A stretch of 64,000 bases of DNA from a virus: positions 1 through 64,000 of IMG/VR virus record IMGVR_UViG_3300045971_000437; one strand, written 5' to 3'. The notes under the pieces are model-generated. The model did no database searches and had not been told where the DNA came from. It saw only the letters and a list, made by a program, of their open reading frames with translations. A program made the translations under genes and the position numbers. Of this stretch, positions 1-64,000 are shown piece after piece. Each line of letters opens with the position of its first letter. Positions within the stretch are counted from its first letter, which is position 1.

Positions 1-661
1 CAATAGAATTACCTGCCAACAATAAAGCAATAGCTAATGGATCAAATACAAAAATAATAGTAAGAATAACCCATTTGACTGCCAATTCAGGAGTTGTATT
101 AAATGCTTCAGCAACATAAATGATTGGACCAACTTCAACATTCTTTTTAATGGAATCTATTTTCAAAGCTGGAAGCTCTTTGTCAATTTCAATTAGCCTA
201 TCATTGATATGTTTAATTTCTGGGCCAAACTGTTTTATTAACTGCGTCCTACCTCTAACATTTGATTCTGGTAGTTGAGAAATTTGTTTATCAATTGCTT
301 CTTTACGCTTTTGATTTCTACCTTGTTCATCGGTAAGAGCTGCAAGCTGAACACTTTGTTGATTTGTATTTGATATTGCTTTCTGAAATTCTCCAGACAG
401 ATAGCCAAATGCACCAGCAGATGTAATAAACATTAGCACAACAGATGCAATTAAATAATAAGTCTTTGGAATAATTCTAATATCTTTCCAATATGTGTAG
501 GTGTAACTTACAGTAATAACTTTAGCAAAATCTAAACATACTGCCAAAATAATAACTACTTGACTAGCAGCAAACATTGATGATAGTCCGATAACACTTA
601 CCCACGTACCAATAACTTCTAATGCAAATGCAGCTAGAAAAACTAAAAACATAAAAACCAT
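1..661 (-). CDS. Multi-pass membrane protein with central coiled coil (3' partial)
   Basis: The frame opens with ATG at 661 and runs off the left edge, so the C-terminus is missing. The visible 220 residues have hydrophobic segments near residues 1-25, 28-50 and 68-86. A charged, Gln/Lys/Glu-rich stretch at about 90-165 looks like a coiled coil, and another hydrophobic segment (WVILTIIFVFDPLAIALLL) begins near 195. This is an inner-membrane topology with a long soluble loop. It precedes no recognisable partner and lies downstream of the GroES-like gene. I do not recognise a function. Confidence 0.75.
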   Translation of the reverse strand, partial: MVFMFLVFLAAFALEVIGTWVSVIGLSSMFAASQVVIILAVCLDFAKVITVSYTYTYWKDIRIIPKTYYLIASVVLMFITSAGAFGYLSGEFQKAISNTNQQSVQLAALTDEQGRNQKRKEAIDKQISQLPESNVRGRTQLIKQFGPEIKHINDRLIEIDKELPALKIDSIKKNVEVGPIIYVAEAFNTTPELAVKWVILTIIFVFDPLAIALLLAGNSI

Positions 662-689
662 AATTTTCTCCGATTAAAGTCAGCTAGAC

Positions 690-1049
690 TTAGTAGTCAA
701 ATGCTACACTTTCATCTTCGCCAATAGCGATAACTTTAGTATCATCTGATTTCCAGTAAGACTGACCATTAAATTTGTATTCAATTGTCCACTTTAATGC
801 TTCAATGAGAACAATATCCCCGATATTAAAATCTGTTACCTTTGAACCTACAGCAACGACCTTAGCCCAACGTGCATATTTCCCCTGAACATCTAAATCT
901 TGATTAGTAAGAATGATTTGTCCACTATTCTTACTAACAAATTTACCTCCGACTGTCTCCGATAAAAAGGAGAAGAGGAATGTATTTCCTATAGGTTGAA
1001 GATGTCCCTCATCGCCATTGAAAGTGATACATGATTTATTAAAGTCCAT
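690..1049 (-). CDS. GroES-like co-chaperonin (gp31-like)
   Basis: This 119-residue protein has the GroES order of elements: an N-terminal strand (LQPIGNTFLF), a mobile-loop-like segment (KNSGQIILTN), a core strand AKVVAVGSKV, then FNIGDIVLIE and a closing VIAIGED strand. In the family a heptameric ring caps host GroEL; T4 gp31 replaces GroES so that the major capsid protein can fold. The start at 1049 is chosen because GGAG sits 8 bases upstream (TCGGAGATAATAAAATG). The open frame extends to 1217, but no ribosome site supports an earlier start. Sequence identity to T4 gp31 itself looks low, so it could also be called a phage GroES. Confidence 0.8.
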   Translation of the reverse strand: MDFNKSCITFNGDEGHLQPIGNTFLFSFLSETVGGKFVSKNSGQIILTNQDLDVQGKYARWAKVVAVGSKVTDFNIGDIVLIEALKWTIEYKFNGQSYWKSDDTKVIAIGEDESVAFDY

Positions 1050-1232
1050 TTTATTATCTCCGATATTTTGTATATTTTTATTAAACAGTTCTATCATTCT
1101 CATTTGTAAATGCTGAGGATATGATGTAACATTATTAAGCATCTGATATGATTGCATTATAATTTTCAGAAGATCACTATGCAGATGCCGAAAAATCTTT
1201 AGGCATACCGATAGCAATTAATTGTTATTTTA

Positions 1233-1508
1233 TTATTTAGCTGCTTTTTTGCTATTAGCTTGGGCATTTGCAGAAATTTGTGCTGCTTCAGCACCAAAGG
1301 TAAGAGCAGATGGAAGATTTGCAATCGCTGGAAGTTCAACCTGTTCAATAGATTGAACAGTTCTAGTTTTAAATCCATCCTTTTCATCTATGAATTTACG
1401 ACGTTGAGTTGCTCCCACTGGCACAGGTGCAGTAGCTAATTGCTGTTTAATAGTTAGTAAATCGAAATCTACTATTTCACCGCGAGCTGATCGGGCTTTT
1501 TTGCTCAT
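1233..1508 (-). CDS. Conserved phage hypothetical protein
   Basis: This 91-residue protein begins MSKKARSARGEIVDF, followed by DLLTIKQQL. The start at 1508 is preceded by GGAG at good spacing; the frame continues 16 codons upstream without a ribosome site. The N-terminus is basic and the C-terminus is Ala/Gln/Lys-rich and probably disordered. I associate the RGEIVDFDLL..KQQ signature with small proteins of other large myophages, but I cannot assign a role. About 180 bases with no convincing gene separate it from the GroES-like gene. Confidence 0.7.
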   Translation of the reverse strand: MSKKARSARGEIVDFDLLTIKQQLATAPVPVGATQRRKFIDEKDGFKTRTVQSIEQVELPAIANLPSALTFGAEAAQISANAQANSKKAAK

Positions 1509-1588
1509 TAGAGTATTCTCCAGAAAGGGATTTTTGATAAATATAAACTTACACAAATATTTATTAGTACCCCGGCGAGATCACATCT

Positions 1589-2131
1589 TCAGTCGTGGAA
1601 GAACTCTTCCATTGGAATGTTGTACTTTATAGGATCAACAGCATGTAATCCTAAAAGAAACAGTACTAAAGAAGCGCAGGATGAACCCCTACCAACTCCC
1701 CATAACGTATCTGATTTCCTTAGTTTATCAATGATATAAACGATTGTCCTGAATATCATTTCAATATCTCTATCTTTAATTTGAGCTAATTCTTCCAATG
1801 ACCTAACACTATATTTGTCCTGAATAACTGGATCAGTTATATTTTTCCTTTTGAAAAATTCATGTAACATAGCATAGACATAATTGTCAAAGTGAAATGT
1901 TTTGTAAAACTCTGGAATCTTCCAATCTTTATTGTATTCTTTATTCAGCGATTTGTTAGAGCAGATATCTTCATCAGCTAAGGAATTGAATAGCTTTATG
2001 TCTTCATTGATTTCTGTTACAGCAATTTTTTCAATAGAAACACCTGACAAAATTAATGATGGAACATCATCAGGATTTACCTCAGATGTTCCATCAAACC
2101 ATAATGTTCTATTTTTTAATTGTGTTTTCAT
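1589..2131 (-). CDS. Isolated DNA polymerase III alpha-like fragment
   Basis: At 180 residues this is far shorter than a replicative DnaE (over 1,000). The C-terminal third carries GVGRGSSCASLVLFLLG followed by DPIKYNIPMEEFF. This closely resembles the GPGRGSAAGSLVAYLLG...DPLKYNLLFERF region of the bacterial Pol III alpha palm. The catalytic aspartates that follow this region in DnaE are absent because the protein ends there. It overlaps the upstream gene by 4 bases (ATGA). It cannot be a polymerase alone; a scaffold, host-replisome decoy or DNA-binding role is conceivable but unproven. Confidence 0.7.
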   Translation of the reverse strand: MKTQLKNRTLWFDGTSEVNPDDVPSLILSGVSIEKIAVTEINEDIKLFNSLADEDICSNKSLNKEYNKDWKIPEFYKTFHFDNYVYAMLHEFFKRKNITDPVIQDKYSVRSLEELAQIKDRDIEMIFRTIVYIIDKLRKSDTLWGVGRGSSCASLVLFLLGLHAVDPIKYNIPMEEFFHD

Positions 2132-2358
2132 TTACCAACAGAAGTTAAACCAAATTCGGCCATCTTACGAAGTACTGTTTCTGGTATTGTAACATACGGA
2201 GCTTGTGGATAAAACTGTATCCTGCCCCAGTTACCTGTATCTAGAAAAATTCTAAGTGAACTTAAGTGCTCATCATTTGCTGGATTAAACTCCTCACGAA
2301 TAATTTTAGCATTGCGGAGAGTGCGTGATCCGCCTAATACATCATTATGCATTGTCAT
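2128..2358 (-). CDS. Hypothetical protein, 76 aa
   Basis: A small soluble protein with no motif I recognise. Its stop overlaps the start of the DnaE-like gene by 4 bases, so the two are translationally coupled and may act together. It lies 18 bases downstream of the secreted-protein gene, in the same transcript. Confidence 0.65.
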   Translation of the reverse strand: MTMHNDVLGGSRTLRNAKIIREEFNPANDEHLSSLRIFLDTGNWGRIQFYPQAPYVTIPETVLRKMAEFGLTSVGK

Positions 2359-2376
2359 GATTATTTTCTTTCTAAA

Positions 2377-2946
2377 TTAGAAAATGCAATTTAAACCGAC
2401 GAGCATAGTAAGAACTAAAACTATACCAGATGAAATTAATTTCCCTGCTATTTGATCACTATCTTCTTCATAAGAAATTACATATCTTTTATTCAATAAT
2501 CCAAACAACGCTGGCTTTGTCTCATAGATACACTTACCCCATCTATATGAAAATAGAAGATATAAAGATATAGAAGATCCAAGAATGAGAACTGCTAAAC
2601 CAACCACGATTTTTAAAATATCTCGTCCGATGATTTTGTAAACTACAATGCCAACAGTAACTTTGCCGAGACTAGTCTGAGAGAAGTCATTAGCTGCGAC
2701 CCCCATTTCTTTAGCTGCGCCAACCATTGCTTTGCCCATATTTGCACCCATATCACCCCAAGCTCCAGCCTCTTGACGAACGATTGCTGAAATATTTGTT
2801 GGTTCATCTTTCTGCAATTTTGCATCAATGACACTTTTCTTTAATTCAGCAATTTGTGCTGCTGAAAGACCTGAAACATCTACAGTATTCTGCGCAAATA
2901 CAGGTGTAGATAACATTAGTGTCAATATCAATAATAATTTTTTCAT
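2377..2946 (-). CDS. Exported membrane protein with signal peptide
   Basis: The protein starts MKKLLLILTLMLSTPVFAQ, a typical Sec signal peptide with a likely cut after VFA. The mature part has an Ala/Gly-rich region, two adjacent hydrophobic segments near residues 110-135 and one more at the C-terminus. It would be periplasmic or inner-membrane anchored during infection. The start at 2946 is preferred over the in-frame ATG at 2952 because it places AAGGA 7 bases upstream. The upstream ATG overlaps the dCMP deaminase stop. No family is recognised. Confidence 0.7.
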   Translation of the reverse strand: MKKLLLILTLMLSTPVFAQNTVDVSGLSAAQIAELKKSVIDAKLQKDEPTNISAIVRQEAGAWGDMGANMGKAMVGAAKEMGVAANDFSQTSLGKVTVGIVVYKIIGRDILKIVVGLAVLILGSSISLYLLFSYRWGKCIYETKPALFGLLNKRYVISYEEDSDQIAGKLISSGIVLVLTMLVGLNCIF

Positions 2947-2948
2947 CT

Positions 2949-3389
2949 TCATTTCCTTTTAATTTGATCAACTTGAATTTTATACTTCATTAACATATCA
3001 ATACCAGCAGTTAGCCGATATTTTTCACGATAAACAACACGAGCAACTTTTGCTTGAATGATAAGCTTTGCACATTCAGGGCACGGAGACATTGTTACAT
3101 ACATTGTTGAACCTTCTGCCCCACGTCCACCACCAGCAACTAATTTCATTAGAACATTACTTTCGGCATGAAGTACTTCAGGCCTAGTAGTTAATGTTCC
3201 ATCTAAATTTTCTATTTCACAATTATTATCATGCCCTGCTGGCATTCCGTTCCATCCCATGGAAATAATGTTTGAATTATTATATAATACGGCTCCTACT
3301 TTTGATCGTCTAGCATGAGATAATACTGCGAAATTTTCAGCAGTTTTTAAAAGAATTTCATCTAGAATTTTTTCGCGTTCTGGGGACAT
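2949..3389 (-). CDS. cd: Deoxycytidylate (dCMP) deaminase
   Basis: This zinc deaminase converts dCMP to dUMP, feeding thymidylate synthesis. It has the HAE zinc and catalytic motif (His74, Glu76) and PCPEC (Cys103, Cys106) at the expected spacing in a 146-residue protein. The TSKVGAV-like strand (SKVGAVLYNN) and GWNGMPAG loop are typical of the family. In T4 the equivalent is gene cd. It heads a run of minus-strand genes and is divergent from the homing endonuclease on the other strand. Confidence 0.93.
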   Translation of the reverse strand: MSPEREKILDEILLKTAENFAVLSHARRSKVGAVLYNNSNIISMGWNGMPAGHDNNCEIENLDGTLTTRPEVLHAESNVLMKLVAGGGRGAEGSTMYVTMSPCPECAKLIIQAKVARVVYREKYRLTAGIDMLMKYKIQVDQIKRK

Positions 3390-3391
3390 TT

Positions 3392-3399
3392 TATAAATA
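3392..3399 (+). promoter_or_regulatory. T4-type late promoter (TATAAATA)
   Basis: An exact TATAAATA lies 32 bases before the plus-strand HNH gene, the right distance for a T4-type late promoter. AGGA-like sequence precedes the ATG. The endonuclease therefore has its own late promoter. Confidence 0.6.
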
Positions 3400-3430
3400 G
3401 ATTATATGTTATGGTTATAAAGGAAACAGT

Positions 3431-4174
3431 ATGAATTATCAGAAATTATATAATAATATTATATACAATGCTCAAAATAAAGTAAACTTAAATTATACAG
3501 AATCTCATCATATTATCCCTAAATTCATGGGAGGAACAGATGATAAAAACAATCTCGTGAAATTAACAGCTAAAGAACATTTTATATGTCATCTATTATT
3601 AGTTAAGTTTGTCCCTGAAAATAAAAAATATGCTGCTACTAAATCCGTTTATATGATGCTTAATTGGAATTATAATAACCAAAATGCGGTTAAAAATAGA
3701 GGAGGATTAAGCAATAAAATAATAAGATTTAAACACCCGCCAATGCCGGATGATGTTAAACAATTAGTGTCTGCAGCCGCAATAAAACAGTTTCAAGATC
3801 CAACAAAAAGACAGCGACATCTAGATGCCGTTAATAATAGATGGGCAAAGCCCGAGGAACATCAAAAAATGAAAATCGCTCAAACAGAAAGATTTAAAGA
3901 TCCAAATGAAGGAGAGAAAATTTCTAAAGGATTAAATAATTTCTTTGCTAACAATATTTCTCCTAATAAAGATAGATCATATTCTCACCTCTCAATAGAA
4001 CAGCGAAACGAATTATTTGGATCTAAAAACAAAGGTCGTATTCAATCTAAAGAAGAAATAGAAAAAAGGGCTGCTAAATTAAGAAAACCGAGAAGTGCTC
4101 AAGCCTGTGAAAATATAAGACTTGGTGCGCTAAAACGTGAAGCTACTAGAAGGTTAAAAAATGAAACAAATTAA
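3431..4174 (+). CDS. HNH homing endonuclease with NUMOD3-like repeats
   Basis: The N-terminal HNH nuclease domain shows ESHHIIPKFMGGTDDKNNLV and LTAKEHFICHLLL (residues about 26-58). The C-terminal half has repeated Lys/Arg-rich helices of the NUMOD3 type that bind DNA (EEIEKRAAKLRKPRSAQACE). Such free-standing genes spread themselves by cutting cognate alleles that lack them. It is one of only three plus-strand genes here, has its own late promoter, and its stop overlaps the convergent gene by 4 bases. These are the marks of a mobile insertion. Confidence 0.9.
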   Translation: MNYQKLYNNIIYNAQNKVNLNYTESHHIIPKFMGGTDDKNNLVKLTAKEHFICHLLLVKFVPENKKYAATKSVYMMLNWNYNNQNAVKNRGGLSNKIIRFKHPPMPDDVKQLVSAAAIKQFQDPTKRQRHLDAVNNRWAKPEEHQKMKIAQTERFKDPNEGEKISKGLNNFFANNISPNKDRSYSHLSIEQRNELFGSKNKGRIQSKEEIEKRAAKLRKPRSAQACENIRLGALKREATRRLKNETN

Positions 4175-4521
4175 TGCAAAGTTTGTCCATGTTCTGTCCC
4201 TTCCAATTCTTCTTCATCAATTTCAAGATCTTCTTCAAGATCAGCTATAACTCGTCTCATCGCATTAAAAAGCAAAACATCACCCTGCTCAATTTGATAA
4301 CGTAATTCAGAATATAAACCTTCTTCTAAAATGCCAGTCAAACCAACGCAAGACATAAATGTTGCAACACCTGGCTCAGACTTATCTGAGTCATCATACT
4401 TAGTACCAAAAACTAGAAGAGCATAATCATCACTTGTTTCAACTAAAGTAATTGTTGGTTCAACTGCTTCTGTTAGAGCGAATAGTACTGGGTCTTCATT
4501 TACATTTTCACGATCGCTCAT
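4171..4521 (-). CDS. Acidic hypothetical protein, 116 aa
   Basis: A strongly acidic protein with a Glu/Asp-rich C-terminus (EEDLEIDEEELEG). It has its own T4-type early promoter just upstream. Small acidic early proteins of phages often bind or mimic nucleic acid targets, but nothing specific supports that here. It overlaps the HNH gene tail-to-tail. Confidence 0.65.
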   Translation of the reverse strand: MSDRENVNEDPVLFALTEAVEPTITLVETSDDYALLVFGTKYDDSDKSEPGVATFMSCVGLTGILEEGLYSELRYQIEQGDVLLFNAMRRVIADLEEDLEIDEEELEGTEHGQTLH

Positions 4522-4542
4522 ATTTTCCTTTTAGTTAATGAT

Positions 4543-4571
4543 ATTATATCACACTTAAATATTACAGTAAA
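4543..4571 (-). promoter_or_regulatory. T4-type early promoter
   Basis: On the minus strand TTTACT (4566-4571) and an extended -10 TGATATAAT (TATAAT at 4543-4548) are separated by 17 bases. They match the T4 early consensus GTTTACTT...TATAAT. The promoter lies 22 bases before the 116-aa gene and overlaps the 3' end of the previous gene. Confidence 0.75.
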
Positions 4572-5101
4572 CTTACTCTGTCTCGTGATCCCGTTTTTGG
4601 ATTATATTTCCAAACGCTATTAAAATTAAATTTTAATTCTTTACCCAACATAGATTTTATAAGAGAATCTTTGCAAAAATCATTGGTATCATTTATACTG
4701 ATTGCTGACCAGTTTGCATATTCTAAAATTAATTGATTAACAGTAAAATTATATCTATCTAAAACAAACATGTAATTATATGCAGTGGATACAATTATAC
4801 TTTGTGGGTCTCTGTCCATTTCCTGAGTTTTAATTTCGCCAATACCAGTGAATATATCTGACCCCCTAATATAAAAATCTGCCACTAGATATGTTGGGTG
4901 TAATTCAAAAATTTCAACAAATGGAGATTCAGCACACTCCATTAAGGCATGAAGAATCTTTTTTATTCTTGATCTTTCTACGCCGCGGTTGTTGTTAAAT
5001 TTATTTGATCTTTCAATAGCAGTATCTAAAATCTGCCTAGTTATAACAACAGATATCGGCTTACTTAAAAGCTCCACTAACCTAGTATCTTTATCGCTCA
5101 T
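4562..5101 (-). CDS. Hypothetical protein, 179 aa
   Basis: Soluble alpha/beta protein with no recognised motif. Its start overlaps the stop of the Thg1-like gene by 4 bases (ATGA), indicating coupled translation and perhaps a shared pathway. The early promoter of the next gene overlaps its last codons. Confidence 0.65.
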   Translation of the reverse strand: MSDKDTRLVELLSKPISVVITRQILDTAIERSNKFNNNRGVERSRIKKILHALMECAESPFVEIFELHPTYLVADFYIRGSDIFTGIGEIKTQEMDRDPQSIIVSTAYNYMFVLDRYNFTVNQLILEYANWSAISINDTNDFCKDSLIKSMLGKELKFNFNSVWKYNPKTGSRDRVSLL

Positions 5102-5886
5102 ACAAACATCTTTCTAAATTCGGCATCACCACGAATATCACCAACATTAAGTGATTCAACCGTTGAACGTTCTACCGGACCATCTGGTCTGTGCTCAAGC
5201 GGAATCTGACTCATTTGTAGTGGAGAAAGTTCTACCATTTTGTTTACGCGTTTAGCAAATGTTCCAAATTTAAAATAATCTGGAGTATCATGCCAATCAT
5301 ATCCAGCTTCGAGCATCATTTCTTTACGTGTTTCACTATTCACGCCGTCAAGCTTACGTGTTGAAAACAATTCATGTGCTGCCATAGAGATGCTGTTTTT
5401 AATTGCATCTTCTTGACGCCAAAGAAAATTCAAATATGCATCATTAATGTTATCTACATTCCATACACGGGCATCGAAGATAGCGACTTCATCAGATTTT
5501 TCTTTAATTGATGTTCGTAGATTTTTATTAAAATATCCACTAGCCATTCCAGCAAGAACAGATGTAAGCTTCTGAAATTTACCATCAAAGATAAATTGAG
5601 CTTGTGGATTCTTTTCAAGATCAAGATTCCAATATAGAGTAATTTCATCTGATTGAGTATAGCCCATTGATGCATGGGTTTCTTCAACAAGATAATGCAT
5701 TGTGGCTATCATTAGTCCACTGAGACGGCTATCATATGGGCGCTTCAATCCCCGTGTAAAAGTGTGAAATGATCGACCATCAAGACGACACATCAATGGT
5801 TTCGTTTTATCAGCTTTTCGGCTGGCTTCAATTCGTTCTTGAGCTTTCAAACGGTCGCCAAGAGTTTCAAATTCAGTTGTTTGCAT
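5098..5886 (-). CDS. Thg1-like 3'-5' nucleotidyltransferase (tRNAHis guanylyltransferase family)
   Basis: Thg1-family enzymes add nucleotides in the 3'-5' direction, either the G-1 of tRNA-His or, in bacterial-type Thg1-like proteins, repair of 5'-truncated tRNAs. The 262-residue protein has the metal-binding signature RLDGRSFHTF (Asp36) and SDE (Asp80, Glu81), matching Asp29, Asp76 and Glu77 of human Thg1. The TQSDEITLYW strand is characteristic. It lies between a coupled unknown gene and the Acb1-like gene, in an early transcript, and fits a role in tRNA repair during infection. The substrate is not determinable from sequence. Confidence 0.88.
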   Translation of the reverse strand: MQTTEFETLGDRLKAQERIEASRKADKTKPLMCRLDGRSFHTFTRGLKRPYDSRLSGLMIATMHYLVEETHASMGYTQSDEITLYWNLDLEKNPQAQFIFDGKFQKLTSVLAGMASGYFNKNLRTSIKEKSDEVAIFDARVWNVDNINDAYLNFLWRQEDAIKNSISMAAHELFSTRKLDGVNSETRKEMMLEAGYDWHDTPDYFKFGTFAKRVNKMVELSPLQMSQIPLEHRPDGPVERSTVESLNVGDIRGDAEFRKMFV

Positions 5887-5899
5887 TTTATTTCCTATA

Positions 5900-6364
5900 T
5901 TAGTGAGCGTTTAGATCAAGATCTTCTACGTATTCTTCACCCAACATGATGTCATATGGGTATGGTGGGATATCTTTTATGTCACCAGTAAAATCGTAAT
6001 TGAGCGTAATGTGTGGTTGATAGACAGGGAAATCATAAGTGGCGCCATGTTTCTTCATTAAGAATTCATGACGTGCTTCAATGCCTGGAGCATCAAGAAG
6101 CATAACTAAAACTCGCTCACCTTTACGTGCATCAAATATCTCGTAGCCTTTAAATCTAGCTCGATATTGTGCAGTTTTTGCTTTTAGTTCTGGATGATGT
6201 TTAGTACTATAAATTACGGTAGTATGAAGTCGCTGTTCAAACATGGACTGTCTGACTTTTAATCCAGCTTTTTTGAAGTGTTGATAAAGGTGAAGTCCAC
6301 CCGGTTTTAGAACTCTAAGACCGACATAAGTTCCTTTTTCTTCCATTAATTCTTCGAATTTCAT
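5900..6364 (-). CDS. 2H phosphoesterase, Acb1-like (anti-CBASS)
   Basis: Two HxT motifs, LHTTVIYS (His47, Thr49) and PHITLNYD (His118, Thr120), define the 2H phosphoesterase fold. The length of 154 residues, the spacing, and the segment HGATYDFPVYQPHITL before the second motif resemble T4 gp57B/Acb1. Acb1 cleaves cyclic di- and trinucleotide signals and so disables CBASS defence. A 2'-5' RNA ligase-like role in RNA end processing remains possible given nearby RNA-repair genes. It is transcribed from its own early promoter, as expected for anti-defence. Confidence 0.78.
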   Translation of the reverse strand: MKFEELMEEKGTYVGLRVLKPGGLHLYQHFKKAGLKVRQSMFEQRLHTTVIYSTKHHPELKAKTAQYRARFKGYEIFDARKGERVLVMLLDAPGIEARHEFLMKKHGATYDFPVYQPHITLNYDFTGDIKDIPPYPYDIMLGEEYVEDLDLNAH

Positions 6365-6402
6365 ATTAACTTTCTATCAAGACATGTTATTAATTATGTT
6401 AT

Positions 6403-6431
6403 ATTATAACACGTCCTGATAGAGAAGTAAA
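6403..6431 (-). promoter_or_regulatory. T4-type early promoter nested in an inverted repeat
   Basis: TTTACT (6426-6431) and an extended -10 TGTTATAAT (6403-6408) with 17-base spacing drive the Acb1-like gene. Arms at 6374-6390 and 6406-6422 are inverted repeats of 17 bases with 15 matches; the two mismatches would be G-U pairs in RNA. One arm lies in the -35/-10 spacer, so only read-through RNA could form the hairpin. Confidence 0.75.
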
Positions 6432-6437
6432 CTGGTG

Positions 6438-6878
6438 TTACTCTGCTTTTGCGCTTCCTGATTGAACTTGTGTATCTGCATCATTCTTCTTGAATGGAGC
6501 AGCACATTCATCTGATCCATTTACTCCATACTTAGCAAGAAGTAATTTAGAGAATCCATCTATCGAAGCTACGTAAGCTAAATAAATTGCAAACATATCC
6601 CAGGTAAGTGTTCCTTTAAGAGTTAACTGAACAACTATCCATGTTCCAACTACTCCTCCTATCAACTGCAATATTTTTGTAGTTGATACTTTTGTTCCAT
6701 CTCTAGTTAGCATATCAAGCCAATCTAGTTTTTTATTACACTGAGCTCGCCATAATGCGAAAATGAATAGAGTTGCTAATATAAAAATTATTAGCCCATA
6801 AACATTTACTGAATAGCTACCCAAATAAATCATTGAGTGTTCCATATTTTGCCTTTGAATTTCGGTTGTGGTGTTCAT
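6438..6878 (-). CDS. Membrane protein, possible holin
   Basis: Three hydrophobic segments are visible at roughly residues 25-43, 70-88 and 92-112 of 146, followed by a charged, Ser/Asp-rich tail. It sits downstream of the tail fibre and a glycosyltransferase in a late operon and overlaps the latter by 4 bases. In T4 the holin gene t follows the tail-fibre genes, so a holin role is a reasonable guess from topology and position. I see no sequence signature that proves it. Confidence 0.55.
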   Translation of the reverse strand: MNTTTEIQRQNMEHSMIYLGSYSVNVYGLIIFILATLFIFALWRAQCNKKLDWLDMLTRDGTKVSTTKILQLIGGVVGTWIVVQLTLKGTLTWDMFAIYLAYVASIDGFSKLLLAKYGVNGSDECAAPFKKNDADTQVQSGSAKAE

Positions 6879-7498
6879 TTATCGTCCTTTTTATTATCTG
6901 TTAATATTGAGTACTGCTTTCTAATTTTGCATATATTTGATGTTTGCTTTTTTGATGTGTGAATCTGTTTTTGCGTATCCCACTTTCTCCATTTATAACA
7001 GACATGTGGAAAATATTCCCACTCTGTGAGTAGAGCAACTTCCGCAAAAAATATTTGGTCAAAATAATATGCATCATTATCATCATCTAATTTTCTTATT
7101 GCATTTTCTGCTGCAATTATAGCTATTTCTCTATCGATAATAACTAATTGGTGAATTAGAAACTTACCATTTAAAAAATTAGTCCTATTCCATTCATGTT
7201 CACTGCTGTATTGCTGACCAATTTTATCTCCTTTTGAATCTATAAAAATAGAATTGGTGTATATTGCTTTGCATTTATGTTCTATTAAATAATTTTTGAG
7301 ATTATTTAAATTCACAACGATATCGTCATCATCACAATACGAAACATATTGAGAAGTTGCCTGTCTAAACATTTTCAATCTAGCAATTGCTAAATTGGGA
7401 CCAGAAGTAAAAATAATATTTTCACCATTTAAACTATCTACAGCCTCTTCTAAAAATGGTGAACCTTGTGGTCGCAATACAATATTAAAATCTATCAT
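6875..7498 (-). CDS. GT-A family glycosyltransferase-like protein
   Basis: The N-terminal strand is followed by an AIARLKMFRQA helix and YVSYCDDDDIV, the DxD-type metal and nucleotide-sugar motif of GT-A (GT2-like) enzymes, near residues 50-61. The later segment FDQIFFAEVALL is consistent with the family. The 207-residue length is short, so it may be a minimal transferase. It overlaps the tail-fibre stop by 4 bases; modification of the fibre or of host surface sugars is inferred from this coupling. Confidence 0.7.
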   Translation of the reverse strand: MIDFNIVLRPQGSPFLEEAVDSLNGENIIFTSGPNLAIARLKMFRQATSQYVSYCDDDDIVVNLNNLKNYLIEHKCKAIYTNSIFIDSKGDKIGQQYSSEHEWNRTNFLNGKFLIHQLVIIDREIAIIAAENAIRKLDDDNDAYYFDQIFFAEVALLTEWEYFPHVCYKWRKWDTQKQIHTSKKQTSNICKIRKQYSILTDNKKDDK

Positions 7499-10245
7499 GG
7501 ACCTATAAATGGAGCTAAGCTTAAAAGTTTAATGAAGCGCACTGATGAACTAGCGCCAACTATAAGAAAATTTCCTACTTCTGAATCTTGCCAAATAGCT
7601 AATTTGTATGCATTACCCGATCTCATATAATGAGTAAAGGTTAAAGATTTTGAGAATGAACCGTAAAAATCTTTACCATATATTATTTCTGTTTGTTCTG
7701 GTCCATCTAAAGATGAGTTTCCACCCACTGCAACTAATTTGAATTTTAGAGCTGATAGTGCACCATAAGCAAAACTATTATAATTCGAAATTCTTAAATT
7801 AACTTGTACCATATATAAGCCATCATCACCAGGATAAAAACCTACATTGCCGTCTCCATCTATAACTTCAATAATTCCAGCAGGATTTAAATTTGACGCA
7901 CCAGTCCAAAGTGCATTTGGAATTGGATTAGTAGCTTGAAGACTCGGAGCACTAGATTCTGAACCATAAGTTGGTAAATATTGATCGCCAGTAGTTTCCC
8001 AATCACAATAAATTATAGATGAACCTCCACCGGATGATGGGGCTGGTGCAGTTGAAATCCATCTCTGTTGCGCATTATTCCAAGTTAGTACATCACCCTC
8101 GAATGGTCCAGCAGTTGAATTACCATTTGGCAACACAAATAAATCTACATCACCTAAATCTTCTAAGTATGGGGTTGTCTGCTGAATAAACGTTGCTGGT
8201 AATGCTACGTGATTATCAATTGCATTATTACTTATGCTATCAATTACTAATAATCCGCTAGCATAATCATAAACTATTGTTATATCATGCATGTGCCCAG
8301 CAACATCATCTGATGATATAACAAACGTATATGTTTGCGATGTGCCATCATTTGCTGCCATTGCCAGCGTTAAATCATTTAACGTAATTATAGCAGAGTG
8401 GGAATGCGTTCCACTTGGTATACCAATCTGAAGATGGAATATTGCAGCTGTTCCATTGCCACTTGGAACAGCTGAGTTTACCCACTTCAAGCCATTAAAT
8501 GTCAATACTTGATTTGTACTTGGTAATATAATATTCGTATCAGTTAATCCGGAAAGTGCATGCGTATGTGATACATTAGCTTTTCCGTCTAGCGCATCTT
8601 GAAGACCTATCACCGCAGCAATGATATGTCCATGTACCACATTAGCTTTTCCATCTAGTGCATCTTGAAGACCTGTTGTATCAGCAATAACATGCCAATG
8701 TCCAACATCAGATTTATCATTAAGTGCAGTTTGTAAACCGGCAATGTTATTAATTACGTGGCCGTGGCCAACAAATGATTTATCATCTAAAGATGATTGC
8801 AATCCTGCAACTTCGGGAATTGAGTGACCATGTCCAATATCAGATTTGCCATTTAATGTTGTTTGTAATCCAGTAGTATCGGCAATTATGTGACTGTGAC
8901 TTAGGTCAGCCTTATTATCCAATGCGGACTGTAATCCAGAAACTTCGGGAATTGAATGCCCATGACTTATATCAGCCTTATTATCTAATGCAGTCTGTAA
9001 TCCAGATGTGTCAGTGATTATATGTCCGTGCCCAACATTAGATTTATCATTAAGCGCAGTCTGCAAGTCAGTAGTATCCGCAATGATATGCATGTGATCA
9101 ATATTGGATTTCTCTGGATGAGGATGACCAACATCGGATTTATTTGACAGTATATTTTCTATCGAAGTTATGCGCGCTATATCTGCAGCTGAAATATATC
9201 CATCTGTTGAATCATCTGCTTTATTAATTCCAATTATTGGAAAATCTGAGCTACCTGATATGCTAAGTGGTAATGTAGTTCCTACTCCACTTAACCCGGA
9301 CGATGTTACTATATCAGTGTCAGTGCTGAATAATAACAAAATACTCTGTGTTCCGACTATTATTCCGACTATAGTTTTCTTGTGAAGATTTGGTTCGACT
9401 AAAGTTACTGTTCCTGTTGATGTGCAATAAACTTTCTTTCCTATTTCGCTTGCACTCCAATTCCATTGTTCATTAGTAACAGATTTACCACCAGTAACTA
9501 AAGTCACTGCGTCATTTTGATATGCGTCAACAGTTATTAATCCTATTGGTGCCTTAGTTATTTCATCGGGGGCTTGCCCAGATGCTAGAGCTGCTCTACC
9601 ATTTAGAATATAAACTAATGAAAATTTAGGAATGTTTTCATTTGCCTGTAATACTATCTGAGCACCATCTAATTTTACCAATGACCCAGTATCAACTGAA
9701 CTTAAATCTGTATTGGTGGTTAAAAATTCGCCTTTTGAATTTTTAAATGCGCCGCCTAATCCATCTGACATTATTGTGCCAGCATCTGTTGGTGTATTTA
9801 ACCCAACCTGTGATTCAAATGGTGCTGGAATTACTGTACTACCGAATCTTAATTCACCAGCAAGAACGCGAAGAGTATTTACCCATCTAGATCCGTTAAA
9901 AACCTTCATCAAATTACTTGATGTATCCCACCACATTTGATCTATAACTTCAGCTGGCGGATTCGGAGATGTAACAGGGGATAGTGTAGTAAATGATCTT
10001 GTTACTATTCCATTAGCTTGATTTATTTCCCAATATAGATATCTTGTATCTGGACCATAAAACGGCCCCCAAGCATTTGAGACACTTCTCTGTTCAACTA
10101 TTAAGTAATCTGTATCTCCGACTGCAACAGCTGCTGTTACTGGAGTTGGGTTAACGATAATATCAATATAACGATCACCACTTAAATCCTTTAACAAGAA
10201 GCTATCTTGAGCTGAAATCAGTCCTTGTCTATATGCTATTCTCAT
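7495..10245 (-). CDS. Tail fibre protein with His-rich repeats
   Basis: This 916-residue protein has an N-terminal beta-rich region typical of phage fibres (WWDTSSNLMKVFNGSRWV). A central block holds eight 22-residue repeats of the type KxxxxHxHxIxxxxGLQxALD. The C-terminus is beta-rich and probably receptor-binding. Regular HxH pairs in trimeric fibres can bind metal along the axis, as iron-binding HxH sites do in the T4 gp37 tip. A late promoter (10277) and a terminator immediately upstream start this operon: fibre, glycosyltransferase, membrane protein. Confidence 0.85.
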   Translation of the reverse strand: MRIAYRQGLISAQDSFLLKDLSGDRYIDIIVNPTPVTAAVAVGDTDYLIVEQRSVSNAWGPFYGPDTRYLYWEINQANGIVTRSFTTLSPVTSPNPPAEVIDQMWWDTSSNLMKVFNGSRWVNTLRVLAGELRFGSTVIPAPFESQVGLNTPTDAGTIMSDGLGGAFKNSKGEFLTTNTDLSSVDTGSLVKLDGAQIVLQANENIPKFSLVYILNGRAALASGQAPDEITKAPIGLITVDAYQNDAVTLVTGGKSVTNEQWNWSASEIGKKVYCTSTGTVTLVEPNLHKKTIVGIIVGTQSILLLFSTDTDIVTSSGLSGVGTTLPLSISGSSDFPIIGINKADDSTDGYISAADIARITSIENILSNKSDVGHPHPEKSNIDHMHIIADTTDLQTALNDKSNVGHGHIITDTSGLQTALDNKADISHGHSIPEVSGLQSALDNKADLSHSHIIADTTGLQTTLNGKSDIGHGHSIPEVAGLQSSLDDKSFVGHGHVINNIAGLQTALNDKSDVGHWHVIADTTGLQDALDGKANVVHGHIIAAVIGLQDALDGKANVSHTHALSGLTDTNIILPSTNQVLTFNGLKWVNSAVPSGNGTAAIFHLQIGIPSGTHSHSAIITLNDLTLAMAANDGTSQTYTFVISSDDVAGHMHDITIVYDYASGLLVIDSISNNAIDNHVALPATFIQQTTPYLEDLGDVDLFVLPNGNSTAGPFEGDVLTWNNAQQRWISTAPAPSSGGGSSIIYCDWETTGDQYLPTYGSESSAPSLQATNPIPNALWTGASNLNPAGIIEVIDGDGNVGFYPGDDGLYMVQVNLRISNYNSFAYGALSALKFKLVAVGGNSSLDGPEQTEIIYGKDFYGSFSKSLTFTHYMRSGNAYKLAIWQDSEVGNFLIVGASSSVRFIKLLSLAPFIGP
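8584..9111 (-). repeat. Eight tandem 66-bp coding repeats (22 aa) in tail fibre
   Basis: Counted from the Lys of KSNIDHMH to the Lys of KANVSHTH, exactly eight 66-base units encode KxxxxHxHxI-(A/P)xxxGLQxxLDx. Further partial units (KSDVGHPH and KANVSHTH) flank the block. Units alternate between IIADTTGLQ-type and SIPEVxGLQ-type cores, suggesting past duplication of pairs. Confidence 0.85.
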
Positions 10246-10276
10246 TGCTTATTTCCCTGTTATTAACTATAACAAC

Positions 10277-10284
10277 TATTTATT
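10277..10284 (-). promoter_or_regulatory. Late promoter (AATAAATA)
   Basis: The minus-strand AATAAATAG box lies about 30 bases before the tail-fibre start and directly after the terminator at 10299-10328. Confidence 0.5.
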
Positions 10285-10298
10285 CCAGCACGTCAAAA

Positions 10299-10328
10299 AG
10301 GGCTGTTTAAATTTATTTAAACAGCCCT
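10299..10328 (-). terminator. Rho-independent terminator after glutaredoxin
   Basis: A perfect 14-bp stem (AGGGCTGTTTAAAT) with a 2-base loop is followed on the minus strand by TTTTTG. It separates the nrdJ-grx unit from the tail-fibre operon. Confidence 0.85.
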
Positions 10329-10345
10329 GTATTTTTAAGTTAGTA

Positions 10346-10594
10346 TTAAGCTAACAATGACATTTTTAGTGCATCAAATCCACCAATATGTTCTTCATTT
10401 TTAAATATTTGAGGAACTGTTTTAACTGATGGCAGTCTACTTTTTAGAGTTTCAACAGTAACATATTCTTTAGCAGAATCTTTAACCTGACCCACATCAA
10501 TAATAAGTTCTGAATATTCTAAATTTTTAAGCTGAAGCAAAGCTTTAGCTTGATCACAATAAGTGCAGTTTGGTTTCGAGTATATTGTATACAT
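10346..10594 (-). CDS. Glutaredoxin
   Basis: A small thioredoxin-fold protein of 82 residues with the dithiol CxxC motif CTYC near the N-terminus (IYSKPNCTYCDQAK), a cis-Pro region (TVPQIF) and the GG motif (HIGGFDAL) that bind glutathione. It would reduce the C-terminal cysteine pair of the adjacent ribonucleotide reductase. The start at 10594 is chosen because AAGGA precedes it; an in-frame ATG at 10606 lies in that ribosome site. It follows nrdJ by 26 bases. Confidence 0.9.
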   Translation of the reverse strand: MYTIYSKPNCTYCDQAKALLQLKNLEYSELIIDVGQVKDSAKEYVTVETLKSRLPSVKTVPQIFKNEEHIGGFDALKMSLLA

Positions 10595-10620
10595 AATTTC
10601 CTTCATGAAAATGTTATTTG

Positions 10621-12471
10621 TTAAAGCGCGCATCCATCGCCAGCGCAGGCAGCCTGATCTGATAAAGATGTGTTATCATCTATTTCTACTACTTTTGTTA
10701 GGTTAATTTTATGCAGATGTTTTTCCATTTCTTCGAATACTTCTTTAGTGCAATCTTCAAATGGGGCTTGAACATAAGTTCCACCATTGAAAGGCAACAC
10801 AGAAATACCTGTATAGCTATCACGATTGCTCCACATCCACGGTCTTACTAATTCCCAATCTTCTGGTTTTAGAGAAATAGTACAAGACACATTATGGAAA
10901 TTTTCTCCAGAATTGTGTCCAGCTTGTACCCATTCCAAATTGAATCGTTTAACACGTTCAAGAGTATCTAAAGCACTTTCAGTTCTCAAAATAGAACCTT
11001 CTGGAGCTTTTTGCGGGAATGACATTACAGCTTCTAGATGCGGTTTAAACTTGCAATCTTCAATGAGCTCTGGGAATTGCTTAGACATATAACCATATAG
11101 AGCTTCATTTTTACCAACACGCATTCTACGGATATAATAATCATTATGCCATGCATGAATACCAGATGAAGAACCGACAGCCAATGAAGATGTACCGGAA
11201 GGTTTAACCGTTGTTGTACGAGCGGCTGGATTAATACCAATGATTGAAGCAATACGAATATTTTCCTTGACGACTTCTTTTGCTGCTTCTTTAAGATTCA
11301 AAGCAAGTACTTTGCCAGAACCAATACCTGTCATACCAACACCAATCAATGCTTCACGACGAGTATTGTCTTGCCACTCTGGACGTAGATAATGGAAGTC
11401 TGTGTAGCCAGCTTGGAGTGTTCCAATAAAGGCAGCAGCTCTAGAGATCGCATTCAGTTCTTCTTGAGTGTTACAATCACTTACATTTGTTTCTGTTAGA
11501 TTACAGAATTGTTGATCGTGTAAAGAAATTTCTGCACAAGGATTTGTACCTAAGTTCAAATCATTTGTCCAAAAGATTCCTGGCTCACCAGCATTTGAAT
11601 CTTTGATGCGTTCCCAAAGAGCATTAAATTGATCTTCTGTAACGGAATTACGGAGTAACACAACAGAGTTATTAGCACGACCACGTTGAGGATTCAATTC
11701 CCACCATTCGCCTGACTTGCATGAAATCATATCCATGTCTGTAGCATCGAACAATGTAATTAACGCGGCACGGCGAATACCACCAGATAAAACAGCATCA
11801 GCAATGTGACACATGATATCATGAACTTCTAAAGATTTAAGTTGACGACCTTTTGCATTTGAAAATATAGAACGTAGATATTCTATACAGATACGAAGTG
11901 GATCTGGACCAGGTGCTTTACCACCAGAGGTAACAAGTCTTGCGCCTTTAGGACGAATATCTCTGAAATCAAATATCGGTTCTGCTTTACCGTTAAAATA
12001 TGCAGCAACCAAAACTTTAATTGCATCTGCCCAACCTTCAATTGAGTCACCAACTAAGAATCGACGTTTACGTTCGCTTACGCCTTGAACGACTGGTAAT
12101 TTTGAGATGTGATGATTTTGTACTGAGTATCCTAAACCAGTTCCACCAAGTAATAAAAACATGGCTTCGCTAAATACTTCAATACTGTGTGCCGCCATAA
12201 ATGCGCAGTTGAAAATTCTGTTGTTTGCTAATTCAATTGGCATTCCACCAAATTGCATTGAGCGCATTGAAGGTAAAACTTTACGTGTGTAAACATATTT
12301 CTTGTAAATCTTGCTGATTTCTTCAGCCAACATTGGGTATTTCTTGATATGCATTTCTTTATTTCTATCGCAAATTTCCTCCCAAGATTCGCGACGATTT
12401 ATTGCGGGTGAAAATTTAGCGTATTTGTTAAAGACTGTAATGTCTGAGAGAATTTTTTGTGAGATATCCAT
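10621..12471 (-). CDS. nrdJ: Adenosylcobalamin-dependent class II ribonucleotide reductase
   Basis: It reduces ribonucleotides to deoxyribonucleotides using a B12-generated thiyl radical, needing no NrdB subunit and no oxygen. The 616-residue chain has FNC (Cys89), NPCAEI (radical Cys312) and FCNLTE (Cys323). The 11-residue spacing of the last two equals Cys408-Cys419 of Lactobacillus leichmannii RTPR. The C-terminal CAGDGC (Cys609, Cys614) has the same spacing as its Cys731-Cys736 redox pair. It is about 120 residues shorter than that enzyme. No nrdB-like gene is in the window. Glutaredoxin follows in the same transcript. Activity would depend on host cobalamin. Confidence 0.88.
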   Translation of the reverse strand: MDISQKILSDITVFNKYAKFSPAINRRESWEEICDRNKEMHIKKYPMLAEEISKIYKKYVYTRKVLPSMRSMQFGGMPIELANNRIFNCAFMAAHSIEVFSEAMFLLLGGTGLGYSVQNHHISKLPVVQGVSERKRRFLVGDSIEGWADAIKVLVAAYFNGKAEPIFDFRDIRPKGARLVTSGGKAPGPDPLRICIEYLRSIFSNAKGRQLKSLEVHDIMCHIADAVLSGGIRRAALITLFDATDMDMISCKSGEWWELNPQRGRANNSVVLLRNSVTEDQFNALWERIKDSNAGEPGIFWTNDLNLGTNPCAEISLHDQQFCNLTETNVSDCNTQEELNAISRAAAFIGTLQAGYTDFHYLRPEWQDNTRREALIGVGMTGIGSGKVLALNLKEAAKEVVKENIRIASIIGINPAARTTTVKPSGTSSLAVGSSSGIHAWHNDYYIRRMRVGKNEALYGYMSKQFPELIEDCKFKPHLEAVMSFPQKAPEGSILRTESALDTLERVKRFNLEWVQAGHNSGENFHNVSCTISLKPEDWELVRPWMWSNRDSYTGISVLPFNGGTYVQAPFEDCTKEVFEEMEKHLHKINLTKVVEIDDNTSLSDQAACAGDGCAL

Positions 12472-12488
12472 TAATTTATAAAATGAGA

Positions 12489-12516
12489 AGTATAGTCTGC
12501 CGATTATTCTAGTGAA
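12489..12516 (-). promoter_or_regulatory. Possible early or middle promoter of nrdJ with overlapping hairpin
   Basis: TTCACT (12511-12516) and TATACT (12489-12494) with a 16-base spacer resemble a degenerate early promoter. A 7-bp inverted repeat ATTATTC/GAATAAT (12503-12520) overlaps the -35. There is no extended -10. The 92-base gap is too short for a cobalamin riboswitch. Confidence 0.35.
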
Positions 12517-12563
12517 TAATTTAGGGTTGTTAAATTGTTTTTATCCTATTTAGGATTTGAAAC

Positions 12564-13154
12564 TTATAGTTGTGATACAGTGAATTCCGTTACTTCGTTT
12601 ATTCTACGCATCCATCCATTTAAGAATATTCCCTGTGATGGGGTTCTTAGTACAATGTCATTATAGAATTTAGCTCTGATTTTTGATAATGATAATATTA
12701 ATTCTTTCATGTCGCAGCTATTAATTTTAGCTAGTGTGCCAGGACCAATTTGACCATCGATCTGATCTAGATTCATTCCTGCTGCTGTTTGAAGAAATTT
12801 ACAAGCACGGCCAACACCATGATTTACGCATCCATCAAAATGGATTATGTTTAATGGGTACGATAATTTATCGCTTGCACTTTTAAGATAATATTTATTA
12901 TAATAAACATCCATGGCTCCTGCTAAATTCAAGTCATGAACATTTGTTTCAGGATTAGAATTTTGTGCAATGCCATATTTAGTTTCGCCGCCTTTATCTG
13001 CTGATATGTTTACATAGCCGACTTTCTTTCGCTGCGCTGAAGTTGCTATTAAACCTGCGACTGTTTCGGGGTCTTCAGAGTTAAACCCTGCTCCAATTTC
13101 GTAAATCATTGCATGATTAAAAGCTTTTAGAAATTCAGCAGTAAACTCAGTCAT
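12564..13154 (-). CDS. Endolysin, GH108-type N-acetylmuramidase
   Basis: It degrades peptidoglycan at lysis. The 196-residue protein shows the GH108 layout: an N-terminal helix with the likely catalytic Glu (YEIGAGF, Glu19, where the family has EGG), DKGGETKYGIA at 53-63, then a C-terminal peptidoglycan-binding region of the PG_binding_3 type (VNHGVGRACKFLQ, DGQIGPGTL). There is no signal peptide, so a holin is needed. It is transcribed from a TATAAATA late promoter 35 bases upstream. Confidence 0.85.
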   Translation of the reverse strand: MTEFTAEFLKAFNHAMIYEIGAGFNSEDPETVAGLIATSAQRKKVGYVNISADKGGETKYGIAQNSNPETNVHDLNLAGAMDVYYNKYYLKSASDKLSYPLNIIHFDGCVNHGVGRACKFLQTAAGMNLDQIDGQIGPGTLAKINSCDMKELILSLSKIRAKFYNDIVLRTPSQGIFLNGWMRRINEVTEFTVSQL

Positions 13155-13188
13155 AATATCCCCATAATTTGTTATTTGATTATGGGGA

Positions 13189-13196
13189 TATTTATA
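13189..13196 (-). promoter_or_regulatory. Late promoter (TATAAATA) of endolysin
   Basis: An exact TATAAATA on the minus strand, 35 bases before the endolysin start, just past the stop of the preceding gene. Confidence 0.65.
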
Positions 13197-13227
13197 CGTT
13201 TGCCGGCGGAAATGCCATCAGGCGACA

Positions 13228-13743
13228 TCACCAGGAGACTAAATCTCCTACTACTTTTCCAGCTAAGAATTTATATAAGTCATGAGGACCGATAACAACT
13301 GATAACTGAAATTGTTTTCCTAGCCCTTGTGGAGATGGGCCGACTGGATGAACTAGTGCTGTACCTTTGCCGATCATTGGATGAACCAATGAAACATCTT
13401 CAGCATAGTCAATAACCATAACATCTAAAGTTCTTAATCGCATTTCATCTGGTGAAAAAGAATATGCTAAATGTTTAATCGTTGCACAAGATTGAATACT
13501 TACAGTATCAATTTGATAAGTCTCGAGGTCAGTTACTAGAATTTGCCAATTAGCTGGTACCCAGAATTCTGCATTATTAATTCGAACTTTGATAACCGCG
13601 CCAGAAGTTTCTTCTAAGTAAGTAATGGGAGACAACATAAAATCAACAGATGGTCCATGAAAAATCCAGTTGTGTTTTACTACGACTGGAGCAGTCAAGG
13701 AATCTATCAAATAAGGCCGACCATAGTCAGGTAAAATTTGCAT
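13228..13743 (-). CDS. Hypothetical protein, 171 aa
   Basis: A beta-rich soluble protein with no recognised motif. It lies at the end of the recombination block after uvsW. It has its own extended -10 upstream (TGATATAAT at about 13764-13772), so it may be expressed separately from uvsW. Confidence 0.65.
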   Translation of the reverse strand: MQILPDYGRPYLIDSLTAPVVVKHNWIFHGPSVDFMLSPITYLEETSGAVIKVRINNAEFWVPANWQILVTDLETYQIDTVSIQSCATIKHLAYSFSPDEMRLRTLDVMVIDYAEDVSLVHPMIGKGTALVHPVGPSPQGLGKQFQLSVVIGPHDLYKFLAGKVVGDLVSW

Positions 13744-13763
13744 TATATTTCCTTTAAAAATTT

Positions 13764-13769
13764 ATTATA
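13764..13769 (-). promoter_or_regulatory. Extended -10 promoter element
   Basis: TGATATAAT on the minus strand matches the -10 of the early promoters in this genome, but no TTTACT is found at -35. It could be a middle promoter needing an activator; a clear MotA-box match is not visible. Confidence 0.45.
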
Positions 13770-13798
13770 TCATTTTAAGAGCTAATTTAAAACTTGAG

Positions 13799-15217
13799 TC
13801 AGCCTTTAATTTTTACTGTTTGCTTTTTAAGTACAGGGTAACCCGCTTCAGTATAATGCTTCACTCGTTCCTTGTGATGTTTCTTTGCCCACTTCTGCTT
13901 AGAATGTATATCAACTACGTGAACAGCATCTTTATCGTGTCCTAATCGCAAACCACGACCAATTGATTGAATTGCTTTAATGAATGATTTGCCTGCATCA
14001 ACAAGCATCAAACAAAATATACGATCAATCGAAATACCAGTGGAAGCAATTCCAGAAGAAGCAATAACAATTAAGTCATCCTGATTTTCAAACATATCAT
14101 AATGTTCTTTCCTCAAGTCTTTCTTTGACTTACCATATAAGAACACAGCACCCTTAATAAGTGATGCAAGTTTTTCACCGAAAGGAATAGAATTCACAAG
14201 AACCAGTGTGTTCCCGTATGCTGCCGCTTTGGATATGATGAGGTCTGCAATCATTTCCATTCTAGCTGGGGATTTAGATAAAAACGCTTTCTCGGCATCA
14301 TAATCAGGAAAGTCTTCATCTACATACATTTCGTGTAACTCGATAGGATCAATTTCAACTTTAGCTAAATATCCATTTTCAATTAACCATGATGCTGGAA
14401 TCTCTTTAAGAATTGGACCAAGAGTGGCATGTAGAGTCATTCGCTCTACCTCAGGCTTAGGCATAGTTCCAGTTACACCAAAACGAAATGCTATATGTTT
14501 TCCATTATCGTTCAATAATTTTTGAGCAACTGTTGACTTTGCTCCATGCATTTCATCCCAAATTACAGCATTGAACTCTAAGAGAATAGTTGGGTTATAC
14601 TGGAGTGCTTGCCAGGTTGCTACAACATGCTGATGGTTAATATCTTTTTCTGTACCAGAATAGACACCACAATCCATTCCTAAGGATAAATACCAGTCAG
14701 CAGTTTGAGTAACAAGATCGCCAGATGGAACAATAGTAATAACTTTATTTCCCATCTCAGCATATCGCTGTGATATACCAGCAGTTATAGAAGTTTTACC
14801 TGCACCTGTACCAGCTAAAATAATACCGCAACCATTTTCGATTGCTTTGTCAACACACTCTTGTTGATATGGACGTAGTCTAAAAGGCTTTCCTCCGACT
14901 TCAACATCGCCAAATAAATCAACTTTGGTCGGAGCAGCTGGAGCAACAGTGGGTTTTCTATTATCTGTTAACTCAATATCGTAATTCCATTTATCAAGAT
15001 ATGGAATTATTTTATCTAATAGGCGAACGTATGTTTTACCGGTCTTCTCATAGAATCTTACCTTACCATCCCAACGACCCATTTTATACATAGGCATGAA
15101 AAAATAACCATCAACAAATATACCAAAATCTTTGTAAAGAGTTTCAGTATGTTCTGGGGATAGTCCAGTAAGATAACACCATACTTCATCCTTAACCGTA
15201 ATTCGGCATAAACTCAT
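13799..15217 (-). CDS. uvsW: UvsW-like recombination helicase (SF2)
   Basis: T4 UvsW unwinds and remodels branched DNA and R-loops, driving the switch to recombination-dependent replication. The 472-residue protein has an N-terminal domain of about 110 residues, then SF2 motifs: Walker A GTGAGKT (136-142), DEMH box (221-224), a GVTGTM motif III and the C-terminal QSIGRGLR motif VI. T4 UvsW has 503 residues. It overlaps uvsY by 4 bases, the same uvsY-uvsW neighbourhood as in T4. Confidence 0.9.
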   Translation of the reverse strand: MSLCRITVKDEVWCYLTGLSPEHTETLYKDFGIFVDGYFFMPMYKMGRWDGKVRFYEKTGKTYVRLLDKIIPYLDKWNYDIELTDNRKPTVAPAAPTKVDLFGDVEVGGKPFRLRPYQQECVDKAIENGCGIILAGTGAGKTSITAGISQRYAEMGNKVITIVPSGDLVTQTADWYLSLGMDCGVYSGTEKDINHQHVVATWQALQYNPTILLEFNAVIWDEMHGAKSTVAQKLLNDNGKHIAFRFGVTGTMPKPEVERMTLHATLGPILKEIPASWLIENGYLAKVEIDPIELHEMYVDEDFPDYDAEKAFLSKSPARMEMIADLIISKAAAYGNTLVLVNSIPFGEKLASLIKGAVFLYGKSKKDLRKEHYDMFENQDDLIVIASSGIASTGISIDRIFCLMLVDAGKSFIKAIQSIGRGLRLGHDKDAVHVVDIHSKQKWAKKHHKERVKHYTEAGYPVLKKQTVKIKG

Positions 15218-15678
15218 AGTATTGTTTCCTGTAATTCAGCTACACGTAACTTGGTAATATGGGATACCATCCAACCGATTTGTTTTATAGAATCAGTAAT
15301 GGATAGCATGTGGTTTTTTAACAGCGTGACTTCAATAATAATTTGATTTATTTCAACTATATCTTTTTCACCTGCAATATAAGATGTTATATCTTTAGTG
15401 GAAAGAGCGCGAGAGTATCCCTCATTATATTTTTTCCAAAGCTTAGCAACTTTTTTATCTTTTTGATTTGCGATCCAATCTTCAAGTGATTTTAATTCTT
15501 GATATGATTTATCATATGAAGCTTGGTGCTGTGGTACGGTGCGGATAATTTCTTCAAGCTTGCGCCCATCTAGATTAAAGATAGCCTCAGCTGCTTTAAT
15601 TTTCTTTTCGTATTTTGGAAGCTGATCCACTAAAATACTACCAAGATCATCTTCATTTAATGTAAGTAAAAAACTCAT
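15214..15678 (-). CDS. uvsY: UvsY-like recombination mediator
   Basis: T4 UvsY loads UvsX onto gp32-coated single strands. This helical, Lys/Glu-rich protein of 154 residues (T4: 137) carries an AxSxKDI...GEKDIVEINQ region and a C-terminal helix (HITKLRVAEL) corresponding to the T4 LSADKDVLKVD and HIQDMRAFE segments. Position next to uvsW supports the call. The start at 15678 overlaps the previous stop by 4 bases; the frame extends 10 codons further without a ribosome site. Confidence 0.75.
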   Translation of the reverse strand: MSFLLTLNEDDLGSILVDQLPKYEKKIKAAEAIFNLDGRKLEEIIRTVPQHQASYDKSYQELKSLEDWIANQKDKKVAKLWKKYNEGYSRALSTKDITSYIAGEKDIVEINQIIIEVTLLKNHMLSITDSIKQIGWMVSHITKLRVAELQETIL

Positions 15679-15977
15679 TCTGTATTTCCTCGAGCGATGC
15701 AGAAACATTCACTATCATATTCATAATCAATACATCTGTCTGTTAAGTGCTTAAAAGTTTTTAAGTCTGTATAAACCATTGGTGTTGTTGAAATGAGAAT
15801 TTCATAATGCGGATTTTGACAATAAGAATCTGTATGAACTGAATATTCAAAAGTTATTAATCCGGTATAATCTCTAGAAAGATAAATGCATGCAACTGTA
15901 GTGCTAGAATGGCTCTCATGTTTTTTAATCATGTCCAAAAGTTTGGCACGCGCACAGAGTGTAATTAAATTGTTCAT
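15675..15977 (-). CDS. Hypothetical protein, 100 aa
   Basis: A small protein with five Cys and several His and Tyr residues, no known motif. It lies just after the terminator that ends the uvsX transcript and overlaps uvsY by 4 bases, so it leads the uvsY-uvsW unit. The promoter for this unit is not obvious. Confidence 0.65.
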   Translation of the reverse strand: MNNLITLCARAKLLDMIKKHESHSSTTVACIYLSRDYTGLITFEYSVHTDSYCQNPHYEILISTTPMVYTDLKTFKHLTDRCIDYEYDSECFCIARGNTE

Positions 15978-15989
15978 TTGAAATAAAAG

Positions 15990-16019
15990 AAGTGGCGTAT
16001 AAATTATTATACACCACTT
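15990..16019 (-). terminator. Terminator after uvsX unit
   Basis: A 13-bp stem (one G-U in RNA), 4-base loop ATTA, followed on the minus strand by CTTCTTTTATTT. Confidence 0.8.
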
Positions 16020-16029
16020 TGGTTAAAAA

Positions 16030-16194
16030 TTAATCTGTGACCAGACTAATTGAATCAATAACTTCTTTGAGTTTTTGATTTAGCTTGCGCGGGGATACGA
16101 TTACCTCTGTACATATACCTACAACTTCACCTTTAAAGGTTGGATATGTAAGAATGAAACCGCCGGTTACTACCTTGATAGTAATTTGATCCAT
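16030..16194 (-). CDS. Small hypothetical protein downstream of uvsX, 54 aa
   Basis: ATG at 16194 to TAA at 16030 encodes MDQITIKVVTGGFILTYPTF and further residues, 54 in all. AGGAGT lies just upstream of the start, and the gene begins 3 bases after the uvsX stop. It ends just before a strong terminator, so it is the last gene of the uvsX transcript. No family is recognised. Confidence 0.7.
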   Translation of the reverse strand: MDQITIKVVTGGFILTYPTFKGEVVGICTEVIVSPRKLNQKLKEVIDSISLVTD

Positions 16195-16197
16195 AGG

Positions 16198-17253
16198 TTA
16201 CTCCTTGTCTTCAGATATTTCTAATTCAGGTTCATCAACCTCATCAGACATAGTTACCGGATTTGCTAATGGATGGGTAAATAATCTAGCACAAATTTCA
16301 GCAGTGATTTCTTTTGCTTTAAATTTAATGTTAGTACCATCTGGGAAATCGCAGCGAACTGAATGTCCATCTTTTACTAAAATACCCATATCAGTCAACA
16401 TAGCAACAATACCACTAAATGGACTCATACCTGAGCTATATGGAACTTCTAATTCAATTTTAGTTCCAAGTTTTGCAAAACGGGATTTGTATGTTTCAAA
16501 TCTCATTCTAACACCAATAACTTCAGTCTCATCTTTCAATTTCAATTTCGTAATAAGACCGATAATTGAGCTACTGAATTTTGTACTGTTAGTAATTGCC
16601 CAAGCACCATCACCCATCATTACGTCTTGAGGATAAACGTGATCAGTACAGATAACTGCCATTGGCAATCTTGCAATTTGACCGATCAACATTCGCAACA
16701 TACTCTTATTGCGCTTTGCTCTAATACCTTGATCAGATTTAATCGTACCATCTTTACCGTAATTTTCGAATTCAGTGGTGGTGCTAAGCATTGCCAATGA
16801 ATCGATTACGATAAGAACTTTTGGAGAGTCTGGATTATTTTTACCATAAGTCTTAATGTAGCTACCACAGAAATCTGAACAGATACGGTTCACGTCTTCA
16901 ATAGTAGTAACTTGGAAGTATGTTAATTTATCTTCGCCAGTATCAATACCGATTTTTTCAAGATATTCAGTATCAATAGCATTCTCAGAATCAAGAACTA
17001 GCAAATGAAAACCTTCATCTTGAGCGCTCTTCATACAATTTGAAGAGATGAAACTTTTACCAGAACCAGAAGGTCCGGCGAAAAGTGTAATACGACCTAC
17101 AGGGATACCTTTATTAAAGTCACCACTTAAAGATCGATTCAATGCATAATTACCTGTAGAAATCCATGCACCTGGACCACCAAGACCACTATTAATTGTA
17201 TCTACTTTAGCAATACCTTTCTTAAATGCATCGAGGAAACTTAATGATGCCAT
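16198..17253 (-). CDS. uvsX: UvsX recombinase (RecA-like)
   Basis: It forms the presynaptic filament for strand exchange in phage recombination and replication. The 351-residue protein (T4: 391) has Walker A GPSGSGKS (60-67), a Walker B strand VLIVIDSLAML, and the RecA-type core between. The C-terminus is acidic (DEVDEPELEISEDKE), as in T4. It follows gene 32 after a terminator, giving the order gene 32, uvsX, then uvsY and uvsW, a compact recombination block. Confidence 0.95.
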   Translation of the reverse strand: MASLSFLDAFKKGIAKVDTINSGLGGPGAWISTGNYALNRSLSGDFNKGIPVGRITLFAGPSGSGKSFISSNCMKSAQDEGFHLLVLDSENAIDTEYLEKIGIDTGEDKLTYFQVTTIEDVNRICSDFCGSYIKTYGKNNPDSPKVLIVIDSLAMLSTTTEFENYGKDGTIKSDQGIRAKRNKSMLRMLIGQIARLPMAVICTDHVYPQDVMMGDGAWAITNSTKFSSSIIGLITKLKLKDETEVIGVRMRFETYKSRFAKLGTKIELEVPYSSGMSPFSGIVAMLTDMGILVKDGHSVRCDFPDGTNIKFKAKEITAEICARLFTHPLANPVTMSDEVDEPELEISEDKE

Positions 17254-17273
17254 AGAATTGCTCCTTATAAAAA

Positions 17274-17299
17274 GTAGGTACTAGAAATCCAGTACCTAC
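17274..17299 (-). terminator. Terminator after gene 32
   Basis: A 9-bp stem (GTAGGTACT/AGTACCTAC) with an 8-base loop is followed on the minus strand by TTTTTATAA. It would give gene 32 its own abundant short transcript, with partial read-through into uvsX. Confidence 0.8.
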
Positions 17300-17307
17300 C
17301 ATTTTGA

Positions 17308-18207
17308 TTACTCGTCTGAGGATTCAGCTGCCGCAGCTTTAGCACGAGCACGAAGCTGTTCTAATACTGATGCACCTTTACTTGGTGCAGCTGATTCATC
17401 TTTTGGAGTTTCAGCTGGTGCTGCTTCTTCTTTAGGAGTTGCTGCTGGAGCAGAAGCCTTAGGAGTTGCTGCTGGGGTCTGTGGAGCTGGTGTATCTTCA
17501 CCGGCTTTGTCATCCGCAAAAGTCTTACCTGTTTGGTCTGCAAGAAGCATTGCTTCTACAGTTGCCAAATCATAAGCCTTACCACGGTAGTCTGCAAGAT
17601 TAAACAATTTCAACTGAGAGATAACATCATCTTCCAAGTTAGTTTGTTTAGGAGCAAAACTAGAAGTAGCATATGATGCGTACTGACCAGATTTTGTTTT
17701 CTTGATACGGAAGTTGTATCCACCAACCAATTCAAATGGAGCTTCTTCCAAATCACCAGACTGGAATGCAGCTTGGATTTGTGTGAATACTGCTGGACCG
17801 AACTCGATCAATTTAACCAATTGAGTTTGATCATGTTCGATTGGGGATTCGACAACAATAACTTGACCAATGTAAGACTTTTTACGGTAGTATTTCTTAC
17901 CCATTGTTTCGTTCTTTTCATCGTAGTATTTACGAGCAAGATTACAAATAGGGCAATCTTCACCATGCATAGCAAGGCAAGGAACTTTTTTCTTCTGACC
18001 ATTGATCACAAGTTCATGCGTTAGATTCTCTACTAAGAATCCAAGGTTGTTGTTTTCGTCTAGATCGGGGAGGAAACGAACGATAGCTTGAGTATCATCC
18101 GGCATTTTCCAGAAGGAATAAAATAGTTTCCAAGACTGGTCACCACCAGTGCTTGAAGCTTTTTTATCAAAGGCGCTCTTTAGAGCTTCGAGTTTATTAA
18201 CTGACAT
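17308..18207 (-). CDS. 32: Single-stranded DNA-binding protein gp32
   Basis: It coats single-stranded DNA in replication, recombination and repair. The zinc site is intact: His64, Cys77, Cys85 and Cys88 (T4: His64, Cys77, Cys87, Cys90). The N-terminal basic segment for cooperativity and the OB-fold core are present. The C-terminal 80 residues are a Pro/Ala/Glu/Lys-rich low-complexity linker ending in an acidic tip (AAAESSDE) that in T4 recruits partners. Length is 299 residues (T4: 301). It has a long AT-rich leader with a late promoter and its own terminator. Confidence 0.95.
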   Translation of the reverse strand: MSVNKLEALKSAFDKKASSTGGDQSWKLFYSFWKMPDDTQAIVRFLPDLDENNNLGFLVENLTHELVINGQKKKVPCLAMHGEDCPICNLARKYYDEKNETMGKKYYRKKSYIGQVIVVESPIEHDQTQLVKLIEFGPAVFTQIQAAFQSGDLEEAPFELVGGYNFRIKKTKSGQYASYATSSFAPKQTNLEDDVISQLKLFNLADYRGKAYDLATVEAMLLADQTGKTFADDKAGEDTPAPQTPAATPKASAPAATPKEEAAPAETPKDESAAPSKGASVLEQLRARAKAAAAESSDE

Positions 18208-18429
18208 ATAAAATTCTCCAAAATGTAAAAATAAATTTAAAATAATTAAAAAGTACGTTTTAATGCGTACATTTTATTTATAGAATACCAACCAAAGTGT
18301 TGATCTGTTTAGGATCAACTTTAATTTCATCGGAGAAACTTAGTCTGAATAACTAAGTAAGGTCATCATCGTAAATGGCATTGCACCATTTGTTAAAACA
18401 TTATACCCTGCTTTCGCAGGGATATAAAC
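18208..18429 (-). promoter_or_regulatory. Gene 32 leader: late promoter, hairpins and AT-rich tract
   Basis: This 222-base gap has no supported gene. It holds the terminator at 18406-18421 and a 7-bp hairpin GTTGATC/GATCAAC near 18299-18319. An exact late box TATAAATA is at 18275-18282. A 5-bp hairpin GTACG/CGTAC at 18253-18270 is followed by TTTTT. About 35 bases of almost pure A/T then precede GGAG and ATG. T4 gene 32 represses its own translation by binding such an unstructured leader; the same is inferred here. Confidence 0.55.
18406..18421 (-). terminator. Hairpin after the Pnk gene
   Basis: CCCTGC-TTTC-GCAGGG, a perfect 6-bp GC-rich stem, lies directly after the stop of the kinase gene. 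It is followed on the minus strand by TATAATGTTTT, a weak U-tract. Confidence 0.65.
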
Positions 18430-18996
18430 TTAAATCAGGGAAGCAAAATCAGTAAATGATAGCGATTTAGTTCCATCAATATTAATTACTCTATCTACTT
18501 CCATACCCTGAATAACTTGTTGCTGAGACATGTACATTTTACGAACTGTTTCTACTGGAACAGATTTATCACCGCGTGTAGATTGACGATCAATAACAAC
18601 TTGAAGTGGTGTATCTACTTGAATAGCAGTTATAAACATTTTCTTTTGACGAGCACCTTCAATCCAACGAGCACGAGACTTGCGAGACAGGTTAGTGTTG
18701 TCGACAATTAAAATGTTTCCTTCTTTTGCTTGGTCAAATTTTGCAGCTACAAAAATTTTAAAATCTTTTTCATTCTCGTTACAAAATTCAAATGCTTTAG
18801 CATAAGCCTGCTTCAAAGAATAATCGCGGTCTGCAGGACCAAACATATTGAAATAATCCATACGGCAGGTATCGAGTGAGAATTCACGCACATCCATACC
18901 AGCAGAAATACCTGCTTTCTTTATGCCTTTTACGATAGATGATTTCCCAGCACCAGAAACACCTACCATTATAAATGCTTGATTTTTAATTGTCAT
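18430..18996 (-). CDS. Polynucleotide-kinase-like P-loop protein (Pnk half of an HD-Pnk pair)
   Basis: This 188-residue P-loop kinase has Walker A GVSGAGKS (12-19), the NTNLSRKSR segment typical of polynucleotide 5'-kinases, and a lid Arg cluster (IDRQSTRGDKSVP). The family phosphorylates 5'-OH ends of RNA or DNA. The start at 18996 overlaps the stop of the HD gene (ATGA). The pair matches the two domains of bacterial HD-Pnk end-healing enzymes (N-terminal HD 2',3'-phosphoesterase, C-terminal kinase), here as separate genes. In T4 the equivalent job is done by PseT with an unrelated HAD phosphatase. Confidence 0.8.
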   Translation of the reverse strand: MTIKNQAFIMVGVSGAGKSSIVKGIKKAGISAGMDVREFSLDTCRMDYFNMFGPADRDYSLKQAYAKAFEFCNENEKDFKIFVAAKFDQAKEGNILIVDNTNLSRKSRARWIEGARQKKMFITAIQVDTPLQVVIDRQSTRGDKSVPVETVRKMYMSQQQVIQGMEVDRVINIDGTKSLSFTDFASLI

Positions 18997-19589
18997 ACTG
19001 TTTCCCAATCTTTCATCCATTTATCAATTTCTGCAATGTTAACATCTTTAGCATCTGAAAATCGTCCATGTTGATCTGACAGAAGAAAATCAAGCCATGC
19101 TTGATGTCCGCGTTCGCCCATTCGAACCATGAAAGATTCTTTAAGAGAAGAACGTTTTCTTTTATCTTTCATAGACCAAGGTACATGATATTCCAGCATC
19201 AGAGAAATATTAGCAACATCATCTTGCGTAAAACGCAGAACATCTTTAATCATTGCAGGATTTGACAGAGCATAATCCATCCAAATTCTAGCAGACAACT
19301 GTTCATGACCGTGAAACGCAAAATAATCACCACGAGTTTCAGAATGTTTAGCAACCTTAGCAGCAGGTTTTCCTGTATCATGAAAGAGACAGGCTACCAT
19401 TGTAAACAAGCGTTGAGTTGGTGATCGAGCCGAGTACAGGTTTTTCTTATACCAATCAAGAAGCATTTCAGTATGAACTGCAACGTTTGCTTCACGATGC
19501 CATGGAGAAGCTTCTCTAGTGTTAAGCATGTCGCGCCAAAGAGAGGTGCTTTTAAGATCATTAACAAGTATATCGAACCGTTTCTGCAT
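18993..19589 (-). CDS. HD-domain phosphohydrolase (HD half of an HD-Pnk pair)
   Basis: A 198-residue HD-superfamily protein: His39 in VAVHTEM, the His70-Asp71 pair in CLFHDTGKP, His95 in FHGHEQ and His135 in LEYHVPW form a metal site. In HD-Pnk enzymes such a domain removes 2',3'-cyclic phosphates so that broken RNA can be religated. It is translationally coupled to the kinase gene and driven by a strong early promoter. The first codons form one arm of an inverted repeat around the promoter. Substrate is inferred from the pairing, not from residues. Confidence 0.78.
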   Translation of the reverse strand: MQKRFDILVNDLKSTSLWRDMLNTREASPWHREANVAVHTEMLLDWYKKNLYSARSPTQRLFTMVACLFHDTGKPAAKVAKHSETRGDYFAFHGHEQLSARIWMDYALSNPAMIKDVLRFTQDDVANISLMLEYHVPWSMKDKRKRSSLKESFMVRMGERGHQAWLDFLLSDQHGRFSDAKDVNIAEIDKWMKDWETV

Positions 19590-19614
19590 GTTTATCTTTC
19601 GTTATTATTTTATA

Positions 19615-19643
19615 ATTATATCACAGAAACGGTTAAAAGTAAA
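19615..19643 (-). promoter_or_regulatory. T4-type early promoter nested in an inverted repeat
   Basis: TTTACT (19638-19643), 17-base spacer, extended -10 TGATATAAT (19615-19620). A perfect 11-bp inverted repeat, AACCGTTTCTG (19576-19586) and CAGAAACGGTT (19624-19634), has one arm in the promoter spacer and the other just after the HD start codon. Confidence 0.8.
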
Positions 19644-19644
19644 C

Positions 19645-20004
19645 TTATTTTTTCTTTAGATATAAAACTAAAAAAGGATAAGGAGAACCTTTAATTTCAA
19701 ATGCATCTATATCGTATCCTGGTATGTTTAGAGATAATGCATCTTCAAATCTGTTGGTTTTAGTATCGACTTCCAGTACGCACATATTTCGCCGACCGGG
19801 GTATTTACGACTTTCATATGAAAGCTTGCATACTAGAATTTGACCACTTTCAGATAATGCCCAATTATCATAATTAAACAATAATATTCGTGGGTAAACA
19901 GCAACACTTATCAAATGAGATGGTTCTATTTCTGGTGGCGGTTTTGATGCAGCATTGGCTAAATTAGATACAAGTAATGCCGCAATAAAGAGTAATTTTT
20001 TCAT
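19645..20004 (-). CDS. Secreted hypothetical protein, 119 aa
   Basis: It starts MKKLLFIAALLVSNLANAAS, a clear Sec signal peptide with a likely cut after ANA. The mature 100 residues include two Cys (positions about 68 and 83) that could form a disulphide in the periplasm. No family is recognised. A periplasmic early protein could act on the envelope or on superinfection. Confidence 0.7.
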   Translation of the reverse strand: MKKLLFIAALLVSNLANAASKPPPEIEPSHLISVAVYPRILLFNYDNWALSESGQILVCKLSYESRKYPGRRNMCVLEVDTKTNRFEDALSLNIPGYDIDAFEIKGSPYPFLVLYLKKK

Positions 20005-20007
20005 AGT

Positions 20008-20235
20008 TTAATAACAATCATGAGAACAGTTGTGAACTTTAACAAATACTTCGGTGCGATCTGCTGATGTCGCCGGGACATTAATTGTAATTTTCTTTAC
20101 TTCGTAATAGACATGATCGATTTCCATTCTATCACCAATCATCGGGCGCATATGCATTTGCTGACTGTTAGTGTAATGTAACCGATGTAACATTACACCT
20201 TTTATGTCATCATAGAATTCTATAGTTGTTGACAT
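20008..20235 (-). CDS. Hypothetical protein, 75 aa
   Basis: A small beta-rich protein ending in a Cys/His-rich tail (HNCSHDCY) that could bind metal. It is packed tightly between two other small early genes. Function unknown. Confidence 0.6.
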   Translation of the reverse strand: MSTTIEFYDDIKGVMLHRLHYTNSQQMHMRPMIGDRMEIDHVYYEVKKITINVPATSADRTEVFVKVHNCSHDCY

Positions 20236-20667
20236 TTAAAACTCCGGGTTTTGTTTACGTTCATGTCCAGCAACTAAAGACCAGGTGCCACCAGTTTTTA
20301 ACCAGTTTCCAGTATTCTTTTTTCTGCGATAACAATTACCAGTTGATGTCATAACAGTTAATCTTTTCCCAGAGACACATGTAATTTCGCCATCTGGATA
20401 TGAGTCACCATTAAATGCATATGATACTTTATCACCTAATCGAGGTATAACAATTACATCGAATTGCGGTGATACTGAGCTACCCTCATCAGTTCCAACA
20501 TGACCAATACCAGTCATTGCTGTAAGGTATCTAGCAATTCCAGATACTTCTTCAAACGATGTCCAATCCCACCTGGATTGCCAACCACCTTCACGTATCT
20601 CAAATTCATTAGGATAACTATCGCGAACATTAACCGGCAATCCATTTTTCATTTTAACGAATAACAT
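20236..20667 (-). CDS. Hypothetical protein, 143 aa
   Basis: A soluble beta-rich protein (GDKVSYAFNGDSYPDGEITC, then VSGKRLTVMTSTGNCYRRK) whose second half resembles a small SH3- or KOW-like barrel. That likeness is impression only. It abuts the next gene with no gap and belongs to the early cluster. Confidence 0.6.
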   Translation of the reverse strand: MLFVKMKNGLPVNVRDSYPNEFEIREGGWQSRWDWTSFEEVSGIARYLTAMTGIGHVGTDEGSSVSPQFDVIVIPRLGDKVSYAFNGDSYPDGEITCVSGKRLTVMTSTGNCYRRKKNTGNWLKTGGTWSLVAGHERKQNPEF

Positions 20668-20680
20668 AATATTTTCCCTA

Positions 20681-21103
20681 TTAGAAACATTCTTCCAATG
20701 TACGTACTAAAATTTCTTGTTGAGCGAATGCTTGAAGTTCCCATGGACGCTGAAGATAAGGGAGATCATTTGCATCCTTACCCCGCCATTTAACTTGTTC
20801 AGTATCCCCAACTACTTGATAATTTAAAAGACCTTTTGCAATTTGCTTCACATGAACCATTTCATGGGCAACTGTCAACATCAATTGATTTATAGATAAT
20901 TTACTATCAAAACAAACTACAATTTCTTTACCTACATGTGCCGTAACTCCATTACCACCAGTTTCTTTCAATTGACCAGCTTTAACCATCACACTTAAAC
21001 TGTATTGGCTGGATTCAAGCTTCATGTGTTTGATGTAAAATTCAATCATGGCATGAATGAAAGCCCGCTTGTTGCCTTTACGAATAAGATTGATAACTTT
21101 CAT
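20681..21103 (-). CDS. Zincin-like metallopeptidase, HExxH
   Basis: The 140-residue protein has TVAHEMVHVKQ, an HExxH zinc motif (His80, Glu81, His84). A likely third ligand is the Glu in RPWELQAFAQQ about 40 residues later. The compact size and the PWE.QA tail resemble SprT/WSS1-like or minimal gluzincin domains. A target, such as a host protein or DNA-protein crosslinks, cannot be read from the sequence. It overlaps the next gene by 4 bases. Confidence 0.75.
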   Translation of the reverse strand: MKVINLIRKGNKRAFIHAMIEFYIKHMKLESSQYSLSVMVKAGQLKETGGNGVTAHVGKEIVVCFDSKLSINQLMLTVAHEMVHVKQIAKGLLNYQVVGDTEQVKWRGKDANDLPYLQRPWELQAFAQQEILVRTLEECF

Positions 21104-21291
21104 TTACATCTTTCTGCTAATTCTTTGTTTACCAACGATAGAATTTCTTCTGATCTCATAGTAGAATACGGACTTGGCAAACCATCGCCAATATAAAGTC
21201 CAAGACCATCACTCGACTGTTTGTTTCTGTTATTCATTTTTGTTAAAATGTGAAACATTTCGGTGAGGCGTTCTGTAGAAATTTCCAGCAT
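21100..21291 (-). CDS. Hypothetical protein, 63 aa
   Basis: A small protein that starts at 21291 within the TAATG overlap with the upstream stop; the frame extends 6 codons further into the previous gene. It overlaps the metallopeptidase start by 4 bases. Function unknown. Confidence 0.55.
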   Translation of the reverse strand: MLEISTERLTEMFHILTKMNNRNKQSSDGLGLYIGDGLPSPYSTMRSEEILSLVNKELAERCK

Positions 21292-21896
21292 TAATATCTC
21301 GCTAAGCAATCAATTTGTTTCGGTGACAATGGTGTTGGAAACTTTGATTCCGAAGACAACCATGTCCGTACTTGTTTTGCTAATGATTCACGGAATGCAG
21401 ATCTAAACTTTTTAATTTTCAAAAGCTCGATGATCAAATCAGCGCCATAACAATTTCTAATACGCTTCAGCTGTTTTAAGGTGATACCACATTCATTGGC
21501 CTTCACAAACATTTTAGAACGATATCTGCGTAAATCAAGCAGATCAGTTCTACGATCATCCCTAACTTTCCAAATTGCATATTCAGCCATAAGTTCTGGC
21601 GAAGCATCAACAGAAGAACCAAAGCTAGGACCACACCAAAATCTTGTAGTTGCAAAACATTCTGAATGAGCAGACTTTTTAATTGGATCCCAAACAACCA
21701 TCATGAAATTACTATCTTCGTAATAATTATTTTCATATTCACGAATGCACATACCAATATGTCTGTGATGGATAACGGTAATTGCACCACCGCCAATAGC
21801 AATTTTTTCTGCATTGTTATAAGAGGTTGAACCGATTGGGCAGTACGCACCTTCTGGAAAATCAGTACCTAAATTGCTGCATTGATCGATTATCAT
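21291..21896 (-). CDS. Hypothetical protein, 201 aa
   Basis: The N-terminal half is rich in Cys, His and Asp (YCPIGSTSYNN, VIHHRHIGMCIREYE). The C-terminal half is helical and basic (LRRYRSKMFVKANECGITLK). No known motif. Its ribosome-site region is part of a 23-base sequence repeated upstream of the 101-aa gene. Confidence 0.62.
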   Translation of the reverse strand: MIIDQCSNLGTDFPEGAYCPIGSTSYNNAEKIAIGGGAITVIHHRHIGMCIREYENNYYEDSNFMMVVWDPIKKSAHSECFATTRFWCGPSFGSSVDASPELMAEYAIWKVRDDRRTDLLDLRRYRSKMFVKANECGITLKQLKRIRNCYGADLIIELLKIKKFRSAFRESLAKQVRTWLSSESKFPTPLSPKQIDCLARY

Positions 21897-21910
21897 TTTG
21901 ATTCTCCGAA

Positions 21911-22216
21911 TTAAGTATTAAAGATGCGAACAGAACAATCTTTTAATTCTAAGTGTTGTTCAATAGTACAATCGGTTGGTGAGAAATCCCAAGAAACTAC
22001 TTCCTCGTCATCTCGTACGATATTGGTAATATAAAATAAAGCAAAAGATCCAGTTTTTTCAGACTGCATTACAAAACCTGTAACGAAATCATCTTGCCAT
22101 AGAGTACGAAGAACTTCTGGAACTAGCGAAATGTCACCAATAAACGCATTGAGATTTTTATTGTAGGAAAATAGATTTGAACTATAAACCGTTCCAATTA
22201 CATTTGATGGTAACAT
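21911..22216 (-). CDS. Hypothetical protein, 101 aa
   Basis: A soluble early protein with no recognised motif; acidic in its central part (IVRDDEEVVSWDF). It ends at the repeated 23-base junction shared with the next gene pair. Confidence 0.6.
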   Translation of the reverse strand: MLPSNVIGTVYSSNLFSYNKNLNAFIGDISLVPEVLRTLWQDDFVTGFVMQSEKTGSFALFYITNIVRDDEEVVSWDFSPTDCTIEQHLELKDCSVRIFNT

Positions 22217-22231
22217 TTCTATTCCGATCTT

Positions 22232-22435
22232 TTAGGAAACTTTGGAGATTTTACCGGCAACCATCGTTACTGAAGCGAACCATTTTCGCTCAGAAGCAGA
22301 AGGACCAACAACACAAAAAGTACCATCAGCTTTATATTCTGGACCAAACATACTGGTCTCAGTATAAGTGAATGCTTTTCCAACTGATTCTTTAAGACTC
22401 TTTTTAGTCTTATATCCTCTGGCTGCTAGAGTCAT
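22232..22435 (-). CDS. Hypothetical protein, 67 aa
   Basis: A basic small protein (TLAARGYKTKKSLKESVGKA) with no recognised family. Its start lies in the second copy of the 23-base junction repeat (22432-22454). Confidence 0.6.
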   Translation of the reverse strand: MTLAARGYKTKKSLKESVGKAFTYTETSMFGPEYKADGTFCVVGPSASERKWFASVTMVAGKISKVS

Positions 22436-22449
22436 TTTGATTCTCCGAA

Positions 22450-22608
22450 TTAAGCAGTTGCCGTTTTTGAAGTAACAATAACAACTACAGGACCAGATTT
22501 TTGGGAATTTTTACGATACGAATTTGGACGGTAAGAAACGTTACGCAATTTGCGTTGAGTAGCAGTTAAAGTAGGAACAGAACCTTCAGTTAAGATAACA
22601 GATGCCAT
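22450..22608 (-). CDS. Small basic protein, 52 aa
   Basis: ATG at 22608 to TAA at 22450 encodes MASVILTEGSVPTLTATQRK and a basic Arg/Asn/Ser-rich middle, 52 residues in all. AAAGGAG precedes the start at good spacing. It is the first gene after the promoter at 22655. The composition suggests a nucleic-acid contact; no family is recognised. Confidence 0.65.
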   Translation of the reverse strand: MASVILTEGSVPTLTATQRKLRNVSYRPNSYRKNSQKSGPVVVIVTSKTATA

Positions 22609-22654
22609 TTGAATCTCCTTTGATTAATTAATCAGTATGATCAATTTATAAGTA

Positions 22655-22683
22655 ATTATATCATGCAACCTGACGTATGTACA
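22655..22683 (-). promoter_or_regulatory. Promoter with extended -10 upstream of small early genes
   Basis: TGATATAAT (TATAAT at 22655-22660) with TGTACA 17 bases upstream (22678-22683). It is less like the T4 early consensus than the others here and lies just downstream of the paired GTAACA/TGTTAC repeats. Confidence 0.6.
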
Positions 22684-22712
22684 CAGTTATTTTAGTTATT
22701 TTCAAAAGAATT

Positions 22713-22747
22713 GTAACAGAAATGTTACTTTTAGTAACAAATGTTAC
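22713..22747. repeat. Two tandem inverted repeats GTAACA/TGTTAC, possible operator
   Basis: GTAACA-GAAA-TGTTAC (22713-22728) and GTAACA-AA-TGTTAC (22734-22747) have centres 20 bases apart, about two helical turns. They lie between the 130-aa gene and the promoter at 22655. Spacing and symmetry suggest binding of a dimeric regulator; weak stem-loops are the alternative. Confidence 0.5.
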
Positions 22748-22748
22748 T

Positions 22749-23138
22749 TTATTTTAATGTTTCTATTAACATTTGTGTAATATTATCTTCTACATCTAAT
22801 CCATGGAGAACCTTTAAATCTCGCGTAGGTTCAATTTTCCATGTAGAAGGATCAAGCTTCTCTACAATGTTTAATATTTTAAAATAGGATGGTGATTTAC
22901 CTGGTTTTCCACTTTGAACAGATTCAAGTGTTATTAGAGGAATATAATCATAAAGAGCTATCGAAATAGTTTTGCGCGAATCGCTATCCAAGACGATTTT
23001 AATTAACCCAGCTTTAGTAATCTTAATAACAGTGCATGGCTGTTTAATAAATGGATCTCTTTCAACATCCATTCCTCTATACGAGATTGTACAAGCATCT
23101 CCCGGCTCTATTTGCCACATTCTAGTTCTCAGTTTCAT
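22749..23138 (-). CDS. Hypothetical protein, 129 aa
   Basis: A beta-rich N-terminal half (MWQIEPGDACTISYRGMDVE, then PCTVIKITKAGLIKIVLDSD) resembles a small SH3-like or KOW-type barrel. The start at 23138 overlaps the previous stop (ATGA). Function unknown. Confidence 0.6.
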   Translation of the reverse strand: MKLRTRMWQIEPGDACTISYRGMDVERDPFIKQPCTVIKITKAGLIKIVLDSDSRKTISIALYDYIPLITLESVQSGKPGKSPSYFKILNIVEKLDPSTWKIEPTRDLKVLHGLDVEDNITQMLIETLK

Positions 23139-23371
23139 ATGCGTCTCTTCTTCCAACCATAATTATCCCCATTGGGAAGTTTACCGTCAACAACAGAATC
23201 TGCTCCATGTTTTCCAACCATGTAAGAATTCTGAACAGACATCGACACATGAAAATTTCCTTCATTACGAAGAACATTACATCGCGTCAATGCTTCTGAA
23301 AGTTTATCTTCTTCCAGAATTTCGTGTTTTGCTGCTAAGGTTAGATCTTCTAACCAGAATATTACAATCAT
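23135..23371 (-). CDS. Hypothetical protein, 78 aa
   Basis: A small protein coupled to the next gene by a 4-base overlap; it ends in a basic tail (WKKRRI). No motif. Confidence 0.55.
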   Translation of the reverse strand: MIVIFWLEDLTLAAKHEILEEDKLSEALTRCNVLRNEGNFHVSMSVQNSYMVGKHGADSVVDGKLPNGDNYGWKKRRI

Positions 23372-23382
23372 TTTACTTTTCT

Positions 23383-23802
23383 TTAATTAAAAACTTTTAA
23401 ACTTCCATCTGATGGAAATAGTCCACCTACCATTTGAGTATACAGATGACCTTCGTCACTCTCTGCTGGGAGTGGTTCACACATTTCCAGATGACTGCCA
23501 ACAATAAAAGATTCGCCTGCATACGTCATTTGAATTATATAAACAGAATGTGTTTTTATCTTAACTTGTTCAATATTCGGATAGTACTTTTCAATTCGCG
23601 AGAGTAACGAGCGCTGTTCTACTACATTCAACCATGTTTCAGGGAATGAAAAATAGCAAGACGTAACAGATGTATCTACTATCATAGTATCAAATAGATT
23701 GTCTAGGATATTTCTACCCATGTACATTTCCATTTCGACTGTGCTATCGCGCAGATTTGGTCTACGATAGATAAGTACTTCTAATTTAAATTTACGTACC
23801 AT
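23383..23802 (-). CDS. Hypothetical early protein, 139 aa
   Basis: A soluble protein with no recognised motif. It is the first gene after a strong early promoter. Its ribosome site GGAG (23810-23813) is inside one arm of the inverted repeat around that promoter, so read-through RNA would hide it. Confidence 0.65.
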   Translation of the reverse strand: MVRKFKLEVLIYRRPNLRDSTVEMEMYMGRNILDNLFDTMIVDTSVTSCYFSFPETWLNVVEQRSLLSRIEKYYPNIEQVKIKTHSVYIIQMTYAGESFIVGSHLEMCEPLPAESDEGHLYTQMVGGLFPSDGSLKVFN

Positions 23803-23808
23803 TAAATC

Positions 23809-23853
23809 TCTCCAGGTTATAATGTATTATATCATAACCTGGAGAAAAGTAAA
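23809..23853 (-). promoter_or_regulatory. T4-type early promoter nested in an inverted repeat that can hide the RBS
   Basis: TTTACT (23848-23853), 16-base spacer, extended -10 TGATATAAT (23826-23831). A perfect 12-bp inverted repeat (23809-23820 and 23834-23845) surrounds the -10. One arm is in the promoter spacer; the other contains the GGAG of the downstream gene. Confidence 0.8.
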
Positions 23854-23860
23854 CTGGTGA

Positions 23861-25423
23861 TTAGAAGAAAGGAACAGGTTCGTTCCCATATTGATCGAAA
23901 TTTTCTGGTGGTCCCATATCTGAATCGGGTGCAACTGTTTCATAAACTATCTGTCTAGCTTTATCGTCATATGAAGATAATCTATTCAAAACTTTCATAA
24001 CAACAGCCATCGCCATAACAGCATCATCTGTAGAACCAGGTCTTGCTTGATATGTTCCACCAGCAGCAACAAAGTTTTGTAATTCAAATAGTAAAATGTC
24101 TGAATTAATTTTAATACCACCAGCAATTTTCTCAACCAAATTTTTAAGCTGCATACAAGAAATAATCTTTGATTTTCCTGTTGTGTAGCAACCTAATCTA
24201 TTATCTGATTCATTGTATAATTCAGTACCATCTAAGTAAACACCACCATCGACTGCATCATCATTTTGGATCATAGCAACTAAAGCTTCACCGACACCAT
24301 TGCGCTCGAATGACCAGATGACTTCAGCTCGTCCGCGATTTGCATCAGGCTGACGGAGATGCTTTAGCAACCATTTAATTTTGGAATAGATAAGTGGTAT
24401 ACTTACAGAGTTAAGACGGAGTTCGGCCACCTGAACTAATGAAGGAAATTCTACTACTTCTATAACAGTAAAGTCATTACCATTTCCAGTAGCAGGATCA
24501 ACCCCAACAAGATATGTTTTGTTTCTTCCGCCAATATCGCTTGACCAAAATTTAAAACCCATATTTTCATTGATGGGTGGGGTAGCCTTAAAATAAGATA
24601 GCTTAATAGAATCAATAAGCATCGCATCTGAAGAAATGAATTCGCAAAGTACCTCTTGACGGAATTTCTTTTCACCAAGCTGACCCTGCATTTCCTTAAG
24701 ATAATTTTCTCCACGTTCTGGGTGTCTAATCCAAGGGAAGAATAACGGTGTAAAGCTTCCAAGTTCTCCTGGGTGGCTATTTGCGCGTCTCCATAGTTGA
24801 GCAAATAAATCTGTATCACCATTTGGTGTTGATGAAATAATAGCGGAACCACCAGTAGATAATGTAGGTGCTAAAGATGCCCACATTTCTTCTTGAATAC
24901 GTGGGTTAATAAACGCCAACTCATCTAAGTATAATTTTGAAATTGCAAGACCACGACCAGTTTTAGCAGTAGTTGCTTCTGATTTAATCCGTGAACCGTT
25001 ATCAAATTCAATACTATGTTTGTTGTAATACTTACAGCCAGCCTTTAACCAATGCGGAAGTTCTTCATATGCAAATCGTATACGATCCATAATTTCCATA
25101 GCATGACTATTGGATTTAGATGCCACTAATATAGTTTGATCTTTTACAAACATCGCATACCATAATAGGTACATTGAAATTGTCTGCGTCTTACCCATTT
25201 GCCGAGATAGAAGAGCAATTACCCAGCGATTTTCCTGAAGCGATCTAATTAATTCTTCTTGATAATCATAGAGATCAAACAACATTTTACCTTTTTTGGG
25301 ATGCTGAAGGTAAACATAATTTCTAATGAAATAGACTGGGTCATTTTTACATTTGACTAATTCCTGAACTGACTCTGGAGAATACTCTGATTCTGCAAAT
25401 GCACGTTTAATTAAGTCTGACAT
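23861..25423 (-). CDS. 17: Terminase large subunit (gp17)
   Basis: The packaging motor ATPase and headful nuclease. Walker A is SRQMGKTQ (73-80), as in T4 SRQLGKT. Walker B is KLYLDELAFI (about 160-170), followed by a coupling motif ISSTPNG. The RNase H-like nuclease domain begins with LVGVDPATGNGND (about 305). Length is 520 residues (T4: 610). A GATAAATA late box lies 30 bases upstream. It is the left end of the virion gene block and is not next to the likely small subunit at 34.4 kb. Confidence 0.95.
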   Translation of the reverse strand: MSDLIKRAFAESEYSPESVQELVKCKNDPVYFIRNYVYLQHPKKGKMLFDLYDYQEELIRSLQENRWVIALLSRQMGKTQTISMYLLWYAMFVKDQTILVASKSNSHAMEIMDRIRFAYEELPHWLKAGCKYYNKHSIEFDNGSRIKSEATTAKTGRGLAISKLYLDELAFINPRIQEEMWASLAPTLSTGGSAIISSTPNGDTDLFAQLWRRANSHPGELGSFTPLFFPWIRHPERGENYLKEMQGQLGEKKFRQEVLCEFISSDAMLIDSIKLSYFKATPPINENMGFKFWSSDIGGRNKTYLVGVDPATGNGNDFTVIEVVEFPSLVQVAELRLNSVSIPLIYSKIKWLLKHLRQPDANRGRAEVIWSFERNGVGEALVAMIQNDDAVDGGVYLDGTELYNESDNRLGCYTTGKSKIISCMQLKNLVEKIAGGIKINSDILLFELQNFVAAGGTYQARPGSTDDAVMAMAVVMKVLNRLSSYDDKARQIVYETVAPDSDMGPPENFDQYGNEPVPFF

Positions 25424-25561
25424 GGAGCTCCTATATTTTTATCTGATTAGTTATTTATCAGGATGAAGCTTGAACTTCATCAGGTTAGTGATACTACGTA
25501 GTATCCCACATCGTGATAAATATAGTTGTGATTAAATCACTTAATTAATTGGAGGAAATAA
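25424..25561. promoter_or_regulatory. Divergent late promoters around palindromes
   Basis: Between gp17 and the lipoprotein gene are a minus-strand GATAAATA (25452-25459) 30 bases before gp17 and a plus-strand GATAAATA (25515-25522) 40 bases before the lipoprotein. Between them lie a 7-bp hairpin GATGAAG/CTTCATC (25462-25481) and a perfect 16-bp palindrome GATACTACGTAGTATC (25490-25505). The hairpins may insulate the two transcripts. Confidence 0.6.
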
Positions 25562-26308
25562 ATGAATAAGTTGAAAATATTATCAATTACATTATCAATT
25601 GCTATTTTATCAGGATGCGCATCTGGCGAGTATAAAATGTATGTTGAAAGTGTAACTAAAGTTGAGATGTCTAAATCCTTAGCAGAAGCTGCAAAATATA
25701 AGGCAATGTCAGATATTGCTGCATCAGGTTCAGAGAGTGCAAAAATGGCTGCAGTAATGGCACTTGCGCTTGGGGGAAATAATAACAATGGTGGAGGTCA
25801 ACAGACTCAGCTTAAACCGCCAACTGATATTGGACAGACTGCTTTACAGTGGGCTGGATTATTTGTTCCTATGTTAACACAAGCATATGGTATCCATGCT
25901 AATACTCAATTGGGAATGGCTAATAGTAATAACTCAGCTAGAATTTCTGAAAGTACTAACGCAGCATTTCTTGGTATTGCTGGTAAAATTCAAGCACCTG
26001 TTACTGTATTACCACAAGCTAATGTAACGACAACAAGTACTGATAGTCATAACACTGCCACAACATTATCTGGTTCAGGTGTCATTGGAAGTGGAACATA
26101 TGCCGCTAATCCTACTACAACAACTAGCACTTTGTCTGGTACTGGTGTTCTTGGTTCAGGTACATACACAACTGCAGCTAATCCTACTACGACTACTACA
26201 ACTGACAGTCATAATACTGCTAATCCAGTTACGACTACTACAACTACTGGACCTAGCACAACAGGTACCACTACAACGGGTGATGTTACATCAACAATCA
26301 ATCCGTAA
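25562..26308 (+). CDS. Phage lipoprotein with Thr-rich repeat tail
   Basis: A signal peptide ends in the lipobox LSGC (Cys19), so the mature protein is lipid-anchored, probably in the outer membrane because Ala-Ser follow Cys. The middle is helical. From about residue 150 the chain is dominated by Thr-rich blocks with two copies of TLSG(S/T)GV(I/L)GSGTY and repeated TDSHNTA. It is on the plus strand with its own late promoter, AGGAGG ribosome site and terminator. A role in superinfection exclusion or lysis is possible but unproven. Confidence 0.75.
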   Translation: MNKLKILSITLSIAILSGCASGEYKMYVESVTKVEMSKSLAEAAKYKAMSDIAASGSESAKMAAVMALALGGNNNNGGGQQTQLKPPTDIGQTALQWAGLFVPMLTQAYGIHANTQLGMANSNNSARISESTNAAFLGIAGKIQAPVTVLPQANVTTTSTDSHNTATTLSGSGVIGSGTYAANPTTTTSTLSGTGVLGSGTYTTAANPTTTTTTDSHNTANPVTTTTTTGPSTTGTTTTGDVTSTINP

Positions 26309-26329
26309 TTCAGTTAGTTCAGCACGCCA

Positions 26330-26354
26330 AAAAGCCCTCTTAAAGAGGGCTTTT
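26330..26354. terminator. Bidirectional terminator
   Basis: AAAAGCCCTCT-TAA-AGAGGGCTTTT, an 11-bp perfect stem with A-tract and T-tract on either side. It ends the plus-strand lipoprotein transcript and the minus-strand cargo operon. Confidence 0.9.
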
Positions 26355-26745
26355 ATTTACCGTGGTCTTTATCTTGCCAGAATAACTTACCCATAGTCGT
26401 TTGAAGTTTAGCTGGTCTGATATCATTACCCAGCTCTCTTGCAAACTTATACATTTCTGTTGCAATACCTTTTCTACGATGCGCTGGTTGAATAGCTAAA
26501 TCTAAAGCTTCTAATTTGCCATCCACCTCTTCAAAGTTAACCCAACCGCAATCAACACCTTTATCTGTTCTAGCAGTGATTCTAAATTGATCGCTCTTTA
26601 CTTTTTCACCAAGCTTAAGATATCCAGGTGATGCATAAAGCGTATATGTGCCATCTAAAATTTCTTTAGTCTGTCGAAAACCCTTCTTAAATAACTTAGC
26701 ATTAACTTTTTCAGTTAAGAAAGTTTTAAAATTTAGCTTAGACAT
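26353..26745 (-). CDS. GNAT acetyltransferase with capsid-targeting-like N-terminus
   Basis: The first residues, LNFKTFLTE, match the putative prohead-targeting peptide of this phage, with a predicted gp21 cut after FLTE. The rest is a minimal GNAT domain: a strand ALDLAIQPAHRRKGIATEMY with the acetyl-CoA pyrophosphate loop R-R-K-G-I-A (90-95). Length is 130 residues. It is the last gene of an operon of similar cargo-like genes. The likely role is acetylation of a host protein or small molecule soon after injection; the substrate is unknown. Confidence 0.75.
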   Translation of the reverse strand: MSKLNFKTFLTEKVNAKLFKKGFRQTKEILDGTYTLYASPGYLKLGEKVKSDQFRITARTDKGVDCGWVNFEEVDGKLEALDLAIQPAHRRKGIATEMYKFARELGNDIRPAKLQTTMGKLFWQDKDHGK

Positions 26746-26962
26746 TTTTAAATTTCTTTATTTCTTCAGCTATTTGTTTTTCAATCTGCTTAGTAGTTTT
26801 ACCAGTATGTACTGATAATACTTTAAATAAAGCAGCTTCATACTGTGATGCAGTGGGTCTAGTGTCATCATTACCCGACATGTAATTATTGCCAATAGAT
26901 TTCTGCAATGACATTGCGGCAATTGTAATTAAATCTTGTCCAGCTGCTTCATATAATTTCAT
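26738..26962 (-). CDS. Small cargo-like protein, 74 aa
   Basis: It begins MKLYEAAGQ; LYE followed by Ala fits the (L/I)xE cut rule of T4-type prohead proteases, though the targeting helix is very short. The rest is helical with no motif. It overlaps genes on both sides, as a member of the cargo operon. Confidence 0.5.
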   Translation of the reverse strand: MKLYEAAGQDLITIAAMSLQKSIGNNYMSGNDDTRPTASQYEAALFKVLSVHTGKTTKQIEKQIAEEIKKFKNV

Positions 26963-27786
26963 TTTGATTCCTCATTAAGTGCTTCAATCATTTTCTTCCA
27001 CATACTTTCAGATATTAACATACAAGGTCCACCAACCCATACTTCTGAGTCTAAGTTATGATTTAGTGTTTTAGTTGTCTGACATGTGAATCCCAGAACA
27101 TATGGACTATAAGCCCTAAATACTTCCTTTAAGAATCCATTATAATATCTTTTAAATGCAATTGCCTCTTCATCTTCGAAACCTCCAAATGCATTTTCGA
27201 AATTTTTAATTGCATTTATATCGTTATGTTTTAATTTCTTATCAAATTGTTCCCAATCCTTCCAACTAGTAGCTAGCTTTAATTCTGGAATTCTACTAAA
27301 TGAAGAATTAACTGCTTCTATTCTATCGCCAAATTCATCGTCAAATAGGCTAATTCTATGACTCCACATATCACCAGCGGCAACGACACCAATTTTAACC
27401 CCATCATATGGAATTAATACAAATGCATTATCACCATAACCAGATGCATTTTCTATTTCTGTTGTAGCAATAAATGATCTTGATCTCTTAGGATACTGTT
27501 TCATATCTGGATGATTATCAAATATTAGTGTATAATAATTCTTTGTGTTTTGACTCTTTCTAACTGTCTTTGATGGATCAACTGTTGCAAATCCAGTTTT
27601 ATGAACAGGTTTTTCTGCTTCGTCGTCACCGCGATATAACGGCTTATTTTCAGTCAACATCCATAGCGCATCTTTACAACGAGCATTAAGTAATTTTATA
27701 GCTTCTTTAACTTGTATAGAATTATATGAAGGTTTGCGCAAAATGTTATCTGCTGCTTCATTTATAAATGTTTTAAATGTTATCAT
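26959..27786 (-). CDS. ADP-ribosyltransferase-like virion cargo, subfamily A
   Basis: The N-terminus ITFKTFINEAA carries the targeting motif with a predicted cut after FINE. The body shows the ART order: Arg52 in PLYRGD, a Ser/Thr strand RSRSFIATTE (101-110) preceded by PK, a GYGDNAFVLIPYDG strand, and Glu248 in SEVWVGG near the C-terminus. This is the R-S-E pattern of arginine- or related ADP-ribosyltransferases; the first Glu of an ExE motif is not present. T4 Alt is a packaged ART with similar logic. It is paralogous to the next two subfamily A genes. Confidence 0.72.
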   Translation of the reverse strand: MITFKTFINEAADNILRKPSYNSIQVKEAIKLLNARCKDALWMLTENKPLYRGDDEAEKPVHKTGFATVDPSKTVRKSQNTKNYYTLIFDNHPDMKQYPKRSRSFIATTEIENASGYGDNAFVLIPYDGVKIGVVAAGDMWSHRISLFDDEFGDRIEAVNSSFSRIPELKLATSWKDWEQFDKKLKHNDINAIKNFENAFGGFEDEEAIAFKRYYNGFLKEVFRAYSPYVLGFTCQTTKTLNHNLDSEVWVGGPCMLISESMWKKMIEALNEESK

Positions 27787-28774
27787 TCTGTTTTCTTTTA
27801 TTGTTTGTCACCATCTTTTGCCACATAGCTAAATGTATCAATAGACATTCTCCGCCTATCCATACTTCTGTGACGTTGGTATGTGGTATTTTTTCGAGCA
27901 ATGTTTTTGTAGTTGCAGACTTCATGCCCAAATTTAGAGCACCATAAGCTCTTTTTACCTTTTTAAGAAAATCTGTTGATGCACTGCGAGATTGAGGCGC
28001 GTGTAGATAATATCTTACGGCTTGATTAAATTCAGCTAGAGCCGCCTCATCATTATCTTGCAATCGCTTGTCATAATCTATCCATTTTTGCCAATCATGT
28101 TCGGATAAAGAATCGAACATACTCCAAAACATATTAAAACCATCTAAATCAGATTCTATATCAAATAATTCTATATTATTATCCCAAATATCTTCTTTTC
28201 CGACTATCCCAATTTTAACACCATCATATGGAATAATTATAAATGGGGTTGAATCGCGCGAATAACCATCAGCTCTATCATAAGTATTTGCTGCTATAAA
28301 TGACCTTGATCGTTTTGGAAATGAATCATTTAAAACATTATCAAGTATTAAGGTATAGTAGTTTTTTGTATTTTGACTTTCGCGTTGTGTAGCTGATGTA
28401 TTTACCGTTGCGAATCCTTTAGGAAGATCAACGAACCTGTCACCACGAAATAAAGGCTCGTTTCTATCTAACATCCACATAGCATCTTTACAGTGAGTAT
28501 TAAATATTCTTAAAGCTTCTTCTTCATTTATGTGTAGATATTCTGGCTGCTTATCTATTGCTCTCTCATTTATAAATTCTTTAAATGATTTAGCTTCTTT
28601 TAGACCTAGCATCTTCTTTAGAACACCAGTAGTTAAAGCCCAAAATGATGGATCATCTTCAGACTTATCATATTGATCTTTAACTATCTTTTTAGCGTGA
28701 GCCCACTTGTGCTCTACATCAGCAAGAGTATGACCAGATTTTTTAGCGAAATGCTTTAATGCAGTAGCTGGCAT
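27773..28774 (-). CDS. ADP-ribosyltransferase-like cargo with extra N-terminal domain
   Basis: Residues 1-54 form an extra basic helical segment (DVEHKWAHAKKIVK, FWALTTGVLKKMLGL). The targeting motif KSFKEFINE is internal at 62-70, with two possible protease sites (LKE at 58-60 and INE at 68-70). The ART core follows: Arg110 in PLFRGD, RSRSFIAANT, an IIPYDGVKIGIVG strand and Glu303 in TEVWIGGE. It is clearly paralogous to the neighbouring 275-aa protein. The upstream start has a weak ribosome site; an internal start at Met55 is an alternative. Confidence 0.7.
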   Translation of the reverse strand: MPATALKHFAKKSGHTLADVEHKWAHAKKIVKDQYDKSEDDPSFWALTTGVLKKMLGLKEAKSFKEFINERAIDKQPEYLHINEEEALRIFNTHCKDAMWMLDRNEPLFRGDRFVDLPKGFATVNTSATQRESQNTKNYYTLILDNVLNDSFPKRSRSFIAANTYDRADGYSRDSTPFIIIPYDGVKIGIVGKEDIWDNNIELFDIESDLDGFNMFWSMFDSLSEHDWQKWIDYDKRLQDNDEAALAEFNQAVRYYLHAPQSRSASTDFLKKVKRAYGALNLGMKSATTKTLLEKIPHTNVTEVWIGGECLLIHLAMWQKMVTNNKRKQNDNI

Positions 28775-28777
28775 GTT

Positions 28778-29413
28778 TTAAATTTTTGTAAGTTGTTTCC
28801 AGATAACTAATGGCATTGATGTAATCATTTTATCTTCATAGTAGAGACAGACTTCTTCATCGTCATCTAGCATTACAGAATAATCACCAGCTCTGCCAAG
28901 AAGTTTAGGTTTAACTGGCTCAGCTGGTTCTTGTTCATCTTCTTTAACAGATGGTCTTGGGAAATTTGCAAATTGTGGATCTTTGTTGTCATCTTTAATA
29001 CGTTGAGCTTGCTTATATTCTGCATCTTCTATTTGATCATATAATTCATCACGTAGGAATCCTGACAATCTTTGACCGGATAAATTATCTGGATTAGCTA
29101 TGTCTATCGATTTTGGATTTGAGCTTCCTGGAAGAAAATAAAATACACGCCACATATCAACTTGGGTTTTTTCATTCTCATTCAACTCATCGTCATACAC
29201 AGCTTTGATCATATCAATAAGCATATCTGTATCTAAAATCTGTTCATCTGGAGCTGCTATTTCTTTTGCCTTATCAGCAATCGCATCCACAGCATCTTCA
29301 TAAGTCATTCCTTTAGCATCTACAAGCTTAATAGCTTTATCAATAACATTTTCAAGGTACTCTTTAGAGCGACTTTCTTTCAGTGTCAATAATTCTTTTA
29401 ATAAGTTACTCAT
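28778..29413 (-). CDS. Cargo-like protein, 211 aa
   Basis: It starts MSNLLKELLTLKES, the second form of the putative targeting peptide (LLKELLxLxE). The body is acidic and helical, with a Pro/Glu-rich linker (KEDEQEPAEPVKPK) before a small C-terminal beta segment. It has no known motif. It lies between two cargo-like genes in the same transcript. Confidence 0.6.
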   Translation of the reverse strand: MSNLLKELLTLKESRSKEYLENVIDKAIKLVDAKGMTYEDAVDAIADKAKEIAAPDEQILDTDMLIDMIKAVYDDELNENEKTQVDMWRVFYFLPGSSNPKSIDIANPDNLSGQRLSGFLRDELYDQIEDAEYKQAQRIKDDNKDPQFANFPRPSVKEDEQEPAEPVKPKLLGRAGDYSVMLDDDEEVCLYYEDKMITSMPLVIWKQLTKI

Positions 29414-29421
29414 TTCATTTC

Positions 29422-30999
29422 CTAGTTTAATGGGACTACAGTTGTTTTCTTAAATTTTAATGTGCCTGATAAGGCTACGCTTGCAGCTTTAACTTTAGAT
29501 GGAAATTCTACAGCTTTACCATCTTTCTTCCAAAGCTTACCATCTATTTCAATACCAAATTTCATATCAGATTTAGTATCTTCATGACCTAACTCTTGAT
29601 CTAATTCATTAGCTTTGAATGAAGCTTTATTCATTAGGGTACTCACAGCGCCCTTAAGGCCAGCCTCATAAAAATTATCCTCTGAAAGAACAACACCTTT
29701 ATCATCTTCTTGATCCCATACACCATAACAACGATCTTCGCCTTTTATTTCTGCAGAGACAGTCATCTTCTTACCTTGCATTTTACTCATGAAGGTAATT
29801 CGTTTAGCTTGTTGCGGATAAGAATTTTTAACTGCTTGTTTCCAATCTTCAATGTCAGTGTATGTAATAGCTTCTTTAAGTTTTTTGTATTTGTAAAGAA
29901 TATTTTCTGCATCAGCATTATGTTTCTTAGCCATATTCATATGGCTAATACCAGCTAAATCTTTTGTTGATTCGTATTTATCCATGCACTCTGCTTCTTG
30001 AATTTTTAATCCTAGATATGTTTGACGATCTTTAGGATCAGTAATAATATCTTCAACTTTGTTTTCATTAAAAGCAATTGCTAATTCGCGCTCTTTAATT
30101 TGATGTCTTAGCTGTTTAATTTCTTTAGCTACAGATGGCTTGATATCGATCTTTTTATCGAGCTCGGCTATTTTCTTTTTAAGCCATTCAATTTCATGCG
30201 CAGCATTACTTGAAACGGCTTCACCTAGCATAGCTTTTAATTTATCAATATCGGCTTGAGTCTCTGCTTTTTCGTCAGTGTGTTCTATCGGTGCAACTTT
30301 TGGATCTGATACTTCAGATTTATTTCTAAAGTGAGATACAGATGCCTTTAAAACTCCATCTTCATTTCTAAAATAGATAGAAGCAAGACCGTGATTAGCT
30401 TTAGCATTTTGTGTTATAACGTACTCACCATCTTTACTCCATTTTATATCTACATTACTAGATTTAAAATTCTTTCTAATCATATCACGTTGTTCTTTTG
30501 TAAGAGGCAACATCTTTGCTTCTTTTTTCTTAGGAGAAAGAATACCTTTAGCAAATGATTTAATTTTATCTGCTACGCCTTCATCTAATGGACCCCAAGC
30601 ATGCAGGCTTGTGTCTTCATTTAATTTACGCTTCTTCATTTCAGCTTTCAATGCTGCTCGAAGCGATGTATATTCTGTGTCCCAACCAGCAACACCCTTA
30701 TTAATATCCGTACTATACTTGATTAAATCGTTATCACTGAGTGCTACAATTTTTCTCATTTTGACACCACCATTAGCTAGAGTATCAAACTTATCGTATC
30801 TTTTAAAATGTTTAGAGGCAGACTTTTCATCTTTATTAACGATAGATGCAGTTGCTGCTTTTTCTATTTCTTGTCTAGCTCTATCTTTTGCTGTTTTACC
30901 AGCGAACATACGCTTAACATCTTTAACAAGTCCTTCGTTAACTTCTGTTATTTCTTTAGCGTCTTCTTCTAATTTAACAAATGATGATAGTAATTTCAT
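29422..30999 (-). CDS. Large internal-head cargo-like protein, 525 aa
   Basis: The N-terminus MKLLSSFVKLEED and several internal sites of the form (L/I)xE (KLNE, PLDE, MLGE, QEAE) suggest multiple gp21 cuts. The chain alternates Lys/Glu-rich helical or coiled-coil stretches (about 255-320) with small beta-rich parts, for example TVSAEIKGEDRCYGVWDQED. No catalytic motif is seen. It is the first gene after a TATAAATA late promoter. Confidence 0.6.
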   Translation of the reverse strand: MKLLSSFVKLEEDAKEITEVNEGLVKDVKRMFAGKTAKDRARQEIEKAATASIVNKDEKSASKHFKRYDKFDTLANGGVKMRKIVALSDNDLIKYSTDINKGVAGWDTEYTSLRAALKAEMKKRKLNEDTSLHAWGPLDEGVADKIKSFAKGILSPKKKEAKMLPLTKEQRDMIRKNFKSSNVDIKWSKDGEYVITQNAKANHGLASIYFRNEDGVLKASVSHFRNKSEVSDPKVAPIEHTDEKAETQADIDKLKAMLGEAVSSNAAHEIEWLKKKIAELDKKIDIKPSVAKEIKQLRHQIKERELAIAFNENKVEDIITDPKDRQTYLGLKIQEAECMDKYESTKDLAGISHMNMAKKHNADAENILYKYKKLKEAITYTDIEDWKQAVKNSYPQQAKRITFMSKMQGKKMTVSAEIKGEDRCYGVWDQEDDKGVVLSEDNFYEAGLKGAVSTLMNKASFKANELDQELGHEDTKSDMKFGIEIDGKLWKKDGKAVEFPSKVKAASVALSGTLKFKKTTVVPLN

Positions 31000-31038
31000 G
31001 TTATTTTCTCTTAATAAGGTGGTTGTAGCAAGCTACTT

Positions 31039-31046
31039 TATTTATA
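31039..31046 (-). promoter_or_regulatory. Late promoter (TATAAATA)
   Basis: Exact minus-strand TATAAATA 40 bases before the 525-aa gene, splitting the large cargo cluster into at least two transcripts. Confidence 0.65.
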
Positions 31047-31059
31047 GGTCAGGCAGATG

Positions 31060-31362
31060 TTATCTTGGATCTACATCATCATGATAAACTTTCGCGATGA
31101 TCTTACCCAATCCAGGAAGTTTGTGTCTTGTTAATCGTTCAGTTAACTTTTCTGAAAGATCAGGTTGAAGACCTTTAGATCTTTCATTATCATTGCAGTC
31201 AGCAATAACTTTTATAATCGATCTACCATCTTTATTAGATAATAATTTAATTTTAAAAACTTTGCATGCTATAAGCTCTTCCTCTGCAATGTGGTGTAAA
31301 ATATCTTCCCACTTCTCAACAGCAACTTCTGCTTTAGTTTCAAATAATTCGCTTAATTTCAT
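31060..31362 (-). CDS. Small cargo-like protein, 100 aa
   Basis: It begins MKLSELFETKAE; LFE followed by Thr fits a gp21-type cut. The rest is a small alpha/beta protein without recognised motif. It overlaps the upstream ART-like gene by 4 bases. Confidence 0.55.
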   Translation of the reverse strand: MKLSELFETKAEVAVEKWEDILHHIAEEELIACKVFKIKLLSNKDGRSIIKVIADCNDNERSKGLQPDLSEKLTERLTRHKLPGLGKIIAKVYHDDVDPR

Positions 31363-32027
31363 AATGTGTCCAAAAACGGTTTAACTTCATCTAAAAATAT
31401 TTCGTGCTTCTCACTCCAAGAGATATTGAACGCATAATACTTATCGCACTTCCACATAATTTCGTTTGTACTAGAAAGTAATCTTAAAAAATTGGTATTA
31501 AATTCCCAGTCAGAATTTTCTATATCGTTAATTAATTCAGTGCTAGTCAACTCATATTTTTCTTTTGTGTTGTTTGCTTGTTTTTCATAGGGCAACTTCC
31601 TCTGATTATTTAGCATGTCATTCCAAATATCTGAATGTAGTTGTGTTAAGTCACTAAACCTATGATCAAGCGTTCCAAACCATTCAAATTTTCCAATAGG
31701 AAAAATGGCAGTTAAATCACCATATGCACCTGCTACTCCGATGTCTCCAGATCCAAATGTCCAATTTCTAAATGGTTCACCATATTTTTGCCAAAAATAT
31801 CCATTTAGTACATCATGGACTTGAGAGGGCATATCTACAGGTCTTTTACGTTCGTGCCATTCCCTAATATCAAAATCTTTAGGAGCATGCTTATCACCGC
31901 GATAAAGTAACTTTTTACCTTTAGTTCCTTTTAGCAGCTCTAAAAATGGAGCACAGTCTTTTTTAAATTTTTCAAGATTGAATGTTGATTCATCTTCTTC
32001 ATTTATAAACTGTTTAAATCCTATCAT
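31359..32027 (-). CDS. ADP-ribosyltransferase-like cargo, subfamily B
   Basis: The start at 32027 overlaps the kinase stop (ATGA) and gives MIGFKQFINEED, the targeting motif. ART-like landmarks are Arg43 in LLYRGD, RPVDMP, the glycine-rich TFGSGDIGVAGAYGDL, the strand AIFPIGKFEWF and Glu189 in STNEIMW. At 222 residues it is the shortest of the family. The pattern is shared with the three subfamily B genes at 38-40.6 kb. Confidence 0.65.
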   Translation of the reverse strand: MIGFKQFINEEDESTFNLEKFKKDCAPFLELLKGTKGKKLLYRGDKHAPKDFDIREWHERKRPVDMPSQVHDVLNGYFWQKYGEPFRNWTFGSGDIGVAGAYGDLTAIFPIGKFEWFGTLDHRFSDLTQLHSDIWNDMLNNQRKLPYEKQANNTKEKYELTSTELINDIENSDWEFNTNFLRLLSSTNEIMWKCDKYYAFNISWSEKHEIFLDEVKPFLDTL

Positions 32028-32755
32028 GACTTGTACCATCCAGATATTTTCTTAGCTAGTACTTCTCTTGGAATAATTTCCGGTGAAATGTATTTTTGCT
32101 TCTTATTTTTCATTTCTTCAATCATTCGCTTGCCTACTGGATTTTCAAGAGGCTCAGAGAAAAATGATTGAACAGCTTTAAAAGCATTGTTCATACTCTT
32201 ATCATCGAGGATACCACTGTTATCAACTTGTCTGAAGAAATTAACTTTGCCTTTTAAGAAGGTAGCATTTTCTAAATTTTGTTCGTGTACCTGCTTAATA
32301 AAGTCTTCATCGACATGTCTGCCGGTTTTCTCAGCACGATCTTTAGCACGCTTAATAGCTACATCTAGAGGAGCATCTACAAATACAACTCCTATATCGT
32401 ATCCTAATGATTCTAATATACCCATGCGATGTAGAATATTAGACACATCATTTGATGTTCCATCTACAAACAATGGTAATATTCCATCTAAATAATTAGT
32501 AAGAAGTGTTTCAGTTATCCGGTGGGCCGTATCTTTAAAGTCTGACCATGAATCAGAATTAATTTGTTTCTTCCACTTAGTAGAAAGAAATTCAGCAGCC
32601 TTGTCAGTATTAACAACTTTCGGTGATACAGCTCCACTGATTTGTTTTACTGTGTAGCTCTTACCTGCGCCAGGTAAACCTACAACAAAAACCGCTTTCA
32701 AAATACCTTTATCATTAATTGATTCAGATATAAAATTTTTAAATGTTATGTTCAT
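32024..32755 (-). CDS. Zeta-toxin/PNK-like P-loop kinase, virion cargo
   Basis: The N-terminus ITFKNFISES carries the targeting motif. A P-loop GLPGAGKS (26-33) is followed by VVNTDKAAEFL, a DGTSND segment and VFVDAPLDVAIKRAKDRAEK with lid arginines. This order is typical of zeta toxins and polynucleotide kinases. Zeta toxins phosphorylate UDP-GlcNAc-type sugars; PNKs phosphorylate nucleic-acid ends; the sequence does not decide. Length is 243 residues. The start at 32755 is 3 bases past the previous stop. Confidence 0.72.
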   Translation of the reverse strand: MNITFKNFISESINDKGILKAVFVVGLPGAGKSYTVKQISGAVSPKVVNTDKAAEFLSTKWKKQINSDSWSDFKDTAHRITETLLTNYLDGILPLFVDGTSNDVSNILHRMGILESLGYDIGVVFVDAPLDVAIKRAKDRAEKTGRHVDEDFIKQVHEQNLENATFLKGKVNFFRQVDNSGILDDKSMNNAFKAVQSFFSEPLENPVGKRMIEEMKNKKQKYISPEIIPREVLAKKISGWYKS

Positions 32756-32757
32756 TA

Positions 32758-33414
32758 TTAAACTACCCAAGGGTCTACTATAATCGGAGTTCCATCATTG
32801 CGATGCATAAAATTGCTACCATGTAAATCAAAATTATAATCTCTCTGATTGGCTATTTTGCATAACGATATTATTGTATCTAATAAGAGATTAAATTTTT
32901 CTTCACCAAGCAATATTGCTAATTGATTTATTTCGTCAAAGTCTTTAATGTATAAAGCGGACTCATTTTCTAAATCTTTTTGCTTGCTGCCTAACTGCTT
33001 GAGCACTAACTTTTTAATTTTCTGCGGATCGCCATCTTCAATATAACCAGAAATCATACCAAGTGCATTTGATAATTTAGGTGGAAGTTTTTGTAATTTT
33101 TCCATTCTTATTTGCAAATAATCTTTACCATCTTTACCATACGTAAAGTTAGTCCATCCAGAAAATTTAGGAAGAAATGGATTTTTAGAATGATCTTTAC
33201 AATACTTTGCCCAATAAGCAAACATGTCATGCCCTTCATTATGACCAGAATAATGCGAGCCAAATACTTTTAATACCTGTTCAGTTCCTGGTTCTAAAAA
33301 TGCAGTTTGATCTACACCATTACCTAATTTTTTATATCCCTTAGCTTGAAGATATTTAGTAATACTATCTGGGGTGTGGGACCACTCAGTAATAAATTTT
33401 TTAAATGATACCAT
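32758..33414 (-). CDS. Protein-kinase-like enzyme, virion cargo
   Basis: After the targeting peptide VSFKKFITE, a Gly-rich strand (KLGNGVDQTAF) is followed by the likely ATP Lys49 in QVLKVF. A C-terminal catalytic-loop-like motif FDLHGSNF (Asp196, Asn201) and metal motif VDPW (Asp214) follow. This is the order of protein kinase/aminoglycoside phosphotransferase-like folds. At 218 residues it ends soon after the metal motif, so the C-lobe is minimal. Phosphorylation of host proteins or a small molecule is inferred. It is followed at once by the P-loop kinase gene. Confidence 0.7.
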   Translation of the reverse strand: MVSFKKFITEWSHTPDSITKYLQAKGYKKLGNGVDQTAFLEPGTEQVLKVFGSHYSGHNEGHDMFAYWAKYCKDHSKNPFLPKFSGWTNFTYGKDGKDYLQIRMEKLQKLPPKLSNALGMISGYIEDGDPQKIKKLVLKQLGSKQKDLENESALYIKDFDEINQLAILLGEEKFNLLLDTIISLCKIANQRDYNFDLHGSNFMHRNDGTPIIVDPWVV

Positions 33415-33416
33415 TA

Positions 33417-34382
33417 TTAATTTCCTAACTGTTTTTGTATGTCATTAAAAATATCTAATTTTATTGCTATAGCTTTCCCACTAAACCATACTTCTGCTTG
33501 TGTTGGCAACTTGGAGCCATATCGTACTAAAGATAATTCTAGATTCTCTGGAGTCATCGAATCATTCATTATAGTTGAAAATCTTTCATTTTTAGGTAGT
33601 GCTTTTAAATAATTTAATAATCTATTTTGTTGTACTGTAAGCTTTGCTGTCTTAATATAATTAGCGAGTGATGTCATTACTAATAGCGATGGTTTGCCTA
33701 AAAACATTTCAAACGTATCTCTATATGATTTTGGAAAATCATCTCTTGAAAGAGCGCATCCAGCTTTATCGGCTAAATTATAACCAGCATGCATTGCTAA
33801 ATATATTTCTTCTGGCGTAGCTTTTGATAACGCGGAATCAATTTTAGCTAAGTCAGTGTATTGATTTCCAGCATTCCGATCTATCCTAAGTACAGATAGA
33901 AAACATGTTCCTGGTCCACCTAAAGCATAGCCAAAATCATTCAGCGATATATTTTTAAACATACCAGATGCATATTTAGTTTCTGGAAAATCATCCTGTT
34001 CACCAACTACTATCATTGTATTGTCGTATGGAATAATAGCGTAAACATTAGTACTATAATTTCTGGCACCAGTAACACTCGTTGAGCATATTAAAGAGTT
34101 ACTTCTTTTAGGAAATGATGATAGTGAGGTAGAATTATCCATCATTAATTGATATAGATTATTTGAATCCCTAGATGTTCTTACCATATCACTTAAATCT
34201 AAGGAAACAAAATCGCCACTAAAAGATTTATCTCCTCTATAAAGAAGACCATTATTAGCAATTGCTTTTAGTCCATCTTTACAATGCGTATTTAATAAAT
34301 TAATAGCATCATCAGTTAATACATTATAGGAGGACCAGCTTTTTACAATTGCCTCAGATAAAAATTGTTTAAATGTTTGCAT
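33417..34382 (-). CDS. ADP-ribosyltransferase-like cargo, subfamily A, divergent
   Basis: The N-terminus QTFKQFLSEA carries the targeting motif. ART landmarks are Arg49 in LLYRGDKS, a classic Ser-Thr-Ser strand SLICSTS (about 108-114) after FPKRSN, a YAIIPYDNTMIVVG strand and Glu297 in QAEVWFSG, a Q-x-E arrangement. It has a longer central region than the other subfamily A members. Q-x-E in other ARTs correlates with targets other than arginine, so this copy may have a different substrate. Confidence 0.7.
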   Translation of the reverse strand: MQTFKQFLSEAIVKSWSSYNVLTDDAINLLNTHCKDGLKAIANNGLLYRGDKSFSGDFVSLDLSDMVRTSRDSNNLYQLMMDNSTSLSSFPKRSNSLICSTSVTGARNYSTNVYAIIPYDNTMIVVGEQDDFPETKYASGMFKNISLNDFGYALGGPGTCFLSVLRIDRNAGNQYTDLAKIDSALSKATPEEIYLAMHAGYNLADKAGCALSRDDFPKSYRDTFEMFLGKPSLLVMTSLANYIKTAKLTVQQNRLLNYLKALPKNERFSTIMNDSMTPENLELSLVRYGSKLPTQAEVWFSGKAIAIKLDIFNDIQKQLGN

Positions 34383-34837
34383 TAGTATGTTTTCTTTTCT
34401 TCATCTAAGGTTATCATTTTTAAAATATCTTCACGATTAGCAATTACTAAATTATTAGTAGTTTTGCCAGCATGAGGAATGAATACTTGATTTGCTCGCT
34501 TACGATCAGTCTTTACTTTCGATCTGCTGTTCGCTGCTGCTAAAGCTATATTTAAATAATTAGCTGCAACTTCTGCATTTCTGGCTGCATATCTAGGTTC
34601 GATTACTGCCATATACGCAGTCTGCTGTTGAAATGTTTCTATTGCCATCGTGTACACTTCATCTATTCGCTGTTCAATTAAAACATCGTCTTCATCTTTA
34701 TGATCTGGTTGCGGACCTTCTGGTTGAGCAGCCACTAAATCATTTGACACGGCCTCAGCTACAGCATAATCTTGTGATATGTCTGTTAATCCTTCTTCTA
34801 ATCCAAATACTGATTCTAGTGGATGAGCGATTTTCAT
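34382..34837 (-). CDS. Probable terminase small subunit (gp16-like)
   Basis: The 151-residue protein has an N-terminal disordered acidic region, a long helical pair (IDEVYTMAIETFQQ, RNAEVAANYLNIALAA) and a C-terminal NLVIANREDILKMI segment. The T4 gp16 layout is similar: central coiled helices, then a conserved tail with TVFMGSPTELM. Length (T4: 164) and location among head-completion and tail genes fit. It is, however, 9 kb from gp17, unlike T4 where 16 and 17 adjoin. The call is based on pattern rather than clear identity. Confidence 0.55.
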   Translation of the reverse strand: MKIAHPLESVFGLEEGLTDISQDYAVAEAVSNDLVAAQPEGPQPDHKDEDDVLIEQRIDEVYTMAIETFQQQTAYMAVIEPRYAARNAEVAANYLNIALAAANSRSKVKTDRKRANQVFIPHAGKTTNNLVIANREDILKMITLDEEKKTY

Positions 34838-34840
34838 AAT

Positions 34841-35311
34841 TTACCTCTTTACCTTTTTAGGGGCCCTTTGTGGTTTTTTAGAGAAGAGTTGTTTTTCGGT
34901 TACGACTCTAAACCGTGCTCCTATGGATTTTGCAAATGCATCTGCTGCTGTCCATTTAGCAATGTTTTTAATTAATGATAATTTATCATAAGTTGTTTTT
35001 GCTGCTTCAGCAAGAGACTCTTTTAGTGGTTTTATTTCTACAATTTCTACTGCACCTGTAACATACCAAACAATAAAATCTGGCCAATAAGAATGTGGCT
35101 TTCTATCTATTGGACTAATATATTTTATATTTAGTGTTTTAGGTTCACTTGTCCATTTTGCTACCAATTTTGACTGATCAAGTAAATTCATATACAGCGT
35201 TTCCCAAGAAGAACGTGGGACTATGTTATTAATATTACCAACATATTTCTGTGGGTTTTGCGGCATAAATTTAGCATTTTTATTTACACGTGTTAAAATT
35301 CTACCTACCAT
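34841..35311 (-). CDS. gp4-like head completion protein, second copy
   Basis: The 156-residue protein shares its layout with the adjacent 150-aa protein: NPQKYVGNINNIVPRSSWE, WPDFIV, VEIVEIKPLKES and ARFRVVTE. The PDF..E..EIKP pattern is a restriction-endonuclease-like (TnsA/MmcB-type) core, as in T4 gp4. It has a basic C-terminal tail (APKKVKR). The two genes overlap by one base and look like a tandem duplication followed by divergence. Confidence 0.72.
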   Translation of the reverse strand: MVGRILTRVNKNAKFMPQNPQKYVGNINNIVPRSSWETLYMNLLDQSKLVAKWTSEPKTLNIKYISPIDRKPHSYWPDFIVWYVTGAVEIVEIKPLKESLAEAAKTTYDKLSLIKNIAKWTAADAFAKSIGARFRVVTEKQLFSKKPQRAPKKVKR

Positions 35312-35763
35312 TATAACATCCCATTCTTACGAGGAGATTTTACACCCTGATGAAATATGCTACGCTCTGTTATAACACGAAACGACATACCTCTAGCTTC
35401 GCAATAAATTGCAGCAGCAGCCCACTTAGCATCATTCACTTTTAAAGCTTCTTTAGATCTGTCTGACTTAGCGAATTTCTTGTCTGACTCATGTAAAGGT
35501 TTAACCTCTACTATTTCTTTTTTAATTTCGCCTTTAGCATTTCTAAATTCTATAAAGAAGTCTGGAAAATATCTATGCACTTGATTATCTTTAGGACTGA
35601 GATATGGTATAACTATTTCTTCACTGCCCCACTTAATAATATCCGGCCGACTATCAAAGAATGTCATGACATTCACTTCCCACAATGACCTAAAGAATAT
35701 CTTATCAACATCGCCAACATATTTATCTTTATTTTTAGGTAAAAATTGTCCACTAATAGCCAT
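35311..35763 (-). CDS. 4: gp4-like head completion protein
   Basis: T4 gp4 (also gp50) finishes the DNA-filled head so that the tail can join. The 150-residue length equals T4's. Conserved features are FLPKNKDKYVGDVD, RSLWE, a WGSEEIVIPYLSP strand, HRYFPDFFIEF, EIVEVKPLHES and FRVITE. The D...E-x-K pattern in these strands forms a nuclease-like active site. It lies between the tube-like protein and the second gp4-like gene. Confidence 0.82.
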   Translation of the reverse strand: MAISGQFLPKNKDKYVGDVDKIFFRSLWEVNVMTFFDSRPDIIKWGSEEIVIPYLSPKDNQVHRYFPDFFIEFRNAKGEIKKEIVEVKPLHESDKKFAKSDRSKEALKVNDAKWAAAAIYCEARGMSFRVITERSIFHQGVKSPRKNGML

Positions 35764-37049
35764 TATCCACCAATAATTTTTGTTGTTAATTGTTGAGATG
35801 TAGCTGAAGGAGTAGAATTATCTACTAGTGGTGGTGGGTTTGGTCTTGCTAATCCCTGAATAACACCATTACCAGCATTACGCAATGTGTTTGCTCCAGC
35901 CTCACCTAACATGCCACTCATATTCGATGTCACTGCATTCATTGCTTGTCCACCTATTGAATTGCCGAAGGTTTTAGTTAGTGAATTTGCTACTGTATTT
36001 TGCAAAAGACGTTGTCCCTGTCTAGCAATAATATCAACGAATGGATTTTTACCAGTTCCACCAGCAGATGTTTGACCTTTGCCAGCATTGAACGATGGTG
36101 TTTCGTCAATTGAACCCATAAGATCGCCGTGCGGTATTTTTGCAACCTTTGTACTCTTTCCTTCTTGATTAGTATCAATATGCAGTGCATCAAAATCAAA
36201 GGCTGCTGCTATAGTTGATGCAACTCCACCAGCTTCATGGTCATGATCACCTATATCAAAACTTTGAAGTCTAGGATTAATCAAAATGAATCTATTTAAT
36301 CTAATATTATCACCTAATGTTGCGCCGCCGCTATCGCCTAAGCGCATATAAAATTGTTCTATAATAACTGTAGATAAAACGTTCTTTGTATTATCTGGCA
36401 GTGCTCCCCTAAAAGCTGTATCGGTATCAGTTACTCCACCAGCAAATGCAAATCCATGATCGCCCAAAGGGAATGTCGGTGAATATTCTTTTCTTGTTAT
36501 TGGTTTTAAAAGCATCATGTATAAATTTATAAAATCCATTGCTCTATTTCCGGTGTCGTCATAGAATGTTAAATTTAATTCTCTATTTCTAATAGATTTT
36601 AATACTTTAGTTTTGAAGTTATACATATTAACTTCTTCATATTCGAATTCAACTTTAGGCAAATCGATTTGTTTCACTGTAAAATTTAATTCGCGTGTTA
36701 ATTTTTCAGTATCAATCCCCATAGCTGAAGCTTTACTTATAATAGACGGATGAAATTGAAAAGATACTTTGAATAAGAATTTATTTTTGGGATCATATTG
36801 GCCTATGAATGATCCAATGTTTGACGCATATGGAGTTGGGTCCCAAACACCTGGCTTTGATCCTGCTGCAGCAGCTGTAGCATTTAAATCGCCCTTACTA
36901 TCCTGCTGTGCGGATCCAGGTTTATTTAAACCTAACATTGGTCCAAGAATACCGCCAACCTGATTATTTACTGCAGCACCAAACTGTCCGAATGCTTCTT
37001 TTTCTAAAGAAACCCCGGTGCCCTTAATTATTCCTGAAATATCAAACAT
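35763..37049 (-). CDS. Tail-tube/baseplate tube-cap family protein (gp48/gp54-like)
   Basis: A 428-residue protein with a tail-tube-like core at about residues 85-290 (FLFKVSFQFHP, TVKQIDLPKVEFEYEEVNMYNF, ELNLTFYDDTGN) and Gly/Ala-rich, probably disordered ends. T4 gp48 and gp54 have such tube-like domains and start tube assembly on the baseplate. Its position two genes after the tube protein gp19 fits. Which of gp48, gp54 or a head-side tube terminator it replaces cannot be decided. Confidence 0.6.
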   Translation of the reverse strand: MFDISGIIKGTGVSLEKEAFGQFGAAVNNQVGGILGPMLGLNKPGSAQQDSKGDLNATAAAAGSKPGVWDPTPYASNIGSFIGQYDPKNKFLFKVSFQFHPSIISKASAMGIDTEKLTRELNFTVKQIDLPKVEFEYEEVNMYNFKTKVLKSIRNRELNLTFYDDTGNRAMDFINLYMMLLKPITRKEYSPTFPLGDHGFAFAGGVTDTDTAFRGALPDNTKNVLSTVIIEQFYMRLGDSGGATLGDNIRLNRFILINPRLQSFDIGDHDHEAGGVASTIAAAFDFDALHIDTNQEGKSTKVAKIPHGDLMGSIDETPSFNAGKGQTSAGGTGKNPFVDIIARQGQRLLQNTVANSLTKTFGNSIGGQAMNAVTSNMSGMLGEAGANTLRNAGNGVIQGLARPNPPPLVDNSTPSATSQQLTTKIIGG

Positions 37050-37077
37050 TATAGTTCAACCTCATATTATGATCTTT

Positions 37078-37085
37078 TATTTATT
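37078..37085 (-). promoter_or_regulatory. Late promoter (AATAAATA)
   Basis: Minus-strand AATAAATA 29 bases before the tube-cap-like gene and directly after the terminator at 37123-37150. Confidence 0.5.
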
Positions 37086-37122
37086 AGATTCATGATAGTA
37101 ATGAATGTTAAAACCAGGACAA

Positions 37123-37150
37123 AAAAATAGACTTCGAAAAGTCTATTTTT
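37123..37150 (-). terminator. Terminator after the tail tube unit
   Basis: AAAAATAGACTT-CGAA-AAGTCTATTTTT, a 12-bp stem with a stable CGAA/TTCG loop; the 3' arm supplies the U-rich tract. Confidence 0.85.
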
Positions 37151-37163
37151 AAAATCTTTCTAA

Positions 37164-37304
37164 TTAAGGACCAGGAGGAGGTGGCGGTGCAGGCGGAAGC
37201 CAATCTTTTTTCCAGTCTGCCTTAGCATCTTCTTTCCAATCTTCTTTCCAGTCTTTCTTAACTCCTGGAACACTGTCAAACATATCTTTAATAGGTGTAG
37301 CCAT
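37164..37304 (-). CDS. 46-aa protein with KDW repeats and proline tail
   Basis: ATG at 37304 to TAA at 37164 encodes MATPIKDMFDSVPGVKKDW, then tandem KEDWKED-type units and a C-terminal PPAPPPPPGP. AAGGAG lies 6-8 bases before the start. It follows gp19 closely and ends just before the terminator, so it is co-expressed with the tube protein. The periodic W/K/D pattern suggests an amphipathic helix; the Pro tail could bind or plug. It is unlike any family I know. Confidence 0.72.
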   Translation of the reverse strand: MATPIKDMFDSVPGVKKDWKEDWKEDAKADWKKDWLPPAPPPPPGP

Positions 37305-37323
37305 TTTAACTTCTCCTTAATTA

Positions 37324-37917
37324 TTAGTTTAAGTTACCAGCAAGAGCAGTACCATAACCTTGACCAGTAAGATCTTGTCTAGCATGATCATATCTAATTT
37401 GCATAGTAATAGTATTTGCATCAGATGCAGAATAATCAAGATCACCGTAGTCTACTGACTGTAACCAGCATCCTTCTACTTTCCACGATTCAACAACACC
37501 TTCATTACCATCTAACATTTCTAAGATAGTACCAAATTTATAATCAGAACCAGTTGCTGCAGCATTCAACCACTGACCTGGCAAATCTGCACCAATTAAA
37601 CGCTGTTGAGTTTCAAGTTGACCTTGAACTGCATAAGATGCTAATCCAGTAATATCATCTTCAATTGTTAAAGAGATAGGATCCCAAGTATGTTTACCAG
37701 CTGCATAAGCAACTGAATTGTAACGATGCATTTGAATTTCTTCAAATGATAAGTTAGGTCGAGTAACCGTAGTTGCTTGACGAGTTAATTCTCTTGATGA
37801 GGCACCGGACACTAAGCGTGCGAAACCAACAAATGTTACTCTCCAACGATATTTTTGTTTTGGGTGAAGAATACCGAATCCTGCTCCAGGTATACCCATT
37901 TGACTAAGTGTAGCCAT
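37324..37917 (-). CDS. 19: Tail tube protein gp19
   Basis: It builds the hexameric inner tube through which DNA passes. The 197-residue protein (T4: 163) has the gp19 landmarks: an early RWRVTFVGFARL strand, VTRPNLSFEEIQMHRYN, KHTWDPISLTIEDDI with the following helix, and VEGCWLQSVDYGDLDYSASDANTITMQIRYDH at the C-terminal half. Late boxes lie upstream (37979-37986, AATAAATA). It is separated from gp18 by three ART-like cargo genes, an unusual interruption. Confidence 0.92.
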   Translation of the reverse strand: MATLSQMGIPGAGFGILHPKQKYRWRVTFVGFARLVSGASSRELTRQATTVTRPNLSFEEIQMHRYNSVAYAAGKHTWDPISLTIEDDITGLASYAVQGQLETQQRLIGADLPGQWLNAAATGSDYKFGTILEMLDGNEGVVESWKVEGCWLQSVDYGDLDYSASDANTITMQIRYDHARQDLTGQGYGTALAGNLN

Positions 37918-37978
37918 GTTTTCTTTCTCCGTAAAAATAAGTTAAGTCGAGTAACTATGTGTCAACTCAATCATGATT

Positions 37979-37986
37979 TATTTATT
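37979..37986 (-). promoter_or_regulatory. Possible late promoter (AATAAATA) of gp19
   Basis: Minus-strand AATAAATA 62 bases before gp19, in the gap after the ART-like cargo genes. Confidence 0.4.
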
Positions 37987-38026
37987 AAATTTTGTAGAAT
38001 TATTGTGGAAATTTATAAAAAGATAA

Positions 38027-38896
38027 CTATTCTACTTTAGCTATTTCTTTAAGGATGAACGTATACATCTCACTCCATTCAGCCGACCCTTTATTACCAG
38101 TAGCTTTATTGTATGCGTCCATAGCAATACCAATTGGAATTGAATAATATCCAGAAGATTCATGGATGAGAATTTCATTTCCAGAAAATATTGCGGGAGT
38201 TAAATCAATATTATTCTCATAAGATTTTTCACCATATTCCTTCATTCCATCCTTAATCATCTGATAAACGGATTCCTCAATATCTTGCATACCCATCTCA
38301 TTGTATTGATATGCTGCTTGTGTTTTGTTAACCACGTCTCTACCACCATCAACCCATTTACTAGCAAAATACTGTTCTTCTGAGCCAGGATATTTATCCC
38401 ACATAACTTTTAATATTGTTGGTGATAATTGGGCTCCATGCTGGCTACCAAATCTAGCTATAGGTTTCAACCAGCCTGACCAATCTGATACCGAATCAGC
38501 TACTCTTGGGGACCAAATATATTTAAAATTTCCTACTGGAAAAATAACATGTTCTGTACCATAGCCTCCAGCAATTGCTGGATTTCCAGAAGCAAATACT
38601 GAATGTGTGCGGACGTCTTTAATATTGAAGGCGCAATCAATCATTGCATCAAATAGAATATTAAAGTTTACTGCAGAATCTCGTGGTGGTCTACCAGTAG
38701 GGTGCTTAGTGAATTTTATCTCTTCTATGCGGACTTGATAACCATCCTTAGTTACCTTAGCTTTAGCGATACCTCTAAACATAGGATAAGGACCAGCTTC
38801 TGTTAAGAATGGTTTACATTTTTTAGCTATAAGTTTTATAGCTTCTTCAAATGATAGTTGACTATCTTCTTGCAATAGGAATGTTTTAAATTTCAT
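38027..38896 (-). CDS. ADP-ribosyltransferase-like cargo, subfamily B
   Basis: The N-terminus KFKTFLLQED carries the targeting motif. Landmarks: Arg41 in PMFRGI, GRPPRDS, the HSVFASGN strand (98-105), GGYGTEHVIFPVGNFKYIWSP and Glu241 in SGNEILIH, followed by GYYSIP. Arg, Ser and Glu lie in the order and spacing of R-S-E ADP-ribosyltransferases. It overlaps the next paralogue by 11 bases. The three adjacent B genes share this frame throughout, so they arose by tandem duplication. Confidence 0.7.
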   Translation of the reverse strand: MKFKTFLLQEDSQLSFEEAIKLIAKKCKPFLTEAGPYPMFRGIAKAKVTKDGYQVRIEEIKFTKHPTGRPPRDSAVNFNILFDAMIDCAFNIKDVRTHSVFASGNPAIAGGYGTEHVIFPVGNFKYIWSPRVADSVSDWSGWLKPIARFGSQHGAQLSPTILKVMWDKYPGSEEQYFASKWVDGGRDVVNKTQAAYQYNEMGMQDIEESVYQMIKDGMKEYGEKSYENNIDLTPAIFSGNEILIHESSGYYSIPIGIAMDAYNKATGNKGSAEWSEMYTFILKEIAKVE

Positions 38897-39788
38897 TGTT
38901 AACCATCTTTAATAAGTATTCGTAATATTGATCGTGTTGGGCGGAATGATTCACGTGGTCATTTTCGTTTTTACTATAAAATTTAATATAATCATCTACT
39001 AGAGGACCTCTAGGAACAGCATAATATCCTTCTGATTCATAAAGAAATATTTCATTTCCAGATTTAATAGCTCTCTTAATATTTTGATCATCTGTATATA
39101 ACTTTGTTCCCATCTCTTTTAATGCATCATGGAATAGCTTCACTAATTCTCTAGGTTCAAGATGATCTAACTTACTCTTTATTAATGGTGTACTAACACA
39201 TAGTTTAAATTTTTCTAAAAACCATTCTGCTTGATCCTCTTGAGGGTTAGTCATCCAATCTTTATTCCAGCTTGTTAACTCATCAGCATATCTATAAAAT
39301 AAGCTGTCAATTCTTAAATCGTATGCTTCAGTATGTTTCAGTTCTTTGACATGATCAATAATATAGTGCGCTATATCTTTACTCCACTCATCTTCATAAT
39401 TAATAGAATCGATTACACTCATGGAATAAAGTATTTTATAATCGCCTTTTGGGAAAACGTAATGAGGATATCCATATTCAAATGTAGTTGTTCTATCTCC
39501 AGTACAAAATATTGAACGCTTACGAATATCTGGAATACCAAATGATGCCATTATCATCAAATTAAAAAGACAATTAAATGGTGGATTTGAATCTCTAGGA
39601 CTTCTATTAGTAGGTTGGTTTGAAAATAGAACGGTCTCATCATTTCTATTTCTGCTTATTCCTCTGAATAATGGATAATCCGGTGCAGACGTTAAGAATG
39701 GTTGACACTCACTTTTAATATCTGGACAAGCACCCTCAATAGAATATTTTCTAGCTTGTTCTTCATTTAAAAATTCTAAAAATCTCAT
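38886..39788 (-). CDS. ADP-ribosyltransferase-like cargo, subfamily B
   Basis: It begins MRFLEFLNEEQ, a variant of the targeting peptide. Arg42 in PLFRGI, RSPRDS, RSIFCTGD, YGYPHYVFPKGDYKILYS and Glu246 in SGNEIFLYES give the same skeleton as its neighbours. The long central helical region (about 130-230) differs most among paralogues and probably defines the target. Length is 300 residues. Confidence 0.7.
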   Translation of the reverse strand: MRFLEFLNEEQARKYSIEGACPDIKSECQPFLTSAPDYPLFRGISRNRNDETVLFSNQPTNRSPRDSNPPFNCLFNLMIMASFGIPDIRKRSIFCTGDRTTTFEYGYPHYVFPKGDYKILYSMSVIDSINYEDEWSKDIAHYIIDHVKELKHTEAYDLRIDSLFYRYADELTSWNKDWMTNPQEDQAEWFLEKFKLCVSTPLIKSKLDHLEPRELVKLFHDALKEMGTKLYTDDQNIKRAIKSGNEIFLYESEGYYAVPRGPLVDDYIKFYSKNENDHVNHSAQHDQYYEYLLKMVNNEI

Positions 39789-40615
39789 ATGCTTCTTATT
39801 TTATCAATCAATTTTTGGTACAAATCTGTTAATGGTAACGCTTCTGCTCCCAACTGCGTCATCGTCTTATCATTAATCAGCATCTGTCTAACAGCAACAA
39901 TAGGTAGCAAATAATATCCATCAGACTTATAAATTAAAATTTCGTTTTTAGACTTAATAGCTTTATCAAGTCCATTATTATTTTCATATAGATCATTAAT
40001 TGCATTACCGAATGCATTTGCCATCTTTGCTTGAGTTGGTGGAACACGATCACCTTCCATTGCATCTTTGATACCCATTGCAATTGTATCTTCTTCTGCG
40101 ATGTCTGCGAAATCATTTGGTGACACACGTTTACTAAAATATTCCATCATATCATTTAATTCAGTATCATTAATAGCTTTACTTAAATTGCTAATAATGT
40201 CTCGTTTTATTTTTGTACTATCATCATATGAATCATTTATTCGTGGTGACCAAATATAGTCTATATCGCCAGCTGGAAAAATAAAATTTATTGTACCGAA
40301 CTGTTGAGCTGTTTGATAATCACCAGTACAGAATAATGACTTTTTCCTAATGTCTCGTATACCAAATGCCGCATCTACTGCCGCATTAAACATGAAATTA
40401 AAATCTGGACTGGAATCTAGAGCCGGTCTATCTTCAGGATGAGGTAGAAACGTTCCCCCAATATCTGGGGAAGGGTTTCTTTTGTTACCAAAACCTCTAT
40501 ATAATGGCAAGGCTTTTGATTCTTTTAAGAACTGTTGACACTCATCACTTATACGTTTAAGTACATCGTCAATTTTGACTATTCGTTCTTCTTTTAGGAA
40601 TGTTTTAAATCTCAT
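39785..40615 (-). CDS. ADP-ribosyltransferase-like cargo, subfamily B
   Basis: It begins MRFKTFLKEER, the clearest form of the targeting motif. Arg40 in PLYRGF, RPALDS, KSLFCTGD, FGTINFIFPAGDIDYIWSP and Glu225 in KNEILIYKSDGYYLLP match the family pattern. It is the first gene of the three-gene ART cluster, 31 bases from an exact TATAAATA late promoter, so the cluster is expressed with virion genes. Confidence 0.7.
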   Translation of the reverse strand: MRFKTFLKEERIVKIDDVLKRISDECQQFLKESKALPLYRGFGNKRNPSPDIGGTFLPHPEDRPALDSSPDFNFMFNAAVDAAFGIRDIRKKSLFCTGDYQTAQQFGTINFIFPAGDIDYIWSPRINDSYDDSTKIKRDIISNLSKAINDTELNDMMEYFSKRVSPNDFADIAEEDTIAMGIKDAMEGDRVPPTQAKMANAFGNAINDLYENNNGLDKAIKSKNEILIYKSDGYYLLPIVAVRQMLINDKTMTQLGAEALPLTDLYQKLIDKIRSI

Positions 40616-40645
40616 TTGAACCTGGAAATGTTAAGAGTGGTAATC

Positions 40646-40653
40646 TATTTATA
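40646..40653 (-). promoter_or_regulatory. Late promoter (TATAAATA)
   Basis: Exact minus-strand TATAAATA 31 bases before the three-gene ART cluster, directly following the gp18 terminator. Confidence 0.7.
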
Positions 40654-40673
40654 ATCAGAATAGCAGGCAAAAG

Positions 40674-40701
40674 AAAAGGCTAAGAAAATTCTTAGCCTTT
40701 T
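40674..40701 (-). terminator. Terminator after gp18
   Basis: AAAAGGCTAAGAA-AA-TTCTTAGCCTTTT, a 13-bp perfect stem followed on the minus strand by CTTTTGCC. Confidence 0.88.
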
Positions 40702-40719
40702 CACTTTAATCAATAAAGA

Positions 40720-42564
40720 TTAACCTGGCATTTGAGCACCAGTGCTCAATACACGGATTGGGATGTAGATAAATTCAGCTGCTTTAACTGGCTTAAGAGC
40801 GATATCCATGTACATCTCGTTACGATCGATACGATCTGGAGTATTGTTTGAATCATCGCATAAAGTTACGAAGTCATAAAGACCACGTTTAGCCATAACG
40901 TCATTCAAGAATCCATCTGCTGCTGCCTTTAAGTTGTCACGAGTTACTTTATCATTAGGTTCGAAAACGAATGGGAAAGAACCCTTACGAAGTGAACGCT
41001 TAATATACATAAGCAAGCGAACTACGTTTACTCTATCAAGAGCAGATGCAGCTCCGTATGAAGTCTTCTGACCCCATATAATCATACCACGTCCCGGGAA
41101 GAATACGATAGGATTAATGTTTTTATAGAACTCATAAAGATTATCACGTTGACCTTGGTTAAGGTTTGTTTCAACGAAGGTTGTTGGAGTACCAAATGTT
41201 CCTGATACATAACCTACTTTAGAAACACCAGTAACACTACCACGTCTAACACCCGCTGGAGCAAACCAAACATAGGATTGATTATCGCTGTATGCGTATG
41301 TACGAAGAGCGATACCAGATGGTGCGCAAACTACATCACGACCATCTAAGTTAGAAGCAAGACCCCAAGGGTAGTAGTAAGCAATGTTCTGAGAACTAAA
41401 ACGCTCAGATGTATTTGCCCATACTGCTGCTTGTTCAGGAGTTTTGTTAACTGGAACATCTGCAACAACGAATGCTTCATCACTGATACTTGCTGAAAGA
41501 GCAACCAATTCGTCGATAACTTCAGAGTAACCTGGAGCAACAATCAAATTATATTCATAAACTTCAGAACGTACTTCAGTATTGCTGTTAATTTCTGCTT
41601 GCAAAGCTGTAACAATAGCTACACGTTTAGCTGCATCGTTTGCACCAAGTGGATTAAACAAATTGATAGTTGCTAAGCTCATAGTGAATTCATCACCAGC
41701 AACAAATGCTGTTGTACCAACATTAATTTTAAAATTAACGTAGTTATTATCGTATGCAACACCAACTAATCCTGAAGCAGTTGGACCAGATACTGAACCA
41801 GTTACAGTAAATGCTGTAGCTGAAGTAAATGTCACTGTCCAAATTTCGTCAAGAGCATTAATATCAGTTGCTAAATTTGTCATCTTACCATTACCAACAC
41901 CAACATATGATGTAGGAGCATAAACAAGACTGAATTGGAAATAATCGTCTGCTGAAAATGGAACTAAACCAGCAGTAACAGTAAGATTCAATTTAGTAGA
42001 CGTGAATGGAGTACCAACTAAACCATTACCGATGATACCTGAATCTGAACCGATAACTGTAAAATCTGTAGATGAAGTCATAACAACATCGATAAGCTCT
42101 GGCTTAACAAATGCTGATGTAGCTGTAATACCAGAGATAGTACCATTGCCTACACCGATTCTAGTTGGTGTAGTTGAAACTGGAGTACCGATACCAACAA
42201 AAGATTCTGCTGCATCAGTAAGATCGATATTTGCTCTAACAACAAATGCTCTTGAACCTATTCCTAAGAATTGATTAAGTGCAAAAAGACCATATTCATT
42301 GCGTGCATCGCCATGGAACTCATTTCCAGATACATCTTTCCAGAAATATGGAATACCATATAACTGTACTGACTGTCCTAATGACGTTACTGTTCGTACA
42401 ACTGAATGTTCAACTGTTCCTGCAGCAACTGTTACACCATTAGGTTGTAATTTTTGTTTTCTTGTTGCAACAAAGAAAAGAGGAACTGTCGGCGCAGATG
42501 CCGGAATATAAAAAGATTCGTCAATAATTGTGACTGAAACTCCGGGACTAACCAATGTGCTCAT
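40720..42564 (-). CDS. 18: Tail sheath protein gp18 with two inserted domains
   Basis: The contractile sheath subunit, 614 residues (T4: 659). The N-terminal SPGVSVTIIDES and PTVPLFFVATRK, and the C-terminal DRIDRNEMYMDIALKPVKAAEFIYIPIRV, are sheath hallmarks. FFPGRGMIIWGQKT marks the conserved core. Residues 136-216 and 221-299 are two related domains inserted after the N-terminal core; the same domain occurs once in gp14. Gene order gp18-(cargo)-gp19 follows T4 apart from the cargo genes. Confidence 0.95.
   Translation of the reverse strand: MSTLVSPGVSVTIIDESFYIPASAPTVPLFFVATRKQKLQPNGVTVAAGTVEHSVVRTVTSLGQSVQLYGIPYFWKDVSGNEFHGDARNEYGLFALNQFLGIGSRAFVVRANIDLTDAAESFVGIGTPVSTTPTRIGVGNGTISGITATSAFVKPELIDVVMTSSTDFTVIGSDSGIIGNGLVGTPFTSTKLNLTVTAGLVPFSADDYFQFSLVYAPTSYVGVGNGKMTNLATDINALDEIWTVTFTSATAFTVTGSVSGPTASGLVGVAYDNNYVNFKINVGTTAFVAGDEFTMSLATINLFNPLGANDAAKRVAIVTALQAEINSNTEVRSEVYEYNLIVAPGYSEVIDELVALSASISDEAFVVADVPVNKTPEQAAVWANTSERFSSQNIAYYYPWGLASNLDGRDVVCAPSGIALRTYAYSDNQSYVWFAPAGVRRGSVTGVSKVGYVSGTFGTPTTFVETNLNQGQRDNLYEFYKNINPIVFFPGRGMIIWGQKTSYGAASALDRVNVVRLLMYIKRSLRKGSFPFVFEPNDKVTRDNLKAAADGFLNDVMAKRGLYDFVTLCDDSNNTPDRIDRNEMYMDIALKPVKAAEFIYIPIRVLSTGAQMPG
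41668..42159 (-). repeat. Two tandem inserted beta domains in gp18
   Basis: Copy 1 (residues 136-216) and copy 2 (221-299) share VGNG, an MT/FTS(S/A)T(D/A)FTV strand, the G-VG-(T/V) turn and a closing strand with PF/AF..(A/G)DxFxxSL. They are probably projecting beta-sandwich decorations on the sheath. Confidence 0.65.
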
Positions 42565-42632
42565 ATTTAACTCCTTGATAACTATTTAAATGTTGCTAGT
42601 TCTAAGACTTCACACTAGCGCTTTCAACTTAA

Positions 42633-42663
42633 TATTTATGAAACTGCCTAAAAAACAGGGCAG
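42633..42663 (-). promoter_or_regulatory. Weak terminator plus late box before gp18
   Basis: A 5-bp hairpin CTGCC/GGCAG (42644-42663) follows the gp15 stop. It is followed on the minus strand by CATAAATA (42633-42640), a near-match late box 70 bases before gp18. Confidence 0.4.
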
Positions 42664-42673
42664 ATTTCTTATA

Positions 42674-43429
42674 TTATGGACCTCTTGAATCTATTTCTAT
42701 CTGTGCATATTGATAACCGACTTCAAATGGAACTAGCTCACCATTACTATCATATTCATTAACGAGCATCTTATCCAGATCACCAATTTTAATAGTAATT
42801 TTTCTAACTACTTCATCTCTAACATCTACTGGAGCAGAGATATAAATTGGTATATCAAAATTCATTGACCACATAATAATTCTAGAATCTCCGCCTGGTG
42901 GCATATTCTCTTCATTATTAATGCTAACAAGTTCAACCTTAGTAATTTTAGTCCAATCAAATGCAGAATCAGATGTCTGAATTTCTAACACTGGATCAAA
43001 TAACATTAATATCTGTTCTAACATTTGATGCAGCTGATTAGTATTAGATGCATACATTGATAATTCTGTAGACATAATATACGGTATTGGCATTACTCGT
43101 ACTAATGTAGTAAGATCATCTGGATAAATTCCACCTATAGGCAGAAATACTCTTCTATCAACAACACCCACACCTTTACGATTTGGAGCAAGAGATAAAT
43201 TCGATATTGATGCAGCCATTGCTGGTAACGAGAATGGTTTATTTTGAGTATTTCCCGCATTAATAGCAGCAACAACCCTATCTTTACTACCAACCGAAAT
43301 AGGTACTGTTATAAATTCTTTTTCACCACATTCGCCATTACCTGTTTGAACTGATAATCCGGTAAAAATTGAACAAAATTGAAGCAAGTAGCTTCTCAAT
43401 TGTCCTTCATAAAAATGTTCTGTTATCAT
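42674..43429 (-). CDS. 15: Tail completion protein gp15
   Basis: gp15 caps the contracted-tail end and joins it to the neck. The 251-residue protein (T4: 272) has the family layout: an N-terminal EHFYEGQLRSYLLQFCSIFTG helix, ITVPI-type strand (FITVPISVGSKDR), the TELSMYASNTNQLHQMLEQIL helix and FDPVLEIQ. In T4 the same parts read YELSIFTRYEDDMFQIVEQIL and PYFQP. It precedes gp18, matching T4 order. Confidence 0.88.
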   Translation of the reverse strand: MITEHFYEGQLRSYLLQFCSIFTGLSVQTGNGECGEKEFITVPISVGSKDRVVAAINAGNTQNKPFSLPAMAASISNLSLAPNRKGVGVVDRRVFLPIGGIYPDDLTTLVRVMPIPYIMSTELSMYASNTNQLHQMLEQILMLFDPVLEIQTSDSAFDWTKITKVELVSINNEENMPPGGDSRIIMWSMNFDIPIYISAPVDVRDEVVRKITIKIGDLDKMLVNEYDSNGELVPFEVGYQYAQIEIDSRGP

Positions 43430-43430
43430 A

Positions 43431-45008
43431 TTATTGTCCTGTCATTTTCTTAAAATCTGCTCTATTTTCTATTTCATTACCAAAGAAGTCATCAATCATT
43501 TTAGTAGTTAATCCGACTTTCTTTGCTTCCATTTTAAAGAATACACGTTCTTTAGGTTCCATAGTTTTATTCATCTTATGAAGAACATTCCTTGAACCAT
43601 TTATAATATCAAGAAGCAATTCAGCTTTTCCTGTTCCACCTTCTGGGAATCTTTCATACTGTGTCCAGTCCTGATAAAATCTATCAACCCCATCAACACT
43701 CTTGAAGTAGTTATAGATTCTTGTTAACTCAACCGGAATAGAACTATTTTTATCTATGGGAGTATTTGCTAATTTATCATTTGCTTTACTAAAAATGGCA
43801 GATGCTTTTTTAAGATATTCTTTTCTCTCTAGATTAGTATCACAAGCAATTTCGACAACAGCAACAAAACGCATAATTGTTTCTATTACCGTTTCAATTG
43901 AAGATTGACTATTATAATCCTTACCACCAGTGACTCTAAATTCTAGGTAACCTTGTTCAATTTTTCCCAAATTTACTGTATGATATTTTCCTGTGCTTAG
44001 AATACTCCAAGAAGAATGTAGCATTTCCTTTTCATTTTTTGGTAATTTTCCTTCATTTCCAATAGCTTTTAAAATATAATCAATGTGTTGCTTTGCAAAT
44101 GTATTTGTTAATCTGTCAAACTGATTAGCGACATAGCGTTCACCCATAAACAAAACTAATTTAAGCGGATCTATTTTTTCTTTAAGATCTGGAATACTAA
44201 TATTTATGTGTAGTCCTGTTGACGAATTAGTTTCAAAATCATTTAACCTCATCCACGTCGCAACTTCTTTTAAGTGCTCAACAGCTTTTGTTAATGGTAA
44301 TGGCGGTGTAACTAATTCTACACCGAAACCATCACCCTCAATTGAAGTATCTTCTTCAACATACCATTGATCAAGTGATTTGTTTGTTGTTTTTGTTCCA
44401 TTAGCAAAACGTGGCTTTATATTAAATCTTTTATTAAAGCTGCTAATGACATTTAGAAATGTCTGATTTTTATCATCGTCATTATCAGCTTCTGGAAGCT
44501 CTGTGTATACCCGCGCTGCGGTTGAGTTCTCGTCGTAACCGTATTTCGGTTCTAAATCATACTCATTCACAAAACCTTCAGCATCGTCATATACAGCTTT
44601 AATCCAATCGTCAAGAGTAGTGCTATCGTTTTTGTCGAAGTCTTTGCCAGCCATATCTTCAGCATGATCTTCATTATTCTCGTCTGGATCTAAATAATCA
44701 TCCATATGATCTGCAATATAATTATTACGAAGTTCAGATATATAAATGTTAAAATCGCGAGTCATAGCCCGTTCATCACCAGCAGACTGATCAAAATACT
44801 CTAGAATCTTATCAAGAGTTTTTAATGAATCAACTCTTACTGAATCAGTTGACATAAGTGGATCATCTCTATAATAATGAACAGTATCCTCAGGCACAAG
44901 CATTTCAAACTCAAATCCTACTAAAGCTGTATCTCCATAGCGCTTTGCTATGTCGACATATGTTGCCGAATTCATTGCCTTCTCAATTAAGAAATCTTTA
45001 AATCTCAT
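43431..45008 (-). CDS. Amidoligase-family enzyme, virion cargo
   Basis: After the targeting peptide RFKDFLIEK, the chain shows all landmarks of the amidoligase (COOH-NH2 ligase) family: GFEFEM (31-36), GVELVTPPL (229-237), GLHINIS (265-271) and LEFRVTGG (355-362). This is the GxExE / SPxl / GlHvH / EfR pattern. These enzymes use ATP to form amide bonds on peptides or small molecules. The 525-residue chain has an acidic insert at about 90-210. It lies between gp15 and another cargo-like gene. A packaged amidoligase would modify a host target just after injection; the target is unknown. Confidence 0.78.
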   Translation of the reverse strand: MRFKDFLIEKAMNSATYVDIAKRYGDTALVGFEFEMLVPEDTVHYYRDDPLMSTDSVRVDSLKTLDKILEYFDQSAGDERAMTRDFNIYISELRNNYIADHMDDYLDPDENNEDHAEDMAGKDFDKNDSTTLDDWIKAVYDDAEGFVNEYDLEPKYGYDENSTAARVYTELPEADNDDDKNQTFLNVISSFNKRFNIKPRFANGTKTTNKSLDQWYVEEDTSIEGDGFGVELVTPPLPLTKAVEHLKEVATWMRLNDFETNSSTGLHINISIPDLKEKIDPLKLVLFMGERYVANQFDRLTNTFAKQHIDYILKAIGNEGKLPKNEKEMLHSSWSILSTGKYHTVNLGKIEQGYLEFRVTGGKDYNSQSSIETVIETIMRFVAVVEIACDTNLERKEYLKKASAIFSKANDKLANTPIDKNSSIPVELTRIYNYFKSVDGVDRFYQDWTQYERFPEGGTGKAELLLDIINGSRNVLHKMNKTMEPKERVFFKMEAKKVGLTTKMIDDFFGNEIENRADFKKMTGQ

Positions 45009-45769
45009 TAGTCGTCCTCATTCCAATCCATCATGCCATTATATAACTTAACAGCACCTTTATAAATTAAACTATCTGTTTTAAACCAAGCTGTTGATTC
45101 GACATCCCAGCCATCTGTAAACTTATCTGAATCCCTGCTTTGCCAGCCACTATGATGCACACTATCAAAATGTTTAGCCATTGAATCCCATGGAAAATTA
45201 CCGCGCATCTTCCAAGTTCCATATTGTGATGCTGCCCACTCAGAATTTTTCTTCGTTAGTTGAGCAGCATCTTCTGCCCATTCATAATATCTATCTAGGT
45301 ATTCAGAATCATATATAATTGCTGTAGGTTTAATCTCAAACAGAAATCCATAATCAGTCTGCCAATGTGGATATCTTTCTTTAACGAATTGATACCAATC
45401 ACTTGACCATGTTCCATCAGGCCTTTTAAATGCACTTGATGTCCAAAATGCATGGTGAGGTTTATTATCGCCTGGTGGAGAGTCATGAAAAGCCGTTAAT
45501 ATTGGTGCCATTTCTTCTTTTATGGTGTATAAATCATTAACTTCTTTTTTAGCTTGTGCGTATCTCCGCTCACGATCACGTTCAATCTGTACATTTGGAT
45601 CTCTACGTTTAGGAACGAACAATTGAAGTTCTTTATGTACTCTATTATCCGTGAAGGTAGATTGAATACGTCTCAACTCCGCATAGACTTTATCCTCCTC
45701 TGGCCACGGAGTTTCAGGTGGAACCTTTGGTTTTCTAGGAGCTTCTAAAAAGGTTTTAAATCGCATCAT
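45008..45769 (-). CDS. Cargo-like protein, possible divergent ART fold, 253 aa
   Basis: It begins MMRFKTFLEAP, with FLE-Ala as predicted protease cut. A segment FHDSPPGDNKPHHAFWTSSAF, followed by GFLFEIKPTAIIYD, recalls the His...Ser-Ser strands of H-Y-E-type ADP-ribosyltransferases, but no confident catalytic Glu is placed. It overlaps gp14 by 4 bases and the amidoligase by one base, so all three are co-translated. Treat the ART idea as tentative. Confidence 0.5.
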   Translation of the reverse strand: MMRFKTFLEAPRKPKVPPETPWPEEDKVYAELRRIQSTFTDNRVHKELQLFVPKRRDPNVQIERDRERRYAQAKKEVNDLYTIKEEMAPILTAFHDSPPGDNKPHHAFWTSSAFKRPDGTWSSDWYQFVKERYPHWQTDYGFLFEIKPTAIIYDSEYLDRYYEWAEDAAQLTKKNSEWAASQYGTWKMRGNFPWDSMAKHFDSVHHSGWQSRDSDKFTDGWDVESTAWFKTDSLIYKGAVKLYNGMMDWNEDD

Positions 45770-47658
45770 ATTGTTTTCTTTGAAAGGCCCTGCTTAGTTG
45801 ATGACTCTAAAATATTTCTAACAGATGGTTTATGAGAACTATAAACACCGCGTTTATCGGACTCTAAGAATAACCAACGATTTTTAATTACTGAGAATCT
45901 AAATAGTCTTGGAGGAATATTAGTCTCTGGTGGGTAATATAATCTAAAATAATCACCATCAGCAACAGCAGACGGATCTGGCAATTTAAATCCTTCACCA
46001 TACGGTTGATCTTGTGGTGGTAAACCATCTTCAATATAAATGTTTTGTTTACCTTTATGTTCAGAAGATGGTGGTTGCCCCTTGAGATTAACCGGTGGTT
46101 TAATTGGTGGTAAAGGTTGACCTACTACATGTCGTTGATCATCCGATCCTCTTTCTGGTACTGCGTTTGCTGCGTCTTTAGCAATTTCTTCTGTGATAGT
46201 AAGTGGCGCAGTATTTATCTGTTCACCAATCATGTCACCGAGGATTGAATCCGCAATAAGATACTTTTGGGTATCCATAGTTCCAAATATGTCTCTAGTT
46301 TCCTGAGACGATACAGCTTGCTGTCCAGAGAATCTATATATCGTAGGTCTCCAAGAAGTACTAAATCCTTCAGCAGCCCAGCCAGTGTCTGTTATTTCTA
46401 CAAATTTTCTAACTGGCTTTAAATTTTGATCATACTGTAGCTCAGGAGTTACTTCAATAATATCACCAGTAACTAGTGGACGACCCAAAGCATTAACCAT
46501 AGCAACGAATGATATGGTAAAAGAATACTGATCTAAGATGCTTAATCCAAATCTGCTTAAATCTGAAATAGAATCTGCAGGTGCATATTGAACCTTTAAC
46601 GGTATAGGAGTAATAGAATAATCTCTGTCTCTATTTTCATTAAAGAATAAATCCTGTACATTATTAATATCCGTTGGAGCAGAATCTAAGACATCAAATG
46701 CTGATACTTCCCAACTACCTGTACCAGAAAACAATGTGGGAGTAACTCTAATAGCTTTAACATTAATGCCTGACTGTAAATTTAATGTCTGTGGTAAAGG
46801 AGACTGAATTAAATTAAAAATACCAGCTCTCTGCCAAACATAATTAACAGGGATAGTAAATTGGTCACCTCCAACAAATGGTACTGTACCAACGTTTATA
46901 ACGAAATTTGCATATGTGCTAAAAAATGGGATGCCTATAGTAGCAGTGTTCAATCCTATAACTGAATTATCTGGCAGAGTTGCATAAACGTTAAACGTTG
47001 AAGATGTTATAGCTATAACAGTAATTGCACCCTGTGTTATATCTGATCCTAATCCATTTACAGTTATTGTTCCATTGCCTGTACCAGAGAATATTGGTGT
47101 AGTATATTCGCACTCTCCAGTTGCAACCTCAACCTTTACTTGTCTAGCCCATTCATTTGGAGTATTGCCTTGAGTGATAGCGATTGCTGCCACCTTAGTC
47201 CATTTAGTTTTTATGGGTTCGTATTCAGTAGTACCAGAAGGTAACCGTTTAATACCGAAGTCTATTCCAATATATGCCTGAGATGAAACTACTGAAGAAC
47301 CAGCCTGAAGACTGCGCCAAGGTGTCACACCACCATTAACACCAGTAATAGGATATCCAGGAAATGATACAGAATTTACTAATTTTCCTAAAGACAACAA
47401 TGATCCATTGCCCTGCTCATGTACACCCAACAATTTAAAAACATTGATTGGAGCACCAGAAATATTTAGCACTTCTGCTATATAGGATTCCTGTCTCTTC
47501 TGATCATTGTTAGCACATTCATCTGGAGTTAAAGTGGAAATTTCCCACTCACCCATGCATGGCTTAAATGGGGTATAAGGTCCAAGACCTGGAACTGTAG
47601 GTGGATTATTAGGGTTGTTTAAACTACCGCCACCATTTTCGCAAGGTAAAGTTGCCAT
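45766..47658 (-). CDS. 14: Neck protein gp14, enlarged
   Basis: gp14 with gp13 forms the head-tail connector seal. The conserved part is near residues 395-465 (GDIIEVTPELQYD, RKFVEITDTGWAAEG, WRPTIYRFSG, SSQETRDIFGT), typical of gp14 of T4-like phages. T4 gp14 has 256 residues; this has 630, with an added domain at 189-275 shared with the sheath and a Pro-rich linker (QPLPPIKPPVNLKGQPPSS) before a C-terminal RLFRFSVIKNRWLF segment. It sits between gp13 and gp15, the T4 order, but with an endonuclease gene inserted before it. Confidence 0.8.
   Translation of the reverse strand: MATLPCENGGGSLNNPNNPPTVPGLGPYTPFKPCMGEWEISTLTPDECANNDQKRQESYIAEVLNISGAPINVFKLLGVHEQGNGSLLSLGKLVNSVSFPGYPITGVNGGVTPWRSLQAGSSVVSSQAYIGIDFGIKRLPSGTTEYEPIKTKWTKVAAIAITQGNTPNEWARQVKVEVATGECEYTTPIFSGTGNGTITVNGLGSDITQGAITVIAITSSTFNVYATLPDNSVIGLNTATIGIPFFSTYANFVINVGTVPFVGGDQFTIPVNYVWQRAGIFNLIQSPLPQTLNLQSGINVKAIRVTPTLFSGTGSWEVSAFDVLDSAPTDINNVQDLFFNENRDRDYSITPIPLKVQYAPADSISDLSRFGLSILDQYSFTISFVAMVNALGRPLVTGDIIEVTPELQYDQNLKPVRKFVEITDTGWAAEGFSTSWRPTIYRFSGQQAVSSQETRDIFGTMDTQKYLIADSILGDMIGEQINTAPLTITEEIAKDAANAVPERGSDDQRHVVGQPLPPIKPPVNLKGQPPSSEHKGKQNIYIEDGLPPQDQPYGEGFKLPDPSAVADGDYFRLYYPPETNIPPRLFRFSVIKNRWLFLESDKRGVYSSHKPSVRNILESSTKQGLSKKTI
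46834..47094 (-). repeat. Domain in gp14 shared with the gp18 inserts
   Basis: Residues 189-275 (SGTGNGTITV, ITSSTFNVYATLPD, ANFVINVGTVPFVGGDQF) align with gp18 copy 2 (VGNGKMTN, FTSATAFTVTG, VNFKINVGTTAFVAGDEF). In this third copy NVGT-x-x-FV-x-GD-x-F is the best-conserved strand. Confidence 0.65.
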
Positions 47659-48623
47659 TATATCTCTTTCCTTGTTCTATAATGTTTCTCATATAATGTA
47701 TTATCTATTGATAATGCTCTAAATCCACTCACAAACTTTCTGTTTATTAGTGTTTTATACATTCGTGATTGAGATATATTTTGTTCAATGCAGAAATTTT
47801 TTAGATTTATAATTTTAAAAATTTCTGCATTTTCTTTCTCAATCGTCCAAGTTTTAGCCTGCCGTGTCTTTATTATAGTTTTAGACGCCAAATTTTTAAC
47901 TTGGCCTTCGGACATTTTAGCAACAGTTTCAGCAGAGCGTTTTTTGCCTCTATGAAAAGATGCGCATTTCTCAATATGTTCCAGTGACATAGGAGGTCTG
48001 TTGTTTGCTGCTTTAATCTGTTTTTGTAGCATTTTATCCTTAGCTTCACTTGACATATTGTTTAATCCAGCTTTTACCTTATCACTTCTAATTTTAGCAT
48101 AATCTTTATCTGAAAATAATTTTGCTAAAGCTGCTTTTTGAACCTTAGACATATTTAACTTCTGTTCATCTGTCCGTTTAACATCTCTAATCTTAGCTAC
48201 TCTTTTTTCTATATGTTCTGACGTTTGACTAGGTCGTTGATAGCCACTAGCTAATAAATCAGCCCACATTTTCTTTAATGATGCTGACATCTTTTCTCTT
48301 GTTTCTGCTTTTAGCGCTTTACCTGGTTGATTTCCTGTTCCTCCAGATCTAATGTTCATGCACATTTTATTTAATCGAAGTTCTGGAGTAATTATCTGTT
48401 CCTCACGTAATGATAATGATTTTCTATCTTGTAAGAGCTCGATTACTTCACACGTATGATTTTCTCTGCCATATTTTTTAATAGACCTAGATAATATTGA
48501 CCCACTCCCCAAATATCCATCATTTAAGTTATCAGTTGAGTGCATACCTAAATAAAATTTCCCAGTAATAGTACAAGTAGTTTTATAGATTATATGATAT
48601 TTTCTATATTCAGCTCTGTTCAT
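47658..48623 (-). CDS. GIY-YIG homing endonuclease with NUMOD3-like repeats
   Basis: The N-terminal domain is GIY-YIG type: HIIYKTTCTITGKFYLGMHS, then YLGSGSILSRSIKKYG and the catalytic Glu region EVIELL. The C-terminal part has repeated DNA-binding helices (EKRVAKIRD, AETVAKMSEG). It resembles the Seg family of T4. The start at 48623 has GGAG at good spacing. It is inserted between gp13 and gp14 and overlaps gp14's start (TAATG), with its own AATAAATA late box upstream. Confidence 0.87.
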   Translation of the reverse strand: MNRAEYRKYHIIYKTTCTITGKFYLGMHSTDNLNDGYLGSGSILSRSIKKYGRENHTCEVIELLQDRKSLSLREEQIITPELRLNKMCMNIRSGGTGNQPGKALKAETREKMSASLKKMWADLLASGYQRPSQTSEHIEKRVAKIRDVKRTDEQKLNMSKVQKAALAKLFSDKDYAKIRSDKVKAGLNNMSSEAKDKMLQKQIKAANNRPPMSLEHIEKCASFHRGKKRSAETVAKMSEGQVKNLASKTIIKTRQAKTWTIEKENAEIFKIINLKNFCIEQNISQSRMYKTLINRKFVSGFRALSIDNTLYEKHYRTRKEI

Positions 48624-48649
48624 AATGATCTCCATTTTATTTGACTATC

Positions 48650-48657
48650 TATTTATT
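48650..48657 (-). promoter_or_regulatory. Late box (AATAAATA) of the GIY-YIG gene
   Basis: Minus-strand AATAAATAG 27 bases before the endonuclease start, in the gap after gp13. Confidence 0.5.
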
Positions 48658-48677
48658 GATGTCTGCTAAAATGTGTT

Positions 48678-50546
48678 CTACCCAATTAACACTGATGCAT
48701 TGCCAAATTGTAAGCCACCATTGCCAACTTCAAAGTCTGTAATTTGACGTAGTAATTCATTTTGCTGTTCTGTAGCCATTGATAATAAGGTATCGCCATT
48801 CATTGTAATACCACCATTTGGACCAGGAAGATTACCATACTTCGTTCTAATCATACCTAACATTTCCATAAGCTCTGACATAGCCCAACCTTGAAGCCAC
48901 TGTTTAGCCCATCTGTCTAAAAGCAATTCTTGTTCAGTTCTTTCCATGACAACTTCTAGAACTACACGCTCTTCATCAGTATTAATTCTTCTTAGAATCA
49001 TTAACTGTCTAGAAGCTTCATCCCATGTAAACACTAAATTACCAGCAAATATCTTTTCAAACGTTTCTGATAATTGAGCCATTAAGTGAATAGAAAGTAG
49101 ATCAACGTTCTGAGTTTGAAATAATTGATTGAAGAATGCCTGTGCATATAAACCATTCTCTGAAGATAATGAACTGATACCAAGCATATTTACGCGGTGA
49201 ATTTTAATTATGTCAACAATCTTATCTGTCTTATCTCTAGGATCATTTAGGTAATAAGTCGATTGTCCACGTACAATTGTAAATGAAATATGTCTGTGCG
49301 AGTATGCATTATCAGCTCGACGTCTAAATTCATCAAGAGCATTATCAATGGCAATATTAAATTGTTCTTCAGATAACTCAACGCAGACTTGCGGGTAACC
49401 CATTTGATGCTTTAAGATTTTCATTAAGCGCAGACGCTCATCATATGAACCATCTGTACCAATACCAATTTTGTCCGATGTTGGTGCACCTTCTTCAGCT
49501 GTATCAGCTTTAACCCAAACACTTCCATCCCAAACAACCAAATCTTTAGCCGATGAATTATAGAAAAAATCTCCAATTGATGGGATTAAAGGATCAAATT
49601 GATTGGCGTATGTATCCCCAATGACAATGTTTTCCCATACAGCTGGACCAGTTAAAACTTGAATTAAATCTGGTGTAACTATAAACCAAGAACCCATAGT
49701 GAACACACTTAACTCGAAAGTTGGTGGTGCTGACTGCTGTTGTTTCTTTGTTAAATAAATAAAATCGCCGGCTATTGGGGATAATGGATACGCAGAAGCT
49801 AGCACAATGCTGTTAAACGGTACCCAAGTAGGTCCAAGTTTTACTCTTGTATTTAACGCGCTGCAGTTATTCCAAATACCACCACTAAAATATTTTAAAT
49901 TCAAATCAATTGAATTAAAAAATAGTTGCTTTTTAGAAATAGGTTCTCTTTGTCCAATTGGGACTGTTTTCTGATTAGATTGTACCCAAGCAGTAAGATT
50001 ATCATTCCACACCATTACTTGATTTGTTACTGGATCAAAGTATGCTTGTCCATTAGTTGGATTTTTTGGAACTACTACTGAAGTCGGTATCGATCCAGCA
50101 TATGAATCTGAACTTTTTTCGAAGCGTGATGATTCTAACGGATACGATTGAGTACCTATGGTATAATACTGAAGAACATTAGATGCTGCATGAATAGAAG
50201 CATAATACACTTTATTCGGATCAACATTGGAAACATCAACAGATAGATTTGTTGCAACATTATCACCGAAGAAGCCGTAAGCTGCTGCGATAATATGTGC
50301 ATGATCAATAGTATCAGCTGGTGCAGCCCAATTATTTGAAGCTAAATATTTCGTGCCATCTACTGGAAAATTCGATGCGCTGAATGTTTCTTCGGATAAC
50401 ATAACAACAAAACCATTATATGCTTGTGGTGTTGCTGGAATATTCCAAGTAACTCTTAATGTTGTAGAGTCTAATTTGTTTACTGCCACAGCCATACTGC
50501 GACCATCTATCCACAGTTCATGTGTTGTTAATTGAATATTAGCCAT
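48678..50546 (-). CDS. 13: Neck protein gp13 with N-terminal adhesin-like extension
   Basis: The C-terminal 270 residues are gp13: LKHQMGYPQVCVELSEEQF, DEFRRRADNAYS, TYYLNDPRDK, and MSELMEMLGMIRTKYGNLPG near the end. T4 gp13 has 309 residues; this chain has 622. The first 125 residues resemble a fibronectin-III/Ig-like beta sandwich. Residues about 165-350 contain three tail-fibre-like segments of the type FDPVTNQVMVWNDNLTAWVQ. The extension probably projects from the neck like an integrated whisker or adhesin. Confidence 0.85.
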   Translation of the reverse strand: MANIQLTTHELWIDGRSMAVAVNKLDSTTLRVTWNIPATPQAYNGFVVMLSEETFSASNFPVDGTKYLASNNWAAPADTIDHAHIIAAAYGFFGDNVATNLSVDVSNVDPNKVYYASIHAASNVLQYYTIGTQSYPLESSRFEKSSDSYAGSIPTSVVVPKNPTNGQAYFDPVTNQVMVWNDNLTAWVQSNQKTVPIGQREPISKKQLFFNSIDLNLKYFSGGIWNNCSALNTRVKLGPTWVPFNSIVLASAYPLSPIAGDFIYLTKKQQQSAPPTFELSVFTMGSWFIVTPDLIQVLTGPAVWENIVIGDTYANQFDPLIPSIGDFFYNSSAKDLVVWDGSVWVKADTAEEGAPTSDKIGIGTDGSYDERLRLMKILKHQMGYPQVCVELSEEQFNIAIDNALDEFRRRADNAYSHRHISFTIVRGQSTYYLNDPRDKTDKIVDIIKIHRVNMLGISSLSSENGLYAQAFFNQLFQTQNVDLLSIHLMAQLSETFEKIFAGNLVFTWDEASRQLMILRRINTDEERVVLEVVMERTEQELLLDRWAKQWLQGWAMSELMEMLGMIRTKYGNLPGPNGGITMNGDTLLSMATEQQNELLRQITDFEVGNGGLQFGNASVLIG

Positions 50547-50581
50547 TTGTTCCCTGCATTAATAAGTTAAAGTATATCTTA

Positions 50582-50589
50582 TATTTATT
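50582..50589 (-). promoter_or_regulatory. Late box (AATAAATA) of gp13
   Basis: Minus-strand AATAAATAT 36 bases before gp13, touching the stop of the epimerase-like gene. Confidence 0.5.
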
Positions 50590-50590
50590 G

Positions 50591-51484
50591 TTAATCATTT
50601 TTATAGCCCTCTTCTTTCCAAGTAGCTATGTAATCTAATACATTAATGGTTGCTTTCCATTTTCTTGGCCATAATCGTTTATCTGCTTTTGTTCTTACTG
50701 GCTCAACACGTCCTGGTCCATACAAAATCGGAACAATTCCAAAGGCTTCAGCTATATCCTTAACCGAAACAGAATCATCACCAGCTCCTAATTCGTAAGT
50801 ATGTTTATTAGTTTGCATAATCATTTCAGATCTGATTAATTTCAAACCATTAACTATATCATCTACATGGGTAAAATCTCTAGTATATGAACCATCACCA
50901 TTAATAACTATTGGTGTATATGCTAATAGAGATTTTTTGCACTGCTTAAGAAGTGTAGTTGCGTGTCCATAATCAGCTTCACCTGGACCATATACGTTAA
51001 ATAGTCTTGCTGCAACCGCATTGATATCAAAAGAATTTCTGTATGTTTCAAGCATCTGTTCTCCAATTTTTTTAGATAGGGCATATGGATTACGCGTGGA
51101 ATCAGCCCACACTGTAGAGCTACTAGATATAAAAATCAGTTTAGTATTTGGATGTCGTCTACAGTAACCTAATATTTCTATTAACGGATTAATATTATTG
51201 CTGAGAACTTCTTCAGGTTTTTCTAAACCTATAGACATTCTAGGTGTAGCAGCTAAATGATAAATTGTATCAAACTCTTCCGATGTATTATATAAAGATG
51301 GAAGAACTTCAATGCTATGAATTTCCTTCATTAAAATATAAGCATCCTTTATCTCAGTCTTTGACGCGAAGTTTGTCTTATCAACAATGTCACAGCATGT
51401 TACCCTATGACCATCCTCCATAAATGATTTTACTAGATGAGTGCCAATAAAACCATGTCCACCGGTGATAAGTATATTTGCCAT
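50591..51484 (-). CDS. NAD-dependent sugar epimerase/dehydratase (extended SDR)
   Basis: An extended short-chain dehydrogenase of 297 residues. The Rossmann motif GGHGFIG is at 8-14, the active site has SSSSTVWAD and NPYALSKK (the YxxxK pair), and FNVYGPGEADYG is typical of the UDP-glucose epimerase family. It probably interconverts or dehydrates nucleotide sugars. With the two glycosyltransferases in the window it suggests phage-directed glycan synthesis on fibres or the host surface. The exact sugar is not readable. Confidence 0.87.
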   Translation of the reverse strand: MANILITGGHGFIGTHLVKSFMEDGHRVTCCDIVDKTNFASKTEIKDAYILMKEIHSIEVLPSLYNTSEEFDTIYHLAATPRMSIGLEKPEEVLSNNINPLIEILGYCRRHPNTKLIFISSSSTVWADSTRNPYALSKKIGEQMLETYRNSFDINAVAARLFNVYGPGEADYGHATTLLKQCKKSLLAYTPIVINGDGSYTRDFTHVDDIVNGLKLIRSEMIMQTNKHTYELGAGDDSVSVKDIAEAFGIVPILYGPGRVEPVRTKADKRLWPRKWKATINVLDYIATWKEEGYKND

Positions 51485-51502
51485 TTGTCTGATGATTATT
51501 AA

Positions 51503-51510
51503 AATAAATA
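51503..51510 (+). promoter_or_regulatory. Late box (AATAAATA), plus strand
   Basis: AATAAATA 26 bases before the plus-strand 75-aa gene; AAGGA lies 6 bases before its ATG. Confidence 0.5.
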
Positions 51511-51535
51511 TTGATATTACTATTTAAGGATTTTT

Positions 51536-51763
51536 ATGTCAATACCTGATCGAATAAAAGCTAAGCCTCATATGTTCATGCCAGGTCAGACAGTACAGGG
51601 TGCTGTCAAACAATACAACCTGTATGATACTACTAAGGAAGAAATAATAGAACTAATGGCGCAGTTTAATAAGATTAACGATAATGCAATACCTAAACCT
51701 GGTATGAATATGATGATACCGATTTTGTCGAGACACTGTGAAACTGTCTTTGGACAAAAATAA
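51536..51763 (+). CDS. Small LysM-like protein
   Basis: The 75-residue protein contains FMPGQTVQGAVKQYNLYD, a helix IIELMAQFNKIND and IPKPGMNMMIPIL. This follows the LysM order (GDT...IA..., helix, PGq.L.IP). T4-like baseplate wedge gp53 and other virion proteins use LysM-like folds. It stands alone on the plus strand with a late promoter and a terminator, so it may be a small tail component or a cell-wall binder. Confidence 0.6.
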   Translation: MSIPDRIKAKPHMFMPGQTVQGAVKQYNLYDTTKEEIIELMAQFNKINDNAIPKPGMNMMIPILSRHCETVFGQK

Positions 51764-51786
51764 AGCTGCTTAAATAAGCAGCTTTA
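51761..51786. terminator. Bidirectional terminator
   Basis: TAAAGCTGCTTA-AA-TAAGCAGCTTTA, a perfect 12-bp stem between convergent genes. Confidence 0.85.
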
Positions 51787-51790
51787 AGAA

Positions 51791-52000
51791 CTAATTAAGA
51801 TATTCCAAAAGAACATCTATTTTACCTTCTAGTTCAACCTTTTTAACAGATAAGCTAGCGATAGCAGCCTGAACTTTATCGTGCCCATGTGTTGATGCAT
51901 ATTTCTTAAAATCAACTATTTGTAAATGCGTAATAGTTGCTGATACCAATTTGTGTTCCGCTATCAGCGAGTCACAATATTCTTTAGTGAATATGTCCAT
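51791..52000 (-). CDS. Hypothetical helical protein, 69 aa
   Basis: A helical, Lys/Glu-rich protein. The start at 52000 (MDIFTKEY) is chosen because AAGGA lies 7 bases upstream and because a GATAAATA late box at 52059-52066 would start RNA downstream of the alternative ATG at 52054. No known motif. Confidence 0.6.
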   Translation of the reverse strand: MDIFTKEYCDSLIAEHKLVSATITHLQIVDFKKYASTHGHDKVQAAIASLSVKKVELEGKIDVLLEYLN

Positions 52001-52058
52001 GTGCAATTCCTTTTTCTTATCTGATGTTTTAAATATACGTGAAAATAGTTTCATAGTA

Positions 52059-52066
52059 TATTTATC
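52059..52066 (-). promoter_or_regulatory. Late box (GATAAATA)
   Basis: Minus-strand GATAAATA about 60 bases before the 69-aa gene; same variant as the pair at 25.5 kb. Confidence 0.45.
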
Positions 52067-52089
52067 CAAACATAATCAGAGAAAAGAAT

Positions 52090-52329
52090 CTATTCTGTAT
52101 ATCCTCTGCTTTTTGCTCTCATGCCACTTAAAATGATTTGAGATTTTGGATCAGTTACATATTTGGATAATACTGGATCTTTTTCAGGATTATCTCTAAA
52201 CACGTAACCTGGACGTTTAGCACCAATGTTCTTAATAACTTTTTTCGTATTGGCATCTAATAGATAAAAGTCATCATCATTGAATGCTTCCGCTATAACA
52301 GCAAATGAATGTAATTCAAATAATTTCAT
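52090..52329 (-). CDS. Small cargo-like protein, 79 aa
   Basis: It begins MKLFELHSFAVIAEAF. IAE followed by Ala is the exact cut sequence of T4 internal proteins (FIAE-A). The rest is a small protein (YLLDANTKKVIKNIGAKRPG) with no known motif. It is co-transcribed with the 94-aa cargo-like gene. Confidence 0.6.
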   Translation of the reverse strand: MKLFELHSFAVIAEAFNDDDFYLLDANTKKVIKNIGAKRPGYVFRDNPEKDPVLSKYVTDPKSQIILSGMRAKSRGYTE

Positions 52330-52341
52330 TTTGTTTCCTCT

Positions 52342-52626
52342 TTACATTTCCTGATCAGCAGGAATAAAATATGTTTGTTTTTCTTCTTTGTTAGGTGGAT
52401 CGACCCTAGCAAATATCTTATCTGCAACTTTAAACAAGCTGATAATCCAAGGACCAACAGCCGTATCAATTAATTTATGCTGCGTTTCTTTAGCTCGCTG
52501 TAATAGTTTATCATCGACATCATCAACAACTCTAATGTCTAAAGTTCCTAATAAATCCCTAGCTATTAATGCTGCTTGTTGTCTAATAGCCATTTCTGTT
52601 AGAAACTCTTTGAATGTTATTTTCAT
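52342..52626 (-). CDS. Small cargo-like protein, 94 aa
   Basis: The N-terminus MKITFKEFLTEMA is a strong form of the targeting peptide with a predicted cut after FLTE. The body is a small alpha/beta protein (LGTLDIRVVDDVDDKLLQRA) with no recognised motif. It overlaps the glycosyltransferase stop by 4 bases. Confidence 0.6.
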   Translation of the reverse strand: MKITFKEFLTEMAIRQQAALIARDLLGTLDIRVVDDVDDKLLQRAKETQHKLIDTAVGPWIISLFKVADKIFARVDPPNKEEKQTYFIPADQEM

Positions 52627-53807
52627 AATCTATGTTCGCGATGCTCTAATATTGAATTAATGGCATCACATACAGCAATATAACTTCTCTTATTATATGC
52701 ATTCAAACCAGTCTGATTAACATTATGTCGTCCTTCTCTGGAATCTTTAATAGCTACTTCCATCTTGTAAACGATGTCATTTACATTTGTTGGGTCTGCA
52801 TAATATCTTGATGAGACCCAATCGATTTCTTTCGATACAACAACTGGTACACCAACTGAAACTGCATCTGCAGATACAATATTGAATGTTTCGCTGAAAC
52901 TTACTTGCAACGATATATCCATCTTATCCATGAGCTGAATAAATTCTACGTGTGGCATCCATTCATGTTCAATTAAAGTTGCATGCTGAGAATTTTTAAA
53001 CACGGCTCTAATATTCTTAATTGAAGGATTTCCACCATCGCCCTCAACTCGACCAGAGTTAATGTGGAAGTAAACATGAATATCATTTTTCTTAGCATAG
53101 CGAACTGCTGCTGTCGCTTGGACTAATTGATTTTTAAGAAGTCTAATAGCACCGAAGCATCCCACATTGATCTCTTTCTTTGGATCTCTGTGATTATGTT
53201 CAATGATTTTTGCACAATGAATTCCTAAAAAGTGAAGAACATTTCCAAAGAAGCTATGTTCTACCTGTCTGTGCGGTAGTTCTCCAACAAAATTTTCTGC
53301 AATATAATAGTTAGGGAAATACAAGATTTTCTGTTCTACTTTTCTATCTTGCCTATCAGTGTAATTTTCGAGAACGATATCAGTCAAATCCTCTAATGAT
53401 GATCTGGTGTTAGTTGCTATGTAAACATTTTTAATGGCTACATATCGGCTAAGCCAGTCTAAAGCGTTACCTTCGCCAGCTAAAAACGGCATGTTACTAT
53501 GTCCACGAATTAACCACTTAACTTTTGGATGAAGTTTGGTAAGTATTTCAAATTTCTCCGGTACAACCCAAACAGCTTCAATTACAACTAGATCAGGCTT
53601 AAATGAATTTACTTCTCTATCAATATCATTATTATCCTTAACTTGAATCAATTTTGATTCACAATGCTTTCCATCTAATCCATGTATCTCAAGCATCTCA
53701 GTTATCATGCTTGCAGAATTATATAGACCGGACGATAGGCCACCTCCGTGACTATATGGACCATTATTGTTATCACGATATTTTAATATAAAAAGTATTT
53801 TTTTCAT
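52623..53807 (-). CDS. GT-B (GT4-like) glycosyltransferase
   Basis: A 394-residue protein starting MKKILFILKYRD with the N-terminal GGGLSSGLYNSA loop of GT4 enzymes. It has an inter-domain strand NVGCFGAIRLLKNQLVQATAA and a C-terminal E-x7-E-like region FSETFNIVSADAVSVGVPVV. It probably transfers a sugar from a nucleotide sugar. The start at 53807 lies just after a late promoter; the frame extends 32 codons upstream through that promoter and is not used. It lies in a virion region, supporting glycan decoration of virion or host. Confidence 0.82.
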   Translation of the reverse strand: MKKILFILKYRDNNNGPYSHGGGLSSGLYNSASMITEMLEIHGLDGKHCESKLIQVKDNNDIDREVNSFKPDLVVIEAVWVVPEKFEILTKLHPKVKWLIRGHSNMPFLAGEGNALDWLSRYVAIKNVYIATNTRSSLEDLTDIVLENYTDRQDRKVEQKILYFPNYYIAENFVGELPHRQVEHSFFGNVLHFLGIHCAKIIEHNHRDPKKEINVGCFGAIRLLKNQLVQATAAVRYAKKNDIHVYFHINSGRVEGDGGNPSIKNIRAVFKNSQHATLIEHEWMPHVEFIQLMDKMDISLQVSFSETFNIVSADAVSVGVPVVVSKEIDWVSSRYYADPTNVNDIVYKMEVAIKDSREGRHNVNQTGLNAYNKRSYIAVCDAINSILEHREHRL

Positions 53808-53863
53808 TTTACTGCTCTTCGGGTTGATGATAGTGGATGTGTGTAACGTTTTTATTATAAATC

Positions 53864-53916
53864 TATTTATACATCTATCTCCGGAGCAAAAATAAACCTG
53901 CAAAAAGAGCAGGCTT
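53864..53916 (-). promoter_or_regulatory. Terminator/late-promoter junction, copy 1
   Basis: An 8-bp stem AAGCCTGC/GCAGGTTT (53894-53916, one G-U) with U-rich tail TTTATTTTTG ends the preceding cargo unit. The palindrome CTCCGGAG and TATAAATA (53864-53871) follow. About 40 bases nearly repeat the junction at 54963-55019. Confidence 0.75.
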
Positions 53917-53928
53917 ATCAGTGTTTAT

Positions 53929-54594
53929 TTAGGCAGCTTTAATTCCGATTACATGGTATTCTAAACCCAAAGCTTTAGCTAATTTCTTCGCTTTAGATAC
54001 ATGCTTTGCAGTCACAGCTCCTTCTAAAGCACCCTTAAACATTTCTAAATCTGAACCATCTTTTGATCCAAATTTATTGCCACGTTTAAAGAATGCTCCA
54101 GCAAAAATATCGTCAATTGCATCTGCAAAATTTTCTTTAGTAGCCTTTAATTTGCCTTCTTTAGCATTTCCAAGTGCATCATATTCAGTTGGAGTTCCAT
54201 CTGGCTGGGTATGATAGTTTGAAGACTTAGAATCAAATCTATCCCAACCACTATTAGCTTCTTTTATATCTGAAGATGAGATTGCAATTTGCCATGGAGT
54301 GTCGTGATCTTTCCCAGTAAAAAGATCTCGTTGAACAACCTTTACTTTCCAACCACCAAAACCAGCTTTTGATAATCTGTTTGCAATTACTTTCGCGGCA
54401 GTTTCACTCTGAAGCGGGGTTGATTCTTGAGTCACCCATTCAACTTCTCTCTTATTTGGAAAAACATCCCAAGATTTAAAACGACTGGCATCTGGAAGAA
54501 ACTTCTCAGATCCTCTAACTACTGCTTCAATTGCTTTAGTTTCAGCCTTGATGTCAACAGCTTCATTTATTTGAATTAATTCTTTTAATAACAT
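53929..54594 (-). CDS. Cargo-like protein, 221 aa
   Basis: It begins MLLKELIQINEAVD, the LLKELL form of the targeting peptide with a cut expected after INE. The body is Lys/Asp-rich with WKVKVVQRDLFTGKDHDTPW and a helical C-terminus (KAKKLAKALGLEYHVIGIK). No known motif. The start at 54594 is next to the previous stop; the longer frame start is inside the upstream gene. Confidence 0.6.
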   Translation of the reverse strand: MLLKELIQINEAVDIKAETKAIEAVVRGSEKFLPDASRFKSWDVFPNKREVEWVTQESTPLQSETAAKVIANRLSKAGFGGWKVKVVQRDLFTGKDHDTPWQIAISSSDIKEANSGWDRFDSKSSNYHTQPDGTPTEYDALGNAKEGKLKATKENFADAIDDIFAGAFFKRGNKFGSKDGSDLEMFKGALEGAVTAKHVSKAKKLAKALGLEYHVIGIKAA

Positions 54595-54595
54595 T

Positions 54596-54928
54596 TTAGT
54601 CTTCCTTATCCGTGAAGATTGATTGATCCACATTTACTCCAAAACCACCGGTTAAATCATAGACATTAATATTTTCTACTTTGCTTCCGTGTACATCACA
54701 GCTAAATTCTACTGTTCCTTTTCCATGCTTAGAAGGATTGTCAAGGTTTTCCCAATTGAAAAATCCTTTGTAGTGATTTTGTTCTCTATTATAATTGTCA
54801 AGAGATATAAAATCAAAATCAATTTCTGGAACCAAGTCATTCATATAGCCAGACATTTTATCCATTATAACTTGATGTTGTTTTTCATCAGTAGACTCTT
54901 TCAAAGCTAATAATTCTTTTAGTAACAT
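54596..54928 (-). CDS. Cargo-like protein, 110 aa
   Basis: It begins MLLKELLALKEST, very close to the 193-aa and 211-aa cargo candidates. The rest is acidic with no motif. It is the first gene after the duplicated terminator/late-promoter junction downstream of gp23. Confidence 0.6.
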   Translation of the reverse strand: MLLKELLALKESTDEKQHQVIMDKMSGYMNDLVPEIDFDFISLDNYNREQNHYKGFFNWENLDNPSKHGKGTVEFSCDVHGSKVENINVYDLTGGFGVNVDQSIFTDKED

Positions 54929-54962
54929 TTTAATTTCCTAACCAGGGATTAATTGATAGATC

Positions 54963-55019
54963 TATTTATACATCCAACTCCGGAGCCAAAATAAACCTGC
55001 CGAAGCAGGTTTATTTTGG
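54963..55019 (-). promoter_or_regulatory. Terminator/late-promoter junction, copy 2
   Basis: A perfect 15-bp stem CCAAAATAAACCTGC with CGAA loop (54986-55019) ends the gp23 transcript. CTCCGGAG and an exact TATAAATA (54963-54970) follow, driving the 110-aa gene. Confidence 0.8.
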
Positions 55020-55030
55020 AGCTTTTTCGA

Positions 55031-56269
55031 TTAAACGAAAGAAAGATTTGCTACACTTATGCGACCATAATAGTCAGCTGAATTGCCAAGAGATGTTGCG
55101 CTAGAGGTAAATGTTGCTTTACCGTAACGAGTCATCAATGAAACGTGAGGGTTGAACGTATTAGGATCAACAACAACACCAGAAGACATCAATGGTACGT
55201 ATGGGCAGTAGAAGTAACCTGAATCCATTTCACCAGAACCACCTTTGTAACCAATCAAGATTGGCTCAGTACCTGCATCGTGGTAGATGTATGTGTAAAC
55301 TTTGATAGAACCGTTTAAAGTACCAACAAGTTTAGTGTTGTTTGGACCATCGAAGGAACCAGCAACAGCAGGAGCAAATACTGATTTAGATGCTGACTGC
55401 AATACTGATACAACTAATGGAGAAACTACGATCCAGTTAGCTGGGCCACGGCGTGTTTTACGTGCGATTTCGTTAGAAATCTTGTTGATAAGAACACCAA
55501 GAACTGCATGACGATCACCAACATAGTTAGGAACACCAGTGAAGGTACCTGCCATGTCGAAAGAATCAGTAGTACCTGCAAGTGCGATCAAATCATTGAT
55601 GATTTCATTGTCGATTTCAGAAACGATTGCTGAAGATAATGAAGAAGTGATTTCAGCTTCAAGGTCAAGACCATGAGATGCTTTCAAATCTTGCATTGCT
55701 TCTGGAGTCCAACGAGCTTGTAGCTTACGTGAACCAGCAGTAACAGTTTGTTTCAATACTTCAAGTGTTAATGAACGACCACCGAATGCTTCATAGTCAG
55801 ATGTTGATGCAGCCACACCTGTTGAAGTACCTGCAGCTGGACCACCGGAAGGAGCTGGTGCATCAGATGTAGAATAGAAACGTTTAGTCTTCGAATTGTT
55901 ACCGAAGATTTCATCGCCTGTATTGATGTCATCTGCTAAGCCGCCATTTAAAGTACCTGGAAGTGCAGTTGTAACAACGTTATCAGCGAATAAGAAACGC
56001 ATAGAATACACAAGACCTACTGGACCAGACATTGGCTGAACACCTACCAATTCTGTTGCAATAGTTCCAGGGATAATACGTCGAATCATTGGGATTACGA
56101 TTTTCTGGAAGTTGCCGATAGCACCTGCAGCATTAGTACCTGCTCCAGCTGTTTCTTTCAAGTGTTGCATTTGGTTTTCTAGTACTGGACCGAGAATACG
56201 CTTCTTGTTTTCAGGCAAACCCTCAAGAAGTGTATCTTTGGTTTCTTGCCAATTTTCAAATAGTTCCAT
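55031..56269 (-). CDS. 23: Major capsid protein gp23
   Basis: The HK97-fold shell subunit, 412 residues (T4: 521). The N-terminal 39 residues (MELFENWQETKDTLLEGLP...) are a short delta domain; HLKE followed by Thr40 fits the gp21 cut. FQKIVIPMIRRIIPGTIATELVGVQPMSGPVG is the gp23 signature, and QARWTPEAMQDLKASHGLDLE-type sequence follows. T4 gp23 needs gp31 with GroEL, consistent with the GroES-like gene at 690. It ends at a strong terminator and is preceded by gp22. Confidence 0.96.
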   Translation of the reverse strand: MELFENWQETKDTLLEGLPENKKRILGPVLENQMQHLKETAGAGTNAAGAIGNFQKIVIPMIRRIIPGTIATELVGVQPMSGPVGLVYSMRFLFADNVVTTALPGTLNGGLADDINTGDEIFGNNSKTKRFYSTSDAPAPSGGPAAGTSTGVAASTSDYEAFGGRSLTLEVLKQTVTAGSRKLQARWTPEAMQDLKASHGLDLEAEITSSLSSAIVSEIDNEIINDLIALAGTTDSFDMAGTFTGVPNYVGDRHAVLGVLINKISNEIARKTRRGPANWIVVSPLVVSVLQSASKSVFAPAVAGSFDGPNNTKLVGTLNGSIKVYTYIYHDAGTEPILIGYKGGSGEMDSGYFYCPYVPLMSSGVVVDPNTFNPHVSLMTRYGKATFTSSATSLGNSADYYGRISVANLSFV

Positions 56270-56288
56270 TGAATATCTCCTTGTGGAA

Positions 56289-57170
56289 TTAGTTAGTCAT
56301 ACCAGCAAGTTTTCTCAAATGAGCAAACTTATCTGATACAGGTGAAGGTTGAACCAATGTTGGTGCATCCCCTGTTAAAACAACCGACTCAGTTAACTGG
56401 GCTGGCTTTTCTACTGCGATAGCAGCTGGTGCTGAAGCATCTTCTTTCAAAATACGATCGATGAACTGAGCATATGCTTCTTCAAGACGTGCAGTTTTAA
56501 CTGATTGAAGAACGAACAACATCTGTTCTTTCTTTTTGCCAGTCAATGGTGCAAGCATTTTTTCTAGTTTAGCTTCACGAACTAAAGTAGCTTGAGATTC
56601 CTCTAAAGTACCGATAGTCTGTTCTGCATCTTCTAGTTTAGCAATTGCTACAGCCAATTTAGCCTGTACTGAATCTTCATCAGTATGGGACTTATTAAAT
56701 TCTGTTGCATATGCTTCGAATATTTTGCGGCCAAACTCATTTTGTTTGACAATTTCTAGGTCTTCGCGAAGTTCTTCGAACTCTTCATTAAGACGTAGCT
56801 CAAAGAAAGCGTCCATCTTATCGACAAGTTTGTCTAGTTCTTCTGAAAGCGTTGCTGCGATTGAGTGTTTTTCTTCAACGATCTTTTCTGCATATTCTGC
56901 TTCGAGGTCGCGGAAACGTTCAATATCATTTTTAAGTTCTTGAATTTCTTCATCGAGCTTTTTAGATACAAACGATTCAACATTTTCAATCAAAGAATCA
57001 CGTTCGCTGGTCCACTGTTCGGCAATTTCAGCTCGTACTGTCATAGACACTTCTTCGCGAACAATAGTTTTATATTGTTCAACAGAAGCTGTCCACTCGG
57101 TAGAAATTGAAGCTTTTGCTTCTTCACTTAGTAGATCAGAGTTTAGCAATTTCTGAAGGATTTCATCCAT
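56289..57170 (-). CDS. 22: Prohead scaffolding core protein gp22
   Basis: A 293-residue, almost wholly helical, acidic protein (T4: 269) with long coiled coils, lying directly before gp23 as in T4. It forms the core on which the shell assembles and is digested by gp21; many (L/I)xE sites are present. The C-terminus ends FAHLRKLAGMTN, a motif also found at the N-termini of two nearby small core proteins, suggesting it binds shell or portal. Confidence 0.88.
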   Translation of the reverse strand: MDEILQKLLNSDLLSEEAKASISTEWTASVEQYKTIVREEVSMTVRAEIAEQWTSERDSLIENVESFVSKKLDEEIQELKNDIERFRDLEAEYAEKIVEEKHSIAATLSEELDKLVDKMDAFFELRLNEEFEELREDLEIVKQNEFGRKIFEAYATEFNKSHTDEDSVQAKLAVAIAKLEDAEQTIGTLEESQATLVREAKLEKMLAPLTGKKKEQMLFVLQSVKTARLEEAYAQFIDRILKEDASAPAAIAVEKPAQLTESVVLTGDAPTLVQPSPVSDKFAHLRKLAGMTN

Positions 57171-57288
57171 GCGTTTCTCCTTTGTTTTAATTGGGAAATT
57201 AGAGACTTGAAATAGCCGCCTCTAACGGCTTGAATTTTAACGCATTTGACAAAATAAACTGTACAAACTCGCATTAACCGTACGAATT

Positions 57289-57296
57289 TATTTATA
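57289..57296 (-). promoter_or_regulatory. Late promoter (TATAAATA) of gp22-gp23
   Basis: Exact minus-strand TATAAATA 119 bases before gp22; the leader in between has a small hairpin AGCCG/CGGCT (57214-57230). Confidence 0.6.
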
Positions 57297-57327
57297 AGGA
57301 AGCGCAAAAATTCATTAAAAACTTTAC

Positions 57328-57498
57328 TTATTCGTCATCAGAAGTAATTTCATCATCAGCGGGCGCCTCTTGTGGAGCCAGACCTGCAACATCTTTCATT
57401 TTAGCTGAAAGATATCCATGCAAATCCATAGATGCTTCTTCCGGTTTATCATTAATAAGATTATTTAGCATATTCTTAAGAGCTTCTCGTTTATCCAT
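57328..57498 (-). CDS. Small prohead-core-like protein, 56 aa
   Basis: ATG at 57498 to TAA at 57328 encodes MDKREALKNMLNNLINDKPE and a KMKDVAGLAPQEA segment with an acidic tail, 56 residues. GGAG lies upstream. Its place between gp22 and the acidic core proteins and its composition recall T4 gp67/gp68, small core components. VAGL echoes the LAGL motif of its neighbours. Confidence 0.7.
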   Translation of the reverse strand: MDKREALKNMLNNLINDKPEEASMDLHGYLSAKMKDVAGLAPQEAPADDEITSDDE

Positions 57499-57526
57499 TA
57501 TATGTATCTCCTTCGATTTAAAAAAT

Positions 57527-57549
57527 TTGAGAGACTACCGGCCTCTCAA
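57527..57549 (-). terminator. Terminator after the acidic core genes
   Basis: TTGAGAG/CTCTCAA, 7-bp stem, 9-base loop, followed on the minus strand by ATTTTTTAAA. Confidence 0.75.
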
Positions 57550-57564
57550 CGGTATATTTACTTA

Positions 57565-57897
57565 TTATTCTTCCTGCTCTTCTGATTCTATTGATGCTTT
57601 ACCATCTTCAAAACCTGCTTCATAAACTTTATTGATAAGATCGGCCAATTCATCACCAGTCTTTCCTTCAACTTTAGCAGCAATTTTTGTTACTATAGAT
57701 GGAAGTTCTTCCTCTTCGCCTTCTACTTTTTCTTCATCTGGAGTTTCAGATTCTTCATCATCTTCTTTAACTAATTCTGGAAGACCAGCTAGTTTTCTAA
57801 ATAAATCCATATCTTCATTTAATTTAACTGAAGTCTTTTTTACTTTAGCTTTTGTTTCTGATAGTCCAGCTAATTGTCGCAAACGTTGATTATCCAT
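57565..57897 (-). CDS. Acidic prohead core protein, 110 aa
   Basis: It begins MDNQRLRQLAGLSETKA and repeats the motif at FRKLAGLPELVKE. The middle is a run of Asp/Glu, and the C-terminal helix has EGKTGDELADLINKVYEAG. The last part aligns with the adjacent 151-aa protein (EGKTGDELVAIIQHLYDEA), so the two are paralogues. LSE and other sites fit gp21. A gp67-like core role is inferred from charge and location. Confidence 0.7.
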   Translation of the reverse strand: MDNQRLRQLAGLSETKAKVKKTSVKLNEDMDLFRKLAGLPELVKEDDEESETPDEEKVEGEEEELPSIVTKIAAKVEGKTGDELADLINKVYEAGFEDGKASIESEEQEE

Positions 57898-58352
57898 TAT
57901 GCTTCTTCCTCTTCATTAGGTTGTTCTTCCATAGATGCAGCACCATCTTTAACCGCTTCATCATAAAGATGTTGTATAATTGCAACTAGCTCATCGCCGG
58001 TTTTACCTTCTGCATCTGCAGCAGCCTTCATAACTGCTTCTGGGAATGCAGGTTTTTCTTCCTCAGCATTATCAGTTGGATCTTCATCCTTCTCATCTAC
58101 AATTTCTGGTTCCGGTGTTGCAGGAATTTCTGTTGCTGGTCCAGATGGAGTAACGACTGGCTGGTCTGGCGTCATTGCTGGTGGTCCGCCTGCAGTCGTA
58201 GAAGGAATTGCTGGAAGACCAGCAATTCGTCTAAATTCATCACCCATTGAAACAGTCACTGGACCTGTAGCATGACCAGCTAATGGAGTTAATGCATAAT
58301 TTTCTCTAACTGTTGGTAGACCAGCAAGTTGGCGTATTCTATTTTTATTCAT
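57897..58352 (-). CDS. Acidic prohead core protein, 151 aa
   Basis: It begins MNKNRIRQLAGLPTVRE, repeats FRRIAGLPAIPST near residue 42, then has a Pro/Thr/Glu linker and the same C-terminal domain as its downstream paralogue. It overlaps that gene by one base. In-line repetition of the LAGL motif suggests that it tethers the scaffold to several shell subunits. Confidence 0.7.
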   Translation of the reverse strand: MNKNRIRQLAGLPTVRENYALTPLAGHATGPVTVSMGDEFRRIAGLPAIPSTTAGGPPAMTPDQPVVTPSGPATEIPATPEPEIVDEKDEDPTDNAEEEKPAFPEAVMKAAADAEGKTGDELVAIIQHLYDEAVKDGAASMEEQPNEEEEA

Positions 58353-58356
58353 AATA

Positions 58357-58938
58357 TTATGATGCCTCTACTAAGTGATCGTACAATGCTTCTAGTGCTT
58401 CAATAGCTTCGTCAAGTTTTTCTTTGACACCCTTAGACATTTCATTTGCTTCTGTACTATAATTAGAATCTGTAACTTTCATGTATTCTATCCATGCATG
58501 AGAATCTAATTTAGCTTGTGCTTGACCTAATAATTTTTCTAATTTATTGAATTCGCTTTCAAATTCAGAAGAGTCCCAAAGATCATCTGAATGACCAAAA
58601 GATTCATTTATTGATTCTTCTACAGTAATTTCTTCATCTAATGAATATGTAGCAACTTTAACTGATTCAACTATCTTATAGGAGATCATTACCTTCTTAG
58701 GAACGAATTTAGAGAATTGACTCTTCATATCCCATTGATCATTGTTAATTTTAGCATTTGATTCTGCTTTTTTGAAAGCATTATACTTAATTGCTTTGTT
58801 TATATCTTGAACTAAGTCTTGATCATCTGCTGCAAAATAACCCTTAATAGCACCATTGCGATTAACAAGAGCAACAACGTATGTTTCATCTGGAGTTTTA
58901 CCTTCAGTAAGTGGTAAAAGTTCTTTTAAAAGATTCAT
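58357..58938 (-). CDS. Cargo-like protein in the prohead operon, 193 aa
   Basis: It begins MNLLKELLPLTEGKT, the LLKELL form of the targeting peptide with a cut expected after LTE. The body is helical and acidic with a strand VVALVNRNGAIKGYF. Because it is encoded between the protease and core genes, it is a strong candidate for a true internal head protein. No enzyme motif is seen. Confidence 0.65.
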   Translation of the reverse strand: MNLLKELLPLTEGKTPDETYVVALVNRNGAIKGYFAADDQDLVQDINKAIKYNAFKKAESNAKINNDQWDMKSQFSKFVPKKVMISYKIVESVKVATYSLDEEITVEESINESFGHSDDLWDSSEFESEFNKLEKLLGQAQAKLDSHAWIEYMKVTDSNYSTEANEMSKGVKEKLDEAIEALEALYDHLVEAS

Positions 58939-58940
58939 AA

Positions 58941-59555
58941 TTATTTTCCAGTTAATGACTTGATAAATTTCTTAACTTCAGCTTCAAAGTATTTTTGAGC
59001 TTTAGGATCATGAACTACAGCTTCAGCAAGAGTAATAATCTTTGTGTGCTCAAGTGATTCACGAACAACATCTGGATAGCAACCTGGACCTGACGGTTGA
59101 GCAACGATATCTAAAGTAACGAATGCAAAGTCTTCAACTACACCCTCAGAAGTAACGTTACCAGTACCTCGTGAAGATACACCAAGCTTTACACCACCAT
59201 TAATTAACTGTTGTACAATATTTCCAGAAGGTGTATTTAAAATTTTACATTTACCTACCGCATTGTCACCATCCATCCAAGCTTCAGTAATAATGTGAGA
59301 TACATTTTTAAGATCGATTGAAAGATTGTCTGGGTGATTTAATTCACCTAAGATGTATTGCTGTTCTTTAGCTTTTTCAGAAATAAATGCTACTGCACGT
59401 TCAATTTCTGATTTTGGGTAAATTCGCTGATTAAGATTCTTCTGCTCTGCAGTCATAATTCTACCAGCAAGATACAAATTCTTTTCTGCGTCTCGTGATT
59501 CCATTAAAGCTGCTTCTGCTGGATTAAATCTTTCGATTAGTAACTGTTTTTGCAT
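58941..59555 (-). CDS. 21: Prohead protease gp21
   Basis: The serine protease that matures the prohead, cutting after (L/I)xE. The 204-residue protein (T4: 212) has NLYLAGRIMTAEQKNLNQRIYP at the N-terminus, the catalytic His74 in ELNHP and Ser127/128 in VSSRGTG. It lies immediately after the portal gene, the T4 order. Its cut rule links it to the gp23 site and to the cargo peptides in this genome. Confidence 0.94.
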   Translation of the reverse strand: MQKQLLIERFNPAEAALMESRDAEKNLYLAGRIMTAEQKNLNQRIYPKSEIERAVAFISEKAKEQQYILGELNHPDNLSIDLKNVSHIITEAWMDGDNAVGKCKILNTPSGNIVQQLINGGVKLGVSSRGTGNVTSEGVVEDFAFVTLDIVAQPSGPGCYPDVVRESLEHTKIITLAEAVVHDPKAQKYFEAEVKKFIKSLTGK

Positions 59556-59582
59556 CTAATTCTCCTGTTTCATAGATGAGAC

Positions 59583-59632
59583 TATTTATTGCGCAAGGGG
59601 CAACTATAAACTTATTTATAGTTGCCCCTTGC
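59583..59632 (-). promoter_or_regulatory. Perfect 18-bp stem-loop containing a late box, between gp20 and gp21
   Basis: Arms 59593-59610 and 59615-59632 pair perfectly over 18 bp with loop CTTA. An exact minus-strand TATAAATA (59613-59620) spans the loop, and AATAAATA (59583-59590) follows just before gp21. No U-tract follows the stem, so it may be a processing or pausing site rather than a simple terminator. Confidence 0.65.
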
Positions 59633-59642
59633 ATTAACTGAC

Positions 59643-61223
59643 TTATTGAGTAGACAGATCAGGTTCCTCTTCTTTAGGAGGTTCTTCATCCGGTACTGGC
59701 TCTTCAGGAATTTCAACTTCTACTTCTTTCCTATTATCGTAAACTGCTGGATCGTAAATCTGTTGAAGTTGATCAACTGCTAATTGATCTTCAATATGTC
59801 GCTCTTGTTTAAGGAGAGCTTCATTCATTTGAATATCATCTTCAGTTAAACCTAAATAACGCTTCATAATGAATCTACGTGATAAGTATTTCACGCCTTC
59901 AACAGCATTAAATGTGTTGATAAGATCGGCATCTAAAGCTGCTTGTTTATAAATTGCAAAATTTTGAGGCTCTGGTAATTTCAATTTAAAAATTTCAGTA
60001 TCAATATTGATACCGGTTACTTTTAAGTAGATTTTAAACTGCTCATCAAAAATATTTTCAACTGATGACTGTAAACGTTGAATATAATTCGCAAATCGTT
60101 GTTCTTCAACATAAGCAATACCAACCTTACCATCATTATAAACACCACCACCTGTCTCTTGACCTTTCATATATGAAGTAGGGACACGAAGAGCTCGGAA
60201 TACCTTGTTCATAAAGTAATCTAATTCTGGAATTTCCCATGATGCTCCGCCTGGAAGTGTTTCAACTCTTGAACCTCGGCCGGCTGCAGTAGTTGGAAAG
60301 AAATAGTCTTCTTGAATTGATTCTGGATTATAAACTGAATCTGTTTGATTTGCGTTACCCGTATTAGGAGCTCGCTTCTGACGAATATCATTTTTAATCT
60401 GTTCGATATGCTGTTTAACTCGTTGAGGTGGCATATTACCAACGTCAATATAGAACACTCGTCGTTCTGGAGCTCTAACAATCCTATAAATGATTGCTGA
60501 ATTTTCAAGCATTACCAATTTTTGGTAATCGTTAAATGCTGACTGAAGAATAGATAATCCAAATGGTGCTGAGTCTCCCATTTCATTCGACAATGTAAAA
60601 TGAATTATAGCATTAACAGGAGAAATTTCAACTGAATCATTTTTACCAGCATTAGAAGTTAATTGGCTGGCAAAACTTGAAGGGCGAATATGATATGCCA
60701 CGGTCTCACCTTCTGCATTAACTTCTATTCCTATAACTCTAGTGGGATCAACGTACTCCCATTTTTTAGTATCAGATGTTTTTCTAAAAAAGCAATCACC
60801 GTATTTTACTAATGTTCTAGAAATATTAAACACTTTAGTATTGAGAGAATGGAACGTAGTCCAGTGTCTTAATGCTGAACGAATTGTTGTTGCTGTGGTA
60901 TCTTCGATATCTTGATTTTCTTCAGTTTGATAATCAATAATGAATGGTAAACCTGTTCGTTTATCAGCGGTTGAAATTTCCTCTGCAACAATATCTAGTG
61001 CTCTTGATATGTCACCACTATCCATACCATCATATTGTTTATAGCGCTGAAGTCTTGCACCGGCACCCTTAAGTAGATTTGAAAACCATGATGTGGAAGA
61101 ATATGCTGCATGTCCTGCAGCATTTAAATTTTGACCGTCATCTAGAGTAGCTGTTGGTTTGGCATATGAAGCTTTACGAGTAGCTGGAGTAACTATCCTC
61201 CAGTAATTGGTCCAATGTGTCAT
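59643..61223 (-). CDS. 20: Portal protein gp20
   Basis: The dodecameric vertex through which DNA is packaged. Length 526 residues equals T4 (524). Conserved parts are QRYKQYDGMDSGDISRALDI, FFRKTSDTKKWEYVDP, RIVRAPERRVFYIDVGNMP, RGSRVETLPGGASW and LRVPTSYM, all typical of the gp20 family. It overlaps the upstream tape-measure-like gene by 4 bases (ATGA), and ends before the 18-bp stem-loop. Confidence 0.96.
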   Translation of the reverse strand: MTHWTNYWRIVTPATRKASYAKPTATLDDGQNLNAAGHAAYSSTSWFSNLLKGAGARLQRYKQYDGMDSGDISRALDIVAEEISTADKRTGLPFIIDYQTEENQDIEDTTATTIRSALRHWTTFHSLNTKVFNISRTLVKYGDCFFRKTSDTKKWEYVDPTRVIGIEVNAEGETVAYHIRPSSFASQLTSNAGKNDSVEISPVNAIIHFTLSNEMGDSAPFGLSILQSAFNDYQKLVMLENSAIIYRIVRAPERRVFYIDVGNMPPQRVKQHIEQIKNDIRQKRAPNTGNANQTDSVYNPESIQEDYFFPTTAAGRGSRVETLPGGASWEIPELDYFMNKVFRALRVPTSYMKGQETGGGVYNDGKVGIAYVEEQRFANYIQRLQSSVENIFDEQFKIYLKVTGINIDTEIFKLKLPEPQNFAIYKQAALDADLINTFNAVEGVKYLSRRFIMKRYLGLTEDDIQMNEALLKQERHIEDQLAVDQLQQIYDPAVYDNRKEVEVEIPEEPVPDEEPPKEEEPDLSTQ

Positions 61224-64000
61224 ACGTTTGATATTCCTGTTATGAAGCCTAATGATGTAGGCATTGAGCGGGGTGTTAATAATGAATGATTGCTATTTGT
61301 TTTTAATCCATCTTCTGATATTTTTGTTAATAGATCTACAGTCTGAGAAAGCGATGTAGCTATAGCTACAAGTTGTTCTTTAGCAGATAAATCGGAAACA
61401 TTAACTATTTTATCATTAGCAACTGATTCAGTTGAAGTTGAGGTACCTTGTTTATCAGCCTGGGTATCATTCACCTTATTATTTACATTCTGGGCTGCGA
61501 CAATATTCGCAGGTTCAATGATTGAAGGTTGAAATGTTGGGGCAATATTAGATGCAGTTTGCTGTTGCAAGTTAACCATTGGTGTATTGGCTGCCGCTGC
61601 AGTAGCACTAAGTGCAGAAATTGTATTTGCAGATTCAGCAAATGCTTTGTTTATTTTAGGTTCGTCTGAAGATATTGCATTGGCTATAGCACCACCACCT
61701 TCTTTGCCTAACCATCCACCAATAGCACCACCAATAGCACCACCAATAACTGCGCCAACAACTGGAATAGGAATTAATACTTGTCCTATTCCAGCTCCAA
61801 TTAAACCGGCCGTACCTGCTCCAGCTAATCCACCTACTAGTTTACCACCCTGAATATTAGCTTCTTTGTTTGATATTGCTCCAGACTTTCTCTGATCTTC
61901 TATATCTGTGGCACTGCTGAGCGCGGATATTCCCTCTAGTACTGTTAAGCCAGCAAGAAGTTTATTGCCGCCAAGGAATTTTGATGCTTTTCCAGCACCA
62001 TTTTTAACACTACTCCAAACACTGGAACCTTTGGCGCCGCCTGCGCCTGCTGGGGAACCTGCAGTTGGTACAGTAGTAGACATCGGTAAACCATTGGCTC
62101 CAAGTATTCCAGACCCCGCGGCAACTGTTGCTGTCCCACCGAGCGCGGTTGCAATTTTTCCGACTATTCCACCCTTACCAGCCACCGCATTAGTAATACC
62201 ACCAAGTACTCCTTTGCCACCAAGTGCGCCAGCAGCCATAGACAACTGATAAGTAAATGCAACTAATGATCCTATAGCTGAAACTATTGCAGTTGGGAAT
62301 GCTAATCCTAATAATGCAGAAGCAGAATTCTTTATATTTCCTAATGAAGCTCCGAGTTCTGAACCCTTTGCTAATTTTTCTTGCTCTGCATTTTGTGCTT
62401 CACTTCCTATATTTTTTGCCTTTTTATTTTGCGCAATAACTGCGGCTTGATCTATAGCTGTTTGGGTTAACCCTAATGGTGTTTCTTGCATAAAGACTTG
62501 CTGTGAAAGAGACGAGCTTTGATTAAGTTGGGCTTGCTCTTTTGCGAATCTTGCCATTATTCCAGGCATAGCTGCTGCTTCTTCTGGAGTGGCAGCATTA
62601 GGATTTATTTTATATCTGTAAGCAGCATTAATATCTTCTTCTGACATGTTGGCGCGCTGCATTTGCATTTTCATATTTGCAGCTTCATCAAAACGATCGC
62701 TTACCTTTTGTGTTTTGAAAGATTCTTGCGTTTTAATAAAATCATTTGCCGCTCTATCTGACATTCCTAGTGTAACTAATGCTTTTCTTCTAACTCTTAA
62801 TTCATTTACATATTCTAACTGCGAGGCGCCATCTAATGCTAATAGTTTTTCTCTGACTGGAGTTGATTCATTTAACTCTTTTTCTAGTTTTAAAAACTCG
62901 GTGGCAGTAATACCTGTTATTGCTGCAAGTTTACTAAAAGCAGTCATAGTATCTTGAGTATAACTATTTAGCTTTTGAGTATTCTTAGTGTCGATTCCAG
63001 AATCGATTGCTGATGAAATTAATGGTCCTACTAATTCAGCTGACTGAGCAGAAGTATACCCAAACGCTTTCATTGAATCAGCCATAGCTGAACTTGATTT
63101 ATCAAATAGCGCATTACCTTGCATACCCATGGTTTGCTGGTTAGCTCTAATGAATTCAGCAGTCTGTTCAAATGTTAAACCCATCTGTACGGCTTGTGTT
63201 GCTACCCCGAAATATGATTTCGGTATATTAGCAATATTAAATTTGGACATTTCGCTAAATGCAATATTAGCTTTATTCATCGATTTAGTAAAACCTGCAA
63301 CTGTTGCTGCTGCAGCAACATACGCCCCAAATTTATCTTTACCTGCTTGTATTTTTTCCTTAACTGCAATTCTTACATTTTCGTTTGTTCCATCTCTATC
63401 AACTGTTCCATTTGGTTTTAAGGAAATCATTTGCTGCGCCCACTTAGCAAATGATCCCAGTGATGGATTTAGATTGTTTACTTTTTGTCCTAATTTACTA
63501 AAAGAATCCGTAGTAGTTTTTGTTCTAGATTCAACTAGTCTAATAGCTTTAGCTAATCGCGATGTTGACATTTCTTCGGATTTTTTTCCATTGAATCCTA
63601 AATCGTGTCCTTGGGCTTTCAATTTATTTGCAACATCCACCATAGTAGCACGGATTTTTTCCATGTCTTCTACTTGCTTCTTATTACCTGGAGATTTTAC
63701 AATAAAATTATCTTCACCACCAGCAGCAGATACACTAGCATTTAGCGAAATGCTCTTCGCAACAATCTTAGATAAATCAATATCTCCAAATTGTGTCTTT
63801 AATGCTTGAATGCTTTCCGAAATCGTTTCGCCAGCCGCACCGAGCTTCAACGTGAAATCAGCAAAATCAGAAGGCGATAAATTTTCCTTCAAAGTTCCTG
63901 TAATCTCATCTAACATATTACTATTTCTTAAAAAGCTTTTCCCTATACCAGAGAAACCTTTTTCAGTAAGTTTAGATAAATTATTAACAAAAATTGCATG
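61220..64000 (-). CDS. Tape-measure-like tail protein (5' partial)
   Basis: The frame stays open to the right edge (28 codons beyond the ATG at 63916 are also coding-like), so the N-terminus is outside the window. At least 926 codons are present. The N-terminal half is helical with Ser/Thr/Gln-rich stretches. Residues about 535-760 alternate hydrophobic Gly/Ala-rich helices (TAGLIGAGIGQVLIP, VVGAVIGGAIGGAIGG), as in tape-measure or tail-lumen proteins that insert into membranes. Being next to gp20 is not the T4 location for gp29, so an internal or structural role cannot be excluded. Confidence 0.65.
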   Translation of the reverse strand, partial: HAIFVNNLSKLTEKGFSGIGKSFLRNSNMLDEITGTLKENLSPSDFADFTLKLGAAGETISESIQALKTQFGDIDLSKIVAKSISLNASVSAAGGEDNFIVKSPGNKKQVEDMEKIRATMVDVANKLKAQGHDLGFNGKKSEEMSTSRLAKAIRLVESRTKTTTDSFSKLGQKVNNLNPSLGSFAKWAQQMISLKPNGTVDRDGTNENVRIAVKEKIQAGKDKFGAYVAAAATVAGFTKSMNKANIAFSEMSKFNIANIPKSYFGVATQAVQMGLTFEQTAEFIRANQQTMGMQGNALFDKSSSAMADSMKAFGYTSAQSAELVGPLISSAIDSGIDTKNTQKLNSYTQDTMTAFSKLAAITGITATEFLKLEKELNESTPVREKLLALDGASQLEYVNELRVRRKALVTLGMSDRAANDFIKTQESFKTQKVSDRFDEAANMKMQMQRANMSEEDINAAYRYKINPNAATPEEAAAMPGIMARFAKEQAQLNQSSSLSQQVFMQETPLGLTQTAIDQAAVIAQNKKAKNIGSEAQNAEQEKLAKGSELGASLGNIKNSASALLGLAFPTAIVSAIGSLVAFTYQLSMAAGALGGKGVLGGITNAVAGKGGIVGKIATALGGTATVAAGSGILGANGLPMSTTVPTAGSPAGAGGAKGSSVWSSVKNGAGKASKFLGGNKLLAGLTVLEGISALSSATDIEDQRKSGAISNKEANIQGGKLVGGLAGAGTAGLIGAGIGQVLIPIPVVGAVIGGAIGGAIGGWLGKEGGGAIANAISSDEPKINKAFAESANTISALSATAAAANTPMVNLQQQTASNIAPTFQPSIIEPANIVAAQNVNNKVNDTQADKQGTSTSTESVANDKIVNVSDLSAKEQLVAIATSLSQTVDLLTKISEDGLKTNSNHSLLTPRSMPTSLGFITGISNV

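Follow-up and report, generated by a model that had tools for sequence, protein, structure and literature searches.

Seven tagged, likely ADP-ribosyltransferase-like paralogues in a virus with T4-type head genes

The viral DNA analysed here (the window, comprising positions 1 to 64,000 of the 71,293-bp IMG/VR record IMGVR_UViG_3300045971_000437) encodes seven paralogous proteins that are likely to be ADP-ribosyltransferase (ART)-like enzymes. Every one carries a short peptide of the type M-x-x-F-K-x-F-(L/I)-x-E, resembling the signal that directs T4 proteins into the phage head. Since such a head-address label is present on each protein, all are probably injected with the viral DNA. The best reading, which we hold to be probable, is thus of a tandem-expanded set of head-packaged, injected ART-like enzymes. 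For the seven proteins themselves we infer both an ART fold with its chemistry and their packaging, cleavage and injection.

Seven paralogues in two subfamilies

All seven open reading frames listed in the first-pass annotation were recovered on the minus strand where it had placed them. Subfamily A comprises the products of 26959..27786 (275 amino acids; tag MITFKTFINE/A at 27757-27786, the slash marking the end of the tag; R52 and E248), 27773..28774 (333 amino acids; internal tag KSFKEFINE at about 28565-28591; R110 and E303) and 33417..34382 (321 amino acids; tag MQTFKQFLSE/A; R49 and E297, the latter within Q-A-E). Subfamily B comprises 31359..32039 (226 amino acids; tag MIGFKQFINE, from the second Met on; R47 and E193), 38027..38896 (289 amino acids; MKFKTFLLQE; R41 and E241), 38886..39788 (300 amino acids; MRFLEFLNE; R42 and E246) and 39785..40615 (276 amino acids; MRFKTFLKE at 40589-40615; R40 and E225). 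The Arg of the 27773 product lies as late as residue 110 because an extra N-terminal domain of about 60 residues precedes its internal tag. The separation of Arg and Glu, proposed to be about 145-250 residues, is 146-248 in the seven copies.

The proposed division into two subfamilies is borne out by pairwise identities of 28-46% within A and 24-34% within B, against 16-24% between them; A and B are nevertheless homologous (hhalign 99.5%, E 4e-22). Profile searches of the whole record yielded exactly these seven copies and no others; a scan with a single protein (39785) and one with an alignment (A1) found no loci. Repeated duplication, as suggested earlier, is supported, and tandem expansion is seen. 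Three B copies form a clade restricted to the window (tree support 99), and counterparts of 31359, 33417 and 26959/27773 are present in other phages. Divergence of the middle region was likewise correctly anticipated, its conservation being about 1.1-1.2 bits per column compared with 2.0-2.8 in the catalytic blocks.

Conserved residues and fold comparisons

Residue conservation was assessed among 157 relatives, 100 of subfamily A and 57 of subfamily B. The late Glu is invariant (100/100 and 57/57), so that its observation in the window is not a matter of chance. The Arg position is occupied by Arg in 94 and Lys in five of the A sequences, and by Arg in 48 and His in seven of the B sequences, LYRG there giving way to LYHGT. 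The ART superfamily similarly alternates Arg and His at its NAD-binding Arg position. In AlphaFold2 (AF2) models the Arg lies on a strand (residues 50-53 in A, 39-42 in B) and the Glu opens a late strand (248-251 and 225-230, respectively). The near-invariant Arg/Lys/His-Gly and the Glu follow one another as expected for ARTs.

The Ser of the 'R-S-E' pattern proposed by the first-pass annotation holds for one subfamily and not the other: it is present in A (S104, 98/100), but the corresponding B column contains Ser in just 22 of 57 sequences, alongside Gly (14), Trp (13) and Ala (6). As first noted, none of the seven copies has the first Glu of ExE, and 33417, with Q-A-E, is the sole window copy with Q-x-E. 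ExE is rare in the family at large: the position two residues before the invariant Glu holds Glu in 12 of 100 A sequences and 6 of 57 B sequences, and Gln in 1 and 2, respectively. The E/Q-x-E of the ARTT loop of the R-S-E clade is therefore generally lacking.

Confident AF2 models were obtained for 26959 of subfamily A (pLDDT 92.9, pTM 0.88) and 39785 of subfamily B (pLDDT 85.5, pTM 0.83). A Foldseek search of the PDB gave no significant match for either model, and the sole matches in BFVD were the family itself, in jumbo phages. The chains listed by Foldseek were re-aligned using VIA, for which Z values of 2-4 can reflect common arrangements. With the B model, six of the eight entries with Z of at least 2 are ARTs (Z 2.2-4.0), namely the PE-like toxin Jlx (4.0), KptA (3.9 and 3.7), DarT1 (2.5), 6kyf (2.3) and CopC (2.2), the assignment following entry titles and general background. 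The top two entries for the A model were OspC3 (2.5) and TccC3HVR (2.3).

By sequence, the Pfam ART model PF01129 matched nothing in the record, no Pfam ART family matched the seven proteins or the 157 relatives, and PDB sequence searches with the A and B profiles yielded chance matches only. In hhalign comparisons with T4 ModA and ModB the best local matches fell on the motifs, without rising above block-shuffled decoys, and kinship with these enzymes is therefore not claimed. When compared with tagged ART-PolyVal proteins, the tag having been removed, subfamily B scored narrowly above 60/60 decoys with motif 2 aligned; subfamily A was not above decoys. The proposed ART identity is likely, being favoured by motif order, residue invariance, confident models and weak structural matches that are mostly to ARTs, but Foldseek, Pfam and the ModA/ModB profiles gave no significant match.

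A capsid-targeting-like tag and the head genes

The register of the tag is that of the T4 capsid targeting sequence (MKTYQEFIAE/A, compare MITFKTFINE/A of 26959), although a few of those in the window are shorter by one residue. An identical register is seen in T4 IPII and IPIII (MKTYQEFIAE) and IPI (MKTFKEF). In the experimentally defined T4 leader, residues 4 and 7 serve targeting and residues 8 and 10 processing (PMC9026906). The tag pattern occurs in 12 of 79 genes, compared with 0.7 expected (P about 1e-11), although one of the 12 is probably a chance match; the 18993 gene, which matches the regular expression, looks like such a case. Despite low pLDDT, the tag is conserved at 2.2-2.3 bits, against 1.1-1.4 bits in the neighbouring stretch. 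Across 43 virus genomes it tracks the genome rather than the ART subfamily (0/1000 permutations).

The same tag is found on unrelated enzymes, all on the minus strand: a P-loop kinase at 32024..32770 (Zeta_toxin 3.6e-14, AAA_33; likely start at an internal Met, MNITFKNFISE), a T7 gp0.7-type protein-kinase-like protein at 32758..33414 (phrog_15752, E 1.4e-7; MVSFKKFITE), a GNAT acetyltransferase at 26353..26745 (PF00583 at 22.4 bits, cut-off 20.7; MSKLNFKTFLTE) and an amidoligase at 43431..45008 (PF12224 4.5e-7; MRFKDFLIE) with a tagged relative in another genome (L042). Also on this strand, a small function-unassigned protein at 52342..52626 is tagged (MKITFKEFLTE), and another function-unassigned protein at 45008..45769 has the related N-terminus MMRFKTFLEA. 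The tag and its use on unrelated enzymes, both overlooked in the first-pass annotation, indicate how and when the proteins would reach the host.

T4-type head genes are also present on the minus strand. They include a gp21-type prohead protease of the Peptidase_S77 family (58941..59555; PF03420 2.5e-27, phrog_207 1.5e-57), predicted to be the enzyme that cleaves the tag, a gp23-type major capsid protein (55031..56269; PF07068 4.4e-97), a gp20-type portal protein (59643..61223; PF07230 7.6e-88) and the terminase large subunit (23861..25423; PF03237 5.7e-14). Between the protease and capsid protein genes, in the gp22 position, 56289..57170 encodes a protein that matches a PHROG of no assigned function; its position makes it the probable prohead scaffold and the predicted receptor of the tag. 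A T4-type late promoter-like site, TATAAATA, lies at 40646..40653 (minus strand) and precedes the operon of the B triplet by 31 nt. A second, at 31039..31046 (minus strand), stands 40 nt ahead of the gene at 29422-30999, and the same-strand genes downstream of it include the ART-like 27773 and 26959. This sequence is not over-represented (nine found, 9.2 expected) and its significance lies only in its placement upstream of genes.

The source is a giant T4-like phage. Under the preferred reading, of injected ART-like enzymes, the ART-like proteins would be made late, alongside the head proteins. The N-terminal targeting sequence, M-x-x-F-K-x-F-[LI]-x-E, would draw them into the prohead core, a gp21-type protease would free the cargo by cutting after (L/I)-x-E, and the cargo would leave the head together with the DNA. 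Once in a new cell, the proteins would bind NAD through the strand that carries Arg, or sometimes Lys or His, and the invariant Glu would drive ADP-ribose transfer to host or defence macromolecules before the onset of phage transcription. Duplication and the variable middle region may have produced a panel of specificities, and the same address would deliver the kinase, the Zeta-like kinase, the GNAT acetyltransferase and the amidoligase.

Three other explanations deserve consideration. The lack of significant matches to Foldseek, Pfam or ModA/ModB would suit a two-sheet enzyme of non-ART fold, such as another nucleotide-binding enzyme or an NAD hydrolase, with convergent Arg-Gly and Glu. We regard this as unlikely in view of the Arg/His interchange, the VIA entries, of which six out of eight for B and the two best for A are ART-superfamily structures, and the narrow ART-PolyVal profile match of B above decoys. 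Internal head (core) proteins devoid of enzyme activity, having a structural or DNA-condensing role as once envisaged for T4 IPIII, would share the capsid-type tag and a location among structural genes. Such a role would leave the invariant Glu and near-invariant Arg, both on strands, unaccounted for, and clear enzymes (kinase-like, GNAT, amidoligase, ART-PolyVal) bear the same tag; we therefore judge it quite improbable.

The proteins might instead be real ARTs acting inside the infected cell, their N-terminal peptide having nothing to do with packaging, as T4 ModA and ModB do act, without a tag. Set against this are the late promoter-like site ahead of the B operon, a tag register equal to the experimentally defined T4 signal, and the tracking of the tag with genome and not protein family, which together make it very unlikely.

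Relation to known phage systems

T4 Alt, an injected ART, is head cargo with an N-terminal propeptide (MELITELFDE/D), as proposed for the present proteins, and ADP-ribosyl transfer in the new host is likewise predicted. Unlike them, it is a single 682-residue protein, whereas records of the new family hold from seven to about fifteen short paralogues; its tag is of Alt rather than internal protein (IP) type, and sequence kinship was not detected. T4 IPI, IPII and IPIII share the register F/Y4, F7, I/L8, E10 and the principle of one leader with varied mature bodies, and this leader was used earlier to find T4 IP genes (PMC12373910). The IPs differ in being small, non-enzymatic restriction inhibitors, whereas the tagged proteins here are mainly predicted enzymes, one expanded family dominating, and the leader of the new family's phages varies among genomes. 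ModA and ModB, of the R-S-E clade, share the succession of motifs LYRG, ST-x4-A-x2-F and E-(I/V/W)-M-I, but have no tag and gave profile scores no better than decoys.

Head packaging and injection have been predicted for ART-PolyVal and MuF-fused phage ARTs (Iyer et al., PMC9503650, PMC5512222). Pfam-recognised, PF18760-type ARTs in three related genomes (L009, Agrobacterium phage Atu_ph07 as gp381, and G007) carry their own genome's tag or a tag-like start. The ART-PolyVal/MuF proteins are, however, recognised by Pfam, mostly of His type and in many cases joined to MuF or polyvalent proteins, while A and B are unrecognised by Pfam, mostly of Arg type and bear a short tag predicted to be cleavable. 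The phiKZ inner-body and SPN3US ejection proteins are also paralogous, injected head proteins, several of them cut by the prohead protease; these belong to another phage group and are other proteins, with no ART-like domain shown to be shared.

Atu_ph07 is a cultured member among the carriers of the ART-like family. It has 13 tag-pattern genes (tag M(R/K)WxQLxE), of which 12 are ART-like, and an ART-like array, gp053-gp063, within CDS 31-76. For that cluster as a whole, 29 proteins are stated to have been detected in virions (PMC6102473).

The proteins (PHROGs 12810, 11975 and 15932) are best read as a new, unannotated ART-like family and as a strong extension of a theme already known from T4 Alt and the internal proteins. 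We give about an even chance to the broader proposal that T4-like jumbo phages use one lineage-specific address peptide, presumably co-evolving with scaffold and protease, for many unrelated enzymes, the ART family being the dominant cargo, with about fifteen copies in one record and an Arg swappable for His. Injected phage enzymes work ahead of any phage gene expression, and to our knowledge almost none are known from jumbo phages. If the proposal is true, a ten-residue label would allow dozens of 'hypothetical proteins' to be listed as injected enzymes for testing, and the injected effectors of any such genome could be recognised by their address. It would also show how phages go from one ART, Alt in the case of T4, to a panel with seven to about fifteen members, and NAD biology would gain an unannotated ART-like family.

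Seven ART-like paralogues

The seven minus-strand ORFs singled out by the first-pass annotation as ADP-ribosyltransferase (ART)-like paralogues were all confirmed, as was their division into subfamilies A (26959, 27773 and 33417, named by start coordinate) and B (31359, 38027, 38886 and 39785); profiles built from relatives found these seven ORFs and no further members in the whole record. The subfamilies are homologous (hhalign 99.5%, E 4e-22), and their PHROGs matches are solely to families of unknown function (12810, 11975 and 15932). Relatives occur on 55 viral contigs, giving some 180 distinct sequences, and conservation was counted over 157 aligned members (100 A and 57 B). The late Glu of the proposed motif is invariant (157/157). 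At the position of the early Arg, all but one member of each subfamily have Arg, Lys or His (99/100 A, 56/57 B). Conservation of the Ser strand is confined to A, with 98/100 members against 22/57 in B. Variation is greatest in the middle region, in both length and sequence, as had been proposed, and is compatible with changing targets. Small ORFs within or beside the gene arrays carry AIAKSxxYSYxYAxxVLxGxFPLGEP repeats (L001:234-1646, L001:11640-14085, L009:4176-5047).

The suggested repeated duplication is borne out by the tree. Since the operon genes 38027, 38886 and 39785 form a clade confined to the window (support 99), whereas 31359, 33417 and 26959/27773 are each nearer to kin from other phages, old lineages have been kept and one recently triplicated. 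Copy numbers, counted by hand as distinct places matched, reach about 12 in Agrobacterium phage Atu_ph07 and about 15 in a 116-kb fragment (G005).

Several signs suggest that these proteins are ARTs. The order and invariance of the key residues speak for it, as does the natural occurrence of LYHGT instead of LYRG in seven B-type proteins of one family (L001:4554-7069; others in L004, L008, L015 and L027), the same R/H alternation that divides ART clades. The AlphaFold2 models are confident (pLDDT 92.9 and 85.5), with strands where the ART fold expects them. When Foldseek-listed chains were re-aligned with VIA on these models (26959 for A, 39785 for B), the listed entries with Z of at least 2 were mostly members of the ART superfamily (six of the eight B entries and the top two A entries), at low Z values; here we take 6kyf to be AcrIF11, and CopC and OspC3 to be ART-fold enzymes. 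The match of B to tagged ART-PolyVal proteins exceeds all 60 decoys, by a narrow margin. Against this, Foldseek returned no significant PDB match for either model, Pfam no ART family (relatives included) and a PDB sequence search with both profiles nothing beyond chance, and profile comparison with T4 ModA/ModB was no better than decoys. We consider it likely that these are true ARTs, and retain the cautious name ART-like because the silent searches, low Z values and decoy-level ModA/ModB comparison must be weighed against the supporting signs.

The N-terminal tag

A short N-terminal tag resembling the T4 capsid targeting sequence, F-K-x-F-(L/I)-x-E or a near variant, starts 12 of 79 genes, where the motif rate inside protein bodies predicts 0.7 (P about 1e-11). 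Among these twelve, the match in 18993 is probably due to chance; in addition, 45008 has a start related to the tag. In 27773 the tag lies behind an extra N-terminal domain: residues 1-60 of 27773-28774 are conserved (MPATALKHFAKKSGH...), with the same layout in relatives (L006, L007, L013, L015), and LKE/A (slash, predicted protease cut) directly precedes this second tag. T4 IPII and IPIII begin MKTYQEFIAE/A, and IPI MKTFKEF. Targeting of IPIII depends on residues 4 and 7 and processing on 8 and 10 (PMC9026906); MITFKTFINE/A of the window stands in exactly the same register. Tag conservation (2.2-2.3 bits) equals that of the catalytic blocks, the adjoining downstream stretch having 1.1-1.4 bits, and the first ten residues are poorly modelled (pLDDT 62 and 52), as would be expected if the tag is a leader that comes off and not a piece of the folded body.

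Tags vary with the genome, not with the subfamily. The mean tag similarity score is 23.4 between A and B within a genome and 9.7 within a subfamily across genomes, a difference reached in none of 1000 shufflings of genome labels. The Atu_ph07 tag reads M(R/K)WxQLxE, and its DNA pattern has 13 matches (reversed pattern, 0): ten at starts of array genes, the others at gp408, a B-type ART-like gene 255 kb from the array; gp381, ART-PolyVal-like (E 4e-4); and gp482 (L073:2167-3003), whose Cys...His pattern (WCWGFA...GHSWVEFNGYHFDAE), without Pfam support, is suggestive of a Cys-His peptidase-like enzyme. An L009 protein beginning MITFKEYLIE matches ART-PolyVal (3e-6). In genome G007, family members begin MKINEI or MRINEV, and two clear ART-PolyVal proteins begin MRINEIIRES and MRLNEIKKS, the latter without an obvious L-x-E ending. 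Independently recognised ARTs in these three genomes thus carry their own genome's address or a start like it.

Other tagged enzymes and the head module

Also tagged in the window are a Zeta-toxin-like P-loop kinase (32024; tagged relatives at 12 loci), a T7 gp0.7-like kinase (32758; four loci, the window among them), a GNAT (26353) and an amidoligase (43431; tagged relative in L042). Two natural fusions in Atu_ph07, of an ART-like A domain with a Zeta-like kinase (gp053, L002:19485-21821) and of a weakly GNAT-like region with an ART-like B domain (gp063, L002:29505-30593), are compatible with the joined partners acting in the same place.

The contig is 71,293 bp, 64 kb of it in the window. 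Its minus-strand structural module (terminase large subunit, sheath, gp23-type capsid protein, gp21-type protease, gp20-type portal) is of T4-like myophage type. The capsid protein is closest to those of the jumbo phages Xanthomonas XacN1 (62%) and Stenotrophomonas CM1 and RAS14 (57%), a kinship that places the phage near 'group 2.2' (PMC7824862). The protease is recognised by PF03420 (2.5e-27), and by analogy with T4 a cut is predicted at LKE/T, ahead of the AGAG start of the mature capsid region. A second repeated N-terminus, LLKEL(L/I)xLxE, on otherwise unrelated head-region proteins (28778, 53929, 54596, 58357) is possibly another core-targeting leader. Amid the tail genes, the protein at 47658-48635 has a GIY-YIG endonuclease-like start; a similar ORF (L042:8406-9146) adjoins A-type genes.

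Proposed delivery

Head-packaged ARTs, and phages with at least ten ARTs, are already known (PMC9503650), and leader-based discovery of T4 internal proteins has precedent (PMC12373910); in open-access PubMed Central literature we found no description of the A/B family, its tandem arrays or a genome-specific leader common to ARTs and other enzymes.

Eight of nine window sites of the T4-type late promoter-like octamer TATAAATA are followed after 10-90 nt by a gene on the same strand (permuted octamers, 8.8%); the number of sites (n=9) is not above chance expectation. One lies 31 nt ahead of the 38027/38886/39785 operon and another ahead of the gene series containing 27773 and 26959. Atu_ph07 virions contained 29 proteins of CDS 31-76, the cluster in which the array lies (PMC6102473), a finding that supports virion presence of ART-like proteins indirectly, at cluster level. 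We propose that the ART-like proteins would be synthesised late and, as in T4, drawn by the tag into the prohead core, freed from it by the gp21-type protease and released from the head along with the DNA; inside the new host they may then carry out NAD-dependent modification, as their residues and fold hints suggest.
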